The notes under the pieces are model-generated. The model saw only the letters and a list, made by a program, of their open reading frames with translations. It was not told where the DNA came from and ran no database searches. Source: Streptomyces sp. NBC_01723 (GTDB lineage Bacteria > Actinomycetota > Actinomycetes > Streptomycetales > Streptomycetaceae). Taken from it: DNA of 64,000 nt. Positions 1-64,000 of this stretch are shown piece by piece. Made by a program: the position numbers and the translations under genes. Where the stretch lies: the NCBI RefSeq assembly GCF_036246005.1, contig NZ_CP109171.1:4638001-4702000 (forward strand). Reading direction: 5' to 3'. Numbering within the stretch: position 1 is the first letter of the stretch; each line of letters opens with the position of its first letter.

Positions 1-1103
1 CCGACCAGGGAAGCCGCCTCGTCGGAGCCGATGAGCCGCTGGTCCACCCCGATGGTCGTGATCGCCACGACCAGGGGCAGACACGTGGACGCGAACAGGG
101 CCAGCGCGGCCCGGTCCGGCCGCCCGAGGTCCTTCGGGGCCAGCACATACACCGGTAGGCCACGCACCAGCAGGACCAGCAGCAGGAATCCCGGTACGAG
201 CAGCAGCGCGCCCGGGTCGTGGAGCAGCGCGTCCAGGTCGAACTCGATGCCGGTGACGACGTAGAACAGCGGCACGAGGAAGCCGAACCCCATGGCCTCC
301 ACCTTGCCGAGGACCTCCCCGCTGCTGTCGGGCGCCGCCCGGTGCAGGACCAGGCGGGTGAGGACCCCGGCCGCGAAGGCACCCAGCAGCACGTCGAGCC
401 CGAAGACCTCGGCGAGGCCCAGCATGCAGGCCAGCAGCAGCATCACGAACCGCACGGCGAACTGGGCGCTGCTGTGCAGGGTCCGTTCGGTCAGCCGGCC
501 GAACCAGGGCGGCCGCGGACGCAGCGCCCAGAAGACGGCGAGGGCCGTGATCGCCCCGAACGCGGCCAGCAGCGCGGCCGACTCGGCCGGCCGGCGCCCG
601 CTGAGCAGCAGCGCCACGGCGACCACGGGCCCGAACTCGCCCACCGCCCCGAACGCCGACACCACCGTCCCGAACCGCCCGCGCAGCTCCCCGCGGTCCC
701 GCAGCATCGGCAGTACGGTGCCGAGCGCCGTACTGGTCAGCGCGGTACCGATGACGAACGCCTCGAACACGTCCCCACCGCTGATCAGAAGGGCCAGGCC
801 GATCCCGAGGACCAGCGACAGCAGCCAGGACCGCACGGAGCGGCGCAGGGTGTCCCCGCGCACCGCCGCGAAGTCGATCTCGTACCCGGCCAGGAAGATC
901 AGCATCGACAGCCCCAGATCGGCGAGCGTGTCGACGACCTCGTCGGGCCGCGCCCACCCGAGCACGTCCGGCCCGACCAGGATCCCCAGCCCGATCTCGA
1001 AGATCACCAGCGGTACCCGCACCCGCCGCCCGGTGACGTACACGAGCAGCGGGGCCAGCACGGCGATGCCCATGATCAGCACGAGCGTGCCCGGATGGGT
1101 CAT
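1..1103 (-). CDS. Cation/proton antiporter, CPA2 (KefB/NhaS-like) family, 3' end cut by window edge
   Basis: Reading the minus strand from an ATG at 1101-1103 gives one open frame of 367 codons that runs off the window. It starts MTHPGTLVLIMGIAVLAPLL and goes on as a chain of hydrophobic helices broken by short charged loops. Family hallmarks are visible: 'EIGLGILVGPDVLGWA' near residue 40, 'LAGYEIDF' near residue 75 and 'AGVLTRLVL' further on. This is the pattern of monovalent cation:proton antiporter-2 membrane domains, which exchange Na+ or K+ for protons. The last 20 or so residues, and any C-terminal regulatory domain, lie outside the window. The gene is followed upstream by the MerR gene on the same strand (gap about 80 bp), so the two may be co-transcribed. 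The ion specificity cannot be told from this sequence. Confidence 0.85.
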   Translation of the reverse strand, partial: MTHPGTLVLIMGIAVLAPLLVYVTGRRVRVPLVIFEIGLGILVGPDVLGWARPDEVVDTLADLGLSMLIFLAGYEIDFAAVRGDTLRRSVRSWLLSLVLGIGLALLISGGDVFEAFVIGTALTSTALGTVLPMLRDRGELRGRFGTVVSAFGAVGEFGPVVAVALLLSGRRPAESAALLAAFGAITALAVFWALRPRPPWFGRLTERTLHSSAQFAVRFVMLLLACMLGLAEVFGLDVLLGAFAAGVLTRLVLHRAAPDSSGEVLGKVEAMGFGFLVPLFYVVTGIEFDLDALLHDPGALLLVPGFLLLVLLVRGLPVYVLAPKDLGRPDRAALALFASTCLPLVVAITTIGVDQRLIGSDEAASLV

Positions 1104-1182
1104 GTCTCCCTCACCGGCGGAGTGCGGAGGCCGGCCGTACGCGGCGGCCCGCTGCCACCCTCACCCGGGGGGCGGGCGCGGA

Positions 1183-1665
1183 CTACCGCACGTACTCCGT
1201 CGGAGGGTTCTCCGTCGGAGGGACCTCCGCCGCCGGGACCTCCGCCGCCGGAATCTCCGCGGCCGGGATCTCCGCGGCCGGGGGAGCGGACTCCGGGAGG
1301 CGTCCTCGGAGGGTGGCGGCGAAGTCCTCGGCACGGCGCAGCTGGACGCGCAGCTTCCCGACCTGCTCGGTGGCCGCCTGTTCGTACCCGCGGACGCGGT
1401 CCACCAGCGCCTCGCGCTCACCCGCCTCCAGCGGGTCGCCGCTGTCCAGGCGGTCGGTGGCGGAGAGCAGGTCGCGCATCTGGTCCAGGGTGAAGCCGAG
1501 CGGCTTCATCCGGCGGATGACCATGAGCCGGGCGACGTCCTGCTCGGTGTAGAGACGGAAGCCGCCCTGGGAGCGGGCGGAGGGGATGACCAGTCCGGTG
1601 TCCTCGTAGTGCCGGATGGTGCGCAGGGACAGCTCGGTCCGCTCGGCGACTTCACCGATCTGCAT
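1183..1665 (-). CDS. MerR-family transcriptional regulator with pentapeptide-repeat tail
   Basis: 160 residues from ATG at 1665; a longer start at 1707 is possible, but the MerR fold begins exactly at MQIGEVAERTELSLRTIRHY. Residues 1-70 form the winged helix-turn-helix (…RHYEDTGLV…FRLYTEQDVARL). A coiled-coil dimer helix follows (residues 75-130, rich in L, E and R). There is no cysteine or other metal-site pattern, so this is not a metal sensor of the MerR/CueR type. The last 30 residues are an acidic, proline-spaced repeat: AAEIP, AAEIP, AAEVP, AAEVP, then PTENP and PTEYV. The gene diverges from the SulP transporter, and a strong palindrome lies between them. Autoregulation and control of one or both neighbours is the likely role. 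Confidence 0.88.
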   Translation of the reverse strand: MQIGEVAERTELSLRTIRHYEDTGLVIPSARSQGGFRLYTEQDVARLMVIRRMKPLGFTLDQMRDLLSATDRLDSGDPLEAGEREALVDRVRGYEQAATEQVGKLRVQLRRAEDFAATLRGRLPESAPPAAEIPAAEIPAAEVPAAEVPPTENPPTEYVR

Positions 1666-1751
1666 GTGCCTGTCGTCCACGCCCTGTGACCTGGCCCTTC
1701 GTGTCATGGAGGGCGGCGCCCGCCCGGACCTCGCCCGCGAACCCCGCCCAT

Positions 1752-1775
1752 CTCTACTCTAACGTCAGGGTAGAG
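1752..1775. promoter_or_regulatory. Palindromic MerR-type operator between merR-like gene and sulP
   Basis: A 24-bp dyad centred on the CG at 1763/1764. The outer arms are CTCTAC and GTAGAG and are perfect; 10 of 12 base pairs match overall. MerR proteins bind such near-perfect dyads inside promoters with a long -35/-10 spacer. It sits 87 bp before the MerR ATG and 164 bp before the transporter start, so it could serve either gene. Confidence 0.7.
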
Positions 1776-1938
1776 TTGTGGTCGGCGAGGGCGGCCCGGC
1801 CGCTCCGCCACCGCCCGCTCCCGGGACCGATGACGCCCCCGGCGAAGAGCTGATTCTCGCAGCCGCCCGGCTCCGCACGCCTTCCCGTGCACCCCGCCCC
1901 GCACGGGGTGTGCCCGAGTACGACAGGTACGCATCTCC

Positions 1939-3444
1939 TTGTCTTCTGCTGTTGTCAGCCCCGCCGCGCGGCTGCGCGCCCTCAAGCCCGACTGGCTGAA
2001 CGACCCGAAGGTCTGGCGCACCGAGGTCCTCGGCGGGCTGGTCGTCGCGCTGGCCCTGATCCCGGAGGCGATCTCCTTCTCGATCATCGCCGGGGTCGAT
2101 CCGGCGATCGGGCTGTTCGCCTCGTTCACGATGGCCGTCACGATCTCGATCGTCGGCGGCCGCCGCGCGATGATCTCCGCGGCGACCGGTGCGGTCGCCC
2201 TGGTCATCGCCCCCGTGAACCGCGAGCACGGCCTCGGCTACCTGGTCGCCACCGTCATCCTGGCCGGCGTCTTCCAGATCGCCCTCGGCGCGCTGGGCGT
2301 CGCCAAGCTGATGCGGTTCGTCCCCCGCTCGGTCATGACCGGCTTCGTCAACGCCCTCGCGATCCTGATCTTCATGGCGCAGGTGCCGGAGATGCGCGAC
2401 GTGCCCTGGCCGGTCTACCCCCTGATCATCGGCGGGCTCGCACTGATGGTGTTCTTCCCGAGGGTCACCCGGGTCGTCCCGGCGCCCCTGGCCTCCATCG
2501 TGATCCTCACCGTGATCACCGTCGCCGCCGGGATCGCCGTGCCCACCGTCGGGGACAGGGGCGAACTGCCCTCCTCGCTCCCGGTGCCCGGCCTGCCGGA
2601 CGTGCCCTTCACCCTGGACACCCTGATCACCATCGCCCCCTACGCCCTCGCCATGGCGCTGGTCGGCCTGATGGAGTCGTTGATGACCGCCCAGCTGGTC
2701 GACGACATCACCGACACCCGCTCCTCCAAGACCCGCGAGTCCATCGGCCAGGGCGTCGCCAACATCGTCACCGGCTTCTTCGGCGGCATGGGCGGCTGCG
2801 CGATGATCGGCCAGACGATGATCAACGTGAAGGTGTCCGGCGCCCGCACCCGCCTCTCGACCTTCCTCGCGGGCGCCTTCCTGATGGTGCTGTGCGTCGT
2901 CTTCGGCCCGGTCGTCTCCGACATCCCCATGGCCGCCCTGGTCGCCGTCATGGTCATGGTCGCGTTCGGCACCTTCGACTGGCACTCCGTCTCGCCGAAG
3001 ACGCTCAGGCGGATGCCCGCCGGGGAGATCGCCGTCATGGTCCTCACCGTGATCGTCGTGGTCGCGACGCACAACCTCGCGATCGGCGTCGTCGTCGGCA
3101 CGGTCACGGCCATGGTGGTCTTCGCCCGGCGCGTGGCCCACCTCGCCCACGTCACCGCCGTCACCGACCCCGACGGGAGCCAGGTCGTCTACGCCGTCAC
3201 GGGTGAGCTGTTCTTCGCGTCCTCCAACGACCTCGTCCACCGCTTCGACTACGCGGGCGACCCCGACAGGGTCGTCATCGACCTCTCCGCCGCCCACGTC
3301 TGGGACGCCTCCTCGGTGGCCGCCCTGGACGCCGTCGAGGCCCGGTACGCCCGGCGCGGCAAGACCGTGGAGATCACCGGCCTGAACGACCCGAGCGCCG
3401 ACCTGCACGGCAGGCTCACGGGTGAACTGACGGGCGGCCACTGA
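1939..3444 (+). CDS. SulP/SLC26 family anion transporter with STAS domain
   Basis: 501 residues from the TTG at 1939. No good ribosome site precedes it and no better in-frame ATG or GTG comes before the first helix, so the start is uncertain. The family signature is clear: '[26 protein letters not shown]' type helices near residues 30-60 (first helix and the substrate-site half helix), about ten further hydrophobic segments, and '[16 protein letters not shown]' near residue 140. Residues about 415-495 form a cytoplasmic STAS domain ([20 protein letters not shown]). SulP proteins carry sulfate, bicarbonate or other anions; the substrate is not decidable here. The MerR-type palindrome upstream suggests regulated expression. 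A hairpin terminator follows the stop. Confidence 0.9.
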
Positions 3445-3459
3445 CGCGGGACGGGGCCG

Positions 3460-3483
3460 GACCGTCTGCGCGGTCAGACGGTC
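3460..3483 (+). terminator. Hairpin terminator after sulP-like gene
   Basis: Perfect 9-bp stem (GACCGTCTG with CAGACGGTC) around a 6-nt loop, 15 bp after the stop codon, followed by a short T/C run. Typical factor-independent terminator shape for this genus. Confidence 0.65.
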
Positions 3484-3588
3484 GTCTTCACCGGCTCCTG
3501 GTCGTCGTCGCGGCCCCCGCGCTTCCGCCCGCCTTCCGGGTGCGGATGGCGATCAGCGGCACCGCCTCGCTCCGATGTCCTACGCTCC

Positions 3589-3611
3589 AAACGAACCGAG
3601 ACGGATCGTTT
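3589..3611. promoter_or_regulatory. TetR-type operator palindrome upstream of SDR gene
   Basis: 23-bp inverted repeat: AAACGA, one unmatched base, CCG, a 3-bp centre, CGG, one unmatched base, TCGTTT. All nine arm positions pair. It lies 23-45 bp before the ATG of the SDR, over the expected promoter. TetR regulators of SDR enzymes in Streptomyces usually sit beside their target, but none does here. The repressor must be encoded elsewhere. Confidence 0.65.
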
Positions 3612-3633
3612 TATTTACTTGAGGGGACGCATC

Positions 3634-4455
3634 ATGACGGATGCAAGGGTCTGGCTCATCACCGGCGCATCCCGCGGCCTGGGACGAGCTTTCACCGAGG
3701 CCGCCCTGGCGGACGGCGACCGCGTGGTGGCTGCCGCCCGCGACGTCCGGCCCCTGGAGGAACTGACCGAGAAGTACCCCGGCCATCTGGTCCCGCTCCC
3801 CTTGGACGTCGCCGACCGCCGGGTGGTGTTCGACGCGGTGGAGCAGGCGGTGGCCGCCTTCGGCAGGCTGGACGTCGTCGTCAACAACGCGGGCGCGATG
3901 CTCTACGGCATGGTGGAGGAGGCCACGGAGGAGCAGATCAGGGCACATATGGATGTGAACTTCTTCGGCGCCGTGTGGGTGGCCCAAGCGGTCCTTCCCC
4001 ACCTGCGTGCCCAGGGCGGCGGGCGGCTGCTCCAGGTCACCTCGATGGGCAGCGGCGGCGGCATGGCCACCGTCGGCTACTACGGTGCGGGCAAGGCCGC
4101 ACTGGACTCCGTGAGCGAGGCACTCGCGATGGAGGTCGAAGGGTTCGGCATCAAGGTCACCATCGTGCAGATGGGCGGCTACAACACCGGCCTGTTCACG
4201 GCAGGCACCACGAACACCGAACCCCTGGCGCAGTATCGGCCCCTGCGCACCGAGATGGAGGCGATGTGGGGCGATGCCGTCGCCCCGGAGCCGGACACCG
4301 CCGCCCCGGTCATCATGAAGCTGGCCGCACTGCCGGATCCGCCCCGACGGCTCATCGTCGGCGGCCAGTCCTTCGATCACGTCTTGGAGATGGACCGGGC
4401 CCAAGCGGAGCTGTACCGGTCCTGGGAGCACCTCAGCCGTGTCGCTCCAGGCTGA
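3634..4455 (+). CDS. Short-chain dehydrogenase/reductase (SDR)
   Basis: 273 residues from ATG 3634, which has a GAGGGGA ribosome site 7 nt before it; an in-frame TTG at 3619 is less likely. Classical SDR motifs are present: NAD(P)-binding TGASRGLG near residue 11, NNAG near residue 86, a catalytic Ser in VTSMGSGG, and YYGAGK (Tyr-xxx-Lys) near residue 150. An arginine follows the first glycine segment and 'AARD' ends beta-2, which favours NADPH. The C-terminal region (…YNTGLFTAG…) resembles SDRs annotated as ketoreductases or quinone-type oxidoreductases in Streptomyces; the substrate is unknown. The gene stands alone behind a TetR-type operator, and a hairpin separates it from the convergent hydrolase. 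Confidence 0.9.
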   Translation: MTDARVWLITGASRGLGRAFTEAALADGDRVVAAARDVRPLEELTEKYPGHLVPLPLDVADRRVVFDAVEQAVAAFGRLDVVVNNAGAMLYGMVEEATEEQIRAHMDVNFFGAVWVAQAVLPHLRAQGGGRLLQVTSMGSGGGMATVGYYGAGKAALDSVSEALAMEVEGFGIKVTIVQMGGYNTGLFTAGTTNTEPLAQYRPLRTEMEAMWGDAVAPEPDTAAPVIMKLAALPDPPRRLIVGGQSFDHVLEMDRAQAELYRSWEHLSRVAPG

Positions 4456-4476
4456 TCGGGTTCGCCCGCGGAGTTG

Positions 4477-4505
4477 CCGGCCCCGCCCGGGAGTGGGCGG
4501 GCCGG
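4477..4505. terminator. Hairpin between convergent genes
   Basis: GC stem CCGGCC/CGCCC against GGGCG/GGCCGG with one bulged C and a 6-nt loop. It lies between the SDR stop (4455) and the hydrolase stop (4541), and can end transcription in both directions. Confidence 0.5.
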
Positions 4506-4540
4506 TCATCCGCGAGGAGGGAGACCCTGTGCGAGTGCTG

Positions 4541-5743
4541 TCACACCCGAGGAAACGTGACCTCTGGTCGATCGGCCGAGGGGCCGTCCAGCAAGGGGCG
4601 TGCCAGGCCGCGCAGGTGCGTGTCGAGGAAAGCGGCCGTGTAGTCGCGCGTGAGCTGCCATGAGCGGTCACCCGGGAGTGGCGCCGCGGGGTCGGACAGG
4701 CCCAGTCGGTGGGCCAGGACCGGCAGGTCCGTGAAGGCGAAGTGCTCGGCCCCGGCAACCGTCAGCCAGCGCTTCCAGCCGTCCAAGCGGGTCCAGGCAT
4801 CCCGCCAGTCGCTCTCCGGACTCCCCGGGCTGTGGGTGGCGGAGGCGCCCGTCATCATGAACGGGCGCCCGTCCAGACCCGCCCCGGCGGACGGGGCGAA
4901 GAAGTTGCCGTCCAGATTCACGCCTGCCCGCACCCGTTCGTCCCGCAGCATCACCGCGGCGGCGGCCGCGCCACCGATGGAGTGACCGGCCGCCCCGATC
5001 CGTCGCATGTCCACCATGCGCGCGTACGGGAGGCTCTGCTGCCCGTGGAACGTGCCCGACGGCGCCCGAAGCGTCGACAACCGGTCGAGCACGAAGGAGA
5101 GGTCCCGCGCCCGGTTCACGACCACCTGCGCCCGATCCTCGTCCGTGGCGACCTGCTCGCACGCCAGGCAGGTGAGCACCCGTCCGCCCGGGAAGGACGT
5201 GCCGACGGACTCGTGGGCGTGGTCCACGGCGGCGACGACGTACCCGCGGCTCGCCAGGTCGTTCGCCAGGGTGGTGAGCGTGCTGCGTGGCATCGAGAAG
5301 CCCGGGGACAGCAGTACCAGCGGGAAACGGCCGTACGCCGGGCGGGCGTCGACGCGCGCGTGGGTGCGCACACCGCTGACGGTCGCGGCGGGCACGACAC
5401 CGGCCAGGCCGCGCGCCTCCAGCAGCAGCCTGGCCTCCTCCTCCGTCATGTAGGCCGCCGGAGCGCTCCTTCCGGCACGGGCTGGATAGTGCATCGACAC
5501 CATCAGCTCCCTGTGGGCCGAGGGCACCCACGGATCACGGCGCCGGTGATCCGAGAGGTGCAGCGTCTGCCGCCCCACCGGGTACCGTCCCGCGGGTCGC
5601 GGCAGCGAGATCTCCGACTCCGCCCTGTTCCAGGCGGAGAACGCGGACGTCTGCGCGGGGGCGGCGGCGCCCGGGCCCTGGAGCGCGAGCGTCAGCGAGA
5701 GGCCGAGCAGGGTGACAGCGGTGGTGCGGCGGATGATGTTCAC
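4541..5743 (-). CDS. Secreted alpha/beta-hydrolase, PAF-acetylhydrolase/lipase-like
   Basis: 400 residues from GTG 5743. The frame stays open up to 5830, but starting at 5743 puts a clean Sec signal peptide first (MNIIRRTTAVTLLGLSL… ending in AAAPA). The mature part has the fold of actinobacterial lipases related to platelet-activating-factor acetylhydrolase: oxyanion strand 'FPLVLLSPGF', 'VAAVDHAHES', and nucleophile elbow GHSIGG with Ser255. A likely acid is in 'GVNLDGNFF' and a catalytic His in 'GAEHFAF' near residue 345. Three cysteines occur near 'LTCLACEQ'. Such enzymes hydrolyse lipid or ester bonds outside the cell. The gene is single and convergent with the SDR; nothing nearby suggests the natural substrate. 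Confidence 0.85.
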   Translation of the reverse strand: MNIIRRTTAVTLLGLSLTLALQGPGAAAPAQTSAFSAWNRAESEISLPRPAGRYPVGRQTLHLSDHRRRDPWVPSAHRELMVSMHYPARAGRSAPAAYMTEEEARLLLEARGLAGVVPAATVSGVRTHARVDARPAYGRFPLVLLSPGFSMPRSTLTTLANDLASRGYVVAAVDHAHESVGTSFPGGRVLTCLACEQVATDEDRAQVVVNRARDLSFVLDRLSTLRAPSGTFHGQQSLPYARMVDMRRIGAAGHSIGGAAAAAVMLRDERVRAGVNLDGNFFAPSAGAGLDGRPFMMTGASATHSPGSPESDWRDAWTRLDGWKRWLTVAGAEHFAFTDLPVLAHRLGLSDPAAPLPGDRSWQLTRDYTAAFLDTHLRGLARPLLDGPSADRPEVTFPRV

Positions 5744-5851
5744 AACACCGGACGGTAGGCCGCCCTGCAGTTCGAACTCATCGATCAGCAGGGGTAGTTG
5801 GGTGTACCTCTGCAGGAGGAGGCGGGTCACCGTCAGGTCTCATGCCCAGCC

Positions 5852-5962
5852 AGGATCTTTCCGCTCCACCCGGTGCCGGGCGATCGCAGCGTCTTCAACA
5901 TGGGCCCCTGGAAGCGAGCCCTGGTCGCCGCCGGCGTGATCCCTCCCCGCGAGCGCGGGGGC
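5852..5962 (+). pseudogene. Remnant of a tyrosine recombinase (phage/ICE integrase)
   Basis: In the + frame at 5852-5962 the translation reads …GDRSVFNMGPWKRALVAAG then VIPPRERGG. Streptomyces integrases of the tyrosine-recombinase family carry just this stretch (F-N-x-x-x-W-K-x-A-L-x-A-A-G-V-I-P-P) before their HxLRH catalytic segment. Here the similarity stops at once, and no R-H-R-Y catalytic box, start codon or N-terminal domain remains. The rest of the 416-bp gap between 5744 and 6159 holds no gene I can support. It ends with a short open frame (…RYRWEEVLELLAP…) of unknown origin. I read this as a scar of a lost integrative element. The call rests on motif memory only. Confidence 0.45.
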
Positions 5963-6159
5963 CTTACCAACCTCAGTTTGTGCATGCCAGGTGCAGGGTG
6001 AGGACGGATCGGCTCCTACGAGCCTCACCGGCCGGGGGCGGGCGGCGGGGCCGACCGCTACCGCTGGGAGGAGGTGCTGGAGCTGCTTGCCCCCAGGCTG
6101 TTCCTACCGTGACGAGGGCGGGACCCGAAAACCCCGCCCAGTCCGCGGGAAACCCCAGC

Positions 6160-6591
6160 TCAGGGCCACACCAAGCAGTACGGCTGATGCCCCGCCTCAT
6201 GCAGCCGATGGCTGAAGTCCTGCCACTCGTGCAGCAACTGGTACACGTTGAACGCGTCCCGCGGCCCGCCCCGGTCCGGGACCGTCGACCAGATGAAGGC
6301 GGCCGCGCCGACCGCTTCCTCGCCGATGCCGCGCAGGGGGTCGACGACGGTCATCGGGAGTTTCACCACCGCGTAGTCGGGGTGGAGGACGACCAGCTCC
6401 AGCGGGGGGACCTTGTGCAGGGGCACGCCCTCGATGCCGGTGAGGACCATGGCGGCCATGGTCTCCGGCTTGATCTTGGTGAACATGCCGTTCATCCCGA
6501 GCTCGTCACCGCCGAGTTCCTCGGGGCGCATCGAGATCGGGACGCGGGCCGCGGTCGCGCCGTCGGGCGCGCCGAAGTACTTGTAGGTCAC
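6160..6591 (-). CDS. Conserved-looking protein of unknown function
   Basis: 143 residues from GTG 6591, preceded by a GGGGG ribosome site. The protein begins MTYKYFGAPDGATAARVPIS. It is mixed alpha/beta in look, with no signal peptide or membrane helix, one cysteine near the end, and a tryptophan-rich C-terminal half (…AFIWSTVPD…LLHEWQDFSHRLHEAGH…). Codon bias is normal for the neighbours, which supports a real gene. I do not recognise the family. It diverges from hemL over about 550 bp, so a haem link is possible but unsupported. Confidence 0.75.
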   Translation of the reverse strand: MTYKYFGAPDGATAARVPISMRPEELGGDELGMNGMFTKIKPETMAAMVLTGIEGVPLHKVPPLELVVLHPDYAVVKLPMTVVDPLRGIGEEAVGAAAFIWSTVPDRGGPRDAFNVYQLLHEWQDFSHRLHEAGHQPYCLVWP

Positions 6592-6794
6592 CCCCACCCG
6601 ACCACCATTCCTGCTCTCCGCCCCCGGCCGGTCGGCGCGCCGTGCGTCCCGGTCGGGCTCGCTCGGTGTGCCGTGTGTCTGACGTGCTTCGGACGCTTCC
6701 TCCGCCTCGCGTCGGTGCCTTCCCCGCCGGGCACGTCGAGGACCCAGGTCGTCGGTCCCCTCGCCCAGTCCGCCACCGCGATGCATATCTCCAC
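6588..6794 (-). CDS. Possible small upstream ORF overlapping the next gene by GTGA
   Basis: 68 codons from GTG 6794 (MEICIAVADWARGPTTWVLD…), ending in a TGA that overlaps the GTG of the following gene. This 4-bp coupling is used by real gene pairs all over this window. The first 30 residues look protein-like, but the last 38 are arginine- and glycine-rich, like out-of-frame sequence. No good ribosome site precedes it. It may be a short leader ORF or chance. Confidence 0.25.
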   Translation of the reverse strand: MEICIAVADWARGPTTWVLDVPGGEGTDARRRKRPKHVRHTAHRASPTGTHGAPTGRGRRAGMVVGWG

Positions 6795-7137
6795 CCGACT
6801 GCTTTTCTAGGACGCGTGGCCCCCGCCGCGCAACCCGATCATCGTGTCAGTGACCTCCCCCACGGCCGCTCGCCGAAACGTGCGGTGAAACATCTGTCCG
6901 TCACGAGTCCGCAGGACGGTCGGCAGCCGCGCCCGCGCCGCCTCATTGAGCTGCGTGGACGGGCTCCAGTCTGGCAGACGGCACGGCGATCGGGGCGGTT
7001 GTCTACCCTTGTCAAGGTCACCCTGGGCAACCAGAGGCCGGGCCGGGACCGATCAGGGCCCGCGCATGGCCCGGGTGGGGGCCACGCAGAGTCCGATACG
7101 TCGGAGAAGGTCGAGAAGGTCGGAGAAGTCGCAGGTC
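6795..7137. other. Gene-free stretch upstream of hemL
   Basis: I see no gene that I can support here. It holds a short dyad CCTTG-T-CAAGG at 7007-7017, and a run of direct GGAGAAGGTC-like repeats at 7099-7129 just before the hemL start, within which the ribosome site lies. The hemL promoter should be in this stretch, but I cannot fix its -35/-10 boxes. Confidence 0.4.
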
Positions 7138-8454
7138 ATGAGCGAACTGGCATATCCATACGAAGCACCGGCCTCGCAGGCTCTGTTCGACCGCGCGGCG
7201 GCCGTCACACCCGGCGGCGTGAACTCCCCGGTGCGCGCCTTCCGTGCGGTCGGCGGCACGCCGCGGTTCATGGTGTCCGGCACCGGGCCGTACCTGACCG
7301 ACGCGGACGGGCGCGAGTACGTCGACCTCGTCTGCTCCTGGGGCCCGATGATCCTCGGGCACGCCCACCCCGAGGTGATCGCCGCCGTGCAGGAGGCGGT
7401 CGCGCGCGGCACGTCGTTCGGCACGCCCGCCGAGGGCGAGGTCGCCCTCGCCGAGGCGATGGTCGAGCGGGTCGCGCCGCTGGAGGAGGTGCGGCTGGTC
7501 TCCAGCGGGACCGAGGCGACCATGTCGGCCATCCGGCTCGCCCGCGGGTTCACGCGCCGCACCAAGGTGATCAAGTTCGCCGGGTGTTACCACGGTCACG
7601 TCGACTCGCTGCTGGCCGCCGCCGGCTCCGGCGTCGCCACCTTCGCGCTCCCCGACACCCCCGGCGTCACCGGCGCCCAGGCGAGCGACACGATCGTGCT
7701 GCCGTACAACGACCTGGAGGCCGTGCACGCCGCCTTCGCCGCGCACCCCGGCGAGATCGCCTGCGTGATCACCGAGGCGTCCCCCGGCAACATGGGCGTC
7801 GTGCCCCCGCTGCCCGGGTTCAACCAGGGGCTGAAGGACGCCTGCGCCGCGAACGGCGCGCTGTTCGTGTCCGACGAGGTCATGACCGGGTTCCGGACCA
7901 GCCGCGCGGGTTGGTACGGCGTGGAGGGGGTCGTCCCCGACCTCATGACCTTCGGGAAGGTCATGGGCGGCGGGTTCCCCGCCGCGGCCTTCGGCGGGCG
8001 CGCCGACGTCATGGCGCACCTCGCCCCGGCCGGCCCCGTCTACCAGGCCGGCACCCTCTCCGGAAACCCCGTCGCCACCGCCGCCGGCCTCGCCCAGCTG
8101 CGGCTCCTCGACGACGCGGCGTACGAGACGGTCAACGCCGTGTCGCAGCGGATCCAGGGGCTCGTCACCGAGGCGCTGAGCAAGGAAGGCGTCGCGCACA
8201 CGCTGCAGAACGCCTCCAACATGTTCTCCGTGTTCTTCACCGACCGGCCGGTCACCGACTACGAGGACGCGAAGACGCAGGAGTCCTTCCGGTTCACCGC
8301 GTTCTTCCACTCACTCCTCGCGAACGGCGTCTACCTGCCGCCGTCCTCCTTCGAGTCCTGGTTCGTCTCCACCGCCCACGACGAGCGGGCCGTCCAGCGC
8401 ATCGCCGACGCCCTCCCGGCGGCGGCCCGCGCGGCCGCGGAGGCGACGGCATGA
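7138..8454 (+). CDS. hemL: Glutamate-1-semialdehyde 2,1-aminomutase
   Basis: 438 residues, the usual length of the enzyme, from ATG 7138 (GGAGAAG upstream). It converts glutamate-1-semialdehyde to 5-aminolevulinate, the C5-route entry to haem, corrin and sirohaem, using PLP/PMP in the cytoplasm. Visible features: N-terminal '[11 protein letters not shown]' (substrate loop), '[15 protein letters not shown]' (phosphate-binding region), 'FAGCYHGH', 'SDEVMTGFR' with the PLP-nitrogen Asp, and the Schiff-base lysine K274 in '[17 protein letters not shown]'. The ATGA overlap with the histidine phosphatase shows translational coupling. It leads a run of genes that ends in cytochrome c maturation, so haem supply and haem attachment are neighbours. 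Confidence 0.97.
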
Positions 8455-9140
8455 GCAACGACGACAAGGCGGAGCTGACCGTCGTCCACGTGATGCGGCA
8501 CGGCGAGGTCGAGAACCCCACCGGCGTCCTCTACGGACGGCTGCCCGGCTACCACCTCTCCGAGCTGGGCCGGCGCATGGCCGACCGGGTGGCCGAGCAC
8601 CTCGCCCCCCGCGACGTGACGTACGTCGTGGCCTCCCCGCTGGAGCGGGCGCAGGAGACGGCGACCCCGATCGCCAAGTCGCACGGCGTCGACCTCGACA
8701 CCGACGCGCGCCTCATCGAGGCCGGCAACGTCTTCCAGGGCAAGACCTTCGGCATCGGGGACGGCGCCCTGCGCCGGCCCGGCAACTGGAAGCACGTGGT
8801 CAACCCGTTCCGGCCGTCCTGGGGCGAGCCGTACGTCGACCAGGTCGTCCGGATGAAGGGCGCGCTGGACGCGGCCCGCGACAAGGCCCGCGGCCACGAG
8901 GCCGTGATCGTCAGCCACCAGCTGCCGATCTGGATCCTGCGCTCGTACGTCGAGCGGCGGCGGCTGTGGCACGACCCGCGCAGGCGGCAGTGCACGCTGG
9001 CGTCCCTGACCACGTTCACGTACCGGGGCGACCACATCGTCTCCGTCGGCTACACCGAACCCGCCCGCGACCTCGTCCCGGCCCACCTCCTCGCGGGCGC
9101 CAAGCCCGTCAAGGGGCAGGGCAAGGCGTACGGCGCCTGA
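8451..9140 (+). CDS. Histidine phosphatase family protein (phosphoglycerate mutase-like)
   Basis: 229 residues; the ATG at 8451 overlaps the hemL stop. The catalytic motif RHGE (residues 16-19, phospho-accepting His17) follows the first strand. '[10 protein letters not shown]' supplies the second arginine and '[10 protein letters not shown]' the second histidine. These are the marks of the cofactor-dependent phosphoglycerate mutase/acid phosphatase fold. The long family insert of true glycolytic mutases is absent, so it is probably a phosphatase. The substrate is unknown. The conserved coupling to hemL hints at a role tied to tetrapyrrole or cytochrome formation, but this is inference. Confidence 0.9.
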
Positions 9141-9203
9141 CAGTCGTACGACCCCGCGGGCTGTGGCACCTGTTACCGAACCCGCACAAATTTCCGGAAC
9201 CCG

Positions 9204-9256
9204 CTCGTTCGTCGCGTCCTCTTGCCCAGTGACCACCCAAGGACGCGACGAACGAG
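9204..9256 (+). promoter_or_regulatory. Long perfect hairpin reaching into the ribosome site of the next gene
   Basis: Arms 9204-9220 and 9240-9256 are perfectly complementary over 17 bp, with a 19-nt loop. The 3' arm ends with GAG of the Shine-Dalgarno GAGG (9254-9257) for the ATG at 9263. If folded, the stem would hide the ribosome site. It could also act as a terminator for the hemL pair, but no T-run follows the stem. Confidence 0.6.
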
Positions 9257-9262
9257 GTTGCG

Positions 9263-10561
9263 ATGCGCACTTCCAACCGCACTCTCACCCGCAGGGGGAT
9301 GCTCGGACTCGGCGCCGGCGCCGCGGCGGCCGTCGGGCTCGCGGGCTGCGGCTCCGGTTCCCACCAGTCGTCGGCCGGCTCGCACCAGGCCGGTGACTCC
9401 GGGAAGCCCTCGCCCTCCGGCAGCAGCGAGGCCCCGGCGAAGCCGATCGGCGACGGCTCCACGTCGTACACCGGCAAGCAGCCGCACCAGCCGGACGCGC
9501 CGGTGCCGTTGGAGCCCGGCCAGACGCCCCCGCAGTTCGTCGTGTTCTCCTGGGACGGCGCCGGCGAGGTCGGCAACGGGCTCTTCCCGCGCTTCCTCGA
9601 CCTCGCGCAGGAGCACGGCGCGCACATGACGTTCTTCCTCTCGGGCCTGTACCTGCTGCCCGAGTCGAAGAAGCGCCTCTACGACCCGCCGAACAACCCG
9701 CGCGGCGCCTCCGACATCGGCTACCTCACCGACGCCCACATCAAGGACACGCTGAAGAACGTCCACCGGGCCTGGCTGGACGGCCACGAGATAGGCACCC
9801 ACTTCAACGGCCACTTCTGCGGTGGCGGCGGCTCGGTCGGCAACTGGACGTCCGCGCAGTGGCGCAGCGAGATCGACCAGGCCAAGTCCTTCGTCAAGGA
9901 GTGGAGGACCAACAGCGGCTGGACCGACCTGCCGTCCCTGCCCTTCGACTACGACAAGGAACTCGTCGGCGGCCGCACGCCCTGTCTGCTCGGCCAGGAC
10001 AACCTGCTGCCCACCGCCCGCGAGCTGGGCTGGCGCTACGACGCCTCCTCGCCCGGCGGCCGTCAGGTGTGGCCGGCGAAGAAGGACGGCGTCTGGGACT
10101 TCCCGCTGCAGCAGATACCGTTCCCCGGGCACTCCTTCGAGGTCCTCTCGATGGACTACAACATCCTCGCCAACCAGTCGGTCAACTCGACCAAGGCCCC
10201 CGCCCACAACTACCCGGGCTGGCGAGAACAGGCCACGAACGCGTACATATCCGGCTTCAAGCGGGCGTACGAGACGAACCGGGCACCCTTCTTCATAGGC
10301 AACCACTTCGAGGAGTGGAACGGCGGCATCTACATGGACGCCGTCGAGAACGTCCTCAAGCACGTCGCGCGGGAGAAGGAGAAGGGCGAGGACATCCGGC
10401 TCGTCTCCTTCCGCCAGTTCACCGACTGGATGGACGTGCAGAAGCCGGAGGTGCTGGCCAAGCTGCGCACCGTCGAGGTGGGGCAGCGGCCGGCCGGTGG
10501 CTGGAACGCCCTCCTCAAGGACGCGCCGGCCACCTCGGGAGCGCCCTCGAACGCCGCCTGA
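9263..10561 (+). CDS. Tat-exported lipoprotein with NodB-like (polysaccharide deacetylase-like) domain
   Basis: 432 residues from ATG 9263. The N-terminus has a twin-arginine motif (LTRRGMLGLG) and a lipobox (GLAGC) near residue 31, so the protein is probably exported folded by Tat and anchored as a lipoprotein. A Ser/Gly/Pro linker follows to about residue 85. The catalytic part starts 'QFVVFSWDGAGE' and contains 'HMTFFLSGLYLL' and 'GHEIGTHFNGHF', which match NodB-fold motifs 1 and 2 (Asp, then H-x3-H type). The usual DD pair of motif 1 is WDG here, so metal-dependent deacetylase activity is uncertain. It lies between hemL and the cytochrome c genes. Expression may be limited by the hairpin over its ribosome site. 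Confidence 0.8.
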   Translation: MRTSNRTLTRRGMLGLGAGAAAAVGLAGCGSGSHQSSAGSHQAGDSGKPSPSGSSEAPAKPIGDGSTSYTGKQPHQPDAPVPLEPGQTPPQFVVFSWDGAGEVGNGLFPRFLDLAQEHGAHMTFFLSGLYLLPESKKRLYDPPNNPRGASDIGYLTDAHIKDTLKNVHRAWLDGHEIGTHFNGHFCGGGGSVGNWTSAQWRSEIDQAKSFVKEWRTNSGWTDLPSLPFDYDKELVGGRTPCLLGQDNLLPTARELGWRYDASSPGGRQVWPAKKDGVWDFPLQQIPFPGHSFEVLSMDYNILANQSVNSTKAPAHNYPGWREQATNAYISGFKRAYETNRAPFFIGNHFEEWNGGIYMDAVENVLKHVAREKEKGEDIRLVSFRQFTDWMDVQKPEVLAKLRTVEVGQRPAGGWNALLKDAPATSGAPSNAA

Positions 10562-10627
10562 AATGCGGGTTTCCGGCCGTGAGGGGGGTGCGCAAGATCC
10601 TCGGAACGGACATGCGAAACTTTTCAC

Positions 10628-11308
10628 ATGAGTGCCGCCAGCCGCGCCCCCCTGCGCTCGAACCGCACGAACCGCACCGCCGACCGCGTCCGTGGCCGCG
10701 CCGTCAGCCGCGCCGTCCTCGCCGTCGGCACGGCCGCCGCGGCGCTGCTCGTGTCCGCGTGCAGCTCCGGCGGCACCTCGGGCGGCGGCGGCCAGACGGG
10801 CTTCATCACCGGCTCGGACGGCATCGCCACCGCCAAGAAGGGTGAGCGCGCCGACGCCCCCGAGCTGTCCGGCAAGACCGTCGACGGCGGACAGGTCGAC
10901 GTCGCCGACTTCAAGGGCAAGATCGTCGTCCTCAATGTCTGGGGCTCCTGGTGCGGGCCCTGCCGCGCCGAGGCCAAGAACCTCGAGACGGTCTACAAGG
11001 ACACCAAGGACCAGGGCGTCCAGTTCGTCGGCATCAACACCCGCGACACCTCCACCGGTCCGGCCCGCGCCTTCGAGAAGGACTACGGGATCACCTACCC
11101 GAGCCTGTACGACCCGACCGGCAAGCTGATGCTCCGCTTCGAGAAGGGCACCCTCAACCCGCAGGCCATCCCCTCGACGCTCGTCATCGACCGGGAGGGC
11201 AAGGTCGCCGCGCGCACGCTCCAGGCGCTCAGCGAGGAGAAGCTGCGCAAGATGCTCGACCCGTTCCTCACCGACGGATCCGCCGGCTCCGGCAAGTCGG
11301 AGAAGTGA
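10628..11308 (+). CDS. resA: ResA/TlpA-like thioredoxin lipoprotein for cytochrome c maturation
   Basis: 226 residues. Signal peptide and lipobox VSAC near residue 46 place it on the outer face of the membrane. The thioredoxin fold carries the active site WCGPC at residues 108-112, 'VVLNVWGSWCGPC' strand and helix, 'FVGINTRDT' and the cis-proline segment 'QAIPSTLVID'. ResA proteins reduce the CXXCH cysteines of apocytochrome c so that haem can be attached. They receive electrons from CcdA, encoded next. The intergenic gap to ccdA is one base, and the four genes resA-ccdA-resB-ccsB form one operon. Confidence 0.93.
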   Translation: MSAASRAPLRSNRTNRTADRVRGRAVSRAVLAVGTAAAALLVSACSSGGTSGGGGQTGFITGSDGIATAKKGERADAPELSGKTVDGGQVDVADFKGKIVVLNVWGSWCGPCRAEAKNLETVYKDTKDQGVQFVGINTRDTSTGPARAFEKDYGITYPSLYDPTGKLMLRFEKGTLNPQAIPSTLVIDREGKVAARTLQALSEEKLRKMLDPFLTDGSAGSGKSEK

Positions 11309-11309
11309 C

Positions 11310-12080
11310 GTGTCCGCAGTGACCACGCTGGCCGCCGAGGGCTACAACGGCACGGTGCTCAACGGCGCCCTCCTCGTGGCCCTCCCCATCGCCCTGCTCG
11401 GCGGCCTCGTCTCCTTCTTCTCGCCCTGCGTGCTGCCCCTGGTCCCCGGCTACCTCTCCTACGTGACCGGGGTCACCGGCACCGACCTCGGCGAGGCCCG
11501 GCGCGGCCGGATGGTGGCCGGCGCCTCCCTCTTCGTCCTCGGCTTCACCGCCGTCTTCGTCTCCAGCGGGGCGCTGTTCGGCTACTTCGGCGACACGCTC
11601 CAGGAGAACCGGGGCGTGCTGAGCAAGGTGCTGGGCGTCTTCATGATCCTCATGGGCGTCTTCTTCATGGGCCTGATGCCCTGGCTCACCCAGCGCGAGT
11701 TCCGCTTCCACAAGAAGCCCGTGAACGGCCTGGTCGGCGCCCCGGTACTCGGCGCCCTGTTCGGCATCGGCTGGACCCCCTGCATCGGCCCGACCCTCGC
11801 CTCCGTACTCGCGCTCTCCGCCGACCAGGGCACCGCCGGCCGCGGCGCGATACTGACCGTCGCCTACTGCCTCGGCCTCGGCGTCCCCTTCGTCCTCGCC
11901 GCGGTCGCCTTCCGCAAGGCGCTCGGCGCCTTCGGCTGGATCAAGCGGCACTATGTCTGGGTGATGCGCGTGGGCGGCGTCATGATGATCGCGACCGGCC
12001 TGCTGCTGGTCACCGGCGCGTGGGACAGCATCGTGCAGTCCATGCAGACCTGGTCCAACGGCTTCACTGTGGGGATCTGA
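11310..12080 (+). CDS. ccdA: Cytochrome c biogenesis protein CcdA
   Basis: 256 residues from GTG 11310, one base after resA. Six hydrophobic helices fit the DsbD-beta/CcdA family. The two redox cysteines are visible: Cys in 'FFSPCVLPLVPGYLSY' near residue 38 and Cys in 'GIGWTPCIGPTL' near residue 155. Both sit in proline-flanked helix starts, as the family requires. The protein moves electrons from cytoplasmic thioredoxin across the membrane to ResA. The C-terminal helix ends at 'VTGAWDSIVQSM'. The spacing to resB is 3 bp. Confidence 0.95.
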   Translation: MSAVTTLAAEGYNGTVLNGALLVALPIALLGGLVSFFSPCVLPLVPGYLSYVTGVTGTDLGEARRGRMVAGASLFVLGFTAVFVSSGALFGYFGDTLQENRGVLSKVLGVFMILMGVFFMGLMPWLTQREFRFHKKPVNGLVGAPVLGALFGIGWTPCIGPTLASVLALSADQGTAGRGAILTVAYCLGLGVPFVLAAVAFRKALGAFGWIKRHYVWVMRVGGVMMIATGLLLVTGAWDSIVQSMQTWSNGFTVGI

Positions 12081-12083
12081 CCG

Positions 12084-13802
12084 ATGAGCAAGACGACAAC
12101 GGGCGAGACCCCGACAGCCACCGAGGAAGGGGACCTCGGCGCCGCCGGCTCCCAGCTCTCCACCGCGCCGAAGGAGGAGGCCCCGAACCTCCCCTCGCTC
12201 GGCGTGATCGGCTGGGTCCGCTGGTTCTGGCGCCAGCTCACCTCGATGCGCGTCGCGCTGCTGCTGCTCCTGCTGCTGTCGCTGGGCGCGATCCCCGGGT
12301 CGCTGATCCCGCAGGACGGCGTCGACGCGATGAAGGTCGAGGAGTTCCGCCAGAACCACGACGTCCTCGCGCCGGTCTACGACAAGCTCGGCCTCTTCCA
12401 CGTCTACAGCTCGGTGTGGTTCTCCGCGATCTACATCCTGCTGTTCGTCTCCCTCATCGGCTGCATCGTCCCGCGCACCTGGCAGTTCGTCGGCCAGCTC
12501 CGCGGCCGCCCGCCGGGCGCCCCCCGCCGCCTGGACCGGCTGCCCGCCTACACCGGCTGGCGCACCGGGGCCGAGCCCGAGGAGGTCCGCGAGGCCGCGC
12601 TGACGCTGCTGAAGAAGCGCCGCTTCCGCGCGCACGCCGTCGGCGACGCCGTCGCGGCCGAGAAGGGGTACCTGAGGGAGGTCGGCAACCTCGCCTTCCA
12701 CATCGCGCTGATCGTGATGCTGATCGCCTTCGCGTGGGGCCAGCTGTTCAAGTACGAGGGCAACAAGCTGATCCTGGAGGGCGACGGCTTCGCCAACACC
12801 CTCACCCAGTACGACGACTTCAAGTCCGGGAACCTCTTCGACCAGGACCAGCTAGACCCGTTCAGCTTCTCCCTGAAGAACTTCCGCGGCACCTACGAGC
12901 CGACCGGCCCCAACCGCGGCACCCCGCGGATCTACGAGGCCCACGTCACGTACAGCGAGGGCGCCGACGGCGCCGAGAAGACCAAGACCATCAAGGTCAA
13001 CAAGCCGCTGGAGATCGAGGGCTCCAAGGTCTACCTCGTCAGCCACGGCTACGCGCCCGTCGTCACCGTCAAGGACGCCAAGGGCGACGTCGTGATGGAC
13101 AAGCAGGCCGTGGCCCTGCTGCCGCTGGACTCCAACGTCACGTCCTCCGGCGCCATCAAGGTCATGGACGGCTACCGCAACGCGAAGGGCGAGAAGGAGC
13201 AGCTCGGCTTCAACGCGTTCTTCCTGCCGACGTACGGCGGCAAGGGCAGCACGATGCTCTCCACCTTCCCGGCGCTGATCAACCCGATGCTCGCGCTCTC
13301 CGCCTACCACGGCGACCTCGGTGTCGACGCGGGCTTCCCGCAGAGCATCTACCAGCTCGACAAGACCAACCTGAAGGAGTTCAAGGGCTCCGACGGCAAG
13401 CTGTTCAAGAAGCAGCTGAAGGTCGGCGAGACCATGACCCTCCCGAACGGCGCCGGCTCGGTCACCTTCAACGGCATCCACGAGTGGGCCGGCTTCCAGG
13501 TCACGCAGCAGCCCGGCAGCGGCTGGGCGCTCGGCGGCGCCGTCGTCGCCATCCTCGGCCTGGCGGGCTCCCTGTTCATCCAGCGCCGCCGCGTCTGGGT
13601 ACGGGCCGTGCGCGGCGCCGACGGCGTCACGGTCGTGGAGATGGCGGGCCTCGGCCGCAGCGAGTCCGCGAAGGTCCCCGAGGAACTGGGCGACCTGGCG
13701 GGGATCCTGTACGACCGGGCACCGGACGCGCCGAAGAACGACGACGACACCCCCGATTCCCCCGACACCCACGCCGTACCTGCCGAAGGGGCTGAGAAGT
13801 GA
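12084..13802 (+). CDS. resB: Cytochrome c biogenesis protein ResB (System II haem lyase subunit)
   Basis: 572 residues from ATG 12084. Transmembrane helices occur near residues 52-72 (MRVALLLLLLLSLGAIPGS), 105-128, 205-228 and 485-507. A large outer domain lies between the third and fourth helices. ResB (CcsB in other nomenclatures) pairs with the CcsA-type protein encoded next to bring haem to the outer face and ligate it to apocytochrome c. The start of the ResB family pattern ('WRQLTSMRVAL…IPGSLIPQ') is obvious. Its stop TGA overlaps the GTG of the next gene by 4 bp. Confidence 0.93.
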   Translation: MSKTTTGETPTATEEGDLGAAGSQLSTAPKEEAPNLPSLGVIGWVRWFWRQLTSMRVALLLLLLLSLGAIPGSLIPQDGVDAMKVEEFRQNHDVLAPVYDKLGLFHVYSSVWFSAIYILLFVSLIGCIVPRTWQFVGQLRGRPPGAPRRLDRLPAYTGWRTGAEPEEVREAALTLLKKRRFRAHAVGDAVAAEKGYLREVGNLAFHIALIVMLIAFAWGQLFKYEGNKLILEGDGFANTLTQYDDFKSGNLFDQDQLDPFSFSLKNFRGTYEPTGPNRGTPRIYEAHVTYSEGADGAEKTKTIKVNKPLEIEGSKVYLVSHGYAPVVTVKDAKGDVVMDKQAVALLPLDSNVTSSGAIKVMDGYRNAKGEKEQLGFNAFFLPTYGGKGSTMLSTFPALINPMLALSAYHGDLGVDAGFPQSIYQLDKTNLKEFKGSDGKLFKKQLKVGETMTLPNGAGSVTFNGIHEWAGFQVTQQPGSGWALGGAVVAILGLAGSLFIQRRRVWVRAVRGADGVTVVEMAGLGRSESAKVPEELGDLAGILYDRAPDAPKNDDDTPDSPDTHAVPAEGAEK

Positions 13803-14923
13803 ATCTCGCCGCCGCGACCAACGAGAATCTCGCGAACGTCAGCAACACGCTGATCTACTCGTCGATGGCCGTCTACACCCTGGCCTTCTTCGCGTACATC
13901 GCCGAGTGGCTCTTCGGCAGCCGCAGCAAGGTCGGCCGTACCGCCGCCGCGCTCACCGCCACCAACGAGACCACGGCCGCCAAGGCGAAGGCCGGTCCGG
14001 CCGTCACCGTGAACAAGGCCGGCGGCACCGCCGTTCTGGAGCGCCCCGAGGTCGTCGTCCGCGCCGCCTCCGGCTCCCGTGACGTGCCCGACGGTCCCGG
14101 CGCGCACGGCGGCACCGAGGAGGGCGACCTGTACGGCCGGATCGCCATCTCGCTCACCCTCCTCGCCTTCGCGATCGAGGCGGGCGGCGTCCTCACCCGC
14201 GCCCTGTCCGTGCAGCGGGCGCCGTGGGGCAACATGTACGAGTTCAACATCACGTTCACGACGGTCGCCACCGGCGTGTACCTGGCGCTGCTCGCCCTGA
14301 AGAAGAACGTCCGCTGGCTGGGCCTGCCCCTGATCACCACGGTCCTGCTCGACCTCGGCCTCGCCGTCACGGTCCTCTACACCGCCAGCGACCAGCTCGT
14401 CCCGGCCCTGCACTCGTACTGGCTGTACATCCACGTCTCCACGGCGATCTTCTGCGGCGCGGTCTTCTACGTCGGCGCGGTCTCCACGATCCTGTACCTC
14501 TTCAAGGACTCGTTCGAGAACAAGCTCGCCTCCGGCGGCACCCCCGGCCGCTTCGCCAACTCGGTCCTGGACCGGCTGCCCTCCGCCGCCTCCCTCGACA
14601 AGTTCGCCTACCGCGTCAACGCCGCCGTCTTCCCGCTGTGGACGTTCACGATCATCGCGGGCGCGATCTGGGCGGGCGACGCCTGGGGCCGCTACTGGGG
14701 CTGGGACCCCAAGGAGACCTGGTCCTTCATCACCTGGGTCGCCTACGCCTGCTACCTGCACGCCCGCGCCACCGCCGGCTGGAAGGGCCGCAAGGCCGCC
14801 TACCTGGCCCTGATCGCCTTCGGCTGCTGGCTGTTCAACTACTACGGCGTCAACATCTTCGTCTCCGGCAAGCACTCGTACGCGGACGTGGGCCTGGGCG
14901 CCCTTCAGTCGGTGGGCTTCTGA
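13799..14923 (+). CDS. ccsB: Cytochrome c biogenesis protein CcsB/CcsA (haem-handling subunit)
   Basis: 374 residues from GTG 13799 in a GTGA overlap with resB. About eight membrane helices. The tryptophan-rich haem-handling motif is intact: WGRYWGWDPKETWSFITW, with WGWDPKETW at residues 300-308. Flanking histidines are in 'HSYWLYIHVSTA' and 'YACYLHAR'. A hydrophilic, Ala/Thr-rich insert of about 80 residues separates the first helix from the rest (residues 40-120), as is usual in actinobacteria. With ResB it forms the System II cytochrome c synthase. The 3' end overlaps the convergent SDR gene by 19 bp. Confidence 0.95.
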   Translation: MNLAAATNENLANVSNTLIYSSMAVYTLAFFAYIAEWLFGSRSKVGRTAAALTATNETTAAKAKAGPAVTVNKAGGTAVLERPEVVVRAASGSRDVPDGPGAHGGTEEGDLYGRIAISLTLLAFAIEAGGVLTRALSVQRAPWGNMYEFNITFTTVATGVYLALLALKKNVRWLGLPLITTVLLDLGLAVTVLYTASDQLVPALHSYWLYIHVSTAIFCGAVFYVGAVSTILYLFKDSFENKLASGGTPGRFANSVLDRLPSAASLDKFAYRVNAAVFPLWTFTIIAGAIWAGDAWGRYWGWDPKETWSFITWVAYACYLHARATAGWKGRKAAYLALIAFGCWLFNYYGVNIFVSGKHSYADVGLGALQSVGF

Positions 14924-15879
14924 GCCAGGAGCCCCAAGCCCAGACCGGGCTCCACACCGGTCAGGTCGCAGGAGGCGGCCCACAGCCGGGCCGCCACGGC
15001 GGCGTCGGACATGTGGGCCGGGACGGGTTCGGAGCGCGGGGTGCCGCGCAGTCCGAAGACCCTCGGTCCCCACAGTTGCCCGCCCTCCACGTGCGGGTCG
15101 AGGACGGCCCGTACGATCGGCCACGCGCCGGCGTCCTTGCCCTGCACCAGCAGCGCGGCGGGCAGGCCGCGCAGCCGTTCCCCGGCGGACCTGGTGTGGA
15201 CCGGCGGACGGTCGGGCGTGAGGGAGTCCAGCGCGCCGCCGGGATGGGCCACCACGCTGGAGACGGTGCTGCCGACCGCCCGTAGACGCCGGTCGAGTGC
15301 GAAGCCGAAGGCCATCTGGGCCAGCTTGGACCGGCCGTAGGCGCGCGCCGGCCGGTAGTCGTCGGTGGACTCCAGGTCGTCCACGTCGAGCCGTTCCGAC
15401 CGTGCCGCGAAGCTCCCCACGGTCACGATCCGGGCGGCCGGGGCGGCGGTCAGCAGCGGGGCCAGCCACCGGGTCAGCGCGAAGTGGCCGAGGTGATTGG
15501 TCCCGAACATCAGCTCGTGCCCGTCCCCGGTCTCCCGCCGGGGCGGGTCGTCCAGCGCGACCCCCGCGTTGTGGACGACGGCGTCGAGGCGGTCCACGTC
15601 CAGCCGCTCCACCGCGGACTCCAGCGACGGCAGGTCGGCGAGGTCCAGCCGGAGGTGCCGCACCCGGGCGTCGGGGACACGCGAACGGATCGAGTCGGCG
15701 GCGGCGCCGGCCTTCCCGGGATCACGGCTGCCGAGCACCACGACGGCTCCGGTGGCGGCCAGTTGCTCCGCGACGAAGTAGCCGATGCCGGCATTGCCTC
15801 CGGTGACGAGGAAGGTGCGTCCCGTGGCGGGCGGCGGCCGGTGAACGTCCCACGGTCGGTTCTGGGGTGTGGAAGACAT
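14905..15879 (-). CDS. SDR family oxidoreductase (retinol-dehydrogenase-like)
   Basis: 324 residues from ATG 15879. Cofactor loop TGGNAGIG near residue 27, 'HNAGVA' near residue 110, catalytic Ser in 'VTVGSFAARSE' and YGRSK near residue 186. The spacing matches the extended-loop SDRs often annotated as retinol dehydrogenase or protochlorophyllide reductase-like ('MFGTNHLGHFALT' is typical of them). 'LGSRD' at the end of beta-2 favours NADP. The substrate is unknown. It may be co-transcribed with the condensation-domain gene upstream (96 bp gap, same strand), which would suit a small tailoring unit. Confidence 0.88.
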   Translation of the reverse strand: MSSTPQNRPWDVHRPPPATGRTFLVTGGNAGIGYFVAEQLAATGAVVVLGSRDPGKAGAAADSIRSRVPDARVRHLRLDLADLPSLESAVERLDVDRLDAVVHNAGVALDDPPRRETGDGHELMFGTNHLGHFALTRWLAPLLTAAPAARIVTVGSFAARSERLDVDDLESTDDYRPARAYGRSKLAQMAFGFALDRRLRAVGSTVSSVVAHPGGALDSLTPDRPPVHTRSAGERLRGLPAALLVQGKDAGAWPIVRAVLDPHVEGGQLWGPRVFGLRGTPRSEPVPAHMSDAAVAARLWAASCDLTGVEPGLGLGLLAQKPTD

Positions 15880-15975
15880 GAGGGGCGGACTCCTTGTGCT
15901 CGGGCGGCGGCACCGGGTGGTGACGCCGACTCCGCCAAGGTCACATGCGCGACCGACACGCCGCCGACAGATCTC

Positions 15976-17409
15976 CTACACCACGTGACCGTGCGGCCCG
16001 TTCACCGTCGCCGCCGGAGAGCGGGCCACGCCTGTGATGACGTCCCGCAGGCGTTCGACGTACAGCCGCAGGTTCTTGTGCGCCACGTCGGTGTCCGGGT
16101 AGCGGCTGGCGAACCAGAGGCCCTCGGGGAGCCGGGTGACCCACGCGCACACCTGGTCGCCGTACGAGACCCGGAGCAGGGCGTACGCCGACTGGTCCGG
16201 CCAGTGGCCGGCGCCGGGGACGTCGCGGGCGTCGACGTACGAGACGATCGAGTACAGGTCGGGCGAGGTCGGCCGGAAGTCCGTGCCGAGCAGGCGCAGC
16301 ACCCGGTCGATCGGCATGCGGGACAGCCGCCGGTTGGCCTGGAGTTCGGCCCGCACGGTGCGCAGGGCGCTCGGGAAGTCGTGCGCCCGGTCCACCGGGA
16401 CCTCGATCGGGGCGCCGCCCACGTACCAGCCGACGGACTCCGACCACTGGGACCGGGAGCGGGTGTGGAAGGGGACGACGGTGCGGTAGACGGGCTCGCC
16501 GCCGATCTCGTGGACGATCAGTGCGGTCGCGGCGAGCACACCGACCAGGCTGCCGCCGTACGGGCGGCAGTACGCCTCGAAGGCGGCGGCGTCGTCCGCG
16601 TCCACCAACGGCTCGCGCAGCATGTGCTGTTCGGGCAGGGTGGCGCCCGGCTCGACCCCGAGGTCGACGGGGAAGGACGGCAGCCGGCCGTCGCACCGCC
16701 GGATGAACTCCCGCCAGCGGGCGACGATGTCGTGGGTGCCGTCGATCCGGTCCGCGTCGGCCCGCTCGGCCTCGCAGAAGTCGACGTAGGAGCCGACGCG
16801 GGACCGCGGCACGGTCCGGCCCGCGACGCCGGCCGCGTACAACTCGCCCACCTCGGCGGGGATCCGATAGATCGAGTACGCGTCGACGTTGCTGTGGTCG
16901 AAGGCCATGTAGACGCTGACGCCGTCCTCGCGGACGACCGCCGTGTAGATGAGGTTGGGCCAGCGCAGCGCGTCCGCGACCCGGTCGAAGCGGTCCTGGA
17001 GGTGGCGGGCGAGGACGGTCGCGTCCGGGAAGTCGCCGACGTCCTCGCGGTGCAGGGACACGGCATCGGCGTCGAGGGTGAACCGCCGCATGTCGTCACC
17101 GCTCTCGCCGCCCCACCGGAAACCGCTGCGCAGGGTCTCGTGCCGCAGGGTCCAGGCGCGCAGCGCCTCCTGGAGCACGTCGAGGTCGACCGGGCCGGGG
17201 ATGTCGAAGGCCGTACCGAGCCAGGTCGGCACGAACAGCCCGTCCTCGCGCACCGACCGGGCCGTGCGGATGTGCGACTCCTGGATATAGGCGGGTGGTC
17301 GCGCGTCCTCGGGGAGCGCCGCCGCGATGTCGAGCGTCCTGGCACTGAGCGTCCACTCGACGAGGCGCCCGGGCCGGATCTCGCAGCGGTGGATGTCGGT
17401 CATTCGCAC
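15976..17409 (-). CDS. Free-standing condensation-domain (NRPS C-like/acyltransferase) protein
   Basis: 477 residues from GTG 17409 (GGAG 7 nt upstream; an ATG two codons later is possible). The fold is that of the chloramphenicol-acetyltransferase-like condensation superfamily. The catalytic motif is in 'AFDHSNVDAYSIYRIP': the HxxxD core is intact (H-S-N-V-D), but the first His of the usual HHxxxD is Asp and the following Gly is Ala. 'VGWYVGGAPIEVPV' fits the DFGWG-like latch region. There is no adenylation or carrier domain and no biosynthetic cluster nearby, so it probably acts alone as an acyltransferase or amide/ester synthase, like PapA-type proteins. It diverges from the small ORF at 17548. 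Confidence 0.78.
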   Translation of the reverse strand: MRMTDIHRCEIRPGRLVEWTLSARTLDIAAALPEDARPPAYIQESHIRTARSVREDGLFVPTWLGTAFDIPGPVDLDVLQEALRAWTLRHETLRSGFRWGGESGDDMRRFTLDADAVSLHREDVGDFPDATVLARHLQDRFDRVADALRWPNLIYTAVVREDGVSVYMAFDHSNVDAYSIYRIPAEVGELYAAGVAGRTVPRSRVGSYVDFCEAERADADRIDGTHDIVARWREFIRRCDGRLPSFPVDLGVEPGATLPEQHMLREPLVDADDAAAFEAYCRPYGGSLVGVLAATALIVHEIGGEPVYRTVVPFHTRSRSQWSESVGWYVGGAPIEVPVDRAHDFPSALRTVRAELQANRRLSRMPIDRVLRLLGTDFRPTSPDLYSIVSYVDARDVPGAGHWPDQSAYALLRVSYGDQVCAWVTRLPEGLWFASRYPDTDVAHKNLRLYVERLRDVITGVARSPAATVNGPHGHVV

Positions 17410-17547
17410 GAGGGGTCTCCGTTCGCAGATGTAACAGACCCGACCAAGGGAATGCCGTTTTTACGACCGCACACCGGCCGTGTCGCCACGGTTCAACGGA
17501 ACGGATGGCCTTTCGAACGACCGTACGATCACCCGAGTGAGGTCATA

Positions 17548-17694
17548 ATGCTCGACATGTCGCTTCTGGGGACGGACGGCTACCGGGACGACGGCACCCT
17601 TGCGCACGGCTTCGCCTTCGCGTGCCGGGCGCAGCCGTCGCTGTGGGAGTTGAGTGACGTCCTCAACGACGTGATGAGCGCAGTACGGACTTGA
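17548..17694 (+). CDS. Small protein of 48 residues, unknown function
   Basis: ATG 17548 is preceded by a good GTGAGG ribosome site at 5 nt. The peptide starts MLDMSLLGTDGYRDDGTLAH, contains FAFACRAQPSLWELSDVLN, and ends MSAVRT. The composition is balanced, unlike shadow frames, with one cysteine and one tryptophan. Its last 32 bp overlap the end of the convergent HhH gene. It is divergent from the condensation-domain gene with a 138-bp shared promoter region. I do not recognise it; it lacks a leader/core shape typical of modified peptides and lacks a carrier-protein serine motif. Confidence 0.5.
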   Translation: MLDMSLLGTDGYRDDGTLAHGFAFACRAQPSLWELSDVLNDVMSAVRT

Positions 17695-18934
17695 GCCGTC
17701 GCTGGGGGTCGGGCGGGATGGGTACCGTCCCCTCCGTCGTGTCCACCACCTGAGCCAGGGCCTCGTAGTAGTCCGCGGGCCGGGTGTCGAAGTCGATGCG
17801 GGCGGAGAGGCCGGCCGGGTCGCCGTCGGCGCCTCGCAGGAGGTCGACCGACGCCTGCGCGAACCGCTCGGCCATTCCGTCCCGCTCCGCCTCGGCCAGC
17901 AGCCTGCGCAGTTCGGACACGGCCATCGGGACGTACCGGCGTTCCGCACGTCCCGCGGCGAGCATCTTCCGCCACCCGGCGGCGGGTGCCGCGCCGGCCA
18001 AGGCCCTGCGCAGCTCCCCGGCCAGCAGGTCTGCGGTGTGCGCCGCGCTCCGTGCCTGGGGCCCCGCCTCCACCAGTACTTGGAGAGCGTTGAGCAGGGC
18101 CGCGGTTCGGGCGTCGGGCCGGTCCGCGTCGAGGCGTACCGTCGTGTCCCGGCTCACCCGCTCGGACATGAGCCGGGCGGCTTCCCACACCCGCTCGGCC
18201 TCTTGCCGACCCAGCCCGCCGACGTACGCCACTTCCCAGGCCCCCGCATCGAGCACGTCCCGAACGCTGTGGATGCCGTTCCGCTCCAAGAGCCTGACGG
18301 GCAGACGCGTTCTCGTCGCCCCTCGGAGCCTGGCGACCGGGATTCTGTCCAGGCGCTTCTCCACCAGGTCCTCGTGCAGTGGCGCCCACGCGGTGCGCAC
18401 CGCCTCCTCGGCCCGCGTGTGGTCCTGCGCGACCTGAACCGCCCTCTCACGCAGCCGTTCCCCCTTGCGGACGACCGCCGGGCGCACGCCGATCAGACGG
18501 GCCAGCGAGCGGGTGTTGCCGCCGACGAGGCCGATGATCGTCGGAAGCAGGCCGATCCCCAGCAACTGGTCGGACAGGGCGATGGACGCCTCGATGTCCT
18601 CGTCCTCGTCGAGTGAGTAGAGCTCGCCCTTCTGCGCGCCCTCGGCGAGGACGTGACCGACGTCCCAGCCCAGATCGGTGCCCGGTTCGTAGTTCGGCGC
18701 CTTGAACGTGGCAGGCCGGTACGGGTCGCACCGGTACGGCCCCGTGTGCTCGGCGAGTTCGAACGGATCCGTCCATCGGACCGTGCACGTCCCGTCGGGT
18801 GCCTCGCTCAGGACGGTCAGGTCGACCTGTTTCCGGTCGGGGTAGTCCGGTGTCGTCAGATATACGCCCACCGAGCAGCCGATCAGCACCAGTCCCAGTG
18901 TGACCACCCACCGGAAGAACGGTACGTGCTTCAT
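17663..18934 (-). CDS. Membrane-anchored protein with helix-hairpin-helix segment
   Basis: 423 residues from ATG 18934, which has a strong GGGGGG ribosome site; the frame stays open further upstream but that part is not protein-like. One N-terminal helix (residues 5-25, WVVTLGLVLIGCSVGVYL) is followed by an outer or loop domain with two cysteines ('GTCTVRW', 'YRCDPY'). A second hydrophobic stretch is near residue 125 (LLGIGLLPTIIGLVGG). Residues about 230-270 read 'GIHSVRDVLDAGAWEVAYVGGLGRQEAERVW', an HhH-like pattern as in DNA-binding or polymerase alpha-CTD-type helices. The C-terminal half is alanine- and arginine-rich coiled helix. The function is unknown; DNA contact at the membrane is possible. 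Confidence 0.7.
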   Translation of the reverse strand: MKHVPFFRWVVTLGLVLIGCSVGVYLTTPDYPDRKQVDLTVLSEAPDGTCTVRWTDPFELAEHTGPYRCDPYRPATFKAPNYEPGTDLGWDVGHVLAEGAQKGELYSLDEDEDIEASIALSDQLLGIGLLPTIIGLVGGNTRSLARLIGVRPAVVRKGERLRERAVQVAQDHTRAEEAVRTAWAPLHEDLVEKRLDRIPVARLRGATRTRLPVRLLERNGIHSVRDVLDAGAWEVAYVGGLGRQEAERVWEAARLMSERVSRDTTVRLDADRPDARTAALLNALQVLVEAGPQARSAAHTADLLAGELRRALAGAAPAAGWRKMLAAGRAERRYVPMAVSELRRLLAEAERDGMAERFAQASVDLLRGADGDPAGLSARIDFDTRPADYYEALAQVVDTTEGTVPIPPDPQRRLKSVLRSSRR

Positions 18935-19078
18935 TCGGATCCCCCCTGATCCCCCTGAACCATCTGATCCCCGCCTCGGCGGTTCTCGCTGACAGCCTGG
19001 CGGGGTCCGGGCGCGACGCCAAGGACGTATGCAGGCAACGGAGGGCCCTTTCGGCTGCCAGAACCACGACACGTCGAA

Positions 19079-19117
19079 GGCCCCGGGCCGTGGCAGGGGA
19101 GGCCACGGCCCGGGGCC
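19079..19117. terminator. Strong hairpin terminator downstream of secreted hydrolase
   Basis: Perfect 16-bp GC stem (arms 19079-19094 and 19102-19117) with a 7-nt loop, 11 bp after the stop of the minus-strand hydrolase gene. No T-run follows, as is common in Streptomyces. Confidence 0.8.
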
Positions 19118-19127
19118 GGTCCGAGGG

Positions 19128-20030
19128 TCAGCGCTGATGTGCTGCCCGGCGGGTGACCTTCTTGACGGCCTTGAGGGCGAGGTCGGGGCGGTCGGTGTGG
19201 ATGTAGTGGCCGGCGCCCTTGGCGGTGGTGAGGTGGCTGCGGGTGGAGAGGGCGCGCCATTCGTGCTGGCCCTTGGCCCACATGCGCTCCAGGGCGGGGC
19301 CGTACTGGGGGACCTCGGCGTACTGGGACTCGTGCTTGAGGATCTCGACGGGGATGCGGCCCGCGGAGCGGACCCTGCCGTCGGCGATGACGAACTGCTC
19401 AGGGTTCTGGCCCTCGTTGGCGGCGAGGGCGCCGGCGCGGACCTGGGCGGGGATGCCGGTGGCGTCGGCGGGGATGGTGCGGTTCATGTCGCGGGTGAGG
19501 TGGGGGATGGTGGCGTCGAGGAGGACGAGGCCCTTGACGCGGTCGGTGTGGTGAGGGGTGTAGCGGGCGGCGATGTAGCCGCCGAGGGAGTGTCCGGCCA
19601 GGACGACGGGCCGGTTGCCGGCGAGGCGGTCGAGGACCTTGGTGAGGAGCCTGCCGGTGTCGTCCATGGTCTGCGGGGTGCCCGGGGCGGGCTTGTCGCT
19701 GGCGCCCTCGCCGAGGCGGTCGTAGGAGCAGACGCGGTTCGTCCTGCTCACCGCCTTCTGGAGGGGGGCCATGTTCTCCAGGCCCTCGCCGCCGCCGGCC
19801 ATCAGCATCACCAGGGGCTGGTCCGCGCCGTCGGCGGTGCCCGAGCAGGAGACGTTGACCGTGTGGCCGTCGACGCGGAGCTTCTTGGTGCCGGTGAAGG
19901 TGGCACCCGTCGAGGACGTCTCGGTGTCGGTGGTGGCGTTGGCGTACTCCTCGTCGAGGACGAGTCCCGCACCTGCGACGGTGCAGACCACGGCGATGGC
20001 GGCGGTGGCCTTGGCGAGGGTGCGGAACAT
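19128..20030 (-). CDS. Secreted alpha/beta-hydrolase
   Basis: 300 residues from ATG 20030 with GGAGG ribosome site. An N-terminal signal peptide or anchor (MFRTLAKATAAIAVVCTVAG) is followed by a Thr/Ser linker to residue 50. The hydrolase core has an oxyanion-hole strand 'LVMLMAGGGEG', 'CSYDRLGEG', the nucleophile elbow GHSLGG with Ser148, an acid residue in 'GLVLLDATIP' or later, and His in 'AKGAGHYIHTDRP' near the end. This is a classic Ser-His-Asp esterase/hydrolase layout; the natural ester is unknown. The single-gene unit ends at a very strong terminator. Short tandem repeats fill its upstream region. Confidence 0.88.
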   Translation of the reverse strand: MFRTLAKATAAIAVVCTVAGAGLVLDEEYANATTDTETSSTGATFTGTKKLRVDGHTVNVSCSGTADGADQPLVMLMAGGGEGLENMAPLQKAVSRTNRVCSYDRLGEGASDKPAPGTPQTMDDTGRLLTKVLDRLAGNRPVVLAGHSLGGYIAARYTPHHTDRVKGLVLLDATIPHLTRDMNRTIPADATGIPAQVRAGALAANEGQNPEQFVIADGRVRSAGRIPVEILKHESQYAEVPQYGPALERMWAKGQHEWRALSTRSHLTTAKGAGHYIHTDRPDLALKAVKKVTRRAAHQR

Positions 20031-20086
20031 GAGGGCCTCCAGCAGGCATGGTGGGGGTAGGGCAGCGTGTGAGTGGGGGGCTTTGG

Positions 20087-20158
20087 CCGTCGGCCTCCGG
20101 CGACTTCCGGCGACTTCCGTCGGCCTCGGTCAGCCTCCGTCGGCCTCGGTTCGGCCTG
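20087..20158. repeat. Short tandem repeats upstream of hydrolase gene
   Basis: Two perfect 10-bp copies of CCGGCGACTT (20097-20116) run into a 20-bp unit beginning CCGTCGGCCTCGGT that recurs at 20117 and 20137. Together they form a degenerate 10/20-bp period array in the 232-bp gap between two minus-strand genes. Confidence 0.6.
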
Positions 20159-20262
20159 TCGTGCTCGGCGACTGGTGAAGACTCTATGGACGGGGCCGTC
20201 CGCGATCGTCACCCCGCGGTGGACACCTGCGTGTAGCTCCCCCGGGGGACAAGGCGCCCCGT

Positions 20263-20865
20263 CTACTCCCCGCCCGCGCTGATCGAGCGCCAGATCCGGT
20301 CCGGCAGCACCCGCGCCGCCTCCTCCAGGTCCAGGTCCCTGATGCCGGCGACGTGGCGGCGGGCGACGGCCACGACCGGGCCCAGGACCAGGGACTCCAG
20401 CACGGGCTGGGGCAGCGGGGCCAGTTCACCGGAGGCGATGTGCGGCTGGGCCCACGCGGCGAACGCCGACACTGCCGGCGCCTGCGCCTCCCGCGTCTCC
20501 TGCGCCCGGGGCATCATGCGCTCGTCGGCGTAGGGGGAGTGGAGGAGCAGGGCCGCACCCGGGTGGTCGCGGACGAAGGCGAGATACGCCTCCACCACCG
20601 CCCGGATCCCGCCCCGTGCGCCCTCCGTGGCGATCAGCGCGGTGACCAACTGCCCCATCAGCCTGCCCGTCCAGCGTTCCGTGAGGGCCGTGAGCAGGCC
20701 GTCCAGGCTGCCGAAGTGGTGGTACAGGCTGCCGAGGCTGACGCCGCTGGTCCGGGTGACGGCGGTGACGGTGACGCCCTGTTCGCCCGACTCCGTGTAG
20801 AGGCGCAGCGCGGCGTCCAGGAGCCGGTCGGAGGTGACCTCACCGCGGTGCTGCTTGGGGCTCAT
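20263..20865 (-). CDS. TetR/AcrR-family transcriptional regulator
   Basis: 200 residues from ATG 20865. The N-terminal helix-turn-helix is standard: 'RLLDAALRLYTESGEQGVTVTAVTRTSGVSLGSLYHHFGSLDGLL' across residues 13-58. The ligand domain (residues 70-195) is all-helical and matches no specific subgroup I can name. A perfect inverted repeat 47 bp before its ATG (20912-20934) is the likely operator. The divergent neighbour is the receptor kinase at 21065, so the regulator may control its own gene and the kinase gene. Confidence 0.92.
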   Translation of the reverse strand: MSPKQHRGEVTSDRLLDAALRLYTESGEQGVTVTAVTRTSGVSLGSLYHHFGSLDGLLTALTERWTGRLMGQLVTALIATEGARGGIRAVVEAYLAFVRDHPGAALLLHSPYADERMMPRAQETREAQAPAVSAFAAWAQPHIASGELAPLPQPVLESLVLGPVVAVARRHVAGIRDLDLEEAARVLPDRIWRSISAGGE

Positions 20866-20911
20866 GGACAGGCCGTTCTCGTCGTGCGTGCTGGGGGCTG
20901 GTTCTCGATGG

Positions 20912-20934
20912 TTTCTAGAATCAGTTTCTAGAAA
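20912..20934. promoter_or_regulatory. Inverted-repeat operator (TTCTAGAA pair) of TetR regulator
   Basis: 9-bp arms TTTCTAGAA and TTCTAGAAA flank a 5-bp centre; all nine pairs match. Each arm also contains the self-complementary octamer TTCTAGAA (20913-20920, 20926-20933). This A/T-rich block stands out in the GC-rich setting and lies in the divergent promoter region of the TetR and kinase genes. Confidence 0.75.
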
Positions 20935-21064
20935 TCACTTCCAATTCTACGTGCTCCTGGCTCAGACTGTCCCACGTCGGACGCGCGCGTCCGCCCGGAT
21001 CCAGGAGGGGAGCGGGTGGGCCGCGGGTCCGCGGTCGGCAGGGCAACGGGGAGGCGGGGCAGGC

Positions 21065-22921
21065 GTGTTGGAGCTGGACGGCAGCGGTGCCGAGCCACTG
21101 GAGGACGAGGACCCGCGGCGGATCGGGCCGATCCCGCTGATCGGACGCCTCGGCGCGGGCGGCATGGGCCGCGTCTACCTCGGCGTCCACGAGGGGCGGT
21201 ACGCCGCCGTCAAACAACTGCTGCCCTCGATCGTCGCCGAGGACAAGGACTTCCTGCGCCGCTTCGGACACGAGCTGGACAACCTCGCGCGCTTACCCGC
21301 ACAGGCGACCGCGCCGCTCCTCGCGGGCGACCGCACCGCCAGTCCGCCGTGGTTCGCCACCGCCTACGTCCCGGGGCTCACCCTGAACGAGGCGATCGAC
21401 GTCCACGGGGGCCCGCTGCCCGCCGACGCGCTGTGGCTGCTGCTCCGCGAGGCCGCCTCGGGGCTGGCGGCGGTGCACGCGATGGACATGGTGCACCGGG
21501 ACCTCAAGCCGTCCAACGTGATGCTCACCCTCGACGGCCTCACCCTCATCGACTTCGGGGTGGCCCGCGCCGCCGAGCAGAGCCGGCTCACCCGCACCGG
21601 CATGGTGGTCGGCACGCCCGCCTACATGTCGCCCGAACAGGCGTCGGGGGCCAGAAGTTCGTCCGGTGCCGTCGACGTGTTCGCGCTCGGCTCCGTCCTC
21701 GCCTACGCGGCGAGCGGCCGGCCGCCCTTCGGCGAGGAGTCCGGGCACGCCGTGCTCTACCGGATCGTGCACGAGGAACCCGACCTCGGCGCCGTACGCG
21801 AGCTGGACCCGGACCTCGCCGACGTGGTCGCCGCCTGCCTGGACAAGGATCACGAGGGGCGGCCGACCGCCGCCGAACTGGTCGGGATCGCCGACCGGCA
21901 CGGGCCGTTCACGCCGCCGCTGTGGCCGGAGTCCGTCACCGGGCACCTGACCCGGCGCGCCGCCTTCGCCGAGACGGTCCCGGACGCGGCGGACCTGCCC
22001 GCGGAGGTGCCCGCCGAGGTGCCCGTCGTGCCGCCCGCCGCCGCCGCCCCCGAGCCGGAGCGGCGTGAGCGCCGACGCCGTACGCGCGTCCTGTTCGCCG
22101 TGATCCCGGTCGTGGTCGGCGCCGCGAGCACCGTCGCCATCCAACTCCTGCCCCACGCCACCGACTCGGGCGCGGAGGCGGGCACCGGTCCGGCCTCCTC
22201 CGCCCCGGCCTCCGCCTCGTCGCCGGCCGATCCCGCGGCTTCGAAGCCGGGGAAGGAGAGCCCGACGCCCAGCACGTCGGCGTCGCCGTCGGCGTCCGCC
22301 TCGCCCGGGGGCGAGGGGCGCGACGGAGGGGGAGCGGGGGCGGAAGAGGGCCGTTCCGGCGCGACCGCCGGTACCGGCAGCGGCGGCGGTGCGGAGGGCG
22401 CCGACGACACGGACGGCTCGGGCGGTTCAAGCGGCTCGGGCGGCTCCGGCAGCGCGGGTGATTCCGGCGGCTCGGGCGGCTCCGGCGACTCCGGTGGTTC
22501 GGCGGGCTCGAACGGGTCGGCCGGATCCGGGTCCGGTGACACGGACCAGGACCCGCCCGCCTCCGGCTACTTCGGCCTCGAGAACGGCGAGGAGGGCAAG
22601 TGCCTCATCCAGGTCCTCAACAGGGCCGACACCGGGTTCTGCACGGACATGGCCGCCCACTGGACCTTCCGCGGCGCCGGGAACGGCGCGGTCAAGGTGG
22701 TCAACAAGTCGGGCTCCTGCCTGAGCGCCAACATGAAGGACCAGGCCGTCTTCACCGGTGACTGCGCCACCGACAGCACCGCGCTCCTGTGGCGGACCGG
22801 GTCCGGCTCCACGCTCCGGAGCGTCTTCAGCGGAGGCTGCCTCGACCTGGCCTTCGGCCCGGGCGTCGACACCCAGACCTGCGGGTCCGGCGCGGCGTCC
22901 CAGAAATGGACGCGGAGCTAG
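21065..22921 (+). CDS. Receptor-type Ser/Thr protein kinase with ricin-B-like outer domain; TTA codon
   Basis: 618 residues from GTG 21065. Kinase domain: G-loop GAGGMG (residues 30-35), catalytic Lys50, HRDLKPSN with Asp146, DFG near residue 165, and the activation-loop segment 'TRTGMVVGTPAYMSPEQ'. A basic patch (RRERRRRTR) and one membrane helix (about 342-364) follow. Then comes a Gly/Ser linker of about 120 residues and a C-terminal beta-trefoil-like domain with six cysteines and a closing 'SQKWT' QxW motif, which suggests glycan binding outside the cell. Leu77 is coded by TTA (21293-21295), the only TTA I found in the coding genes, so translation should need bldA tRNA. It is a close paralogue of the kinase at 28301. 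Confidence 0.93.
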   Translation: MLELDGSGAEPLEDEDPRRIGPIPLIGRLGAGGMGRVYLGVHEGRYAAVKQLLPSIVAEDKDFLRRFGHELDNLARLPAQATAPLLAGDRTASPPWFATAYVPGLTLNEAIDVHGGPLPADALWLLLREAASGLAAVHAMDMVHRDLKPSNVMLTLDGLTLIDFGVARAAEQSRLTRTGMVVGTPAYMSPEQASGARSSSGAVDVFALGSVLAYAASGRPPFGEESGHAVLYRIVHEEPDLGAVRELDPDLADVVAACLDKDHEGRPTAAELVGIADRHGPFTPPLWPESVTGHLTRRAAFAETVPDAADLPAEVPAEVPVVPPAAAAPEPERRERRRRTRVLFAVIPVVVGAASTVAIQLLPHATDSGAEAGTGPASSAPASASSPADPAASKPGKESPTPSTSASPSASASPGGEGRDGGGAGAEEGRSGATAGTGSGGGAEGADDTDGSGGSSGSGGSGSAGDSGGSGGSGDSGGSAGSNGSAGSGSGDTDQDPPASGYFGLENGEEGKCLIQVLNRADTGFCTDMAAHWTFRGAGNGAVKVVNKSGSCLSANMKDQAVFTGDCATDSTALLWRTGSGSTLRSVFSGGCLDLAFGPGVDTQTCGSGAASQKWTRS

Positions 22922-23796
22922 GAGCCGTCCGACGGTCCGCGGCGGGCGTCGTACGCGGCCACCGTCGTCCGGACGAAGGAGCGGATCAGCGGGCTCTGGT
23001 GGCCGGCCTCGCGCCAGGCCACCAGGACGCGGCTCGGCGGCAGCCCGGTCAGCGGCACCACGGTGAGCCCCTCACCGGGCTCGTGGCCGACGAGGGTCAT
23101 CCCGACCGTGCCGTTCCAGAGCACGGCCTGCCGGCATTCCCGCACGGTGCGCACCACCGGACCGGGCCGCACCTCCCCGCCGTTCCAGTACGTCTGCCAC
23201 TCGGGGTCGGTGCCCTCCGGGAAGCGGAACCAGCGGCGGTCGGCCAAGTCGCCCGGGGCCAGGGCGGCGCGGTGGGCGAGGGGGTCGTCGGCGCGCAGCA
23301 GCGCCCCCACCGGGTCGGCGCGCAGCTCGTACGTGGTCAGGCCGGTCCGGTCGAAGGGGCCGCGGGTCAGCGCCACGTCGACCAGGCCCGCGTGCAGCCC
23401 GCAGGTGGGGTCGGTCAGGTCGGTCTCCCGGACGGTGACCTCGACGTGGGGATGGCGGCGGCGGTAGGCGTCGGCCAGCCGGACCACGTCCGGGTCGGTG
23501 CTGTCCCCGAGGATGCCGACGGTGAGGGTGGCGTCGCCGGCCGCGGCGGCCACGCGTGCGCGGACCCGGTCGGCCCGGTCGAGCAGCCCGCGCGCCTCGT
23601 CGAGCAGCACCGCCCCCGCGTCGGTGAGCGTGACGCCGGCGGAGGTCCGGTGGAGGAGCGTGGCGCCCAGCTCCGTCTCCAGGCCCTTGACCGCCCGGCT
23701 CAGCGGCGGCTGGCTCATGCGCAGCCGGACGGCCGCCCGGCCGAAGTGGAGTTCCTCGGCGACCGCCACGAAGTAGCGCAGCGTACGTAGCTCCAT
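22918..23796 (-). CDS. LysR-family transcriptional regulator
   Basis: 292 residues from ATG 23796. The N-terminal winged HTH begins MELRTLRYFVAVAEELHFGR and carries 'AVRLRMSQPPLSRAVKGLETELG'. The C-terminal effector domain is periplasmic-binding-protein-like ('VGILGDSTDPDVVRLADAYRRRHP'). It is divergent from the cupin-DoxX pair, with a LysR box between them, so those genes are the likely targets. Its stop codon overlaps the stop of the kinase gene on the other strand through a shared CTAG (22918-22921). Confidence 0.93.
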   Translation of the reverse strand: MELRTLRYFVAVAEELHFGRAAVRLRMSQPPLSRAVKGLETELGATLLHRTSAGVTLTDAGAVLLDEARGLLDRADRVRARVAAAAGDATLTVGILGDSTDPDVVRLADAYRRRHPHVEVTVRETDLTDPTCGLHAGLVDVALTRGPFDRTGLTTYELRADPVGALLRADDPLAHRAALAPGDLADRRWFRFPEGTDPEWQTYWNGGEVRPGPVVRTVRECRQAVLWNGTVGMTLVGHEPGEGLTVVPLTGLPPSRVLVAWREAGHQSPLIRSFVRTTVAAYDARRGPSDGS

Positions 23797-23803
23797 CCTG
23801 CGA

Positions 23804-23822
23804 CGATACCCGTACGGTATCG
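23804..23822. promoter_or_regulatory. LysR box between regulator and cupin gene
   Basis: Inverted repeat CGATACC, 5-bp centre, GGTATCG. It contains a T-N11-A core (23807-23819), the classic LysR-binding pattern. It is 8 bp ahead of the LysR ATG and 55 bp ahead of the cupin ATG, fitting autorepression together with activation of the divergent genes. Confidence 0.7.
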
Positions 23823-23876
23823 AGGGCGCGGAACAGGTCTTGGACGGTCCACGTCACCCGGCGGTGGAATCGGGGC

Positions 23877-24443
23877 ATGACCGGAGAACCGCAGACCAGA
23901 GTGCCCGACAGCGAACCGGACGCCGCACCGGACGCCGAACCGGAAACCGAGCCGGGCCGGGACCCCGCCGTGTCGGTGGTCGGCCCCGACGACGGGGAGA
24001 CCCTCGTCCTGGGCACCACCCGGATGCGCGTCCTGGAGGACGGCACCCGCACCGGGCACCGCCTCGGCATGGCCGAGTCCGTACTCGCCCCGCACACCCC
24101 CGGACCGCCGCAGCACCGTCACGCCCGGCACGACGAGGGCTTCTACGTCATCTCCGGCACCGTGCGCTTCACCGTCGGGGACGAGGACCACGACGCCACG
24201 GCGGGCACGTTCGTGATGGTCCCGCCCGGCGCACCGCACACCTTCGCCAACGTCACCGACGAACCGGCCGTCATGCTCAGCACCTTCACACCGGACCTGT
24301 ACGTCCAGTACTTCCGGGACCTGCGGGACCTGTACGCCGACGGGCGCCACCCGACCCCGCAGGACGGCGTCCGGACCATGAGCCGGTACGCGACCGAACC
24401 CGCCGCCGACTTCGCCGGCTTCGCCCGGGGGACCGGGTCGTGA
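23877..24443 (+). CDS. Cupin-domain protein
   Basis: 188 residues from ATG 23877. After an acidic, Pro-rich N-terminus of about 30 residues comes one beta-barrel: motif 1 'PPQHRHARHDEGFYVISGTVRF' (His-x-His, Glu metal ligands) and motif 2 'VMVPPGAPHTFAN' (final His). Such single-domain cupins bind Fe, Mn or Zn and act as dioxygenases, isomerases or binding proteins; the activity here is not known. It is coupled by a GTGA overlap to the DoxX gene and sits behind a LysR box. Confidence 0.88.
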   Translation: MTGEPQTRVPDSEPDAAPDAEPETEPGRDPAVSVVGPDDGETLVLGTTRMRVLEDGTRTGHRLGMAESVLAPHTPGPPQHRHARHDEGFYVISGTVRFTVGDEDHDATAGTFVMVPPGAPHTFANVTDEPAVMLSTFTPDLYVQYFRDLRDLYADGRHPTPQDGVRTMSRYATEPAADFAGFARGTGS

Positions 24444-24802
24444 ACGTCGCGTACTGGATCGCCGCCGGTCTGCTCGCCGCCTTCTACCTCTACGGGGGCG
24501 CGCTGAAGGTGATCCGCGACCAGGACGGCCTCCGGCCGATGATGGCCTGGGTCGACAGCGTGCCGATGCCGGTCGTCCGGGCCGTCGGACTGGCCGAACT
24601 GCTCGGCGCGGCCGGACTGGTGCTCCCTCCGCTGACCGGCGTCGCGCCCTGGCTCGCCCCGGCCGCGGCGGTCGGCTTCGTGGTCCTGCAGATCGGCGCG
24701 ACCGGGGTGCACCTGCGGCTCGGGGACCGCGAGGTCGCCCTCAACCTCACCCTGCTCGCCACCGCGGCCGTCACCGTATGGCTCGCCACGACCTGGCTGT
24801 GA
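24440..24802 (+). CDS. DoxX-family small membrane protein
   Basis: 120 residues from GTG 24440, overlapping the cupin stop. Four membrane helices (residues 5-22, 45-67, 72-92, 98-118). The pattern 'AAFYLYGGALKVI…GLAELLGAAGLVLPPL' matches the DoxX/DoxD-like superfamily, whose members are linked to quinone or thiol redox chemistry and stress. Co-expression with the cupin under LysR control is likely. Confidence 0.88.
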   Translation: MNVAYWIAAGLLAAFYLYGGALKVIRDQDGLRPMMAWVDSVPMPVVRAVGLAELLGAAGLVLPPLTGVAPWLAPAAAVGFVVLQIGATGVHLRLGDREVALNLTLLATAAVTVWLATTWL

Positions 24803-24816
24803 CGGGGCGGGGCGAC

Positions 24817-25854
24817 TCAGCCCTGGGGTGGTGTGCGCCGGGCCGAGTCCATGAGCCGGTCGGCGAAGTCCGCGACGAGATCCCGCAGTTCGTCCGGCCG
24901 CTCGACGGCGAACGGGCGGTCCAGTGAGGCGAGCACACCGGGCAGCCAGTCGAGCCGCTCGGCCCGCATCTCGACCCGCGACCAGGTCAGCGGCTCCGTC
25001 TCCGCACGGGGGGCCTCGGCACCGGCCCCGTCGCTCACCCCGCCGGGCCCCGGCGCCTGCGCCCCCACGATCGCCACGCTGCCCGGCAACCGGGTGCGGA
25101 GCTCCTCGGCCGTCCCCTGGACCCACACCGTCACCGCGTGCCGGTAGGGGGCGGTGGCCAGTGCCGTCAGGACCCGCTCCGCCGGGTCGGGACCGGCCGG
25201 CGGCTCGAAGATTCCGGGCAGGGTCCGCACCCCGGCGACGCGGTCCAGCCGGAACGTCCGGTCGGCACCGACCGAGAGGTCCCGTCCGGTCACGTACCAC
25301 CGGCCGGCGTGCGCGACGAGCCCGTACGGGTACAGCGTGCGTTCGCCGTCCCCGCCCCGGCCACCGGTGTACCGGATCGCCACCGGCCGGTGATGGCGTA
25401 CCGCGTCGGCGACCGTGAGCAGGACCGCGGTCTCCGGGGCGGCCGACTCGGCCGGCGGGGCCGTGAAGGCGACGGAGTCCAGTACGGCGTCCAGGCGGCG
25501 GCGCAGGCGCTCCGGCAGCACCCGCCGGATCTTCGCCGACGCCGTCTCGCCCGCCGTGCCCGCCGCCGCGGTGAGGCCGGTCCGCCGCCCGGAGACCAGG
25601 CCCAGCAGCACGGCCAGTGCCTCGTCGTCGGTCAGCATGAGCGGCGGCAGGCGGTGGCCGGGGGCGAGCCGGTAGCCGCCGTAGCGGCCGCGCACCGACT
25701 CCACGGGGACGTCGAGGTCGATCAGGTGGTCGACGTACCGGCGCACCGTGCGCTCGGCGACGCCGAGCCGTGCGGCGAGGTCGGCGACGGTCCGGACGCC
25801 TCCCGCCTGGAGGAGTTCGAGCAGGGTGAGGACGCGCGACACGGGACGGGACAT
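24817..25854 (-). CDS. WYL-domain transcriptional regulator (YafY/DeoR-type HTH)
   Basis: 345 residues from ATG 25854. HTH at residues 1-60 (MSRPVSRVLTLLELLQAGGV… 'VAERTVRRYVDHL'). A WYL domain spans residues about 140-225, with 'YPYGLVAHAGRWYVTGRD' and 'TFRLDRVAGV' as ligand-sensing motifs. The C-terminal WCX extension ends near residue 330. WYL proteins bind nucleic-acid-like or cyclic ligands. It diverges from the VOC gene, a pairing seen often in Streptomyces, so that gene is the likely target. The intergenic region holds a perfect 22-bp direct repeat. Confidence 0.92.
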   Translation of the reverse strand: MSRPVSRVLTLLELLQAGGVRTVADLAARLGVAERTVRRYVDHLIDLDVPVESVRGRYGGYRLAPGHRLPPLMLTDDEALAVLLGLVSGRRTGLTAAAGTAGETASAKIRRVLPERLRRRLDAVLDSVAFTAPPAESAAPETAVLLTVADAVRHHRPVAIRYTGGRGGDGERTLYPYGLVAHAGRWYVTGRDLSVGADRTFRLDRVAGVRTLPGIFEPPAGPDPAERVLTALATAPYRHAVTVWVQGTAEELRTRLPGSVAIVGAQAPGPGGVSDGAGAEAPRAETEPLTWSRVEMRAERLDWLPGVLASLDRPFAVERPDELRDLVADFADRLMDSARRTPPQG

Positions 25855-25915
25855 GCCCGCAAGTCTGCCGCCGATACCAGCCGGATTGTGTCCGGTATTG
25901 CTCCTAGCGTGAGGA

Positions 25916-25966
25916 CGCGCGCAGCGAGTCGCAAGCAGCGAGTTCGCGCGCAGCGAGTCGCAAGCA
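25916..25966. repeat. 22-bp perfect direct repeat between WYL regulator and VOC gene
   Basis: Copies at 25916-25937 and 25945-25966 (each begins CGCGCGCAGCGAG and ends CGCAAGCA), a 29-bp period. They occupy most of the promoter region just before the VOC gene, ending 21 bp from its ATG. The spacing is near three helical turns, which would suit cooperative protein binding. Confidence 0.65.
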
Positions 25967-25987
25967 ACGATCGGCCAGGAGGCCCCC

Positions 25988-26395
25988 ATGAACCTCGTCT
26001 CTCTCCGCGTCATCACGCACGACGTCGCCCACCTCGTCGACTTCTACGAGCGCGTCACCGGCGTGCGCGCGGACTGGTCCACCGAGGACTTCGCCGAACT
26101 GCGCACCGCCTCCGGCACCCTCGCGATCGGCAGCACCCGTACCGTCCCGCTCTTCGCCCCCGGCTCCGCCCGCCCGGCGGACAACCGGAGCGTCATCATC
26201 GAGTTCCTCGTCGACGACGTGGACGCCGTGCACCGGAATCTGGCGGGCCTCGTCACGGAGTTCGTCAAGGAACCCACGACGATGCCCTGGGGCAACCGCG
26301 CGCTCCTCTTCCGCGACCCGGACGGCAATCTGGTCAACCTCTTCACCCCGGTGACCCCGGCCGCCATCGGGAAGTTCGCCGGCTCCGCCCGCTGA
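25988..26395 (+). CDS. VOC-family (glyoxalase/bleomycin-resistance-like) protein
   Basis: 135 residues from ATG 25988 (GGAGG ribosome site). Two beta-alpha-beta-beta-beta modules: 'SLRVITHDVAHLVDFYERVTG' begins the first, and 'LLFRDPDGNLVNLFTPV' is the metal-ligand strand of the second. This fold covers glyoxalases, dioxygenases and drug-binding proteins; the exact role is not shown. Probably controlled by the divergent WYL regulator. Confidence 0.9.
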   Translation: MNLVSLRVITHDVAHLVDFYERVTGVRADWSTEDFAELRTASGTLAIGSTRTVPLFAPGSARPADNRSVIIEFLVDDVDAVHRNLAGLVTEFVKEPTTMPWGNRALLFRDPDGNLVNLFTPVTPAAIGKFAGSAR

Positions 26396-26452
26396 CGGCC
26401 CTCCTATGCTGGACCGGCGACGGGGGCCAAGATCGCACGCCGGGAGGTATCT

Positions 26453-28201
26453 GTGTCAGCGCTGGAGCCGGACGACCCGCGCTCCGTGGGGGAGTACCGG
26501 TTGCTGAGCCGGCTGGGTGTGGGCGGCATGGGCCGGGTCTTCCTCGGGCGTTCTCCGGGCGGACGGCTGGTCGCGGTCAAGGTGGTCCACGCCGAGCTGC
26601 TGCGCAGGCCCGAGTTCCGCGACCGCTTCCGCCGCGAGGTCCAGGCCGCCCGGATGGTCAGCGGCGCCTTCACCGCGCCGGTCGTCGACGCCGACCCGGA
26701 CGCGCCCCTGCCCTGGCTGGTCACCAGCTACATCGCCGGGCCTTCCCTGGAGCGCGCGGTCGCCGAGCAGGGGCCCTTCGACCCGCGGGCGGTGCTCGCG
26801 CTGGCGGCCGGGCTGGCCGAGGCCCTGGTGTCGATCCACGCGGCGCACCTCGTCCACCGCGACCTCAAGCCCTCCAACGTCCTCCTCGCCGAGGACGGGC
26901 CGCGCGTCATCGACTTCGGCATCGTCCGCAGCGTCGACGCCGACTCCATCACCGGCACCGGGCACATGGCGGGCTCCCCGGGGTTCATGTCCCCCGAGCA
27001 GGTCAACGGCCACGAGGTCACCTCGGCCAGCGACGTGTTCTGCCTGGGCGCGGTGCTGGCCTTCGCGGCGACCGGCGCCAACCCCTTCGGCGGCGGCCCC
27101 ACCCCCGCGCTGCTCTACCGCGTGGTGCACAACGCCCCCGACGTGGACGCGGTGACCGACCCGGCCGTGCGCGCCCTGATCGCCGACTGCCTCGCCAAGG
27201 ACCCGGCCCGCCGTCCCACCCCGCGCGAGATCCTCGCCCGGATCGGCCCGCTGGGCGGCGAGAGCGCGACGGCCCTGCCGCACGCCCGCCAGTGGACGCC
27301 GGCGGCCCGTCCGACCCGCGCGGACGCGGTACCCACCATGGTCGTCCCGCCTCCCGGGACGCCGGTGGCGCACCCGCACACCCGCGTCGACACCACGCCC
27401 CCGCCACCGCCCGCACCGGCGGGCGCGCGCCCCACGGGGGCCGGTGGCGGTGGCCGCCGCAGCCGACGGGCCTTCCTGCTCTCCGGCGCGGGCGCGGTCG
27501 CCGCGCTCGGCGTGGGCACCGGGTTCTGGCTCAACCGGCCCGCCGCCTCGGACGACTCCGCGCCGGCCCCCTCGCCCTCCACCACCACCCCGCTGCCCCC
27601 GGGCCCGGTCGGGCTCTGGCCCCTCGACGAGGCCGACGGCGGGATCGCGCGGGACACGGCGGGCGGACACGACGGCACGGCGACCGGCGTCACGTGGCAG
27701 GCCGGCGAGGGCGGGGCCGCCTTCGACGGCACCGGCAGCCAGATCGTCACCGACGGGCCGGTCCTGGAGACCGGCGAGGGCCGGAGCTTCACCGTCGCGG
27801 CCTGGGTCCGCCTGACCGCCGTACCGGGCACCTTCGCCACCGCCGTCAGCCAGGACAGCGACACCGCCAGCGGCTTCTACCTCCAGTACGCCCACGAGGA
27901 CGGCGGCTGGGCCTTCTCCCGTCCCGGCCTGCGCGCCGTCGGCCGCACCGCACCGGCCGCCGGCGTCTGGACCCACCTGACCGGAGTCTGCGACGGCCGG
28001 ACCCGCAAGCTCCGCCTGTACGTCAACGGCGTCCTGGAGGCGGAGATCGACGACACCGGCGCGTCCCCCGCCACCGGCGCCTTCATGATCGGCCGGGCGT
28101 CCTACGACGGAACGCCCGCCGACTACTTCCCCGGCACCGTCCGGGACGTACGCGCCTTCGACCGTGCGCTGCCCCCGGGCGAGGTCGGGAAGCTCGTGTG
28201 A
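26453..28201 (+). CDS. Receptor-type Ser/Thr kinase with Tat-like membrane segment and LamG-type outer domain
   Basis: 582 residues from GTG 26453 (GGAGG). The kinase domain is complete: G-loop GVGGMG, 'VAVKVV', HRDLKPSN with Asp137, DFG, 'MAGSPGFMSPEQ'. A Pro-rich linker (residues 275-330) leads to an unusual membrane segment: S337-R-R-A-F-L-L then GAGAVAALGVGTGFWL. This fits the twin-arginine consensus S/T-R-R-x-F-L exactly. The outer part (about 383-582) is a concanavalin/LamG-like jelly roll ('GLWPLDEADGG', 'FTVAAWVRL', 'YVNGVLEAEIDD', 'FMIGRASYDG'), a likely carbohydrate or surface sensor. It follows the VOC gene by 57 bp on the same strand. Confidence 0.92.
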   Translation: MSALEPDDPRSVGEYRLLSRLGVGGMGRVFLGRSPGGRLVAVKVVHAELLRRPEFRDRFRREVQAARMVSGAFTAPVVDADPDAPLPWLVTSYIAGPSLERAVAEQGPFDPRAVLALAAGLAEALVSIHAAHLVHRDLKPSNVLLAEDGPRVIDFGIVRSVDADSITGTGHMAGSPGFMSPEQVNGHEVTSASDVFCLGAVLAFAATGANPFGGGPTPALLYRVVHNAPDVDAVTDPAVRALIADCLAKDPARRPTPREILARIGPLGGESATALPHARQWTPAARPTRADAVPTMVVPPPGTPVAHPHTRVDTTPPPPPAPAGARPTGAGGGGRRSRRAFLLSGAGAVAALGVGTGFWLNRPAASDDSAPAPSPSTTTPLPPGPVGLWPLDEADGGIARDTAGGHDGTATGVTWQAGEGGAAFDGTGSQIVTDGPVLETGEGRSFTVAAWVRLTAVPGTFATAVSQDSDTASGFYLQYAHEDGGWAFSRPGLRAVGRTAPAAGVWTHLTGVCDGRTRKLRLYVNGVLEAEIDDTGASPATGAFMIGRASYDGTPADYFPGTVRDVRAFDRALPPGEVGKLV

Positions 28202-28300
28202 CGGGACTGATGCGTTCTCACCATCGTTCCGTGCACCTCCAGTTGGCGCCCCATGCTAAAGATGTAGCTCTCAATGAACCGGTGAACGGACGGGGGAGAG

Positions 28301-30121
28301 TTGAGCGGGGAAGCCGGAGTCGGCATCACGGGCAGTGGCGCCGAGCCGTTGGAGGACGACGACCCGCGCCGGATCGGACCGGTCCCGCTGCTGGGCCGGC
28401 TCGGGGCGGGCGGCATGGGCCGCGTCTACCTCGGCGTCCACGAGGGCCGGTACGCGGCCGTCAAGCAGGTCCTGACCTCGGTCGCCGGCGAGGACAAGGA
28501 CTTCCTGCGCCGTTTCGGACACGAGCTGGACAACCTCGCCCGGCTGCCCGCCGGGGCCACCGCGCCGCTGCTCGCGGGTGACCGGGACGCCCGGCCGCCG
28601 TGGTTCGCCACCGCCTACGTGCCCGGCATCACCCTGCGCGAGGCCGTCGACCTGCACGGGCCCCTGCCCCCGGCGGCGCTGTGGCTCCTGCTCAAGGACG
28701 CCGCCACCGGACTGGCGGCGGTGCACGCCCTGGACATGGTCCACCGCGACCTCAAGCCGTCCAACGCGATGCTCACCCTCGACGGCCTCACCCTCATCGA
28801 CTTCGGCGTGGCCAGGGCCGCCGACCAGAGCCAGTTGACCAGGACCGGCATGGTGGTGGGCACGCCCGCCTACATGTCGCCCGAACAGGCCTCCGGAAAA
28901 CGGGCGTCGAGCGGCGTCGTGGACGTGTTCGCGCTGGGCTCGGTGATCGCGTATGCCGCCTCGGGCCGGCCGCCCTTCGGAGACGAGTCCGGGCACGCCG
29001 TGCTGTACCGCATCGTGCACGAGGAGCCCGACCTCCAGCCGCTGCGCGAGCTGGACCCCGAACTCGCCGATGTCGTCGCGGCCTGCCTCGACAAGGACCA
29101 CGAGGGCCGGCCGACCGCCGCCGAGCTGGTCGAACGCGCCGCGCTCCACGCCCCGTCGGCCGCACCGTTGTGGCCCGCGGTGATCACCGAACGGCTGGCC
29201 GAGCGGGCCGCCTTCGCCGCACGTACGCCCGACCCCAGTGTGCTCACGGTGCCCCTGACACCGCAGGGGCGGACGACGGAGGCGGAGAAGGAGCCCGAAG
29301 GGAAGCCGGAGAAGGAGCCGGAGGCGGTGACACCCCGCAAGGAGCGCCGCCGCCGCATCCTGCCCGTGTTCGTCCCCGTCGTGGTCGTCGTGGCGGGCGG
29401 CACCCTCGCCTTCCAACTCCTGCCCTACGTCACCGACTCCAGCGACGCCGCGGGGCCCAAGGGTCCCTCCTCGTCCGTCACGGCCACCGCCACCAGGTCC
29501 CCGTCGGGTACGGCCGCCGACGGATCCGCGAAGCCCTCGCCCTCCACCGCCGCGTCCTCCTCGAAGAAGCCGGAGCCCGGTGCGAAGGAGTCGGGGACCG
29601 CACCCGGAGCGGGCCCCGGCGCGGACAACGGCAACGCCGGCGCGAAGGGCGACGGCGACTCGGGTACCGGCTCGCGCGGTGACGCCGCCGGCGCGGGCGA
29701 CAGCGGCAGTGGCGCCGGCGGGGGCGGCGGTTCCTCCTCGGGCGACGACACCGGGGCCGACGCCCCGTCCACGGACGGCACCGTCCTGCGCAACGGATCG
29801 ACCGGGCACTGCGTCACCGGGTCGCAGGGCGGCGTCCGCCCCGGCTCCTGTACCGACGACGCCGCCGTCTGGGACCTGCGCGGGACGTCCTCCGGCACCT
29901 ACCGGATCGTCCACAGGGCGACCGGCAACTGCCTGAGCAGCTACGGCGCCCTCCACAGCGGTTTCTGCAGCTCGCAGAGTGGTCAGGAGTGGCGCCTGGG
30001 CCCGGGCGACTCCGTCGTCGCCACCAACACCGGCAGGTGCATGGAGGAGTCGACGGTGAGCGGCATGCTCATGATGCAGACCTGCGACGGCTCGGCGCTC
30101 CAGCGCTGGACCCGGGGGTGA
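28301..30121 (+). CDS. Receptor-type Ser/Thr kinase with ricin-B-like outer domain (paralogue)
   Basis: 606 residues, starting at TTG 28301 just behind GGGGGAG; the ribosome-site spacing is tight, so the start is provisional. The kinase core is nearly identical in layout to the kinase at 21065: GAGGMG, AVK, HRDLKPSN with Asp150, DFG, 'TRTGMVVGTPAYMSPEQ', and the shared tail '…DKDHEGRPTAAEL'. The membrane helix is near residues 351-372. A Ser/Thr/Gly linker and a Cys-rich trefoil-like domain ending 'LQRWTRG' follow. The paralogue at this position has CTG where the other has TTA. A tandem duplication with insertion of other genes between the copies is the simplest origin. Confidence 0.92.
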   Translation: MSGEAGVGITGSGAEPLEDDDPRRIGPVPLLGRLGAGGMGRVYLGVHEGRYAAVKQVLTSVAGEDKDFLRRFGHELDNLARLPAGATAPLLAGDRDARPPWFATAYVPGITLREAVDLHGPLPPAALWLLLKDAATGLAAVHALDMVHRDLKPSNAMLTLDGLTLIDFGVARAADQSQLTRTGMVVGTPAYMSPEQASGKRASSGVVDVFALGSVIAYAASGRPPFGDESGHAVLYRIVHEEPDLQPLRELDPELADVVAACLDKDHEGRPTAAELVERAALHAPSAAPLWPAVITERLAERAAFAARTPDPSVLTVPLTPQGRTTEAEKEPEGKPEKEPEAVTPRKERRRRILPVFVPVVVVVAGGTLAFQLLPYVTDSSDAAGPKGPSSSVTATATRSPSGTAADGSAKPSPSTAASSSKKPEPGAKESGTAPGAGPGADNGNAGAKGDGDSGTGSRGDAAGAGDSGSGAGGGGGSSSGDDTGADAPSTDGTVLRNGSTGHCVTGSQGGVRPGSCTDDAAVWDLRGTSSGTYRIVHRATGNCLSSYGALHSGFCSSQSGQEWRLGPGDSVVATNTGRCMEESTVSGMLMMQTCDGSALQRWTRG

Positions 30122-30139
30122 GGCGCGGGGCGTGACGGG

Positions 30140-30541
30140 TTACTTCCCGCCGCGCCCGCCGTCCGGCCTGTCGTCCTTGTCGGAGTCCCGGTCCTTGCCG
30201 CCGTCCCCGTCCCCGTCCGTGTCCCCGTCCGTGTCGCGGGCCTCGTCCTCGGCCGGGCCGTTGTCCGGCTCCTTCCCCAGGGACTTCAGGAAGTCCGGGT
30301 TGTCGTCCGGCGCGACCCACTGCCGCCGGCCGCCGCCCGCCCGGGGCGACGCTCCCGCCGGCTGCCGCTTCTTGCCGGCGATGATCCAGGAGATGGACCC
30401 GACCAGCGGGAACACCAGCACGAGGATCGCCCACAGCGGCTTGGGCATGTGGCGGATGTCGGCGTCCTTCGTGCTGATGCAGTCGATGAACGCGTAGACG
30501 CTCAGGGCCAGTGGCACGAGGAACATCAGCACCCGGAGCAT
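30140..30541 (-). CDS. PLDc_N (phospholipase-D nuclease N-terminal) domain membrane protein
   Basis: 133 residues from ATG 30541 (GGAG 7 nt upstream; the open frame extends to 30580). Two membrane helices: [20 protein letters not shown], and after '[21 protein letters not shown]' the end of helix two. This is the PLDc_N layout: a small two-helix module without nuclease activity. The cytoplasmic tail is strongly acidic, with short D/G repeats ([12 protein letters not shown]…) that are also visible as GTCCCC repeats in the DNA. It is convergent with the kinase and divergent from the menaquinone genes. Function unknown. Confidence 0.85.
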
Positions 30542-30627
30542 GGGCGTCTCCAGCGGAAGCGGGGGGTGGGGACGCGTCACGACCCCAGGTACAGGGCCAG
30601 GGTAGCGGCTCGGGGATACTGGACGGC

Positions 30628-32085
30628 ATGGCTTACGACGATCTTCGCTCCCTGCTCAGGGCGCTGGAGCGCGAGGGCGACCTCAAGCGCATCAAGGCCG
30701 AGGTGGACCCGTACCTGGAAGTCGGGGAGATCGTCGACCGGGTGAACAAGGCCGGCGGCCCCGCCCTCCTCTTCGAGAACGTGAAGGGCTCCGACATGCC
30801 CCTCGCGATGAACGTCTTCGGTACCGACCGCCGTCTGCTCAAGGCCCTCGGGCTCAAGTCGTACTCCGACATCTCCGACAAGATCGGCGGCCTGCTCCGT
30901 CCCGAGCTGCCGCAGGGCTTCGTCGGGATGCGCGAGGCGTTCGGGAAGCTCGGCACGATGACGCACGTGCCGCCGAAGAAGGTGAAGCCGGGCAGCGCGC
31001 CCGTCCAGGAGACCGTCCTCACCGGCGACGACGTCGACCTCGACCGGCTCCCCGCCCTCTTCACCTGGCCGGACGACGGCGGCTCCTTCTTCAACCTGGG
31101 CCTCACCCACACCAAGGACCCGGAGACGGGCATCCGGAACCTGGGCCTGTACCGGCTCCAGCGCCACGACAAGCGCACCATCGGCATGCACTGGCAGATC
31201 CACAAGGACAGCCGGAACCACTACCAGGTGGCCGCCCGGCGCGGCGAGCGCCTGCCGGTCGCCATCGCCTTCGGCTGCCCGCCCGCCGTGACCTACGCCT
31301 CCACCGCCCCGCTCCCCGGCGACATCGACGAGTACCTGTTCGCCGGGTTCCTGCAGGGCAAGCGGGTCGAGATGGTCGACTGCAAGACGGTCCCGCTCCA
31401 GGTCCCCGCGCAGGCCGAGGTCGTCATCGAGGGCTGGCTGGAGCCCGGCGAGATGCTCCCCGAGGGCCCCTTCGGCGACCACACCGGCTTCTACACCCCG
31501 CAGGAGCCCTTCCCCGCCCTGAAGATCGACTGCGTGACGATGCGGAAGCGCCCGCTCCTCCAGTCGATCGTGGTCGGCCGCCCGCCGACGGAGGACGGCC
31601 CGCTGGGACGGGCGACGGAACGCTTCTTCCTCCCGCTCCTCAAGATCATCGTCCCGGACATCGTGGACTACCACCTCCCCGAGGCCGGCGGCTTCCACAA
31701 CTGCGCGATCGTCTCGATCGACAAGAAGTACCCCAAGCACGCCCAGAAGGTCATGCACGCCATCTGGGGCGCCCACATGATGTCCCTGACCAAGCTGATC
31801 GTGGTCGTGGACTCCGACTGCGACGTCCACGACCTGCACGAGGTCGCCTGGCGCGCGCTCGGCAACACCGACTACGGGCGCGACCTGACCGTCGTGGAGG
31901 GCCCGGTCGACCACCTCGACCACGCCTCCTACCAGCAGTTCTGGGGCGGCAAGGCGGGCATCGACGCGACGCGGAAGCTGCCCGAGGAGGGCTACACGCG
32001 CGACGGGGGCTGGCCGGACATGGTGCTGTCCGACCCGGATACGGCGGCGAAGGTCGACCGCCGCTGGAAGGAGTACGGACTGTGA
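30628..32085 (+). CDS. mqnL: UbiD-like decarboxylase of futalosine menaquinone pathway
   Basis: 485 residues from ATG 30628. UbiD fold: N-terminal domain ('[19 protein letters not shown]'), prenylated-FMN-binding middle ('[19 protein letters not shown]' with the cofactor-contact Arg) and C-terminal oligomer domain. The conserved acidic patch is in '[14 protein letters not shown]' near residue 285. It removes the carboxylate from the prenylated naphthoate in the late futalosine route and needs prenyl-FMN made by the UbiX-like protein encoded two genes on. The gene overlaps the prenyltransferase gene (GTGA). The symbol follows usage for this pathway; the family assignment is firm, the exact name less so. 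Confidence 0.92.
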
Positions 32086-32987
32086 CGTCGGCATCCGCCG
32101 CGCTGCCGCATCAGCCGGGGCGCACCAAGGCGTTCCTGCGCCTGGTGATGATCGAGCACTCGGTCTTCGCCCTGCCCTTCGCCTACATCGCCGCCCTGAC
32201 CGCGATGTACGAGTGGGACGAGAACATCCACTGGGGCCGGCTGCTCCTGGTCACCGTCGCCATGGTCGGCCTGCGCACCTTCGCGATGGCGGTCAACCGG
32301 ATCATCGACCGCGAGATCGACGCCCGCAACCCGCGCACCGCCCACCGCGAACTGGTCACCGGCGCGATGTCGGTCCGGCACGCCTGGACCGGCGCGCTCA
32401 TCGCCCTGGTCGTCTTCCTGGGCGCGGCGGCCCTGCTCAACCCGCTCTGCCTCGCGCTCGCCCCCATCGCGGTGATCCCGATGGTGGTCTACCCGTACGG
32501 CAAGCGGTTCACGAACTTCCCGCAGGCCATCCTCGGCCTCGCCCAGGCGATGGGCCCGATCGGCGGCTGGCTCGCCGTCACCGGCAGCTGGTCCTGGGAC
32601 GCGGTGATCCTCGGCCTCGCGGTCGGCATCTGGATCGGCGGCTTCGACCTGATCTACGCCTGCCAGGACGTCGAGACGGACCGCGAGGTCGGCGTGAAGT
32701 CGGTCCCGGCCCGCTTCGGCGTCCCGGCGGCCGTCTGGGGGGCCCGCGCCTGCCACACGGTGACCACCGCACTCTTCGTCTGGTACGCCCTCGCCACCGA
32801 CGCCGGTGTCCTCTTCTGGCTCGGCCTGCTGATCGTCGCGGGCGCCTTCGTCTACGAGCACACCATCGTCCGGCCCACCGACCTGACCCGCCTCAACAGG
32901 GCGTTCTTCAGCGTCAACGGCTTCATCGGCATCGCCCTGTTCGTGTGCGCGCTGCTTGATCTGCTGGTGCGGGGCCTCACGGTCTGA
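32082..32987 (+). CDS. mqnP: UbiA-type prenyltransferase of menaquinone biosynthesis
   Basis: 301 residues from GTG 32082, overlapping the decarboxylase stop. About eight membrane helices. The first Asp-rich motif is 'NRIIDREIDARNPRTAHR' (NxxxDxxxD, near residue 75). The second is 'YACQDVETDREVG' near residue 193. These bind Mg-diphosphate of the polyprenyl donor. Within this gene set it should attach the isoprenoid tail to 1,4-dihydroxy-6-naphthoate. The next gene starts 31 bp further on, in the same operon. Confidence 0.94.
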   Translation: MTSASAALPHQPGRTKAFLRLVMIEHSVFALPFAYIAALTAMYEWDENIHWGRLLLVTVAMVGLRTFAMAVNRIIDREIDARNPRTAHRELVTGAMSVRHAWTGALIALVVFLGAAALLNPLCLALAPIAVIPMVVYPYGKRFTNFPQAILGLAQAMGPIGGWLAVTGSWSWDAVILGLAVGIWIGGFDLIYACQDVETDREVGVKSVPARFGVPAAVWGARACHTVTTALFVWYALATDAGVLFWLGLLIVAGAFVYEHTIVRPTDLTRLNRAFFSVNGFIGIALFVCALLDLLVRGLTV

Positions 32988-33018
32988 AAACCCTGAGCCT
33001 GCGACTAGGCTCGACATC

Positions 33019-33699
33019 ATGAACCCAGGACAGACGCAGCGCGTGCCTTGGATCGTGGGGGTCTCCGGAGCATCCGGTACCCCCTACGCCGCCGCCGTGC
33101 TGCGCGCGCTGCTCGCCGCCGGCGAGAGCGTCGACCTGGTCGTCAGCCGGGCCTCGCGACTCACCCTGCTCGACGAGACCGGCATCTCCTTCCGCGACGC
33201 CCACTGGCAGCACGACCTGCGCGAATGGCTGGCCCGCGGAGCCGACGGCAAGCCCGGCACCTTCGAGGTCGACCTCGGCGACGACCGGGTGCGGCACTGG
33301 AGCGCCGGCGACCTCGCGGCCGGGCCCTCCTCGGGGTCGTACCGGACGAGGGGCATGCTGATCGTGCCCGCGTCGACGGCGTGCGTGGCCGGAGTGGCGC
33401 TGGGGCTGTCGAAGGACCTGCTCCAGCGGTCGGCGAGCGTGACCCTGAAGGAGCGGCGCAAGCTGGTCGTGGCCGTGCGCGAGACCCCGCTGGACGGCCG
33501 GACCCTGCGCCACCTGGTGACCCTGGACGACGCCGGCGCGGCCGTGGTGCCCGCGTCCCCCGCCTTCTACGCCGGGGCGACGCACATCCAGGACCTCGTG
33601 GACTTCGTCGCCGGACGCGTCCTCGACGCGGCGGGCGTCCCGCACGACCTCTACCGCCGCTGGCGCGGCGACCTCGGCGGGGCCCGCCCCACCACCTGA
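33019..33699 (+). CDS. mqnM: UbiX-like flavin prenyltransferase
   Basis: 226 residues from ATG 33019. Starts 'WIVGVSGASGTPYAAAVLRAL', the FMN-binding glycine loop of the UbiX/Pad1 flavoproteins. 'IVPASTACVAGVALGLSKDLLQRSASVTLKERRKLVVAVRETPL' holds the conserved Ser/Arg residues that bind dimethylallyl phosphate and FMN. It builds prenyl-FMN for the UbiD-like enzyme. The C-terminus 'DFVAGRVLDAAGVPHDLYRRW' is family-typical. Third gene of the mqn operon. Confidence 0.94.
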   Translation: MNPGQTQRVPWIVGVSGASGTPYAAAVLRALLAAGESVDLVVSRASRLTLLDETGISFRDAHWQHDLREWLARGADGKPGTFEVDLGDDRVRHWSAGDLAAGPSSGSYRTRGMLIVPASTACVAGVALGLSKDLLQRSASVTLKERRKLVVAVRETPLDGRTLRHLVTLDDAGAAVVPASPAFYAGATHIQDLVDFVAGRVLDAAGVPHDLYRRWRGDLGGARPTT

Positions 33700-33737
33700 G
33701 CACGACCTCCCCCCACAGCTTTTGTAATCCACATCCT

Positions 33738-33773
33738 CAGAACTCTCAGAACTCGCAGAACTCGCAGATTTCT
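33738..33773. repeat. 9-bp tandem repeats ahead of Lrp/AsnC gene
   Basis: Four head-to-tail units: CAGAACTCT, CAGAACTCG, CAGAACTCG, CAGATTTCT (three near-perfect). The stretch is unusually A/T-rich for the window and lies 31 bp before the chosen Lrp start. Lrp/AsnC proteins often bind such phased repeats, so autoregulation is possible. Confidence 0.55.
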
Positions 33774-33804
33774 TCACTTTTCTTCAGTGGAAGGCTTCGA
33801 TCGC

Positions 33805-34260
33805 ATGGACGCGGTGGACAGGCAGCTCATCCAGGCCCTGAGGGAGAACGGCCGGGCCTCCTACGCGGAGCTGGGGCGCCTCGTCGGACTGTCGGGACCC
33901 AGCGTCACCGACCGCATCAACCGGCTGGAGGCGGCCGGCGTCATCACCGGCTACCGGGCGACCGTGGACTCCGCCTCGCTCGGACTCGGCGTCATCGCCC
34001 TGATCGGCATCTCGCTCTCCGACGCCGCCGACCACGAGGACGTGGCGCAGCGGCTGAAGGACCTGAGCGAGATCGAGGACTGCTGGTTCATCGCCGGCGA
34101 CGACTCCTACATGCTCAAGGTGCGGGCCACCGACGTGGACGGCCTGGAGAGCATCATCCGCCGCCTCTCGGGTACCAAGGGCGTCTCCCGCACCCGCACC
34201 ACCATCGTGCTCTCCACGAAGTGGGAGAACCGGGTGGGCGAGCTGCCCGAAGAGGTCTGA
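33805..34260 (+). CDS. Lrp/AsnC-family transcriptional regulator
   Basis: 151 residues from ATG 33805 (GGAAGG about 10 nt upstream); a GTG at 33787 is the alternative. HTH domain: 'MDAVDRQLIQALRENGRASYAELGRLVGLSGPSVTDRINRLEAAGVI'. The RAM/effector domain follows (residues 70-150; 'CWFIAGDDSYMLKVRATDVDGLESII'), which binds amino acids and sets the octamer state. It sits inside the menaquinone gene set, between the UbiX-like gene and mqnE on the same strand, a striking place for a regulator of this class. Confidence 0.93.
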   Translation: MDAVDRQLIQALRENGRASYAELGRLVGLSGPSVTDRINRLEAAGVITGYRATVDSASLGLGVIALIGISLSDAADHEDVAQRLKDLSEIEDCWFIAGDDSYMLKVRATDVDGLESIIRRLSGTKGVSRTRTTIVLSTKWENRVGELPEEV

Positions 34261-34320
34261 CACCGGGGCCCGGCACCAGGGGCGTACGGTTTACGAGTCT
34301 GTCTCAGAAAGAGGTATCGC

Positions 34321-35484
34321 ATGGACGCCGGGCTCAAGCGGGAGCTGGAGCAGAAGGTCCGCTCCGGGGAGCGGCTGACCCGCGAGGACGGCATCGCGCT
34401 GTACGAGTCGGACGATCTCGCCTGGCTCGGCGGCCTCGCGCACGAGGTGCGGACGCGGAAGAACGGCGACGTCGTCCACTTCAACGTCAACCGCCACCTC
34501 AACATGACCAACGTGTGCACCGCCTCCTGCGCGTACTGCTCCTTCCAGCGCAAGCCGGGGGAGAAGGACGCGTACACGATGCGCATCGAGGAGGCGGTGA
34601 AGCTCGCCAAGGCGATGGAGGGCGAGAACCTCACCGAGCTGCACATCGTCAACGGCCTGCACCCGAACCTGCCCTGGCGCTACTACCCGCGCTCCCTGCG
34701 GGAGTTGAAGGCCGCCCTGCCGGACGTCTCGCTCAAGGCCTTCACCGCCACCGAGATCCACCACTTCGAGACCATCTCCGGGATGTCCGCCTCCGACATC
34801 CTCGACGAGCTGATCGACGCCGGTCTGGAGTCGCTGACCGGCGGTGGCGCGGAGATCTTCGACTGGGAGGTGCGGCAGCACATCGTCGACCACCGCACCC
34901 ACTGGGAGGACTGGTCGCGCATCCACCGCCTGGCGCACGAGAAGGGTCTGAAGACCCCGTGCACCATGCTCTACGGCCACATCGAGGAACCGCGCCACCG
35001 CGTGGACCACGTGCTGCGCCTGCGCGAACTCCAGGACGAGACCGGCGGCTTCCAGGTCTTCATCCCGCTGCGCTACCAGCACGACTTCGTCGACATGAAG
35101 GACGGCAAGGTCCGCAACCGGCTCCAGGCGCGCACGCAGATGGCGACCGGCGCGGAGGCCCTGAAGACCTTCGCCGTCTCGCGTCTCCTCTTCGACAACG
35201 TCCCGCACGTCAAGGTCTTCTGGGTCATGCACGGCGTCCAGACGGCCCAGCTCGCCCTCCAGCACGGCGCGGACGACATGGACGGCTCGGTGGTCGAGTA
35301 CAAGATCACCCACGACGCGGACGACTTCGGCACGCCGAACAAGCTGACGCGGGAGGATCTGCTCGACCTGATCCGCGACGCGGGGTTCCGGCCGGTGGAG
35401 CGGAACACGCGTTACGAGATCATCCGCGAGTTCGAGGGCCCGGACGCACAGCGCAGGGAGTCGCCGCAGCCGATGCGGGTGTGA
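34321..35484 (+). CDS. mqnE: Aminofutalosine synthase (radical SAM)
   Basis: 387 residues from ATG 34321. The radical SAM cluster motif CxxxCxxC is at Cys66, Cys70 and Cys73 ('NVCTASCAYCSFQRKPGEKDAY'). 'LHIVNGLHPNLPW' and 'GGGAEIFDWEVRQ' are typical of MqnE/MqnC-type enzymes. It joins the enolpyruvyl product of MqnA (3-[(1-carboxyvinyl)oxy]benzoate) to SAM-derived adenosyl radical, giving 6-amino-6-deoxyfutalosine. The 1,164-bp gene is followed by an interspersed repeat that may also end transcription. Its upstream partner mqnA is 11 kb away, at 46329. Confidence 0.95.
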   Translation: MDAGLKRELEQKVRSGERLTREDGIALYESDDLAWLGGLAHEVRTRKNGDVVHFNVNRHLNMTNVCTASCAYCSFQRKPGEKDAYTMRIEEAVKLAKAMEGENLTELHIVNGLHPNLPWRYYPRSLRELKAALPDVSLKAFTATEIHHFETISGMSASDILDELIDAGLESLTGGGAEIFDWEVRQHIVDHRTHWEDWSRIHRLAHEKGLKTPCTMLYGHIEEPRHRVDHVLRLRELQDETGGFQVFIPLRYQHDFVDMKDGKVRNRLQARTQMATGAEALKTFAVSRLLFDNVPHVKVFWVMHGVQTAQLALQHGADDMDGSVVEYKITHDADDFGTPNKLTREDLLDLIRDAGFRPVERNTRYEIIREFEGPDAQRRESPQPMRV

Positions 35485-35520
35485 CGTCTCCGGCTGACTT
35501 TCGGGTGCGGGTGCGGGTGC

Positions 35521-35639
35521 GTGGGTGGCTGGTCGCGCAGTTCCCCGCGCCCCTTGAGGGACGTGCACTGGACGCCCCTGAAAGGGGCGCGGGACTGTAT
35601 CGATGTGCGGCTCGGCCGCGTGGGCGCGAGCAACCACAC
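35521..35639. repeat. Interspersed Streptomyces-type palindromic repeat
   Basis: The stretch has the wording of a repeat I know from many Streptomyces intergenic regions: GGCTGGTCGCGCAGTTCCCC at the left, a CGCCCCT-GA-AAGGGGCG hairpin in the middle (35573-35590), then GACTGTATCGATGTGCGGCT and a right end roughly complementary to the left end (GTGGCTGGTCGCGC against GCGCGAGCAACCAC). It lies after mqnE and ahead of the GNAT gene. That it is repeated genome-wide is from memory, not shown in this window. Confidence 0.6.
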
Positions 35640-35676
35640 TCGACCCGCACCTGCCGGTAATGGCTACCATGGCCCC

Positions 35677-36201
35677 GTGTCCCTTACCTTCGCCTTCGAT
35701 CCGCCCGTCACCCCCGACCTCCGCGACGGCGTACTCGACCTGTGGACCGACGTCACCAACGCCGGCGGTTCCGTGGGCTTCGTGCCGCCGGTGACGCGGG
35801 AGGACATCCGTCCCGAACTGCTCAAACACCTGACCGGCATGGCCGAGGGCCGCACCCGCCTCCTCGTCGGACGCGACGCGGAGGGGCAGGTGGCCGCCAC
35901 CGCGTTCCTCGCCCTGAACACGCACCGGCTGATGGGCCACTGGCTGTGGCTCTACACGGTGATGGTCCACCCGCGCCACCAGGGCCGGGGCTACGGCCGG
36001 GACCTGATGACCGCCGCCGCGGACGCGGCCCGCACCGTCGACGGCATCGAGGCGATACGCCTCACCTGCCGCGGCGGCCTCGGCCTGGAGCGGTTCTACG
36101 AGTCCTGCGGCTACAAGGAGGTCGGCCGGGTGCCCGGCGCGATACGGGTGGCCCCGGGCGACGACCGCGACGACATCTTCCTCCTCCTGCCGCTGACCTG
36201 A
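35677..36201 (+). CDS. GNAT-family acetyltransferase
   Basis: 174 residues from GTG 35677 (MSLTFAFDPPVTPDLRD…). Acetyl-CoA motif A is 'LYTVMVHPRHQGRGYGRDLMTAAADAAR', with the Q/R-x-x-G-x-G/A loop QGRGYG. Motif B is 'GLERFYESCGYKEVGR'. The substrate amine is unknown. The gene may be read from its own promoter within or after the interspersed repeat. Confidence 0.9.
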   Translation: MSLTFAFDPPVTPDLRDGVLDLWTDVTNAGGSVGFVPPVTREDIRPELLKHLTGMAEGRTRLLVGRDAEGQVAATAFLALNTHRLMGHWLWLYTVMVHPRHQGRGYGRDLMTAAADAARTVDGIEAIRLTCRGGLGLERFYESCGYKEVGRVPGAIRVAPGDDRDDIFLLLPLT

Positions 36202-36283
36202 CTCCACCCCCCTGCGGGACGTCCACCCCGGCATGCTTCACTGGACAGTGCCTCTTGTGCCAGAAACGGAAGAGTGGATTGAG

Positions 36284-36595
36284 ATGCTCCGGTACACGCT
36301 GATGCGGCTCGGGATCTTCGTGGCCTGCCTCGTGGTCGTCTGGGGCCTCGTCTACGCCGGCGCGCTCCCGCGCGGCCTCGGTGACTCCAACGGCATGTGG
36401 GTCGTCCTGCTCGCCCTGCTGATCTCGGCCCCCATCAGCTACGTCGCGCTGCGCAAGGAGCGGGACCGGGCCTCCGTGCAGGTCGTCGGCCGAGTGGACC
36501 GCATGAAGGCCAACCTGGAGGCCAACCGCGGTCAGGAGGACCTCGCCGACGACTCCGCACGGGCGCAGGCGCGGACGCGGGAGCAGACCTCGTAA
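36284..36595 (+). CDS. DUF4229-type small membrane protein
   Basis: 103 residues from ATG 36284 (MLRYTLMRLGIFVACL…); an upstream ATG at 36233 is less likely. Two membrane helices (residues 8-28 and 38-57) with the spacer 'GALPRGLGDSNGMWV', then a charged cytoplasmic tail (RKERDRASVQVVGRVDR…). This matches a small, conserved actinobacterial membrane family of unknown role. A clear terminator follows 20 bp after its stop. Confidence 0.85.
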   Translation: MLRYTLMRLGIFVACLVVVWGLVYAGALPRGLGDSNGMWVVLLALLISAPISYVALRKERDRASVQVVGRVDRMKANLEANRGQEDLADDSARAQARTREQTS

Positions 36596-36615
36596 CGTCC
36601 GTCACACCACGCGCA

Positions 36616-36650
36616 CGCCCCGGTTTCCTGATTCACAGGAAACCGGGGCG
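36616..36650 (+). terminator. Intrinsic terminator after DUF4229 gene
   Basis: Perfect 15-bp stem (CGCCCCGGTTTCCTG and its complement) around a 5-nt loop ATTCA, followed by CTTTGCGTTTTGCG. The T-rich tail makes this the most canonical terminator in the window. Confidence 0.85.
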
Positions 36651-36685
36651 CTTTGCGTTTTGCGGGCGATAGTGGACTCCAGCCT

Positions 36686-36704
36686 CTCAAAGATAGGCTT
36701 TGAG
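36686..36704. promoter_or_regulatory. Inverted repeat ahead of the leader peptide
   Basis: CTCAAAG, 5-bp centre, CTTTGAG: a perfect 7-bp dyad in an A/T-rich stretch 33 bp before the leader ATG. A second dyad CCC-N7-GGG follows (36708-36720). One of them is probably part of the promoter or a regulator site for the leader-transporter unit. Confidence 0.4.
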
Positions 36705-36736
36705 TGTCCCAAAGCATGGGTGTTAAAGTCGTGTGC

Positions 36737-36838
36737 ATGAAGCAAGCAGCCGCGCCCGCCACACCGCCGAGCCTCGGGCTCGTGGCGCGCCTGCACGTGG
36801 ACCTCTGTCGGTGCGCGTCCGCGAACTGTCGCCCCTGA
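36737..36838 (+). CDS. Cysteine-containing leader peptide (33 residues)
   Basis: ATG 36737 to TGA 36838. The peptide ends LVARLHVDLCRCASANCRP, with three Cys codons (TGT, TGC, TGT) within eight positions near its end. Streptomyces genomes hold many short 'putative leader peptides' with the same core (VARxHVDLCR…). They lie upstream of sulfur-uptake or sulfur-metabolism genes. Mycobacteria use comparable cysteine-codon leaders as cysteine-responsive attenuators. Slow translation when cysteinyl-tRNA is scarce would change transcription of the downstream symporter. Too short for most gene finders, but the match to the family pattern is strong. Confidence 0.8.
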   Translation: MKQAAAPATPPSLGLVARLHVDLCRCASANCRP

Positions 36839-36910
36839 CGTTCTCCCCCATCCGTCGTTCTCCACGTCAGTCCAGCGCGTCCGTCCCCGCGTCCCGTCCC
36901 CCTACGGAGC
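36839..36910 (+). promoter_or_regulatory. C-rich, G-poor leader between peptide ORF and symporter
   Basis: The 72 bp after the leader stop are about half C, low in G, without a strong hairpin. C-rich, unstructured RNA is what Rho needs to load. If the leader is fully translated (cysteine plentiful), Rho could terminate here; stalled ribosomes would shield it. This is inference from composition. Confidence 0.35.
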
Positions 36911-38251
36911 ATGTCCGTGTCTTCAGAGACTTCAAAGTCTTCCGTGTCCTCGGTCACGAAGTACTTCAAGGTGCCCTTCTGGGCCCAGATACTCGCCGGC
37001 CTCGTGCTCGGCGTCCTGCTCGGCTGGCTGGCCCGCAGCCAGGACATATCCTGGCTGGTCACCACCCTGGAGAAGGTCGGTGACACCTTCATCGGCCTGC
37101 TGAAGCTGGCCGTCGCACCGCTCGTCTTCTTCGCGATCCTGGTGTCGATCACCAACCTGCGGAAGGTCAACAACGCGGCCCGCCTGGCGTCCCGCACCCT
37201 CCTCTGGTTCATGATCACCTCGCTGATCGCGGTGGCCATCGGTCTCGTCATCGGCCTGGTCACCAACCCGGGCGCCGGCACCGGCCTCACCCCGGCGGAC
37301 GGCGCCAAGCCCGAGCACACCGGTTCCTGGATCGACTTCCTGACCGGCATCGTGCCCACCGACGTCATCACGCCCTTCACCGAGCTGAACGTCCTGCAGA
37401 TCGTCTTCATGGCCGCCGTCGCCGGCATCGCCGCCCTCCAGCTCGGCGAGAAGGCCCAGCCGATCCTGAACCTGAGCGAGTCGATCCTCGAACTCCTCCA
37501 GAAGGCCCTGTGGTGGGTCATCCGCCTCGCCCCGCTCGGCACCGTCGGCCTCATCGGCAACGCCATCGCCACCTACGGCTGGGACCTGATCGGCAAGTAC
37601 GCCACCTTCACCGCCGACATCTACGTCGGCTGCGCCATCGTGATGTTCGTGGTCTACCCGACGCTGCTCGCCACCGTCGCCAAGGCCAGCCCGATCCAGT
37701 TCTTCAAGGGCGCCTGGCCCGCGATCCAGCTGGCCTTCGTCTCCCGCTCCTCGGTCGGCACCATGCCGCTGACCCAGAAGGTCACCGAGCGCCTCGGCGT
37801 CCCGAAGGAGTACGCGTCCTTCGCCGTGCCGTTCGGCGCGACGACCAAGATGGACGGCTGCGCCGCGATCTACCCGGCGATCGCCGCGATCTTCGTCGCG
37901 CAGATCTTCGACATCCAGCTCGGCATCGGCGACTACCTGCTGATCGCCTTCGTCTCGGTGGTCGGCTCCGCCGCCACGGCGGGCCTCACCGGCGCGACGG
38001 TCATGCTGACGCTGACCCTCTCCACCCTGGGCCTGCCCATGGAGGGCGTCGGCCTGCTCCTCGCCATCGACCCGATCCTGGACATGATGCGCACCGCGAC
38101 GAACGTCGCCGGACAGGCGCTGATCCCGGTCATCGTCTCGGCCCGCGAGGGCATCCTCGACCGCAAGGCCTACGACGAGGCGCACGCCTCGCCGATCGAC
38201 GAGCCGGAGCGCGAGAAGCAGGCCCCGGAGCCGGTCCCGGCCGCCGCCTGA
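36911..38251 (+). CDS. Dicarboxylate/amino acid:cation symporter (DAACS family), possibly cystine-type
   Basis: 446 residues from ATG 36911; GTG 36917 has the better-spaced GGAG. About eight helices plus two re-entrant loops. Family marks: serine-rich loop 'FVSRSSVGTMPLT', 'PFGATTKMDGCAAIYP' (the NMDGT region) and 'AIDPILDMMRTATNVAGQALIPVIV'. In glutamate carriers the first is SSSSAATLP and the second NMDGT, so the site here differs. Members include glutamate/C4-dicarboxylate carriers and the cystine symporter TcyP. The cysteine-codon leader upstream makes cystine or another sulfur compound an attractive substrate. A 22-bp stem terminator follows. Confidence 0.9.
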   Translation: MSVSSETSKSSVSSVTKYFKVPFWAQILAGLVLGVLLGWLARSQDISWLVTTLEKVGDTFIGLLKLAVAPLVFFAILVSITNLRKVNNAARLASRTLLWFMITSLIAVAIGLVIGLVTNPGAGTGLTPADGAKPEHTGSWIDFLTGIVPTDVITPFTELNVLQIVFMAAVAGIAALQLGEKAQPILNLSESILELLQKALWWVIRLAPLGTVGLIGNAIATYGWDLIGKYATFTADIYVGCAIVMFVVYPTLLATVAKASPIQFFKGAWPAIQLAFVSRSSVGTMPLTQKVTERLGVPKEYASFAVPFGATTKMDGCAAIYPAIAAIFVAQIFDIQLGIGDYLLIAFVSVVGSAATAGLTGATVMLTLTLSTLGLPMEGVGLLLAIDPILDMMRTATNVAGQALIPVIVSAREGILDRKAYDEAHASPIDEPEREKQAPEPVPAAA

Positions 38252-38265
38252 GCACCGGCCGACCC

Positions 38266-38312
38266 GACAGAAGACGCCCCGCGCCGGCACCCGGCGCGGG
38301 GCGTCTTCTGTC
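38266..38312. terminator. Very long perfect terminator hairpin
   Basis: Arms 38266-38287 and 38291-38312 pair perfectly over 22 bp around the loop CAC, 14 bp after the symporter stop. The 3' arm ends CTTCTGTC. Confidence 0.85.
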
Positions 38313-38385
38313 GTGCCGTGCGAGCTCGACCGCGCCGAGCGCGCGGCGGTGGCGTCCTGATCACCGCCGCGCGGACCGTACGCTG

Positions 38386-39069
38386 ATGCGCATGGGTGCC
38401 GGGAAGACCAAGCGGATGCCGCGTGCGGTGCGTGAGCAGCAGATGCTGGACGCCGCCGTGCGCGTCTTCGGACAGCGCGGGTACATGGCGGCGTCGATGG
38501 ACGAGATCGCCGAACTGGCGGGTGTCTCCAAGCCGCTGGTGTACCTGTACCTGAACTCGAAGGACGACCTGTTCACCGCGTGCATCCGGCGCGAGGCCCG
38601 GGCCCTCGCCGAGGCGGTCCGGGCCGGCGTGCGTCCGGGGCTGTCCGCGGACGGGCAACTGTGGTCGGGGCTGCGGGCGTTCTTCACGCACACCGCGCGG
38701 TACCCGGACGCGTGGCGGGTGCTGCATCTGCACGCCCGTACCCACGGTGAGCGGTTCGCGGCCGAGGTGGCGGCGATGCGCGAGGAGATCGTCGCGTTCG
38801 TGACGCAGCTCATCGCGGCGGCGGCGCGGGACGCGCACCGCGATCCGCATCTGCCCGAGGGCGAGGTCGCGGGGCTCGCCGAGGCGCTGGTAGGCGCGGC
38901 CGAGTCGCTCGCCGACTGGGCGGGCGCCACCGAGGGCGTCACCGCGAGGCAGGCGGCGGCGACCCTGATGAACTTCGCCTGGGCGGGCCTGGGCGACCTG
39001 ATGGCGGGCCGCCCCTGGTCCGAGCCCGAGGACGCCGGACCGGAGCCGCTGGCTCAGGCCGCCGGGTAG
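38386..39069 (+). CDS. TetR-family regulator, probable controller of the fatty-acid cluster
   Basis: 227 residues from ATG 38386 (a second ATG two codons later is possible). HTH: 'QMLDAAVRVFGQRGYMAASMDEIAELAGVSKPLVYLYLNSKDDLF'. The C-terminal ligand pocket is helical and hydrophobic. It is adjacent to, and convergent with, the MaoC-FabG genes; the coding regions overlap by 16 bp at their ends. The double palindrome at 41293-41322, between fabG and the thiolase gene, is its likely binding site, with an acyl-CoA as a plausible signal. That link is inference. Confidence 0.92.
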   Translation: MRMGAGKTKRMPRAVREQQMLDAAVRVFGQRGYMAASMDEIAELAGVSKPLVYLYLNSKDDLFTACIRREARALAEAVRAGVRPGLSADGQLWSGLRAFFTHTARYPDAWRVLHLHARTHGERFAAEVAAMREEIVAFVTQLIAAAARDAHRDPHLPEGEVAGLAEALVGAAESLADWAGATEGVTARQAAATLMNFAWAGLGDLMAGRPWSEPEDAGPEPLAQAAG

Positions 39070-39953
39070 GGCCCCGCCTCGCCGGACAGGTGCAGCCGTC
39101 GCCCCGAGTCACCGCGCAGCTCGAACCGGCCTCCCTCGGCCCCGTACGACACGGTCCCCGGCAGCAGCACGGGCGCCCGGAACTCCGCCCGCACCGCCGC
39201 CGCGTCCGGTGTCCCGTGCTCGGCGAGACAGCGGGCCACGGTCCACATGCCGTGCGCGATGGCCCGGGGGAAGCCGAAGAGGCGAGCGGTGAGGGGGTGG
39301 AGGTGGATGGGGTTGCGGTCCCCGGAGGCGGCACCGTAGCGCCGTCCGACGTCACCGGCGAGGCGCCACTCGCGGCGGGTGGGCAGAGGCGCGGGGTGGG
39401 GCGCGATCCCGGGGTCGGAGGCCGGCGTGGGCGGCCCGTGTTCCGGGCCGGAGGGCTTCGCACTCCGGTGCCGGGCCAGGTACGTGCTGCGTGACTCCCA
39501 CACCACCTCCCCGTCGGCCCGCACCTCCGTCGCCACCGTGGCCTCGGTGCCGCGGCGGTGCGGTGCCAGGCCCTCGACGTACGTGATGAGTTCGTACGCG
39601 GCGGTCGCGGGCATGGCGGCGTACCGGGTGAGGGCGATCGACGTGTGGACGAGCCCGAGCAGCGGGAGCGGGAAGTCCCGGCCGCTCATCAGGCGCATGG
39701 CCGACGGGAAGCCCAGGACGTGCGGATACGTCACCGGAAGCGCGTCCGCCCCGGTGGGAAAGCCGCACACCCGCTCGTACGCCGCCAGCCGCGCCAGGTC
39801 CACGCGCAGGCCGGGCAGGACCAGCCGGGTGCGGGGGAAGTCCGCGTCCGGGCGGGGCCGCTTGAGGGGCGACAGCAGGGCACCGCGGGCGAGCAGCGGC
39901 GCGAGGGCGGGCGGCCCGGTCAGGGTGGTGGTCGTGGGGTTCGCGGTGGTCAT
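39054..39953 (-). CDS. MaoC-like hydratase (HtdX-type)
   Basis: 299 residues from ATG 39953, which overlaps the FabG stop as TGATG (a GTG one codon earlier is possible). Double hot-dog layout. The C-terminal half has the hydratase-2 signature: 'YGAASGDRNPIHLHPLTARLFGFPRAIAHGMWTVA', with Asp and His as catalytic residues. The N-terminal half is a degenerate hot dog. The enzyme should hydrate trans-2-enoyl or dehydrate 3-hydroxyacyl thioesters. In Mycobacterium tuberculosis, htdX lies beside fabG4 and fadA2 in the same order. Confidence 0.9.
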   Translation of the reverse strand: MTTANPTTTTLTGPPALAPLLARGALLSPLKRPRPDADFPRTRLVLPGLRVDLARLAAYERVCGFPTGADALPVTYPHVLGFPSAMRLMSGRDFPLPLLGLVHTSIALTRYAAMPATAAYELITYVEGLAPHRRGTEATVATEVRADGEVVWESRSTYLARHRSAKPSGPEHGPPTPASDPGIAPHPAPLPTRREWRLAGDVGRRYGAASGDRNPIHLHPLTARLFGFPRAIAHGMWTVARCLAEHGTPDAAAVRAEFRAPVLLPGTVSYGAEGGRFELRGDSGRRLHLSGEAGPYPAA

Positions 39954-41254
39954 CACGCCCCCAGCAGGCTCTGGCCGCAGACCCGGACGACCTGGCCGTT
40001 GACCGCGCCGGAGGCCGGGTGGGCGAGCCAGGCGGTGGTCTGGGCGACGTCGTCCGGCAGGCCGCCCTGGGCGAGGGAGTTCATGCGCCGGCCCGCCTCG
40101 CGGATGAAGAGCGGGACGGCCGCGGTCATCCTCGTCTCGATGAATCCCGGCGCCACCGCGTTCACCGTCACCCCGTGCCCGGCCAGCGCGCGCGGCGCGA
40201 GCGAGCGGACCAGGCCGACGATCCCCGCCTTGCTGGCGCCGTAGTTGGTCTGGCCCGCGTTGCCCGCGAGCCCGGCGATGGAGGCCGTCGCCACGATCCG
40301 CCCGCCCCGGTTGACCGCGCCCGCGGCGAGCAGCGCGTCCGTGGTGCGCAGGACGCTCGCGAGGTTGACGTCGAGGACGGAACTCCAGCGGTCGGCGGGC
40401 ATGTTGGCCAGGCGCCGGTCGCGGGTGATCCCGGCGTTGTGGACGAGGACGTCGAGCCCGCCGGGCACGGCGGCGGCGATGCGCTCGCCCGCGTCGCCGG
40501 CCGTGATGTCGAGCGCGAGGGCGGTGCCGCCGAGGCGTTCCGCGGCCCGGCGTGCCTCGTCCTCGGCCTGCGGTACGTCGAGGACGACGACCTGGGCGCC
40601 CTGTCCGGCCAGTGTCCGGGCGACGGCGGCGCCGATCCCGCGGGCGGCGCCGGTGACGAGCGCGGTGCGTCCGGCCAGCGGCAGTTCCCAGTCGTCCGGG
40701 GCGGCCGTCCCGGAGGCGGGCCCCACCTCGACCACTTGGCCGCTGACGTAGGCGGAGGCGGGGGAGAGGAGGAAGCGGAGGGTGGACTCGGCGGCGTCGG
40801 CGCGGGCGGCGTCGGTGAGCCGGACGAGGTTGACCGTCCTGCCCCGCCCGATCTCCTTGCCGAGCGAGCGGGTGAAGCCCTCCAGCGCCTGCTGGGCGGC
40901 GGCCTGGTGGTGGTCGGCCGGGTCGGGCGGCGTGCCGAGCACCACCACCCGTCCGCTCGTCGCGACGGACCGTACGACGGGGTGCAGCGCGGCGTGCACC
41001 TCGGCGAGCGCGTCGACGTCCCGGACTCCGGTGGCGTCGAGGACGACGGCGGCGGGGCGTCCGGTGGCGTCCGGGCCGAGGCCGGTGCGGGCGAGGGCGG
41101 GCGCGAGGTCGAGGTCGGTCTTGCCGGCGGTGAGGTGCAGCAGGCCGCCGGAGAACGCGCCGCGTTCCAGCGCGGCGGGTTGCGGCAGCCCCAGCCGCCG
41201 GGTGAGGAAGCGGCCGGGCGCGGTGCCGGTGAAGCTGAGATAGCGGTCGGCCAT
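39953..41254 (-). CDS. fabG: Two-domain 3-oxoacyl reductase (high-molecular-weight FabG/FabG4 type)
   Basis: 433 residues from ATG 41254 (GGAGACAGGA ribosome site). Residues 1-200 are a degenerate Rossmann-like domain (…VVLDATGVRDVDALAEVHAAL…) without the full motifs. Residues 210-433 are a complete SDR reductase: 'ALVTGAARGIGAAVARTL', 'HNAGITRDRRLANM', 'TASIAGLAGNAGQTNYGASKAG' (Ser, Tyr, Lys) and 'NAVAPGFIETRMT'. Two-domain FabG4 proteins reduce 3-oxoacyl-CoA with NADH. First gene of the two-gene minus unit with the MaoC gene; divergent from the thiolase. Confidence 0.93.
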   Translation of the reverse strand: MADRYLSFTGTAPGRFLTRRLGLPQPAALERGAFSGGLLHLTAGKTDLDLAPALARTGLGPDATGRPAAVVLDATGVRDVDALAEVHAALHPVVRSVATSGRVVVLGTPPDPADHHQAAAQQALEGFTRSLGKEIGRGRTVNLVRLTDAARADAAESTLRFLLSPASAYVSGQVVEVGPASGTAAPDDWELPLAGRTALVTGAARGIGAAVARTLAGQGAQVVVLDVPQAEDEARRAAERLGGTALALDITAGDAGERIAAAVPGGLDVLVHNAGITRDRRLANMPADRWSSVLDVNLASVLRTTDALLAAGAVNRGGRIVATASIAGLAGNAGQTNYGASKAGIVGLVRSLAPRALAGHGVTVNAVAPGFIETRMTAAVPLFIREAGRRMNSLAQGGLPDDVAQTTAWLAHPASGAVNGQVVRVCGQSLLGA

Positions 41255-41292
41255 GTCCTGTCTCCCCAAGCCCTCGGTCATATCCACATGTG

Positions 41293-41322
41293 CTTACTCT
41301 GGAGTAAGGTTACCGGAGGTAA
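41293..41322. promoter_or_regulatory. Double palindrome in the fabG-thiolase divergent promoter
   Basis: First dyad: CTTACTC-TG-GAGTAAG at 41293-41308 (7-bp perfect arms). Second dyad: TTACC-GGA-GGTAA at 41310-41322. Both share TTAC/GTAA ends and lie in the 98-bp gap between the two starts. This suits a TetR dimer pair; the TetR gene at 38386 is the obvious candidate. Confidence 0.7.
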
Positions 41323-41352
41323 GCCTACGTCACGGGTGAGGAGCAGGTCGAG

Positions 41353-42639
41353 ATGAGCCCTCTGGCAGCGCAGTCCACGCGCCGCGTCGCGGTCATCGGC
41401 GGCGCCCGCGTCCCCTTCGCCCGCTCCGACGGGCCCTACGCCACCGCGTCCAACCAGGAGATGCTCACCGCGGCCCTCGACGGCCTGGTCGCCCGCTACG
41501 GCCTCCAGGAGCCCGGCGCCGTCGGCGAGTTCGTGGCCGGCGCGGTCCTCAAGCACAGCCGCGACTTCAACCTGGCCCGGGAGACGCTCCTCGGCTCGGC
41601 GCTCGACCCGCGCACCCCCGCGTACGACATCCAGCAGGCCTGCGGCACCGGGCTCCAGGCCGTGATCGCCGCCGCCAACAAGATCGCCCTCGGGCAGACC
41701 GAGTCGGCGATCGCGGGCGGCGCGGACACGGCGAGCGACGCCCCGCTCGGCGTCAACGACCGCCTGCGCCGCATCCTGTTGGAGGCCCGCCGCGCGAAGT
41801 CCCTCGGCGGCCGGGCGAAGGCGCTGGCGAAGATCCGCCCCGGCCACCTGGTTCCCGACATCCCGCGCAACGCCGAGCCGCGCACCGGCCTGTCGATGGG
41901 CGAGCACGCCGCGGTCACCGCCCGGGCCTGGGGCATCGCCCGCGAGGACCAGGACGAACTCGCCGCGACCAGCCACCGGCGACTGGCGGCCGCCTACGAA
42001 CGCGGCCTCTTCCGGGACCTCGTGGTCCCCTTCCGCGGCCTGGCCCGCGACCAGAACCTGCGTCCGGGCTCGACGGTGGAGAAACTGGCCGCGCTGAAGC
42101 CCGTGTTCGGACTCTCCGGCGCCGAACCGACCATGACGGCGGGCAACTCCACGCCGCTGACCGACGGTGCGGCCACCGTGCTGCTGGCGAGCGAGGAGTG
42201 GGCCGAGGCCCGGGGTCTCGAACCGCTGGCGTATCTGACGGCGTACGAGACGGCGGCCGTGGACTTCGTCGGCGGCGACGCGGCCGGCGGCGAGGACGGG
42301 CTGCTGATGGCCCCGGCGTACGCGGTCCCGCGCATGCTGGAGCGCGCGGGGCTGGGCATCGAGGACTTCGACCTCGTCGAGATCCACGAGGCGTTCGCGT
42401 CCCAGGTGCTGGCCACGCTGGCGGCCTGGGAGAAACGCGGGCTGGCCCCGGTCGACCGGGCCCGGCTGAACGCGGCCGGCTCCTCCCTCGCCACCGGCCA
42501 CCCCTTCGCCGCGACCGGCGCCCGCGTCGTGGCGACCCTGGCCACCCTGCTCGCCGAACGGGAGGGCCCGGGGCGCGGACTGATCTCGGTCTGCGCGGCG
42601 GGCGGCCAGGGCGTGACGGCCATTCTTGAACGAACGTGA
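41353..42639 (+). CDS. Thiolase (acetyl-CoA acyltransferase, FadA2-like)
   Basis: 428 residues from ATG 41353. Catalytic set is complete: nucleophile Cys97 in 'DIQQACGTGLQAVIAA', His345 in 'EIHEAFASQVL', His in 'SSLATGHPFAATGAR' and the second Cys414 in 'SVCAAGGQGVTAI'. It cleaves or forms 3-oxoacyl-CoA. The extra loop 'RAKSLGGRAKALAKIRPG' is typical of the FadI/FadA2 group. It diverges from fabG-maoC; together they supply three steps of a fatty acyl cycle. Confidence 0.94.
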   Translation: MSPLAAQSTRRVAVIGGARVPFARSDGPYATASNQEMLTAALDGLVARYGLQEPGAVGEFVAGAVLKHSRDFNLARETLLGSALDPRTPAYDIQQACGTGLQAVIAAANKIALGQTESAIAGGADTASDAPLGVNDRLRRILLEARRAKSLGGRAKALAKIRPGHLVPDIPRNAEPRTGLSMGEHAAVTARAWGIAREDQDELAATSHRRLAAAYERGLFRDLVVPFRGLARDQNLRPGSTVEKLAALKPVFGLSGAEPTMTAGNSTPLTDGAATVLLASEEWAEARGLEPLAYLTAYETAAVDFVGGDAAGGEDGLLMAPAYAVPRMLERAGLGIEDFDLVEIHEAFASQVLATLAAWEKRGLAPVDRARLNAAGSSLATGHPFAATGARVVATLATLLAEREGPGRGLISVCAAGGQGVTAILERT

Positions 42640-42862
42640 CCTACCCGCAGGTAACCCCCGAGACTGCACACCCCCGGCGCCGGACCATCCCCGAACACGC
42701 ACCAACTCCCCACGCGAGCCCCGTACGATCCCGAGACTGACCGCCGGTAACCCCGTCTGCCCGGTACCGGCGATGAACGCCTCGGCGCGCGAGGCACGTA
42801 CGTCATGCAGCAGAGCACCGACCGCAGAGCGGTGTCGCCGCTGCACGTCCCAGGAGCCGCCC

Positions 42863-44791
42863 GTGTCCACCCCGCTTCCCTCCTTCGCCGCATCCGCCGC
42901 CTACGCCGACTCGCCCGGCCCCACCCTGGTGGCGCCCGAGACGCGGCGGCTGGACGGCGCCGTACGGGAGGCCTACGTACCGCCGTTCGCCCCGCCGGTG
43001 CGCCGCGGGTCCCTCGCCGACCTGCCCTTCGACAACGCGGCGGCCGTCCCCGGCCAGGTCGTCCTCAGCCGCCGCTCCGCGGACGGCGACTGGTCCGACG
43101 TGACGGCGGCGGACTTCGCCGACCAGGTGCACGCCGTGGCCAAGGGCATGATCGCGGAGGGCCTGATGCCGGGCGACCGCATCGCGATCATGGCGCGGAC
43201 GACGTACGAGTGGACACTGCTGGACTTCGCCGCGTGGGCGGCCGGCCTGGTCACCGTCCCCGTCTACCCGACCTCCTCCCTCTTCCAGACCCGCTGGATC
43301 CTCCAGGACTCCGGCGCGGTCACCCTCGTCACCGAGACCACCGCGCAGGCCGCGGCCCTCGGCCCCGAGCTGGACCGCATCCCCGATCTCCAGCACCTGT
43401 GGGTCATGGAGAAGGGACACGTGGAGCGGCTGGCGGAGCTGGGCGCGCGGGTGCCGGACGCGGAGGTCGAGGTACGGCGCGGCATGCTGGGTCCCAGCAC
43501 CCTCGCCACCCTCATCTACACCTCCGGCACCACCGGCCGCCCCAAGGGCTGTGTGCTCACCCACGGCAACTTCTTCGCCGAGGTGGACAACGCGATCGAG
43601 CTGCTCTACCCCGTCTTCAAGGCGGAGACCGGCGAGGAGCCCTCGATCCTGCTCTTCCTGCCGATGTCCCACGTCTTCGGCCGCATGGTCGCCGTCGCCT
43701 GCGTCCGCGCCCGGGTCCGCCTCGGCCACGCCCCGAGCCTGAAGCCGGAGGACCTGCTCCCCGACCTCGCCGCCTTCCGCCCGACCTGCCTGCTGACCAT
43801 CCCGTACATGCTGGAGAAGATCTACAACAGCGCCCGCGCCAAGGCCGAGTCCGGCGGCCGGGCCTCCGCCTTCGACCGCGCCGCCTCGGTGGCCGTGCGC
43901 TACGGCGAGGCCCGGGAGGCCCACCAGACCGGCACGGGCGGCGGCCCCGGCCGCGGCCTGAAGACCGCCCGCGCCTTCTACGACCCCCTCGTCTACCGCA
44001 AGATCCGGGGCGCCATGGGCGGCCAGGTCAAGTACGCCGTCTGCGGCGGCTCCCCGCTCGGCCGCCGCCTCGCCGCCTTCTACGCCGGCGCCGGCATCGA
44101 GATCTTCGAGGGCTACGGCCTCACCGAGACCACGGCCGCGGCCACCGTCACGCCCCCGCTCAAGCCGCGCCTCGGCACGGTCGGCTGGCCGCTGCCCGGC
44201 ACCCGTGTCCGCATCGCCGCCGACGGCGAGATCCTCGTCGCCGGCGAGCAGGTCCTGCACGGCTACTGGGACCCCCAGGCGGGTGGCGTCGTCCCGGCCG
44301 CGCCCGACGGCTGGTTCGCCACCGGCGACATCGGCAGCCTGGACGACGAGGGCTACCTGACGATCACCGGCCGCAAGAAGGAACTGCTGATCACCGCGGG
44401 CGGCAAGAGCGTGGCCCCCGCCCCGCTGGAGAACTGGCTGCGCTCCCACCCCCTCATCTCCCAGTGCATCGTCCTGGGCGACCGCCGCCCCTACGTCTCC
44501 GCCCTGTTCACCCTCGACCCCGACGGTGTGACCCACTGGCGCCGCATGAACGGCAAGCACCCGGTGCCGCCGGAGCTGCTCACCGACGACGAGGAGGTCC
44601 TGGCGGTCCTCCAGCGCGCGGTCGACGAGGCCAACAAGCTGGTCTCCCGCCCGGAGTCCATCCGCCGCTTCGCCGTCCTGCCGAGGGACTTCACGGAGTG
44701 GGAGGGCCACCTGACCCCCTCGATGAAGCTGCGCCGAGAGGTGATCATGCGGGACTTCGCGGGCGCGGTGGAGGGGCTGTACGACACGTAG
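42863..44791 (+). CDS. Long-chain fatty acyl-CoA/AMP ligase (AMP-binding enzyme)
   Basis: 642 residues from GTG 42863 (AGGAG). AMP-binding motifs: P-loop 'IYTSGTTGRPKGCVLTHGN' near residue 220, 'EGYGLTETTAAATVTPP' near residue 418, 'GWFATGDIGSLDDEGYLTITGRKKELL' (Asp for ribose, linker) and catalytic Lys region 'LTPSMKLRREVIM' near the C-terminus. This is the FadD15/long-chain form with 'PVYPTSSLFQTRWIL'. It activates fatty acids to acyl-CoA, feeding the cluster upstream. A 223-bp gap follows the thiolase, so it may have its own promoter. Confidence 0.93.
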   Translation: MSTPLPSFAASAAYADSPGPTLVAPETRRLDGAVREAYVPPFAPPVRRGSLADLPFDNAAAVPGQVVLSRRSADGDWSDVTAADFADQVHAVAKGMIAEGLMPGDRIAIMARTTYEWTLLDFAAWAAGLVTVPVYPTSSLFQTRWILQDSGAVTLVTETTAQAAALGPELDRIPDLQHLWVMEKGHVERLAELGARVPDAEVEVRRGMLGPSTLATLIYTSGTTGRPKGCVLTHGNFFAEVDNAIELLYPVFKAETGEEPSILLFLPMSHVFGRMVAVACVRARVRLGHAPSLKPEDLLPDLAAFRPTCLLTIPYMLEKIYNSARAKAESGGRASAFDRAASVAVRYGEAREAHQTGTGGGPGRGLKTARAFYDPLVYRKIRGAMGGQVKYAVCGGSPLGRRLAAFYAGAGIEIFEGYGLTETTAAATVTPPLKPRLGTVGWPLPGTRVRIAADGEILVAGEQVLHGYWDPQAGGVVPAAPDGWFATGDIGSLDDEGYLTITGRKKELLITAGGKSVAPAPLENWLRSHPLISQCIVLGDRRPYVSALFTLDPDGVTHWRRMNGKHPVPPELLTDDEEVLAVLQRAVDEANKLVSRPESIRRFAVLPRDFTEWEGHLTPSMKLRREVIMRDFAGAVEGLYDT

Positions 44792-44805
44792 GCCGCGCGT
44801 CCGCC

Positions 44806-45090
44806 CTAGGGCCTGTCATGGCGGATCATGCCGCAGACGCGGGGTCTGGCCCGCCCCTCTGCGGCGTTGCCGTCGGTTGCCAACTCCCCCACGCTCGGCT
44901 TCTCCCCCACGCTCGGCTTCGCTCGAGCGGGGGGACCCCCATGCGCGGGGGGGGGATCCCCATGCGCGGGGGGATCCCCATCGCGTTGTCGCCCTCCTCC
45001 GCCTTGCAGCTGGACGCACCAGCCCCCGCTCACCTGCGCTGATCAGGCGCCGCCACTTTCCTGCGACCTGACCCGCCGGACGGGCCCTAG
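44806..45090. mobile_element. MITE-like element with terminal inverted repeats and TA duplications
   Basis: Left end CTAGGGCCTGTC (44806-44817) and right end GACGGGCCCTAG (45079-45090) are complementary at 11 of 12 positions; inside, the similarity continues to about 22 bp. The ends read TA-GGGCC…GGCCC-TA, i.e. a TA flank on each side, as left by IS5-family (IS427-group) elements. No transposase is inside. The interior has an 18-bp tandem duplication (44884-44901, 44902-44919) and CATGCGCGGGGGG-type repeats at 44940-44985. The right end carries the stop codon of the methyltransferase gene. Confidence 0.6.
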
Positions 45091-45728
45091 CGGCGGGCGA
45101 TCAGGCAGGCCTGCGGGACCTTCGCGGAGGTGTCCGCCTCCTGTACGCGCACGGTCCGCGACAGCACGGTGAACCCGGCCCGCTCCAGCAGCCCGGCCAT
45201 CGCCTCCGGCTGCCGCCGCTCGAACTCCAGGGCGACCGGGCGGCCGAACGGGCGGTCGAGCAGGCTCGGCTCGTCGCCGACCTGGAAGCCGAGCAGCAGA
45301 TGCCCGCCCGGGGCCAGCACGCGCCGGATCTCCCCGAAGAGGTCCGGCAGCCGCTCGGCCGGGGTGTGGATCGACGAGTACCAGGAGACGGCCCCCGCGA
45401 GGGCGCCGTCGGGCAGGTCCAGCTCCAGCATCGAACCCTGCTCGAACCGCAGCCCCGGGTTCTCCCGGCGCGCGATCGCGAGCATGGACGCGGACAGGTC
45501 CAGGCCGAAGACCCGCAGGCCCAGCGAGGCGAGGTGTGCGGTGACACGACCGGGCCCGCAGCCGAGGTCGGCCACCTGCCCGTCCGGCCCCACCAGCTCG
45601 GCGAAGGCGGCCATGAGGGCGCGGTCGAGCGCGGTGCCGGCGCCGGTGGAGCGGTGGTGGTCCGCGTAGTCCTCGGCGATGGCGTCGTAGAACGTCCGGG
45701 TGGTGGTCACGAAGGCGGCGTCAGTCAT
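45087..45728 (-). CDS. Class I SAM-dependent methyltransferase
   Basis: 213 residues from ATG 45728. Motif I 'VADLGCGPGRVTAHLASLG' near residue 52, acidic post-I 'VFGLDLSASMLAIAR', and motif III region 'RVLAPGGHLLLGFQ'. The small-molecule Methyltransf_11/25 layout; the substrate is unknown. The last residues (…VPQACLIARR) and the TAG stop (45087-45089) run into the terminal repeat of the adjacent MITE-like element, so the original C-terminus may have been changed by the insertion. Confidence 0.9.
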   Translation of the reverse strand: MTDAAFVTTTRTFYDAIAEDYADHHRSTGAGTALDRALMAAFAELVGPDGQVADLGCGPGRVTAHLASLGLRVFGLDLSASMLAIARRENPGLRFEQGSMLELDLPDGALAGAVSWYSSIHTPAERLPDLFGEIRRVLAPGGHLLLGFQVGDEPSLLDRPFGRPVALEFERRQPEAMAGLLERAGFTVLSRTVRVQEADTSAKVPQACLIARR

Positions 45729-45783
45729 GGCGGGACCCTAGTGGCGGGCACTGACAGCCGCCCCGGTCGGCCCGGGAAAGGGC

Positions 45784-45817
45784 AGGAGCCCCGTCGCCGA
45801 GACGGCGCGGGGCTCCT
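45784..45817 (-). terminator. Terminator of the cold-shock gene
   Basis: 10-bp stem AGGAGCCCCG/CGGGGCTCCT with an inner GCCG/CGGC pair, ending 16 bp after the cold-shock stop on the minus strand. Confidence 0.65.
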
Positions 45818-45833
45818 TGGGTACTGCTGTCAA

Positions 45834-46037
45834 TCAGACAGGAGTGACGTTCTCCGCCTGCGGGCCCTTCGGACCCTGCGTGACGTCGAAGGACACCTGC
45901 TGGTTCTCCTCGAGGGAACGGAATCCCTGAGCGTTGATCGCGGAGTAGTGGACGAAGACGTCCGGGCCGCCGCCTTCCTGGGCGATGAAACCAAAGCCCT
46001 TTTCGGCGTTGAACCACTTCACGGTTCCGGTAGCCAT
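45834..46037 (-). CDS. Cold-shock protein (CspA/ScoF family)
   Basis: 67 residues from ATG 46037 (AAGGAGGG ribosome site), the standard length. Single OB-fold: [20 protein letters not shown] holds RNP1 (KGFGFI), and 'DVFVHYSAI' is RNP2; the aromatic RNA-binding residues are all there. It acts as an RNA chaperone. The gene has a leader of about 115 nt, as cold-shock genes usually do, and its own terminator. Confidence 0.97.
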
Positions 46038-46158
46038 AAGCCCTCCTTGGGCCCAAAGGGTTGCCCTGCTCCAGAACCAGCAAATGTGAAGACGGAAATT
46101 CCGCACAACTGCATACGTCTGAGAACGACGAGAGCCCGCGGTCACATGCTCCGCAGGC

Positions 46159-46187
46159 TCTGTACTGCAAGGGAAACCAAACTGCAA
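46159..46187 (-). promoter_or_regulatory. Candidate promoter of cold-shock gene with long 5' leader
   Basis: On the minus strand: -35 TTGCAG (46182-46187), 17-bp spacer, -10 TACAGA (46159-46164). This predicts a transcript start near 46152 and a leader of about 115 nt. The leader contains a hairpin with GAGCC/GGCTC-type arms at its beginning (about 46131-46160). Confidence 0.45.
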
Positions 46188-46319
46188 CTTGCTGTGAGCC
46201 TAGCACGCGGCCACCCCAGCGCAACAGAGGTCAAGATCACTTCACCCGGACGTTTGAACACCTCCGCCGTTCGGCTGACGCCGGGGGGCGGCGGCGGACG
46301 GATCCGGGGGGAGGTCTAG

Positions 46320-47177
<858 letters not shown>

Positions 47178-47261
47178 TCCGCGCCGGACCCCGCGCGGGG
47201 GCCGCCCACTACCCTGCTCCCAGGGACTGGCGTACCTGCTGACGGGGGAGGGGTGGACGCC

Positions 47262-49016
47262 ATGCGGCCGCTCGAAGTCGACGAGCCCACCGCCGTGGGG
47301 CCCTACCGGCTGCTCGGCCGGCTGGGGTCCGGCGGCATGGGCCGGGTCTACCTGGGCCGCAGCGCCGGTGGCCGCACGGTCGCCGTCAAGATCGTGCACC
47401 CGCACTTCGCGCTGGACGAGGAGTTCCGGGCCCGGTTCCGGCGCGAGGTGGACGCCGCGCGCAGGGTCGGCGGCGCCTGGACCGCGCCCGTACTGGACGC
47501 GGACCCCGAGGCCCGGGTGCCGTGGGTCGCCACGGCCTACGCCGCCGGTCCGTCCCTCACGGCGGCCGTCGCGGACGGCGGCCCGCTGCCCGTCCACTCG
47601 GTACGGGCGCTCGGCGCGGGCCTGGGCGAGGCGCTGACCGCGGTGCACGAACTGGGCCTCGTCCACCGGGACGTGAAGCCCTCCAACGTCCTCCTCACCC
47701 TCGACGGCCCCCTCCTGATCGACTTCGGCATCGCCCGGGCGACCGACGGCACCGCCTCCCTGACCTCGACCGGCGTCTCGGTCGGCTCGCCCGGCTACAT
47801 GTCGCCCGAGCAGATCCTCGGCAAGGGCGTGACGGGCGCGGCGGACGTGTTCTCGCTGGGTGCCGTCCTCGCGTTCGCGGCGACGGGCACGCCGCCCTTC
47901 CCGGGGGACTCCTCGGCCGCGCTGCTCTACAAGGTCGTCCACGAGGAGCCGCGGCTCGACGACCTGGACGGGGACCTGCGTGACCTGGTCGCGGCCTGCC
48001 TGGCCAAGGACCCGGCCGCCCGCCCGGCCCCCGTCGAGGTCGCCCGGCGCCTGGCCCCCGAGGGCGCGGCCCGCCTGGTGACCGGCGGCTGGCTGCCCGG
48101 GGCGCTGGTGGAGCGGGTCAGCCGGAGCGCCGTACAGCTGCTGAACCTGGAGGCGGCGGACGCGTCGAAGCCGGGGCCGGTGTCGGGGCCCGTCGGCTTC
48201 AGCAGCCCGTCGGTCGGAGCGCCGGACGCGAGCGGCGGTGCGGGGGACGCGAGCGGCGGTGCGGCGGGTGCGAGCGGCGGTGCGGCGGGCGCGGACGGCG
48301 GCGCGGCGGACCCCGGCGTCTTCGGGCCGGCGCCGGTGATGCCCACGCCGACGGTGGCGCCTTCGGCCCCGGCGGCGAACGTGCCGGGGCCGCGCGACGG
48401 TGACCGCCCTCCGTCTCCCGCACCCGGCAAGCTGTCCGTCTCCGTCGCGGCCACCTCCACCCGGGAGGGCGAGGGGCGGCGCGGCCGCCGGATCAGCTGC
48501 ACGGTGGCCCTCGCGGTGGCCGGTGCGATGGCCGCGGTGACGGTCGGATCGGTCTTCGTCCTCGAACTGCTGCCGGGCGGCGGCAGCGACGACAACGCCG
48601 ACGACGGCGGCCGCAACCCGTCGGCGACCGCGCCGTCGGAGCCCGGTTCCGACGGGGGCGGCCGGCCCGTCCCCGGCCGCTACCTGGGCACCTGGGAGGG
48701 CCAGGCCGTCGCGGTCGAGGGCAACCTGCCCCTCGGCACCTTCCGCCTGACCGTCCGCGAGGCCGCGGTCGGCGCCCGGCTGGGCACCCTGCGCCACACC
48801 GACCTCTTCGGCGGCACCTGCGACGACGTACTGACCCTGAAGAAGGTGACCGAGAAGCAGGTCGTCGCGAGCGCCGTGGGCGCCGAGGGCAACCGCGACG
48901 TCTGCAACCAGGCCCGCCACACCGTGCTCCTCACCCCGGTCGGCGACGACCTCCGGTACGAGTCCGACAGCGAGGACTCGGGGCGGCCGAAGGCGCGGTT
49001 GTCGAAGGTCGGGTAA
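47262..49016 (+). CDS. Receptor-type Ser/Thr protein kinase with unknown outer domain
   Basis: 584 residues from ATG 47262 (GGAGGG 9 nt upstream); GTG 47253 is the other choice. Kinase: GSGGMG loop, 'VAVKIV', HRDVKPSN with Asp137, DFG, 'TSTGVSVGSPGYMSPEQ'. A membrane helix lies near residues 412-436 after a Gly/Ala-repeat linker; the linker has four 7-residue units (…ASGGAAG…) coded by 21-bp repeats at 48225-48309. The outer domain (residues 465-584; 'GRYLGTWEGQAVAVEGNLPLGTFRLTV…CDDVLTL…CNQARHTVLLTP') has two cysteines and resembles no domain I can name. Overlaps no neighbour; convergent with eccC. Confidence 0.92.
   Translation: MRPLEVDEPTAVGPYRLLGRLGSGGMGRVYLGRSAGGRTVAVKIVHPHFALDEEFRARFRREVDAARRVGGAWTAPVLDADPEARVPWVATAYAAGPSLTAAVADGGPLPVHSVRALGAGLGEALTAVHELGLVHRDVKPSNVLLTLDGPLLIDFGIARATDGTASLTSTGVSVGSPGYMSPEQILGKGVTGAADVFSLGAVLAFAATGTPPFPGDSSAALLYKVVHEEPRLDDLDGDLRDLVAACLAKDPAARPAPVEVARRLAPEGAARLVTGGWLPGALVERVSRSAVQLLNLEAADASKPGPVSGPVGFSSPSVGAPDASGGAGDASGGAAGASGGAAGADGGAADPGVFGPAPVMPTPTVAPSAPAANVPGPRDGDRPPSPAPGKLSVSVAATSTREGEGRRGRRISCTVALAVAGAMAAVTVGSVFVLELLPGGGSDDNADDGGRNPSATAPSEPGSDGGGRPVPGRYLGTWEGQAVAVEGNLPLGTFRLTVREAAVGARLGTLRHTDLFGGTCDDVLTLKKVTEKQVVASAVGAEGNRDVCNQARHTVLLTPVGDDLRYESDSEDSGRPKARLSKVG
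48225..48309 (+). repeat. 21-bp tandem repeats in kinase linker
   Basis: About four copies of a unit with core GCGAGCGGCGGTGCG code for seven-residue ASGGA-type repeats between the kinase core and the membrane helix. Copy number could vary between strains. Confidence 0.65.
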
Positions 49017-49060
49017 CCGCGTCCGCCCTCCGCGTCCCGGCGCCGCGGCCGGGCCGCCGC

Positions 49061-52000
49061 TCAACCCGGTACCACCACCGTGCGCAGCTCCCCGTCGCCG
49101 AGGTGCAGCATGCCCTTGCCCGGCGCCACCGGGCCGCCGACCATGGCGCGGGAGACACGCAGGCCGATGAGGTCGCCGCTGGAGGACTCCTGCGGGGAGA
49201 GCAGGATGCCGCGGCGGGCCTTCTTGGCGTCGACCTGCCAGCCGGAGAAGCCGCTGCACACGTCCTCCTCGTCACCGGCGATGACGAGGGCGAGGCCGCG
49301 TTCGGCGCCCCGGGAGACGATCTTCTTCATCTGGCTCTCGGCGTCGCAGTCCTCCAGGATCTCGCCGTCGTCGATCAGGACGGCGATCGGCTCCTCCAGG
49401 CTGGCCTGGTCGATCAGCTCCTCGAACTCGTCCTCGTCGATGTCGTCGCCGGTGAAGACCTTCAGTACGCCGTCCGCGCCGTCCAGTTGACGCATCGGCG
49501 ACTGGCGGGGCGCGGCGACGACCAGGCGGGTGCCCTGGGCGAGGAGCGACTGGGCGACGTTCATCAGGACGGTGGAGCGGCCGGACTTGGCGGGTCCCGC
49601 GATGACGAACGACGGTACGCCGTCGGCGAGATCGGGGCCGAAGCCGACGATCTCGTCGCCGCCGATGCCGATCAGCGCCCACAGCTTGGAGCGGGACGCC
49701 TCCGGGTCGCGCAGCTCCCAGGCCTCGGGGAAGGTGATCCGGCTGGGCAGGCTGTCGACGCGGAACGGGCGGCGGGCGCGCGGCACTTCGGCGTCGCGCG
49801 CCGCCGCGGCCTCGCCGATCGCGGTGATCGCCGCCGCCTGGCCCTGACCGGTGGTGTCCTCGGAGAGCAGCGCGAACTGCGTCTCCGTACCCGCCTCGTT
49901 GCGGAACGCGCGGCCCGGCGGGATCTCCTCGGGGACCTTGCGGGCCGGGATGCCGAGCGAGGCGAAGTCGCTGCGGTCGGCGAGGCGCAGACCGTACTTG
50001 TCCTCGGTGAGGGTCGCGATGCGGCCCACGAGGAGGGTGCGGTCACCGGTCAGGACCAGGTGGATGCCGATGCTCGCGCCCTCGCGCATCATCGTCTGCA
50101 ACTCGTCGGTCAGCGCCCCGTGGTCCACCTCGCCGAGGGTCGGCACCCAGCCCTCCCAGCGGTCGAGGAGCACGACGATGTGCGGCAGCCGCTCGTCCTC
50201 GGTCACCGCGGCCCGCTGCTCGCCGATGTCGGCGAAGCCCTTGTCGGCCAGCAGGTTCTGGCGGCGGTCCATCTCCCCCTTGAGCCGGTTGACGAGCCGG
50301 ACCACCCGCTCGGTCTGGTTGCGGCTGACGACCGCGCCGCAGTGCGGCAGCCGGGTCAGCGCGTTGAGGGCGCCGTTGCCGCAGTCGATGCCGTAGAGGT
50401 GGACGTCGGCGGTGGAGTGGGTGCGGGCCAGCGAGCCCGCGATGGTCCGCAGCACCTGGGAGCGGCCGCTGCGCGGGGCGCCGCCGATCATCAGGTGCCC
50501 GAAGGTCGCGAAGTCGACGACGACCGGGCGGCGGGCCTGGTCGGAGGGCAGGTCCTCGATGCCGTACGGGGCCGGTGGCAGCTTGCCCGGGGCGGCGCCG
50601 GCGAGGACCGGGACCTCGATGGCGTCCAGCAGCAGCATCTCGTCCAGCGCCGGCAGCCAGGGGCTGTGCTGGGCGGGGATGCCCATCGACCGGTTCGCGT
50701 CGCGTACCGCGTCCACGAGCACCTTGAGGTCGGTGATCTCGTCGTCCTCGCGCGACTCGGCCTTCGGCTTGGTCAGCGCGGCCCGGCCCAGGTCCTCCCA
50801 GCCCAGCGCGCCGACCCAGGGGGCGAGCGCGGCCGGGTCCGCGGCGCCGGGCCGACGGCCACCCACGCGGCCCGACTGGAAGGGGACCAGGGAGGAGTGA
50901 CCGAGGCGCACGTAGGCGCGGCCCGGGGTGTTCTTGGAGATGTGCCCCGCCTCCGGCGAGTCGATGACGTCGCTCGACTCGCCGCCGTCGGTCACGCGCA
51001 GCGCGATGCGGAGGTTGGTGTTGGCGCGGATCTCGGGGGAGACGACACCGCTGGGCCGCTGGGTGGCGAGCAGCAGGTGGATGCCGAGGGAACGCCCTCG
51101 CTGGGCGATGTTCACGAGACCGGTGACGAAGTCGGGCAGGTCCCGCACCATGGACGCGAACTCGTCGATGACGATGAGCAGCCGCGGCACCGGAGCGTGC
51201 GAGGGATCTCTCCTGACCAGATCCTGGTAGTCCTCGATGTCCTTGGCGTCGGCGGCGGCGAGGATGTGCTCCCGCCGCTTCAGCTCGGCGCCCAGCGACT
51301 CCAGGGCCCGCTCCACGAGGTGGGCGTCGAGGTCGGTGACCATGCCGACGGTGTGCGGCAGCTTCACGCAGTCCTTGAACGCGGACCCGCCCTTGTAGTC
51401 GACGAGGACGAAGGTCATGTTCTCGGGCGTGTTCGCGACGGCCAGCGCGGCCACGATCGTCTGCAGCAGCTCGGACTTACCGGAACCGGTCGTACCGGCG
51501 ATCAGGCCGTGCGGTCCGTCCTTGCGCATGTCGATGCCGAAGGGACCGTCGTACGACTCACCGATGACGGCCATCGTCGACTGCCCGCCCATCCGCCACC
51601 GCGCGCTGATCGCGTCGGATGTCGGCGGCTCCAGCTGGAGCACGTCGAGCAGCCGGCTGGCGCCGGGCAGCGCGGAGTCCTCGGTCTCGCCGCTGATGTC
51701 GCGCAGCGCGGACAGCGAGCGCGTCAGCCGCAGACACCACGCGGGCGTGACGAAGTCGGGCCGCACGTCCGTGATCCGCTCGACCCCGGCCTCCTCGACC
51801 CGCAGCCGCAACTTCTCTGTGCGGGCCCGCTGTTCGGGCTCGGCGGCCGCGTTGCCGTGCCAGGCCTGGAACGACGGGAACCCACCGGGCGTCTGCTGGG
51901 CGGCGGCCTGCGGTCCGCTCTCCTGCCGCTCCGGGTCCTCCGCCTTGGGCTCGGCGACGACGAACGCCTGGCACTCGCCCGGCAGGAACCGCTCCTCGGA

Positions 52001-53635
52001 GTCGAGGCACACGGCGAACATCGACACCGCCGGCCCCTCACGCAGCAGCCGCACGACACCCGGCAGGGACCGCAGCCGACGCGACCCGTCCCAGACGACG
52101 ACGATGTCCGGGTCGCTGAAGCTCGTCCCCGGCCCGCCGCCGCCCTTCTGCTCGGCGGCCTTCTTGCGGGCGTCGAGGATCTGCGTCAGCTCGCCGATGC
52201 GGGCGCCGACGGTCTCGGCGTCGGTCCCGATGAGGACGTTGACGTCCTGACCGCCGGAGGGCCGGGAGTGCGGCAGCCAGCGCACCCAGTCCCACCCGGG
52301 CTGCGCCGAGTTCTCACTCAGCACGTAGAACTGCACGTCCATGGGGCTGTGCAGCGCGGCCGTCTGCGCGACCGCCCAGCGTCCGAGCGACCGGGCGGAG
52401 TCCCCGGGGCCCGCGACGCCGATGACGCCGAGGGAACGCAGGGAGAGCGCGACGGGCGCGTCCTCGATCTTCCAGGTGACCTGGCGGCGGTGGTCGTCCT
52501 GCTCGGGGTCGTCGAGGACGACCTCGGAGGGCAGTTGCCCGGTGCCGAAGCGCAGCAGGAGATGGTCACGGTCGGTCCGCCGCCGCTCCCACAACCGCGT
52601 CCGCGGCCCCGTCCCGACGGACAGCACGACCGCCGGATCGGGAATGGCGTGCCGCCGGTCGGTCCGCTCGGTGACGAGCGCGTCCTGCGCGTCCTTCTCG
52701 ATCCGGGCCTTCTGCTCCTCGTACTCCTTGACCTGCTTGGCGTGGGACTTGCGCCCGTGCTTCTTGTCGTTGAAGTAGTTGGCGAAGAGCAGGATGGGGC
52801 TGAGACCCGCCATGATCAGGTAGTACCAGCGCCCGAAGACCGCCACGGCCACCACCGCACCCACCAGCGGGGTCAGCGCCATCAGCCAGGGCAGCGGCCG
52901 TGCCTCGTACTCGCGGGGCGGCGAGGGCAGCCGGAAGTTCGTCTGCCGCTCCGGCGGACGCAGCCGCGGCGGCCGGTTGTAGTCCAGCCCCACCCCGTCC
53001 TCGGACCACTTCAGAGCGGCGTTGGGAGGCGAGTACCGGGCCAGTTCGACGAGCGAGTTGCCGACGGCTATCTGCGCGCCGAGCGGCCACTCGTCACCGT
53101 CCCGGTCCTTCATGGACTCGCCGTCGAGGGTGACCTCTTCCTTCTCGGCGTGCACGGCGACCTTGCAGGTGCCGTCGGTGGACACGGAGAGGGTGAGGGC
53201 GCGCGAGTCGACCTCGGGATCGTCGATCCGGACGTACGACGCCGCTCCGCTGCCGATGTCGTACTTCCCGACGCCGAGCCGGTGCACGAACCCGGCCCCC
53301 GGCCCGCCGACGATCCGCAACTCCACCAGCCCGGTGGGCTCTCCGGGCAGACACCCGGACGGATCCTGGAGGGAGACGACGGCGCCCTCGCGCAGCGGCG
53401 AGCCGACCACGGTGGCGGATGGATCGACGGCGTACCCGTCGACGTAGACGAGCGGCGCGCCGCTCGCCGGCGCCTGACGCTGCTGCCCGATGGGGATGAC
53501 CTGCGCTCCCGCGACGCCGACCTGCTTGGCCAGCTCCTCGGCGATGTCCCCCACGGTGGACTCTGGATCGGCGTCGAGCACGACGTCGGCGGTGCCACCG
53601 CCGAACGGGTCGACGACGGTCAGGGTCAGTCGCAC
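49061..53635 (-). CDS. eccC: Type VII secretion FtsK/SpoIIIE ATPase (EssC/EccC-like) with FHA-like N-terminus
   Basis: 1,524 residues from GTG 53635 (GGGGAGGA ribosome site). Residues 1-200 hold a ubiquitin/FHA-like pair ('LTLTVVDPFGGGTADVVLD', 'YDIGSGAASYVRIDDPEVDSRALTLS'). Two membrane helices lie near residues 265-305 (LPWLMALTPLVGAVVAVAVF, 'YLIMAGLSPILLFANYF'). The first ATPase domain has Walker A GTTGSGKS (Lys720) and Walker B 'LLIVIDEF'. The second (GGAPRSGRS, near residue 1055) and third (AGPAKSGRS, near residue 1350) have Arg in place of the P-loop Lys, as is common in this family. The N-terminal layout is more like Firmicutes EssC than mycobacterial EccC. It should power export of WXG100-type substrates. 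Confidence 0.95.
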   Translation of the reverse strand: MRLTLTVVDPFGGGTADVVLDADPESTVGDIAEELAKQVGVAGAQVIPIGQQRQAPASGAPLVYVDGYAVDPSATVVGSPLREGAVVSLQDPSGCLPGEPTGLVELRIVGGPGAGFVHRLGVGKYDIGSGAASYVRIDDPEVDSRALTLSVSTDGTCKVAVHAEKEEVTLDGESMKDRDGDEWPLGAQIAVGNSLVELARYSPPNAALKWSEDGVGLDYNRPPRLRPPERQTNFRLPSPPREYEARPLPWLMALTPLVGAVVAVAVFGRWYYLIMAGLSPILLFANYFNDKKHGRKSHAKQVKEYEEQKARIEKDAQDALVTERTDRRHAIPDPAVVLSVGTGPRTRLWERRRTDRDHLLLRFGTGQLPSEVVLDDPEQDDHRRQVTWKIEDAPVALSLRSLGVIGVAGPGDSARSLGRWAVAQTAALHSPMDVQFYVLSENSAQPGWDWVRWLPHSRPSGGQDVNVLIGTDAETVGARIGELTQILDARKKAAEQKGGGGPGTSFSDPDIVVVWDGSRRLRSLPGVVRLLREGPAVSMFAVCLDSEERFLPGECQAFVVAEPKAEDPERQESGPQAAAQQTPGGFPSFQAWHGNAAAEPEQRARTEKLRLRVEEAGVERITDVRPDFVTPAWCLRLTRSLSALRDISGETEDSALPGASRLLDVLQLEPPTSDAISARWRMGGQSTMAVIGESYDGPFGIDMRKDGPHGLIAGTTGSGKSELLQTIVAALAVANTPENMTFVLVDYKGGSAFKDCVKLPHTVGMVTDLDAHLVERALESLGAELKRREHILAAADAKDIEDYQDLVRRDPSHAPVPRLLIVIDEFASMVRDLPDFVTGLVNIAQRGRSLGIHLLLATQRPSGVVSPEIRANTNLRIALRVTDGGESSDVIDSPEAGHISKNTPGRAYVRLGHSSLVPFQSGRVGGRRPGAADPAALAPWVGALGWEDLGRAALTKPKAESREDDEITDLKVLVDAVRDANRSMGIPAQHSPWLPALDEMLLLDAIEVPVLAGAAPGKLPPAPYGIEDLPSDQARRPVVVDFATFGHLMIGGAPRSGRSQVLRTIAGSLARTHSTADVHLYGIDCGNGALNALTRLPHCGAVVSRNQTERVVRLVNRLKGEMDRRQNLLADKGFADIGEQRAAVTEDERLPHIVVLLDRWEGWVPTLGEVDHGALTDELQTMMREGASIGIHLVLTGDRTLLVGRIATLTEDKYGLRLADRSDFASLGIPARKVPEEIPPGRAFRNEAGTETQFALLSEDTTGQGQAAAITAIGEAAAARDAEVPRARRPFRVDSLPSRITFPEAWELRDPEASRSKLWALIGIGGDEIVGFGPDLADGVPSFVIAGPAKSGRSTVLMNVAQSLLAQGTRLVVAAPRQSPMRQLDGADGVLKVFTGDDIDEDEFEELIDQASLEEPIAVLIDDGEILEDCDAESQMKKIVSRGAERGLALVIAGDEEDVCSGFSGWQVDAKKARRGILLSPQESSSGDLIGLRVSRAMVGGPVAPGKGMLHLGDGELRTVVVPG

Positions 53636-53820
53636 GCTTGTCCTCCCCAGGCGAGCCCCTGGAGCCGCTTCCACACCACGGCTCACAGTCCAGGCGACGA
53701 TATCCGCTGGGTGTCGCGGTCCGGCAACAGGGAGGTGACCGGACGTTCCCGAAGGCAACGCAGGGATGTGACACCAACGGCCTCACCCGTAAGCTGCTGC
53801 CTCAAGAGCGGACGATCACA

Positions 53821-53859
53821 CCGGTCGTGACATACGACCGGTCTGACCGGTGCGCCGGT
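53821..53859. repeat. Cluster of CCGGT motifs between eccC and WXG100 gene
   Basis: CCGGT occurs at 53821, 53838, 53847 and 53855, partly as inverted GACCGGTC. The cluster lies about 60 bp before the WXG100 start and could be a binding site in the divergent promoter region (53636-53921, otherwise without a gene). Chance is not excluded in GC-rich DNA. Confidence 0.3.
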
Positions 53860-53921
53860 TCGATCCGCAAAGAAGGAGCCACGGGGGTTGGCCCTGCGGC
53901 GTTGTGAGAGGAAGCGGCTTC

Positions 53922-54224
53922 ATGGCCAAAGACCTTGACATCACATACCAGGACATGCGGGATGCGGCCAAGCATGTCGTGAAGGAGAAGGAAAAGCTCC
54001 AGGAGAAGCTCGACGGCCTCCGCAAGTACATCGCGAACCTGGTCGAGTCGGGCTATGTCACGAAGTCCTCCTCGAAGGCCTTCGACGACAACTTCGACGA
54101 GTTCACCAAGGGCGCGAAGGACACGCTCGACGGCCTCGACGGCATGGGCGACTACCTGACCACGGCCGCGGACAAGTTCGAGCAGATCGACGAGGAACTG
54201 GCGAAGCAGGCGCGGAGCAAGTAG
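53922..54224 (+). CDS. WXG100/ESAT-6-like secreted protein
   Basis: 100 residues from ATG 53922 (GAGGAAG ribosome site). Two long helices joined by a turn: 'MRDAAKHVVKEKEKLQEKLDGLRKYIANLV' then ESGYVTKSSSKAFDDNF, then a second helix to the end ('YLTTAADKFEQIDEELAK'). Size, charge and helix-turn-helix layout match WXG100 proteins. The turn, however, has S-G-Y instead of W-x-G, and the C-terminal part lacks the strict YxxxD/E signal. It diverges from eccC, which fits a substrate of that ATPase. Confidence 0.85.
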   Translation: MAKDLDITYQDMRDAAKHVVKEKEKLQEKLDGLRKYIANLVESGYVTKSSSKAFDDNFDEFTKGAKDTLDGLDGMGDYLTTAADKFEQIDEELAKQARSK

Positions 54225-54236
54225 CCCCGACACGGC

Positions 54237-54262
54237 GACCCGCCCGGTACGCCGGGCGGGTC
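54237..54262. terminator. Bidirectional hairpin between WXG100 gene and the minus-strand cluster
   Basis: Perfect 11-bp stem GACCCGCCCGG/CCGGGCGGGTC with a 4-nt loop. It lies 12 bp after the WXG100 stop and touches the stop of the gene at 54261, so it can end both. Confidence 0.75.
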
Positions 54263-54941
54263 AGCTGTCGGCGAGGGGCTGGCGGAGAAGGTACCTGTGC
54301 AGCGCACTGCGCGGCTCGACCGTCCCCAGGCGCAGCCAGGAGCGGTCCCGGAAGCGGATCAGGACGATTCGGGTGTCGAACTCACCGTTGAACGGGTCGA
54401 CGAGGACGGCCTCGGAGGCGGAGAGGCGGGCGACGACCCGCATGTGCTTCTCCTTCCCGACGGAGACGCGTCGCGGCGGAGCCGCCAGAACGATCCCGTC
54501 GTCCACCGCGAGGACGAGCCGCTCAGGGTGAGGGGACCGGCCGTACCAGCCCAGCAGGAACCGGCCTGCGTCGCCGTCCCAGTTCCCGTCGAAGACCCCG
54601 TCCAGCCCGCGCTCGGCGACGAGGGCGTCCCGGCGCTTGTCGTCGGCGTCCTTGGCCCGCAGCCGCTCCTTCTCGGCCTTCGTGGCGAGGGCCCGCTTCA
54701 GCGCTTCCTCCGCATCGGACAGAAGGGACAACAGCATGACGAGCGGCGCGAACAGCACGGCGAGCGCCGCACCGACCATGCCCAGGGGCCGCAGTCTTCC
54801 CGGCCGGAGCGGGGGATTTCCAGCGGCCTGGAGTACGTCCGCGGGAGGCTGGGGGATCTTGTCGATCGTGCACCACTCACTCGCCTCGGCGTGCACTCCG
54901 AGACGCTCCGCTGCCGCGCGCTGGTCGCTCCTGGACGCCAC
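54261..54941 (-). CDS. Single-pass membrane protein with PH-like C-terminal part (T7SS locus)
   Basis: 226 residues from GTG 54941 (AGGAG 5 nt upstream); GTG 54956 is possible. One membrane helix near residues 53-76 ('LGMVGAALAVLFAPLVMLLSLL') followed by a charged coiled segment. The C-terminal 110 residues are beta-rich: 'LVLAVDDGIVLAAPPRR…RIVLIRFRDRSWLRLGTVEPRSALHRYLL'. This ending (…F.DxSWxRLGxVxRxxLxRYL) matches the protein at 56230, so both seem to carry the same domain. Last gene of the minus-strand run. Function unknown. Confidence 0.75.
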   Translation of the reverse strand: MASRSDQRAAAERLGVHAEASEWCTIDKIPQPPADVLQAAGNPPLRPGRLRPLGMVGAALAVLFAPLVMLLSLLSDAEEALKRALATKAEKERLRAKDADDKRRDALVAERGLDGVFDGNWDGDAGRFLLGWYGRSPHPERLVLAVDDGIVLAAPPRRVSVGKEKHMRVVARLSASEAVLVDPFNGEFDTRIVLIRFRDRSWLRLGTVEPRSALHRYLLRQPLADS

Positions 54942-54956
54942 GTCGGCTCCTCTCAC

Positions 54957-55409
54957 CTAAGACTCAAGTACGTGCACACCGGCACGGCCGAACGCGTCCA
55001 TGATGGCTACCGCTTCTGGAGACCGACACTCGATCCCTGCCCCGGAGTTGAGCAGCACGTCCACCGTGTTGGCCACCCACGCCACACCGCTGGGCACGAG
55101 CGCCACGCCCGCGACGTCGTCGAGCGGTAGATCGAGGGCTGCTCCGTCCGCACCCCGCAACCGCAGCGTTTCCCGCCCGACCGCCAGAGCACCCGCGCGC
55201 GACGGCCCGGCGTCCCAACCCCTGGGGCCCGCCTCGCCCGCCCCCGCGGTGTCCGCCTCGGCCAGCCCGTAGCGCACGGGAAGCGGCACAGCCCCGGCGC
55301 TGAAGGCCGAGGCCAGACCGTCGGCGGCGGCACGCGGTTCGGCGCGCTCCCGGCGGCGCATAAGGAGGGCCCTGGGCAGGCCCAGCACCAGAACCGCCAG
55401 CGCGAGCAC
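54957..55409 (-). CDS. Small membrane protein of the T7SS locus; start codon unclear
   Basis: 150 residues if GTG 55409 is used (MLALAVLVLGLPRALLMRR…). The reading frame stays coding-like above that point for another 24 codons (…LLVTLVFVVVRPEEALGLTV…), back to the stop of the upstream gene at 55482. These codons add a second hydrophobic helix but contain no ATG, GTG or TTG. Either a rare start such as CTG is used or the sequence has a small error. The outer or C-terminal part is beta-rich ('LRLRGADGAALDLPLDDVAGVALVPSG'), again PH-like. Unknown function; it lies 15 bp from the next gene. Confidence 0.65.
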   Translation of the reverse strand: MLALAVLVLGLPRALLMRRRERAEPRAAADGLASAFSAGAVPLPVRYGLAEADTAGAGEAGPRGWDAGPSRAGALAVGRETLRLRGADGAALDLPLDDVAGVALVPSGVAWVANTVDVLLNSGAGIECRSPEAVAIMDAFGRAGVHVLES

Positions 55410-55481
55410 CGCCGCGACGGTGAGCCCGAGGGCCTCCTCGGGGCGTACGACGACGAATACCAGCGTGACGAGCAGCTCGCC

Positions 55482-56189
55482 TCAGCCGTGGTCGTCGGCC
55501 GGATCATGAAAAGAGAGCGTTTGGAGAACGGCTGACATCAGGCGGTAGATCTCCGTCCAGTGGTCCATGGAGGCCGTGTAGAGGGTGAACACCGCGGTGT
55601 ACGGTCCGGTCGGGAACGGGACGTGCACCTGGATCTGGCCGGTGAGCAGCTTTGTTTCCTCCGGGTTCGCTGCCATCTCCGGGCTGAGTGTGTATTCGCG
55701 CAGTGTGATGGATGAGACGGCGGGACCGCAGGGGAGATCGACCCAGATGGCGTTGTTGTACGGGTCACCGGTGAGGACCGCGAGTATGCCTTGGGCCACG
55801 ACATCGGTGTCGGCGCCGGCTTGGTCCGTGGGGATGATCCCCACGGTGAAAGCGCACTGCGCGACACCGTCGGCAGGTTCGTACCGCTGCACCTCGCCAT
55901 GCGACGTGCCGTCTTCCTCAGCGGTGGAGAACAATCCCATGGCGGCGTAGGAGAGACCGGAGGCTCCCATCATCTCCGCGATCCCCGCGTAGTACGGGGC
56001 GGCAGGGCCCCAAGTCTCCTCGTCGCCGCGTGAGTACAGCTCGCGCACGAATGCCGAGGCGCCCTCCAAACGCTCCTCGGGGGTGGCGGCGATGGGGAGG
56101 GCGAAGAACCCCTCCGGAGCGATGAACCAGAGGGGTGGAAGGCCCGCTGTTGCGGGGATGGCGTGCGGAGGGGGCGTTGCGGAGCTCAT
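55482..56189 (-). CDS. Unknown protein, MOG1/PsbP-like in look (T7SS locus)
   Basis: 235 residues from ATG 56189. No signal peptide or membrane helix. It opens 'LPPLWFIAPEGFFALPIAATPEERLEGASAF' and ends 'VPFPTGPYTAVFTLYTASMDHWTEIYRLMSAVLQTLSFHD'. The second phrase (VPxP…F…W…FD/M…T..F) recurs in the protein at 59543, so the two are paralogues in the two cassettes. The pattern recalls MOG1/PsbP/DcrB-fold proteins, some of which are lipid- or secretion-related; that link is inference. Confidence 0.78.
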   Translation of the reverse strand: MSSATPPPHAIPATAGLPPLWFIAPEGFFALPIAATPEERLEGASAFVRELYSRGDEETWGPAAPYYAGIAEMMGASGLSYAAMGLFSTAEEDGTSHGEVQRYEPADGVAQCAFTVGIIPTDQAGADTDVVAQGILAVLTGDPYNNAIWVDLPCGPAVSSITLREYTLSPEMAANPEETKLLTGQIQVHVPFPTGPYTAVFTLYTASMDHWTEIYRLMSAVLQTLSFHDPADDHG

Positions 56190-56229
56190 AAGGCGTTGTC
56201 GGCCGTTCTCATCCAGGGCGCGGCGGGCG

Positions 56230-57153
56230 TCAGGTCAGGAAGTCGTCCGGGTGGTACTCGGTCAGCTTGAGTTCGACACCGGCCGAATTCATCACCGTGT
56301 GCCGACCGGGGTGCCCAAAGAAGGGGTCGACCGTGCTGGGAGCCAGCACTTCGACCCGAAAGCAACCGCAGGGGTTCTGCTTGACGAGGGGCGGCTGGGC
56401 ATCCGGTGCTTGCGCGGAGGCGAATCGCTCCGCGGTCTCCCGCTGAGCTGATGCGAGTGAGTCCAACGGGATGAAATCAAGCGGTTCGACAAGGTACCGA
56501 GTCAGCCTCTCCCTTTTCACGCTGCCGAGCCGGGTCCAGGAACCGTCCGTAAACACGATCTTGACGTCGTGGTCGGTCTTGAAGTCACGCAACTCGACGC
56601 TCGCGATGGTGGACCGAGAGGTGTCCCACAGGAATTCGTCGTTGATGAGGGAGTCATTCCCCTTCACGTACGGAAAGCCCACGATCACCAGTCGGAGGTC
56701 GGTGATCACCGCGTGGGTGCGGTAGTGCGCCGGAGGAGACCGGTCCGGATCCAGCCGCCAGGGCAGGGTGCGAGCAGTCGTGTCCGGGGCGGCCCAGATG
56801 ACGGGGAAGTCCTCGACCTCGTCCGAGTGATCGTGAGACTTATCAGCACCGGTACGGCCTGCCGGACCACCGACGCCACCTCCCTGCGAGGAGAGCGCGC
56901 CCCACACCAGGGTTCCCGCGGCGATCGCCGTGCCCTTGAGGGCGTTCAGCCCGCTCGCCCCCGGCGCCGACCGGGCCGTGTAGGTCGGCCCCTCAGGCCA
57001 GCCTGCCAACTGGCCCTGAATATCCCTGCGTTCTGTGTCGCGGAACCAGCGCATTCCTTTGACGCGCATGGCCGCACCGGAGGCGAACGTAACCGGAGCG
57101 CGAGCGAGGAGAGTCTCACCGGCTGGGGGGAGCCAGAGGTTCATGGGCGTCAT
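56230..57153 (-). CDS. Unknown protein with PH/GRAM-like domain (T7SS locus)
   Basis: 307 residues from ATG 57153 (GGAGGAGGA just upstream; a second ATG three codons on is possible). It has a short glycine-rich, weakly hydrophobic stretch ('LKGTAIAAGTLVWGALSSQGGG'). A beta-rich domain follows (residues 145-235; 'HAVITDLRLVIVGFPYV…IVFTDGSWTRLGSVKRERLTRYLVEPL'). Two cysteines (PCGC) lie near residue 265. The domain is shared with the protein at 54261 and fits the GRAM/PH-like class that binds membranes. It follows the putative effector gene at 57199 and may be its partner or immunity protein. Confidence 0.75.
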   Translation of the reverse strand: MTPMNLWLPPAGETLLARAPVTFASGAAMRVKGMRWFRDTERRDIQGQLAGWPEGPTYTARSAPGASGLNALKGTAIAAGTLVWGALSSQGGGVGGPAGRTGADKSHDHSDEVEDFPVIWAAPDTTARTLPWRLDPDRSPPAHYRTHAVITDLRLVIVGFPYVKGNDSLINDEFLWDTSRSTIASVELRDFKTDHDVKIVFTDGSWTRLGSVKRERLTRYLVEPLDFIPLDSLASAQRETAERFASAQAPDAQPPLVKQNPCGCFRVEVLAPSTVDPFFGHPGRHTVMNSAGVELKLTEYHPDDFLT

Positions 57154-57198
57154 TCCTCCTCCGCGGCGAACGTGAGAATGGTGTTCTCCTACAGCGAG

Positions 57199-58419
57199 TC
57201 AGTCGGCGGTCACATGTCCATAGATCTTCGGCGCGACCTTGAGCCCGGCGTCCAAAGCCATTCCCGCCGCACTGAACGGTTCGAGGTTCACTCCTGGGAT
57301 GAAGTTCGCGCCCTTGGTCCCGATCAATTGTCCCTGGTGGTATCCGGCGACGGAGAGACCGCCCATCCGCGACATGAGGCCGCTCGTCGAGTGCGCCACC
57401 TCGTACACCTCGTCGGAGAAGCCACCGATCTTCACCAGGCCCGCCTTGCCCAGCCCGCCCTGCAAGTGGGTGGACTCCCCGCCGAAGGACAGCAAGACGC
57501 GCGCTCTTCCCACACTGGTGGCCTCGAAGCCCTTGCCCAGCTTGCTCGCGGTGGCGGCCGCCTTGCCCGCTCCCACCACCTTGACCCCCTTGCCGAACAT
57601 GCCGATGCCCGGCAGCAGGCCCACGGCGTCGAGGCCGAGTTGTGCCCAGCTGACGTCGGCACCTGCCGCCTTCGCCACGCCGTGCGTTGCCAGGGACAGC
57701 CCGGCGCCGATCAGCGCGGCCGTGCCGAAGATCGCCGATAGGGGCGGGAACGGAAGGGTCACGATGGCCAGCATGCCCAGGACCGCCGTGATGTCGCTGA
57801 GCACGTCGCCGATCGCCTTGATCAGATCCGCGTGCTCCTTCAGCCAGTCGCCGGTGGCATCCCAGGCGTCGGCTATGCCCTTGCCGAGCTTGTCCCAGAA
57901 GCCGGGCTCGTTGGGGGCGATGTCACCGGCCTTGTCCAGCTCCTTGCCGATACGGCGAGCGGCCTCCTTGAAGCGCTCCTCGAGGTCGTGGACCTTCTGG
58001 ATGACGCCGTCGACGGCGCTGGACGCCTCGCCGAGTTCCTTACTTCCCTTGCCGTCGGCCTTCGCCTCGGCGTCGGCCTTCTCGTCGAGTTTGGTCCCGG
58101 CGGACTTCTCGAGCCGGTTGGCCTCGTCCTGGAAGTCCTTCAGCTCGTTGGACCAGCGATGCAGCGCACGGGAGGCCTTGTCGAAGGACTCGAAGCTCTT
58201 GCGGATGAGCGGGGTGACGTCTTCGCCGATGTACTCGGTGAAGGCGATAGCGGTCTTGCCCTTCCAGGCGCCGCACTCGATGCGTTCGAGTTCCTTCACC
58301 GCCGTGCCCAGGTCACTGGCGAGACTGCCGAGCTTCTTGGCGAGCTCGCGAGTGTCCTCGACGTCTCCGGGAGTCGGGTCCCAGCCTATGTTCGGGAACG
58401 CGGGACGCGTGCCGGCCAC
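57199..58419 (-). CDS. Putative T7SS substrate: helical WXG-type N-terminus with hydrophobic centre
   Basis: 406 residues from GTG 58419, which starts 3 bp after the upstream stop. Residues 1-180 are helical, with a W-K-G turn ('ECGAWKGKTAIAFTEYIGEDV') and the phrase 'LHRWSNELKDFQDEANRLEKSA'. A hydrophobic centre follows (about 225-300: 'ITAVLGMLAIVTLPFPPLSAIFGTAALIGAGLSLATHG'). The C-terminal 110 residues (…GGESTHLQGGLGKAGLVKIGGFSDEVYEVAHS…YGHVTAD) match no toxin domain I know. It is related to the protein at 60585 in the same layout. By analogy with LXG/WXG-fused proteins it may be an exported effector, but no activity can be read from the sequence. Confidence 0.78.
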   Translation of the reverse strand: MAGTRPAFPNIGWDPTPGDVEDTRELAKKLGSLASDLGTAVKELERIECGAWKGKTAIAFTEYIGEDVTPLIRKSFESFDKASRALHRWSNELKDFQDEANRLEKSAGTKLDEKADAEAKADGKGSKELGEASSAVDGVIQKVHDLEERFKEAARRIGKELDKAGDIAPNEPGFWDKLGKGIADAWDATGDWLKEHADLIKAIGDVLSDITAVLGMLAIVTLPFPPLSAIFGTAALIGAGLSLATHGVAKAAGADVSWAQLGLDAVGLLPGIGMFGKGVKVVGAGKAAATASKLGKGFEATSVGRARVLLSFGGESTHLQGGLGKAGLVKIGGFSDEVYEVAHSTSGLMSRMGGLSVAGYHQGQLIGTKGANFIPGVNLEPFSAAGMALDAGLKVAPKIYGHVTAD

Positions 58420-58421
58420 GT

Positions 58422-58727
58422 CTACTTGCCCTTCTTCGCCTTGGCGGCCTTGAGCGACTCGGCGAGGTCCAGGTCGAGCTTGCCGAAGGTGTCGCCGATG
58501 TGGTTGATCATCTTCACGGCGCCCTGCGTGTGCTTGCCGAGCTGCTTGATGCCGTAGCCCCACTCGTCGGCGAAGTCCTGCACGTCCTCGACGAGGCTCG
58601 CCTCTCCGACCGCTGATGCATCGGCGCCGCGCAGGGTACGGCGGGTGGCCTCCATGCGGTCGCTGATGGAGCCGAACGTCTCCTTCAGGTGCTGGAAGAT
58701 GGTGTCGTCGAGAGTCAGGTCACTCAT
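58422..58727 (-). CDS. WXG100-size helical partner protein (cassette B)
   Basis: 101 residues from ATG 58727 (GGAG 6 nt upstream). All helical, with 'SLVEDVQDFADEWGYGIKQLGKHTQGAVKMI' in the middle; Trp56 is in a W-G-Y-G setting. It ends in a lysine-rich tail. The phrase DFxDxW recurs in the protein at 61945. It lies directly before the long protein at 57199, the order seen for LXG/WXG substrates and their small chaperone-like partners. Confidence 0.82.
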   Translation of the reverse strand: MSDLTLDDTIFQHLKETFGSISDRMEATRRTLRGADASAVGEASLVEDVQDFADEWGYGIKQLGKHTQGAVKMINHIGDTFGKLDLDLAESLKAAKAKKGK

Positions 58728-58861
58728 ACGGCACTCCGGTCCCTGTGGGCGTTGGGGGCAAGCTCACTGACCGTATCGATCACGGGGCCGGTTCCGCCAC
58801 TGGGTACGAGCTGGGCGGCGATTCGCCGCGGGAGGCCGAAGGGCGTATCCATCGGGGCCGG

Positions 58862-59503
58862 TCAATGAGCCGCCCCGGGAAGCCGCAGCGTTCGCGCGAA
58901 GTCGTCCAGGGGTTCCATGGCCGCGGCGATCACTTCCGGATCGTCGTGGTGCCCGCGGAGTACGACGTCGGGGAGGCCGGGCGGGGTGTGCCAGTGGTAC
59001 GTGACGGCGGTCATCATGAGGGTGCTGTCCGCGGGGTAGGAGCGGGTGACCCGGACCCCGTCCGCGCCCAGGTACGGAGAGGCGAACGGAATGCTGCCGG
59101 TTCGCTGCTGCCACTCAGGGATCTCCGGGTGCGGCACCGTGAACGCGGTGGCTCCCTCGCAGGAGGCCGGGTCAGGGGACTCGCAGTGGAGGCGGGTGGC
59201 GTGCATCACCAGTGGCATGTAGGTCAGCGGAACGGGATGGTAGATGAACGCCTCTTCGGCCTGAAGCTTGTCCCGGAGCGTGACGATCAACTGCTCGTAG
59301 AAGCTCTTGTGGAAGCGGCGTAGTTTGCGGGTGAGTTCGATGTCGTGGATGGCGGCCAGGCCGGTCAGGTGCAGGTCCAGCCATTCCTTGAAATTTTTCT
59401 TGTCGATCTGGAGGTGAAAATAGCCCCAGAGGTCGGGGTTGGCATCCGTGTCGATGTGGAGCGGGGCGCCGAGATCGCTGCTCCACAGGGTGCCTTCGGA
59501 CAT
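58862..59503 (-). CDS. Unknown soluble protein (T7SS locus)
   Basis: 213 residues from ATG 59503. No signal peptide or helix. Central helical segment 'FHKSFYEQLIVTLRDKLQAEEAFIYHPVPLTYMPLVMHATRLHC', then a beta-rich end ('YHWHTPPGLPDVVLRGHHDD'). Two cysteines. It lies between the two cassettes, after the MOG1/PsbP-like gene at 59543. No family recognised. Confidence 0.75.
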   Translation of the reverse strand: MSEGTLWSSDLGAPLHIDTDANPDLWGYFHLQIDKKNFKEWLDLHLTGLAAIHDIELTRKLRRFHKSFYEQLIVTLRDKLQAEEAFIYHPVPLTYMPLVMHATRLHCESPDPASCEGATAFTVPHPEIPEWQQRTGSIPFASPYLGADGVRVTRSYPADSTLMMTAVTYHWHTPPGLPDVVLRGHHDDPEVIAAAMEPLDDFARTLRLPGAAH

Positions 59504-59542
59504 GACTGCTCTCTTTCTTCGGGGGCGCGACAGAGAGGGCCT

Positions 59543-60175
59543 TCAGGCGTAGCTCCAGCGGAAGGTGCCCATCACGGCATCGAACAATTCCACGAGGGTG
59601 TCATAGAAGGCGAGATCCGAGCCGGGCGCGATCAGGGCGCTGAAGGAGAAGGCGAGGTACTGATCGAGGGCGCTGTCCGGGACCGGAACGAAGTACTCGA
59701 CCTGGCGGTGAGCGACATCGACGCCCTTGGCCGGGTCGGCGGGTACATCTCGCTCCGAGCGCAGGGCCGCGGTGTCGTCGAGCGTCCGCGTCTCGGCACC
59801 CGGAGTCACGGAGGCGAGCGCGGCCAGGACCGCTTCCGGGCCGCTGTCGGGCCTGATGCGCGGAATCTCGATCGGCTCGGAGGCCACGATCGAAACGGGC
59901 AATGCGACGCCATGAACGCGTTCGGTGGGGAGGTAGAGGGTCATTCCCCCCTTGGCCCTGGCCCGGCGGACGACCTTCTTCATCTCCTGGGTGAGCTTCA
60001 GCCGTGCCTTCGGAATGTCGTCCTTGGGGAAGCCCACGGGCAGTTGTGCGACGGCCTTGCGGACGATGTGGTCCATCGCTTCCTTGGTGCCCGTGTGCAG
60101 CGGAATCACGTCCCAGCCGGGGGGCGGCACCAGGTTGAAACCGTTCGGGGGCCGGCGGTGCTCAGCGGTGGTCAT
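59543..60175 (-). CDS. MOG1/PsbP-like paralogue (T7SS locus)
   Basis: 210 residues from ATG 60175; its first 14 bp overlap the end of the membrane-protein gene. Opens 'GFNLVPPPGWDVIPLHTGTKEAMDHIVRKA' and ends 'VEYFVPVPDSALDQYLAFSFSALIAPGSDLAFYDTLVELFDAVMGTFRWSYA'. The 'W…P' opening and the 'VPxP…F…FDxxxxTxxW' close are those of MOG1/PsbP-fold proteins. The protein at 55482 has the same arrangement, so each cassette carries one. Function unknown. Confidence 0.78.
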   Translation of the reverse strand: MTTAEHRRPPNGFNLVPPPGWDVIPLHTGTKEAMDHIVRKAVAQLPVGFPKDDIPKARLKLTQEMKKVVRRARAKGGMTLYLPTERVHGVALPVSIVASEPIEIPRIRPDSGPEAVLAALASVTPGAETRTLDDTAALRSERDVPADPAKGVDVAHRQVEYFVPVPDSALDQYLAFSFSALIAPGSDLAFYDTLVELFDAVMGTFRWSYA

Positions 60176-60575
60176 TGCGCCCCCGTGTCACTTCCACGGC
60201 ATAGGTAACGCCTACGAAAAGCGCCCACGCCGGGGCGGCGATCATGCCCGGCCAGAAACCGAAGAAGAGCGAGGGCAGGAAGAAGCCGCCGCCCATGGCG
60301 AGGTCCCGGGTGAGGTAGGGCGGACGGCTCGCGTGACGGGGGTACTTCGCGAAGACCCAGACGTAGTGCAGGAGGCAGCCGATGATTCCGGCCTCATAAA
60401 CGTAGAGCACGCCATTCATCATTGACTTCGGCACCAGGATCATAATCCCCAACACCGGGAGGAATAGTGGCATTCCGATGATCAGCGTCAGCCGGAGCCG
60501 ACGGTTGGGGCCGGTACCGAGCCCGGTGCGGGCGGCTTCGGCCTCGGTAATGCGTTGCGCCGAGTTCAGGTCCAT
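60162..60575 (-). CDS. Three- to four-helix membrane protein (T7SS locus)
   Basis: 137 residues from ATG 60575; this ATG has GAGGA 7 nt upstream, better than the ATG at 60581. Helices near residues 30-50 (LTLIIGMPLFLPVLGIMILV), 55-75 (MNGVLYVYEAGIIGCLLHYVW) and 95-130. It starts 9 bp after the stop of the long protein at 60585, a usual place for a membrane immunity protein, but this is inference. Confidence 0.78.
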   Translation of the reverse strand: MDLNSAQRITEAEAARTGLGTGPNRRLRLTLIIGMPLFLPVLGIMILVPKSMMNGVLYVYEAGIIGCLLHYVWVFAKYPRHASRPPYLTRDLAMGGGFFLPSLFFGFWPGMIAAPAWALFVGVTYAVEVTRGRNDHR

Positions 60576-60584
60576 GGTCATTCC

Positions 60585-61940
60585 TCACCAGTGGGTGTCG
60601 GCGGCGGGCTTCAGGGTGTTGTCCTTCCAGTCTGAGTACGCCGCGTTGTACGGCTTCTCGCCGGTTCCGAACTCCTCCTTGGTCCAGCTTGTCAGGTCGC
60701 TCTTGCCCAGCGTCTTGTCCACGACGTCCATCCCCATGCCGGTCCAGGCGACGCCGAGGCCTGCCTGATAGGACTTGTACGCCTTATCCGCCGCAGCCCC
60801 CGCGGCCGCCGGGAAGGCAGCCTTGTTCGCCTGCAGCATTTTCGCCATGCCGGCCATCTCCTTGTCGCCGAGGTGCACCAGCGTCGACAACGGGCTGACC
60901 CTCAGGGGCCCCTTGGCGACCAGTCCGACGTTCTGAGAGATGGACTTACGCATCGCGTTACGGGCCGCTCCGAGGGCCTGCCGCCCCGGCCCTTCCGGCA
61001 ATTTGGTCATCAACCGTCCGGTGTCGTCCAGGGTGCTCTTGACGCCCCTGAGCCCTTGCCGCAGGCCGGCGGTCCGGGCGCCCTGAGCAGCGCCCACGGT
61101 GGCCTTGGCGCCGCTGGCGAGCTTCGCGGCCGCCCCGAGGCCGCCCACGACGAGGAGCCCACCCACGACGTCGAAGATGACATCTGTCCAGGTGGCGTCG
61201 CCTGATGCCACCAGCAGGAGTCTGAGCCCGATCGTCAGCGCCGCGATGCCGAGGACAAGCAAGTTCAAGCCGGGAATGGCGAGCGCCAGGAAGCCTGCCG
61301 CTGTCGCGACCCAGCCGAGAACATCGATGAAGGCCTTGATTCCGTCCGCGTGATCGTGGACCCAGCCCTTGACGTCGTCCCACCACGAGTCCTCGATCAC
61401 GTCGTCGATCTCGTCGCGGATCTTCCCGGCGTAGTGGTTGGCGCGAGTGGTCCGGTTGCCGGTGAGGGAGTCCAGGGTCCTTCGGTACGGCTGAAGGGGG
61501 TCGTCGAAGGGACTGGCGCCGCTGGGGGACCCCTGCGAGACGTCCTTGTCCTCCGGGGCGTCCTTCTTGGCCTTGTCGGCCTCGACCTCAGCCTGCTTCT
61601 CCTTGGCTTGGCGCAGGAGCTTGTCGGCGTCGCTCTGGAAGTCCTCCAGTTCGTTCGACCACTTGGTCAGGTGGCCGTGCACCCGCTCGTACCGTCCGGC
61701 CACCTCCCGCATGTGCTTCTCCAGCGTGGATGACTCGTCGCGCAAGGTCTTTACGTACTTGCCCTTGAGGGTCTCGTCGTCGCTGATCGCCTTGAGGTTC
61801 TTGGCCTGGTCCCGGAGCTTCTTGGCCACCGAGACCATGTGCTTGACCTCGGAACGGATCTCCTCCGGATCGCCGGGAACGGGATCGGATGCGCACAGCG
61901 GCTGCCAGTCCACCGGACGGCGCTTGGATGTCGGTGTCAC
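60585..61940 (-). CDS. Putative T7SS substrate: helical N-terminus, hydrophobic centre (cassette A)
   Basis: 451 residues from GTG 61940, 4 bp after the upstream stop. Residues 1-140 are coiled helix, with 'LKGKYVKTLRDESSTLEKH' and 'HLTKWSNELEDFQSDADKLLRQA', the latter equal in form to 'WSNELKDFQDEANRL' in the protein at 57199. The hydrophobic centre is at 215-275 ('AFIDVLGWVATAAGFLALAIPGLNLLVLGIAALTIGLRLLL'). The C-terminal 170 residues end '…YSDWKDNTLKPAADTHW' and match no known toxin. The WXG of a classical domain is replaced by LKGK. Clearly a paralogue of 57199 with a different C-terminus, as expected of polymorphic effectors. Confidence 0.78.
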   Translation of the reverse strand: MTPTSKRRPVDWQPLCASDPVPGDPEEIRSEVKHMVSVAKKLRDQAKNLKAISDDETLKGKYVKTLRDESSTLEKHMREVAGRYERVHGHLTKWSNELEDFQSDADKLLRQAKEKQAEVEADKAKKDAPEDKDVSQGSPSGASPFDDPLQPYRRTLDSLTGNRTTRANHYAGKIRDEIDDVIEDSWWDDVKGWVHDHADGIKAFIDVLGWVATAAGFLALAIPGLNLLVLGIAALTIGLRLLLVASGDATWTDVIFDVVGGLLVVGGLGAAAKLASGAKATVGAAQGARTAGLRQGLRGVKSTLDDTGRLMTKLPEGPGRQALGAARNAMRKSISQNVGLVAKGPLRVSPLSTLVHLGDKEMAGMAKMLQANKAAFPAAAGAAADKAYKSYQAGLGVAWTGMGMDVVDKTLGKSDLTSWTKEEFGTGEKPYNAAYSDWKDNTLKPAADTHW

Positions 61941-61944
61941 GGCG

Positions 61945-62244
61945 TCACTTCTTCTGCTTCTTCTTGTTGGCCTCGGCCAGCTGCTTGTCGAGGTCCTCGA
62001 AGGCCTTCTTGCTGCCGGCCACGAGCTTGCCGACCGATTCGATGGACTCGATGAGCCTGGTGCGGTAGTCGTCCCAGTTGTCGACGAAGTCCTCCATGGC
62101 CCCGGCGATGAGACCGGAGCCCCAGTGCTCCTTCATGTCGTCGCGGCGGTTCTCGATGTCCTCGAACGTCTTCTTGAGCTGGCCGAGCTTGCGCTCACAG
62201 TCCGCGAGGAAGTCGTAGTCGACCGTCAGATCCGGGTCGCCCAC
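61945..62244 (-). CDS. WXG100-size helical partner protein (cassette A)
   Basis: 99 residues from GTG 62244 (GGAAGG 6 nt upstream). All helical: 'DYDFLADCERKLGQLKKTFEDIENRRDDMKEHWGSG' then 'AMEDFVDNWDDYRTRLIESIES'. Trp41 is in a W-G-S-G turn, and the tail is Lys-rich. It is the counterpart of the protein at 58422 and stands just before the long protein at 60585. Confidence 0.82.
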   Translation of the reverse strand: MGDPDLTVDYDFLADCERKLGQLKKTFEDIENRRDDMKEHWGSGLIAGAMEDFVDNWDDYRTRLIESIESVGKLVAGSKKAFEDLDKQLAEANKKKQKK

Positions 62245-62284
62245 AGTGGCCCTTCCCCTCGCATGCGCTCTCGCTGTTCTGCTT

Positions 62285-63328
62285 TCAACGGTTGACCGCC
62301 TGGATCTCCTGTACGACGACCTCCTGGCCGTTCCCGAACGTCCCGTCGGGCAGATCGCCGCCCGCTCCTCCCGAGCCCGTCCAGGCGACCTCCCACGTGA
62401 CCGTCGCCTGGAGGTCGAACGAGCCGTCTCCGGAGCTGCGGAGGTACTTGATGCCGCAGGGCGGGGTCCGGTCGGCCTTGCCCTTCGTGTAGGGCTCGCC
62501 GATCGAACCGTCGTCGTTGATCGCGCACTCTCCTGAGGCGGGGTAGGTCTCGGCGTCCGGCGTGCCCGGCTCCAGCTTGAGGGAGACCGGGGTGGCGGTG
62601 GTGGTCGCCTGGATGTTCACGCCGCCCACGTCGAGCGACGCGGTGACGGACACCTCGTCGAACTTGGCCCGGTCGAGCCAGGCCCACGTCGGCAGGTTGA
62701 CCTTCGTCGTGCCTCCCGGGGCGAGGGTGACCGCGGTGTCGGGGACCTTGATCCTGGCGTAGGCGAGCTGGGCGAGGATCTCCGGGGTCACGGCGTTCTC
62801 GACCTCGGGGGCTTCCCCGTTCTCGACCCAGAACGTCTCGGTGTCGCAGGCGAAGGCGGCCGGGTCACCCGCTTCGGCGCGGTCGTCGTCGCGGACCGAG
62901 TCCCACCAGATCCCCTTGCCGGCTTCCTCCTTGTTGAAGTCCTTGTAGGGCTCCCCGTTGATGTAGTGGTCCTGGGAGAGCCGATAGGCCTCGCCCACTC
63001 CACTCGCGTGGGGTATGTCCCAGCGTTCGCGGAACTCGTCGGCGAACTCGTCCGGAGTCCACTTCGGCTCGTACCAGCAGGCCGGTGGGCTCCAGTCCTC
63101 GGCGGGGGTGAATCCCCCCGAGCCCTCCTTGCCGCCCCCTCCGGTCGAACCGGTGAAGACGATCCGTGACTCGAGAGTCCGACCCTTGTCCTTGTCGTTG
63201 GTGCCCTCGACGTCGAACTGGGAGCCGCCGGGGTCCTTGCCGACCGCGGTGCCGGCCGTGGCGAGCACGCACGTGGCGGCCAGCACCCCCGTCGCCGTCA
63301 CGAGCCGGGCCTTTCTCACTGCACGCAT
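62285..63328 (-). CDS. Secreted protein of unknown function (T7SS locus)
   Basis: 347 residues from ATG 63328, overlapping the upstream gene by 13 bp. Sec signal peptide (MRAVRKARLVTATGVLAATC… ending ATAGTAVG). The mature part has four cysteines that could form two disulfides ('PPACWYEP', 'AFACDTE', 'GECAIN', 'PPCGIKY') and a long beta-rich region with repeated Thr/Val strands. No lipobox. Proteins of this kind lead some actinobacterial secretion clusters, but no family is recognised. Confidence 0.8.
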   Translation of the reverse strand: MRAVRKARLVTATGVLAATCVLATAGTAVGKDPGGSQFDVEGTNDKDKGRTLESRIVFTGSTGGGGKEGSGGFTPAEDWSPPACWYEPKWTPDEFADEFRERWDIPHASGVGEAYRLSQDHYINGEPYKDFNKEEAGKGIWWDSVRDDDRAEAGDPAAFACDTETFWVENGEAPEVENAVTPEILAQLAYARIKVPDTAVTLAPGGTTKVNLPTWAWLDRAKFDEVSVTASLDVGGVNIQATTTATPVSLKLEPGTPDAETYPASGECAINDDGSIGEPYTKGKADRTPPCGIKYLRSSGDGSFDLQATVTWEVAWTGSGGAGGDLPDGTFGNGQEVVVQEIQAVNR

Positions 63329-63972
63329 GTCTCGCTCCCCCGTACAGAAGTGCCGTCCGTCGTACGCCAGACGCCCTGGTCGTTCTTCTCCAGCCGGGTG
63401 TTGTACAGCACGTAGGAATCGCTCGTGGCCGGAGACTTGTCGACCTTTCCGGTCTTTCGCTCCTTGTTGTAGGCCTTCGTCTCGTCGGCGCAGAACGAGA
63501 CGCCCGCGGACTTCGCGTCGAAGAGTTCAACCTTGGGATCGAAGTACCGGGTGGTGCCGGTGTACGTGATTCCGGCGTCCAGCCACTTCTGCACCCACTT
63601 CACGGACGTGGTCAGCGCCTTGCCCTCGTAGTAGAAGGTCAGACCCGCCGTGTCCGTCCTGCCCTGCACGATGGCGTCGTTCATCGCCGTCTGCGCCCGT
63701 GCCGCGTCGGCGAGGACGGCGTCCTTGGTCGCGTCGCCCGTCTCCCACTTCTCGAAGACGTCCTTGACGTCCTTCGGCAGCGTGACGTCCGGGCGGTCGG
63801 CGGAGTCCGACGCGGCGGCGCTCGGCGCCGTGGCCGACGGTGAGCCCCCGGTGTCCGCTCCCGCGATCTTGTCACTGTCGTCGGCCTTGTCGTCCCCGCC
63901 GCCGCAGGCCGTCAGAAGCAGCGCTGCCGTTGCAGCGAGCGCGGTGGCAACGGGCAAAGAACGGCGCTTCAC
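63316..63972 (-). CDS. Lipoprotein (T7SS locus)
   Basis: 218 residues from GTG 63972 (GGAG 8 nt upstream). Lipobox LLTAC with Cys23, then an acidic Ser/Ala linker to residue 60. The folded part (residues 65-218) has a helical start ('KDVFEKWETGDATKDAVLADAARAQTAMNDAIVQG') and a beta end ('YYEGKALTTSVKWVQKWLDAGITYTGTTRYF'). It ends with two cysteines. First gene of the minus-strand run; its promoter should lie at or beyond the window edge. Confidence 0.85.
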   Translation of the reverse strand: MKRRSLPVATALAATAALLLTACGGGDDKADDSDKIAGADTGGSPSATAPSAAASDSADRPDVTLPKDVKDVFEKWETGDATKDAVLADAARAQTAMNDAIVQGRTDTAGLTFYYEGKALTTSVKWVQKWLDAGITYTGTTRYFDPKVELFDAKSAGVSFCADETKAYNKERKTGKVDKSPATSDSYVLYNTRLEKNDQGVWRTTDGTSVRGSETCVQ

Positions 63973-64000
63973 AGTGAGCTCCCCCGTGAGACAAAGATTC

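Follow-up and report, generated by a model that had tools for sequence, protein, structure and literature searches.

The window, by which we mean the whole 64,000-nucleotide stretch analysed here, carries two paralogous minus-strand cassettes, A and B, which adjoin an EssC/EccC-like ATPase gene, and we consider it probable that they encode polymorphic effectors that are each paired with an Eag-like chaperone and exported by a reduced EssC–WXG100 type VII system. An earlier note, made from the letters alone, had proposed two such parallel cassettes, and every gene that it named proved to be an open reading frame at its place among the following features (relatives were counted in full-length eccC loci, which make up 55 of the 80 named loci described below).

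49061..53758, minus strand: EssC/EccC-like FtsK-type ATPase with FHA-like domain, membrane segment and FtsK modules
53922..54224, plus strand: WXG100 protein (Pfam WXG100, E 6.5e-18), divergent from eccC
54261..54956, minus strand: protein with a single hydrophobic segment and a C-terminus like 56230; relatives in 15/55 loci
54957..55409, minus strand: small protein, hydrophobic segment at its N-terminal end; relatives in 1/55 loci
55482..56189, minus strand: cassette A Mog1/PsbP-like protein, by profile link to the 59543 family; relatives in 26/55 loci
56230..57153, minus strand: cassette A candidate immunity protein, the variable gene after the effector
57199..58419, minus strand: cassette A putative effector, 406 residues, with helical domain, hydrophobic hairpin and variable C-terminus
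57685..57804, minus strand: effector A hydrophobic hairpin (residues ~206–245), by hydropathy
58422..58727, minus strand: small helical partner of cassette A; its C-terminal part has an FxxxD-type motif
58862..59503, minus strand: last gene of cassette B; relatives in 15/55 loci
59543..60175, minus strand: cassette B Mog1/PsbP-fold protein (structure model), candidate effector chaperone
60162..60581, minus strand: candidate immunity protein of cassette B with three hydrophobic segments
60585..61940, minus strand: cassette B putative effector, 451 residues, paralogue of 57199
61125..61331, minus strand: effector B hydrophobic hairpin region (residues ~204–272), by hydropathy
61945..62244, minus strand: small helical partner of cassette B; its C-terminal part has an FxxxD-type motif

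The ATPase had been described as an orphan, but it has a substrate partner, because a WXG100 gene overlooked in the earlier note sits between eccC and the cassettes; the locus therefore has the WXG100 gene encoded with an FtsK/EssC ATPase that marks a type VII system, and a relative of this WXG100 gene was present in 55/55 full-length eccC loci. In Pfam, the ATPase matched FtsK_SpoIIIE in two stretches (E 5e-64) and, below the cut-off, the FHA-like family PF16697 (E 3.5e-5). The best-scoring NCBIfam model was EssC (TIGR03928; 555 bits, cut-off 778), and EccCa (422 bits, cut-off 509) and EccCb (324 bits, cut-off 347) also scored below their cut-offs. The true start of the ATPase is probably near 53635, because its relatives start there. 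To the eye its N-terminus looks ubiquitin-like, with no family match. A long open frame antisense to eccC (49103–53830, plus strand) was dismissed as a GC-rich artefact.

The long proteins 57199 and 60585 are related (30% identity, E 7e-18) over their N-terminal two-thirds, and the alignment is absent at their C-termini, which differ as had been noticed. The motif WSNEL-x-DFQ is found in both, and the small proteins share DFxDxW, with a weak overall relation (24%, E 2e-4). The small partner of cassette B matched Pfam WXG100 below the cut-off (E 1e-3), and among the small proteins of the named loci an FxxxD-type motif occurs in 97 of the 105 distinct sequences, compared with a mean of 3.2 after shuffling. 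Effector A has a T7SS_signal/WXG100-like helical domain, the Pfam T7SS_signal match lying just under the cut-off (E 8e-5), and the start of its gene is most probably the GTG at 58419, which immediately follows the small gene, and not 58563. Effector B exceeded the T7SS_signal cut-off in the genome scan (28.4 bits), and the protein scan gave it no Pfam hit at 1e-3; AlphaFold2 produced a weak model of it (pTM 0.43) that is helical throughout. Coiled-coil, SMC or Rad50 matches of the two effectors scored low and were rejected as composition effects.

Among the other genes, 54261 is 48% identical over 40 residues, at its C-terminus, to the candidate immunity protein 56230 and is possibly an orphan immunity paralogue, and 54957 has no Pfam match. 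The 58862 gene has a counterpart in the B-type cassette of a different species (L054; 23% identity); it was also considered as a second Mog1-like protein, and the profile test was negative. The cassettes are more than the two first counted, since two more lie past the end of the window, at genome positions 4712.4–4716.7 kb and 4716.7–4719.6 kb. These stand beyond a Tad/Flp pilus cluster, identified by eye. A Mog1-like assignment of C_3594 is suggestive only (E 0.006, probability 6%).

One MOG1/PsbP-like protein had been proposed for each cassette. For 59543 the proposal stands: its structure model has the Mog1/PsbP fold and matches LpqN (the best named match), PsbP and the T6SS Eag chaperones, the same fold being common also to the T6SS immunity proteins TplEi and Tsi3. 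The model covers 59543 only. For 55482 the assignment comes from a profile link; pairwise BLASTP between the two proteins gave no match (best E 2.4), and the 59543-family profile aligned with 55482 over 185 columns at E 4e-4 with a probability of only 34%, eight control proteins giving E 0.046 or worse in the same comparison. The family profile found nothing at E 0.05 or better among PDB sequences, and the fold claim therefore rests on the model. Neither 59543 nor 55482 had any Pfam match at E 1, DUF1795/DcrB included. One relative, P0036, bears the UniRef name DUF1795.

The Mog1/PsbP genes are associated with hairpins. In 26 Pfam T7SS_signal proteins, a Mog1 neighbour accompanied 10 of the 13 with a hairpin and 1 of the 13 without (Fisher 0.001); the test used 26 of 28 rows, two being dropped as second pieces of the same proteins, with a hydropathy cut-off (1.9) set by hand after earlier results and a Mog1 profile to which some of these genomes had contributed, and rows sharing a genome are not independent. 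The figure of 64/65 is biased, because the long-protein profile includes the hairpin. The Mog1 gene lies, like an Eag gene, beside a hairpin effector as judged by hydropathy.

There is good support for the proposal of polymorphic effectors that come with partners and immunity, in that N-termini are conserved while the effector C-terminus and the next gene change together and evolve fastest, the contrast between conserved N-terminus and variable C-terminus being weaker for type B; the comparison of N- and C-termini took 45 of 65 cassettes. The next gene tracks the C-terminus with a partial r of 0.92 over 81 pairs of 27 cassettes, in four types defined by next-gene similarity, and this was reached in 0/2000 permutations overall and in 3/2000 (type A), 81/2000 (type B) and 21/2000 (C-like) within types. 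Genes of the 56230 type co-diverge with the effector C-terminus in related cassettes, and the type of the 60162 protein likewise follows it, so that the next gene appears, from its sequence, to behave as immunity genes do. A natural chimera (L113:7985) joins a B-type N-terminus (54–69%) to an A-type C-terminus, and Rhs proteins in relatives carry the same N-terminus, one with Endonuclea_NS_2 and one with DUF3990. As the earlier note had it, neither the A nor the B effector contains a recognized toxin domain in Pfam, NCBIfam or PADLOC searches, such domains being found only in the Rhs relatives.

Across Streptomyces the unit recurs as a small WXG100-like partner with an FxxxD-type motif with a long protein and a Mog1/PsbP-like protein, and usually a variable gene; the long protein consists of a T7SS_signal helical domain, a hydrophobic hairpin and a variable C-terminus, and cassette types swap at the same site. 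The 80 named eccC loci were picked by EssC alone, at least six being, to judge by length, contigs already used, and counts were made in 70 of them, the 10 with less than 8 kb upstream being left out. WXG100 genes were present in 63/70, long and small proteins each in 67/70 and Mog1 in 68/70, with small, long and Mog1 together in 66/70, and the complete triad houses 88 of the 94 long proteins. The figure of 54/62 is inflated, because the 39 regions were partly picked for the presence of a Mog1 gene. The close-orthologue group comprises 30 genomes, including the fragmented G294, added by hand. The ATPase is patchy, occurring in 50 of 121 Streptomyces genomes at E 1e-150 or better, and it is found in 38 of the 40 Mog1-positive genomes, compared with 12 of the 81 that are Mog1-negative; within the genus the genes are therefore not widespread without EccC/EssC, which the earlier note had named as one finding that would speak against it.

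Eight divergent EssC genes have a Mog1 gene less than 5 kb away, and for 43 of 128 Mog1 places the contig has no EssC gene or the nearest one is over 50 kb distant. In another order, a Curtobacterium plasmid encodes WXG100, small, long, Mog1 and EssC proteins (the last 44.5% identical) in a single 9-kb run. Outside Streptomyces, the Mog1 gene is absent from most EssC loci. A 246-genome sample gave a Mog1 match in six genomes (three strong, G189 partial at E 1.6e-13, G128 and G080 weak), in a search that misses members, the G128 triads being found only by a larger profile. A wider profile search is uninformative on spread, because every organism-named match among the 120 listed of 307 was from Streptomyces.

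The Mog1/PsbP proteins might instead form a second layer of immunity against the same effectors, which we regard as unlikely. The immunity proteins TplEi and Tsi3 have the fold, the next gene is itself a Mog1 gene in nine cassettes, and Mog1 divergence tracks the C-terminus (0.85 with types centred). A first partial correlation had suggested that Mog1 tracks the N-terminus rather than the C-terminus; this failed once types were centred, and for that reason we dropped it as an argument for chaperones. With types centred, Mog1 tracks both termini, the C-terminus more, and types A and B show no N-terminus link; when the chimera is removed together with c55 (L143), a cluster in which the pairing may have picked an incorrect Mog1 gene, the N-terminus gives 0.31 and the C-terminus 0.78. 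The Mog1 protein of the chimera is 45–55% identical to A-type proteins, in keeping with its hairpin and C-terminus and not with its B-type N-terminus, but this is also compatible with hairpin binding. Against immunity, Mog1 proteins match by BLASTP in 211/622 cassette pairs with unrelated C-termini and next genes, whereas next genes match in only 4/626 pairs with unrelated C-termini (40 cassettes, with Mog1 proteins preselected by profile). Moreover, the Mog1 gene goes with the hairpin and is also found beside Rhs effectors, and a hydrophobic N-terminus is present in almost no Mog1 protein (2/123). The Mog1/PsbP proteins seem closer to chaperones of the effectors than to accessory genes.

We consider it improbable that the cassettes serve Streptomyces development or its cell envelope through products which the system exports and which are not toxic. 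It would suit effector B, which is 73–95% alike from end to end in 115 of the 120 relatives listed (the other five having a second C-terminal allele), and the apparent pilus cluster next to the locus, but not the patchy presence of the ATPase, the exchange of cassette types at one site, the joint rapid evolution of C-terminus and next gene or the existence of Rhs-nuclease relatives. Slightly less probable again is that the effectors leave by another route and that the EssC neighbourhood is inherited synteny: the data come mostly from one genus and the 43 Mog1 places noted above are remote from EssC, but divergent EssC lineages and the Curtobacterium plasmid show the same association, and WXG100, the T7SS_signal domain and the FxxxD motif are type VII features.

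In the favoured reading of chaperoned type VII effectors, the EssC-like ATPase and its WXG100 partner would be a constant core served by exchangeable effector cassettes. The small WXG100-like partner would pack on the helical N-terminus of the effector and present an FxxxD export arm to EssC, the effector itself joining this helical domain for export to a hydrophobic hairpin and to a variable, putatively toxic C-terminus, with a cognate immunity protein presumably encoded right after it in most cassettes. The Mog1/PsbP-fold protein, staying in the cytosol, would keep the hairpin soluble until export, as Eag does for type VI, and after export the hairpin might insert in the membrane of a neighbour and aid entry or action of the C-terminus there. 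A wider proposition, about which we are somewhat more doubtful than confident, is that in some Actinobacteria one Eag-like Mog1/PsbP chaperone per effector carries membrane-hairpin toxins to an EssC–WXG100 machine for which EccB, EccD and YukC are dispensable. If the Mog1/PsbP proteins do chaperone hairpins, the Eag principle would extend from type VI to type VII secretion, one chaperone fold having been recruited in two unrelated systems to keep toxin membrane helices soluble, and effectors of this sort could be traced in Actinobacteria with the gene as a marker.

With the T7SSa (ESX) systems the locus shares a WXG100 substrate and an FtsK-type ATPase with several ATPase modules. EccB and EccD, which had been reported missing from the window, were not found anywhere in the source genome by searches that found EccB in 9/12 and EccD in 10/12 Streptomyces, and YukC/EssB was found in none of eight Streptomyces, this genome included, with the B. 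subtilis control detected. The system seemingly runs without known EccB, EccD and YukC, and could therefore be used in its source genome for probing a minimal type VII machine. The mycobacterial proteins LpqN and MTC28 have the Mog1/PsbP fold as well. LpqN is an exported protein, and so is MTC28 by its entry title, whereas 121 of 123 cassette Mog1 proteins lack a hydrophobic N-terminus.

Likenesses are also seen with the T7SSb LXG/Lap1/Lap2 systems of Firmicutes, which have a helical N-terminal export domain, a variable C-terminal toxin, a small WXG100-like partner with an FxxxD motif and an EssC-type ATPase; the FxxxD motif of Lap1 is reported to be required for LXG export (PMC9600955). The cassette effectors differ in matching T7SS_signal and not Pfam LXG, and most cassettes have a Mog1/PsbP protein, which passages on Lap in that report do not mention. 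The Eag (DUF1795) chaperones of T6SS Rhs/PAAR effectors, in turn, share with the cassette proteins the Mog1/PsbP fold, the lack of a signal peptide and a gene beside hydrophobic-hairpin effectors, Rhs effectors among them. Unlike Eag, the cassette Mog1 proteins have no Pfam DUF1795/DcrB match and are linked to EssC/WXG100 genes in Actinobacteria, and, unlike the partners of Eag, the cassette effector bears a type VII export domain.

The small partner, the long putative effector and the Mog1/PsbP-like protein (Mog1) recur beside genes for EssC, the FtsK-type ATPase encoded by eccC, and together they make up a genuine type VII effector unit, one that recurs and has Mog1 as an unexpected partner. 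The analysis shows the anatomy of the unit, its recurrence, the co-divergence of effector C-terminus and neighbouring gene, and a predicted fold for Mog1; export, toxicity, immunity and chaperoning are inferred. Two sets of loci were counted. The first comprised 61 stretches (the window end, the fetched stretch L009, the 20 EssC loci of a phylum sample and 39 chosen regions, some picked for their Mog1 gene) and contained 65 long proteins, 62 of them uncut; a small partner lay at most 1 kb upstream in 51 of the 62 uncut cases, and a Mog1 gene at most 3 kb away on the same strand in 54. The second comprised 80 named loci fetched by EssC similarity alone, at least six being contigs of the first set, with counts limited to the 70 having at least 8 kb upstream; a divergent WXG100 gene was present in 63, a long protein in 67, a small partner in 67 and Mog1 in 68. 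The earlier note had proposed looking for co-occurrence of these families with eccC in other genomes, and this was indeed found: small, long and Mog1 genes were all present in 66 of the 70 loci, and 88 of 94 long proteins lay within a complete triad. A WXG100 relative accompanied eccC in 55/55 full-length loci, while the cassette genes turn over, the candidate immunity gene next to the effector (the next gene) being A-type in 21/55 and B-type in 12/55.

The 8.85-Mb genome carrying the window (C1:4638001-4702000) has, by genome scan, seven T7SS_signal places (E 0.1 or better), but for WXG100 a single match exceeds the cut-off, the one adjoining eccC. Two cassettes were found beyond A and B:

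Cassette C, past the window end, plus strand
Cassette D, past the window end, minus strand; the effector gene is followed by a candidate immunity gene (108 residues), then by a Mog1-like gene and a small partner

A Tad/Flp pilus cluster, identified by eye, lies between cassettes B and C, past the window end (L007:7616-11363, genome C1:4708616-4712363). The cassette and pilus region is flanked on both sides by a duplicated pair of lipoprotein and secreted-protein genes (62285-63972 and L009:10028-11748), the two secreted proteins being 47% identical (E 2e-78); relatives of the pair's genes were close to eccC in 39/55 and 35/55 loci. The Ser/Thr kinase gene adjoining eccC (47253-49016) has a relative in 48/55. 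A 1575-codon open frame antisense to the whole of eccC (49103-53830, plus strand) was taken as a high-GC artefact.

The long proteins, which may be exported toxins, share a common architecture. By hydropathy, a hydrophobic hairpin follows the helical N-terminus in 107 of 109 long proteins of more than 330 residues from named loci, and a signal-like N-terminus was seen in none of 112. RHS repeats follow the same N-terminus in six of seven large or D-type proteins scanned in other genomes, one protein having a C-terminal Endonuclea_NS_2 (locus L138) and one a C-terminal DUF3990 (L118); at L138, a divergent EssC gene has consecutive genes for WXG100, small, Mog1 and Rhs-nuclease proteins as its neighbours. 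The earlier note had described the shape of polymorphic effectors, a description supported by the co-divergence of C-terminus and next gene in related cassettes. Among 990 pairs from 45 cassettes, N-termini were related in 898, C-termini in 237 and next genes, which fall into 14 clusters, in 92; the C-termini too are related in 88 of these 92 pairs (permutation mean 22, maximum 40), and 149 of the 237 pairs with related C-termini have unrelated next genes. By their C-terminal pieces, 37 cassettes fall into a single cluster, probably joined by a conserved stretch after the hairpin. Within four types, next-gene identity rises and falls with that of the C-terminus (partial r 0.92, reached by 0 of 2000 permutations). 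A natural chimera, L113:7985, has an N-terminus 54-69% identical to B-type vs 25-31% to A-type proteins, and its last 150 residues are 37-66% identical to A-type vs 23-28% to B-type. Effector B varies less: 120 relatives were listed among 202 matches, and 115 of these 120 are alike over the aligned length (73-95%); five listed relatives, P0236-P0240, match at 78-94% over the first 100 residues and 40-53% over the last 180.

Near the C-terminus of the small proteins, the motif [FYW]xx-hydrophobic-[DE] was counted in 97 of the 105 distinct relatives, against a shuffled mean of 3.2; it is also present in 68 of 72 WXG100 relatives (shuffled mean 5.3). According to PMC9600955, LXG effector export requires the FxxxD of Lap1, which resembles the YxxxD/E export arm.

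Two roles were considered for Mog1, a chaperone of the effector hairpin or an immunity protein. The predicted structure suggests the fold of Eag-TMD complexes, which would favour a chaperone, although a Mog1/PsbP fold is also common to T6SS immunity proteins. Mog1 proteins appear to have no signal peptide, a hydrophobic N-terminus being seen by hydropathy in only 2/123. The Pfam model found 26 T7SS_signal proteins in the phylum sample, half of them with a strong hairpin: Mog1 is a neighbour of 10 of those 13, vs 1 of the 13 others, itself with a weak hairpin (Fisher 0.001); of the three hairpin proteins lacking this neighbour, one is a confirmed Rhs protein (L149). In favour of a chaperone, Mog1 BLASTP matches persist in 211/622 pairs in which neither the C-termini nor the next genes are related, whereas next genes match in only 4/626 pairs with unrelated C-termini. 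Immunity gains from the finding that Mog1 identity tracks both the C-terminus (0.85) and the N-terminus (0.60; types centred). We provisionally place a chaperone role ahead of immunity.

In the phylum sample of 246 genomes, EssC/EccC matched (E 1e-50) in 45 and Mog1 in six: strongly in the three Streptomyces whose EssC is a close orthologue, partially in one other genome and weakly in two. EssC loci outside Streptomyces mostly lack a Mog1 gene, the exceptions including L065. This EssC locus (L065:1975-6577), in a genome from outside the window's class, encodes two T7SS_signal-like proteins and a pair of small proteins bearing an LPDGW motif; the Mog1 profile picks up one of them (E 8e-10). Across 121 Streptomyces, EssC (E 1e-150 or better) was present in 50, Mog1 (E 1e-8 or better) in 40 and both in 38, counts inflated by shared ancestry; Mog1 was found in 29/30 genomes with a close EssC orthologue and in only 9/20 with divergent EssC alone. 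Two observations point beyond shared ancestry. Mog1 lies at most 5 kb from each of eight EssC genes of divergent type (51-59% identity over the aligned part), and on pTCL, a plasmid of Curtobacterium, which belongs to another order, WXG100 (41%), small (E 5e-20), long with hairpin (E 2e-46), a 211-residue protein, Mog1 (35%), a membrane protein and EssC (44.5%) form one run. Of 72,556 plasmid records, pTCL alone had a Mog1 match, and 32 had an EssC match. Its extra membrane protein directly before EssC (L252:8699-9631) may be a missing machine part.

The window's EssC, which shares 94% identity with the S. coelicoflavus protein, comprises an FHA-like stretch and FtsK modules. Its best NCBIfam model is Firmicutes EssC at 555 bits (cut-off 778), and the EccCa and EccCb models both fall under their own cut-offs. 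Genome searches that were positive for EccB in 9/12 and EccD in 10/12 Streptomyces found neither in the window's genome, and YukC was found in none of the 8 Streptomyces searched, this genome included, with a positive B. subtilis control. By these sequence-based tests, the type VII system of this genome is thus incomplete both as a T7SSa and as a T7SSb. Of three other genomes, G161 (EssC 79% identical) has neither EccB nor EccD, in G182 EccB is missing and EccD gives one weaker match, and G356 (EssC 94% identical) has both. A second FHA-bearing FtsK/EssC-like protein (frame of about 1475 residues) is encoded at L008:8292-12536 (genome C1:3084291-3088535), where, by eye, two protein kinase genes, a release-factor-like gene and ftsE/ftsX-like genes are neighbours and no cassette was seen.

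No report of an Eag-like or Mog1 chaperone in type VII secretion was found in the open-access literature searched for PsbP, Mog1 or Eag with T7SS. PMC3482391 presents PsbP/MOG1 as a possible adaptor linked to T6SS operons and lists the FtsK ATPase and PH-like EsaC for T7SS toxin neighbourhoods; PMC12419801 calls PsbP/MOG1 diagnostic of T6SS; and passages of PMC11796102, PMC11925235 and PMC6560169 present DUF1795 as a T6SS adaptor/chaperone or general toxin adaptor, with no type VII link there. According to PMC12881460, effectors have their N-terminal TMDs stabilised by Eags. For Streptomyces, PMC12691689 describes alarmone synthetases that are linked to T7SS and accompanied by putative immunity genes.
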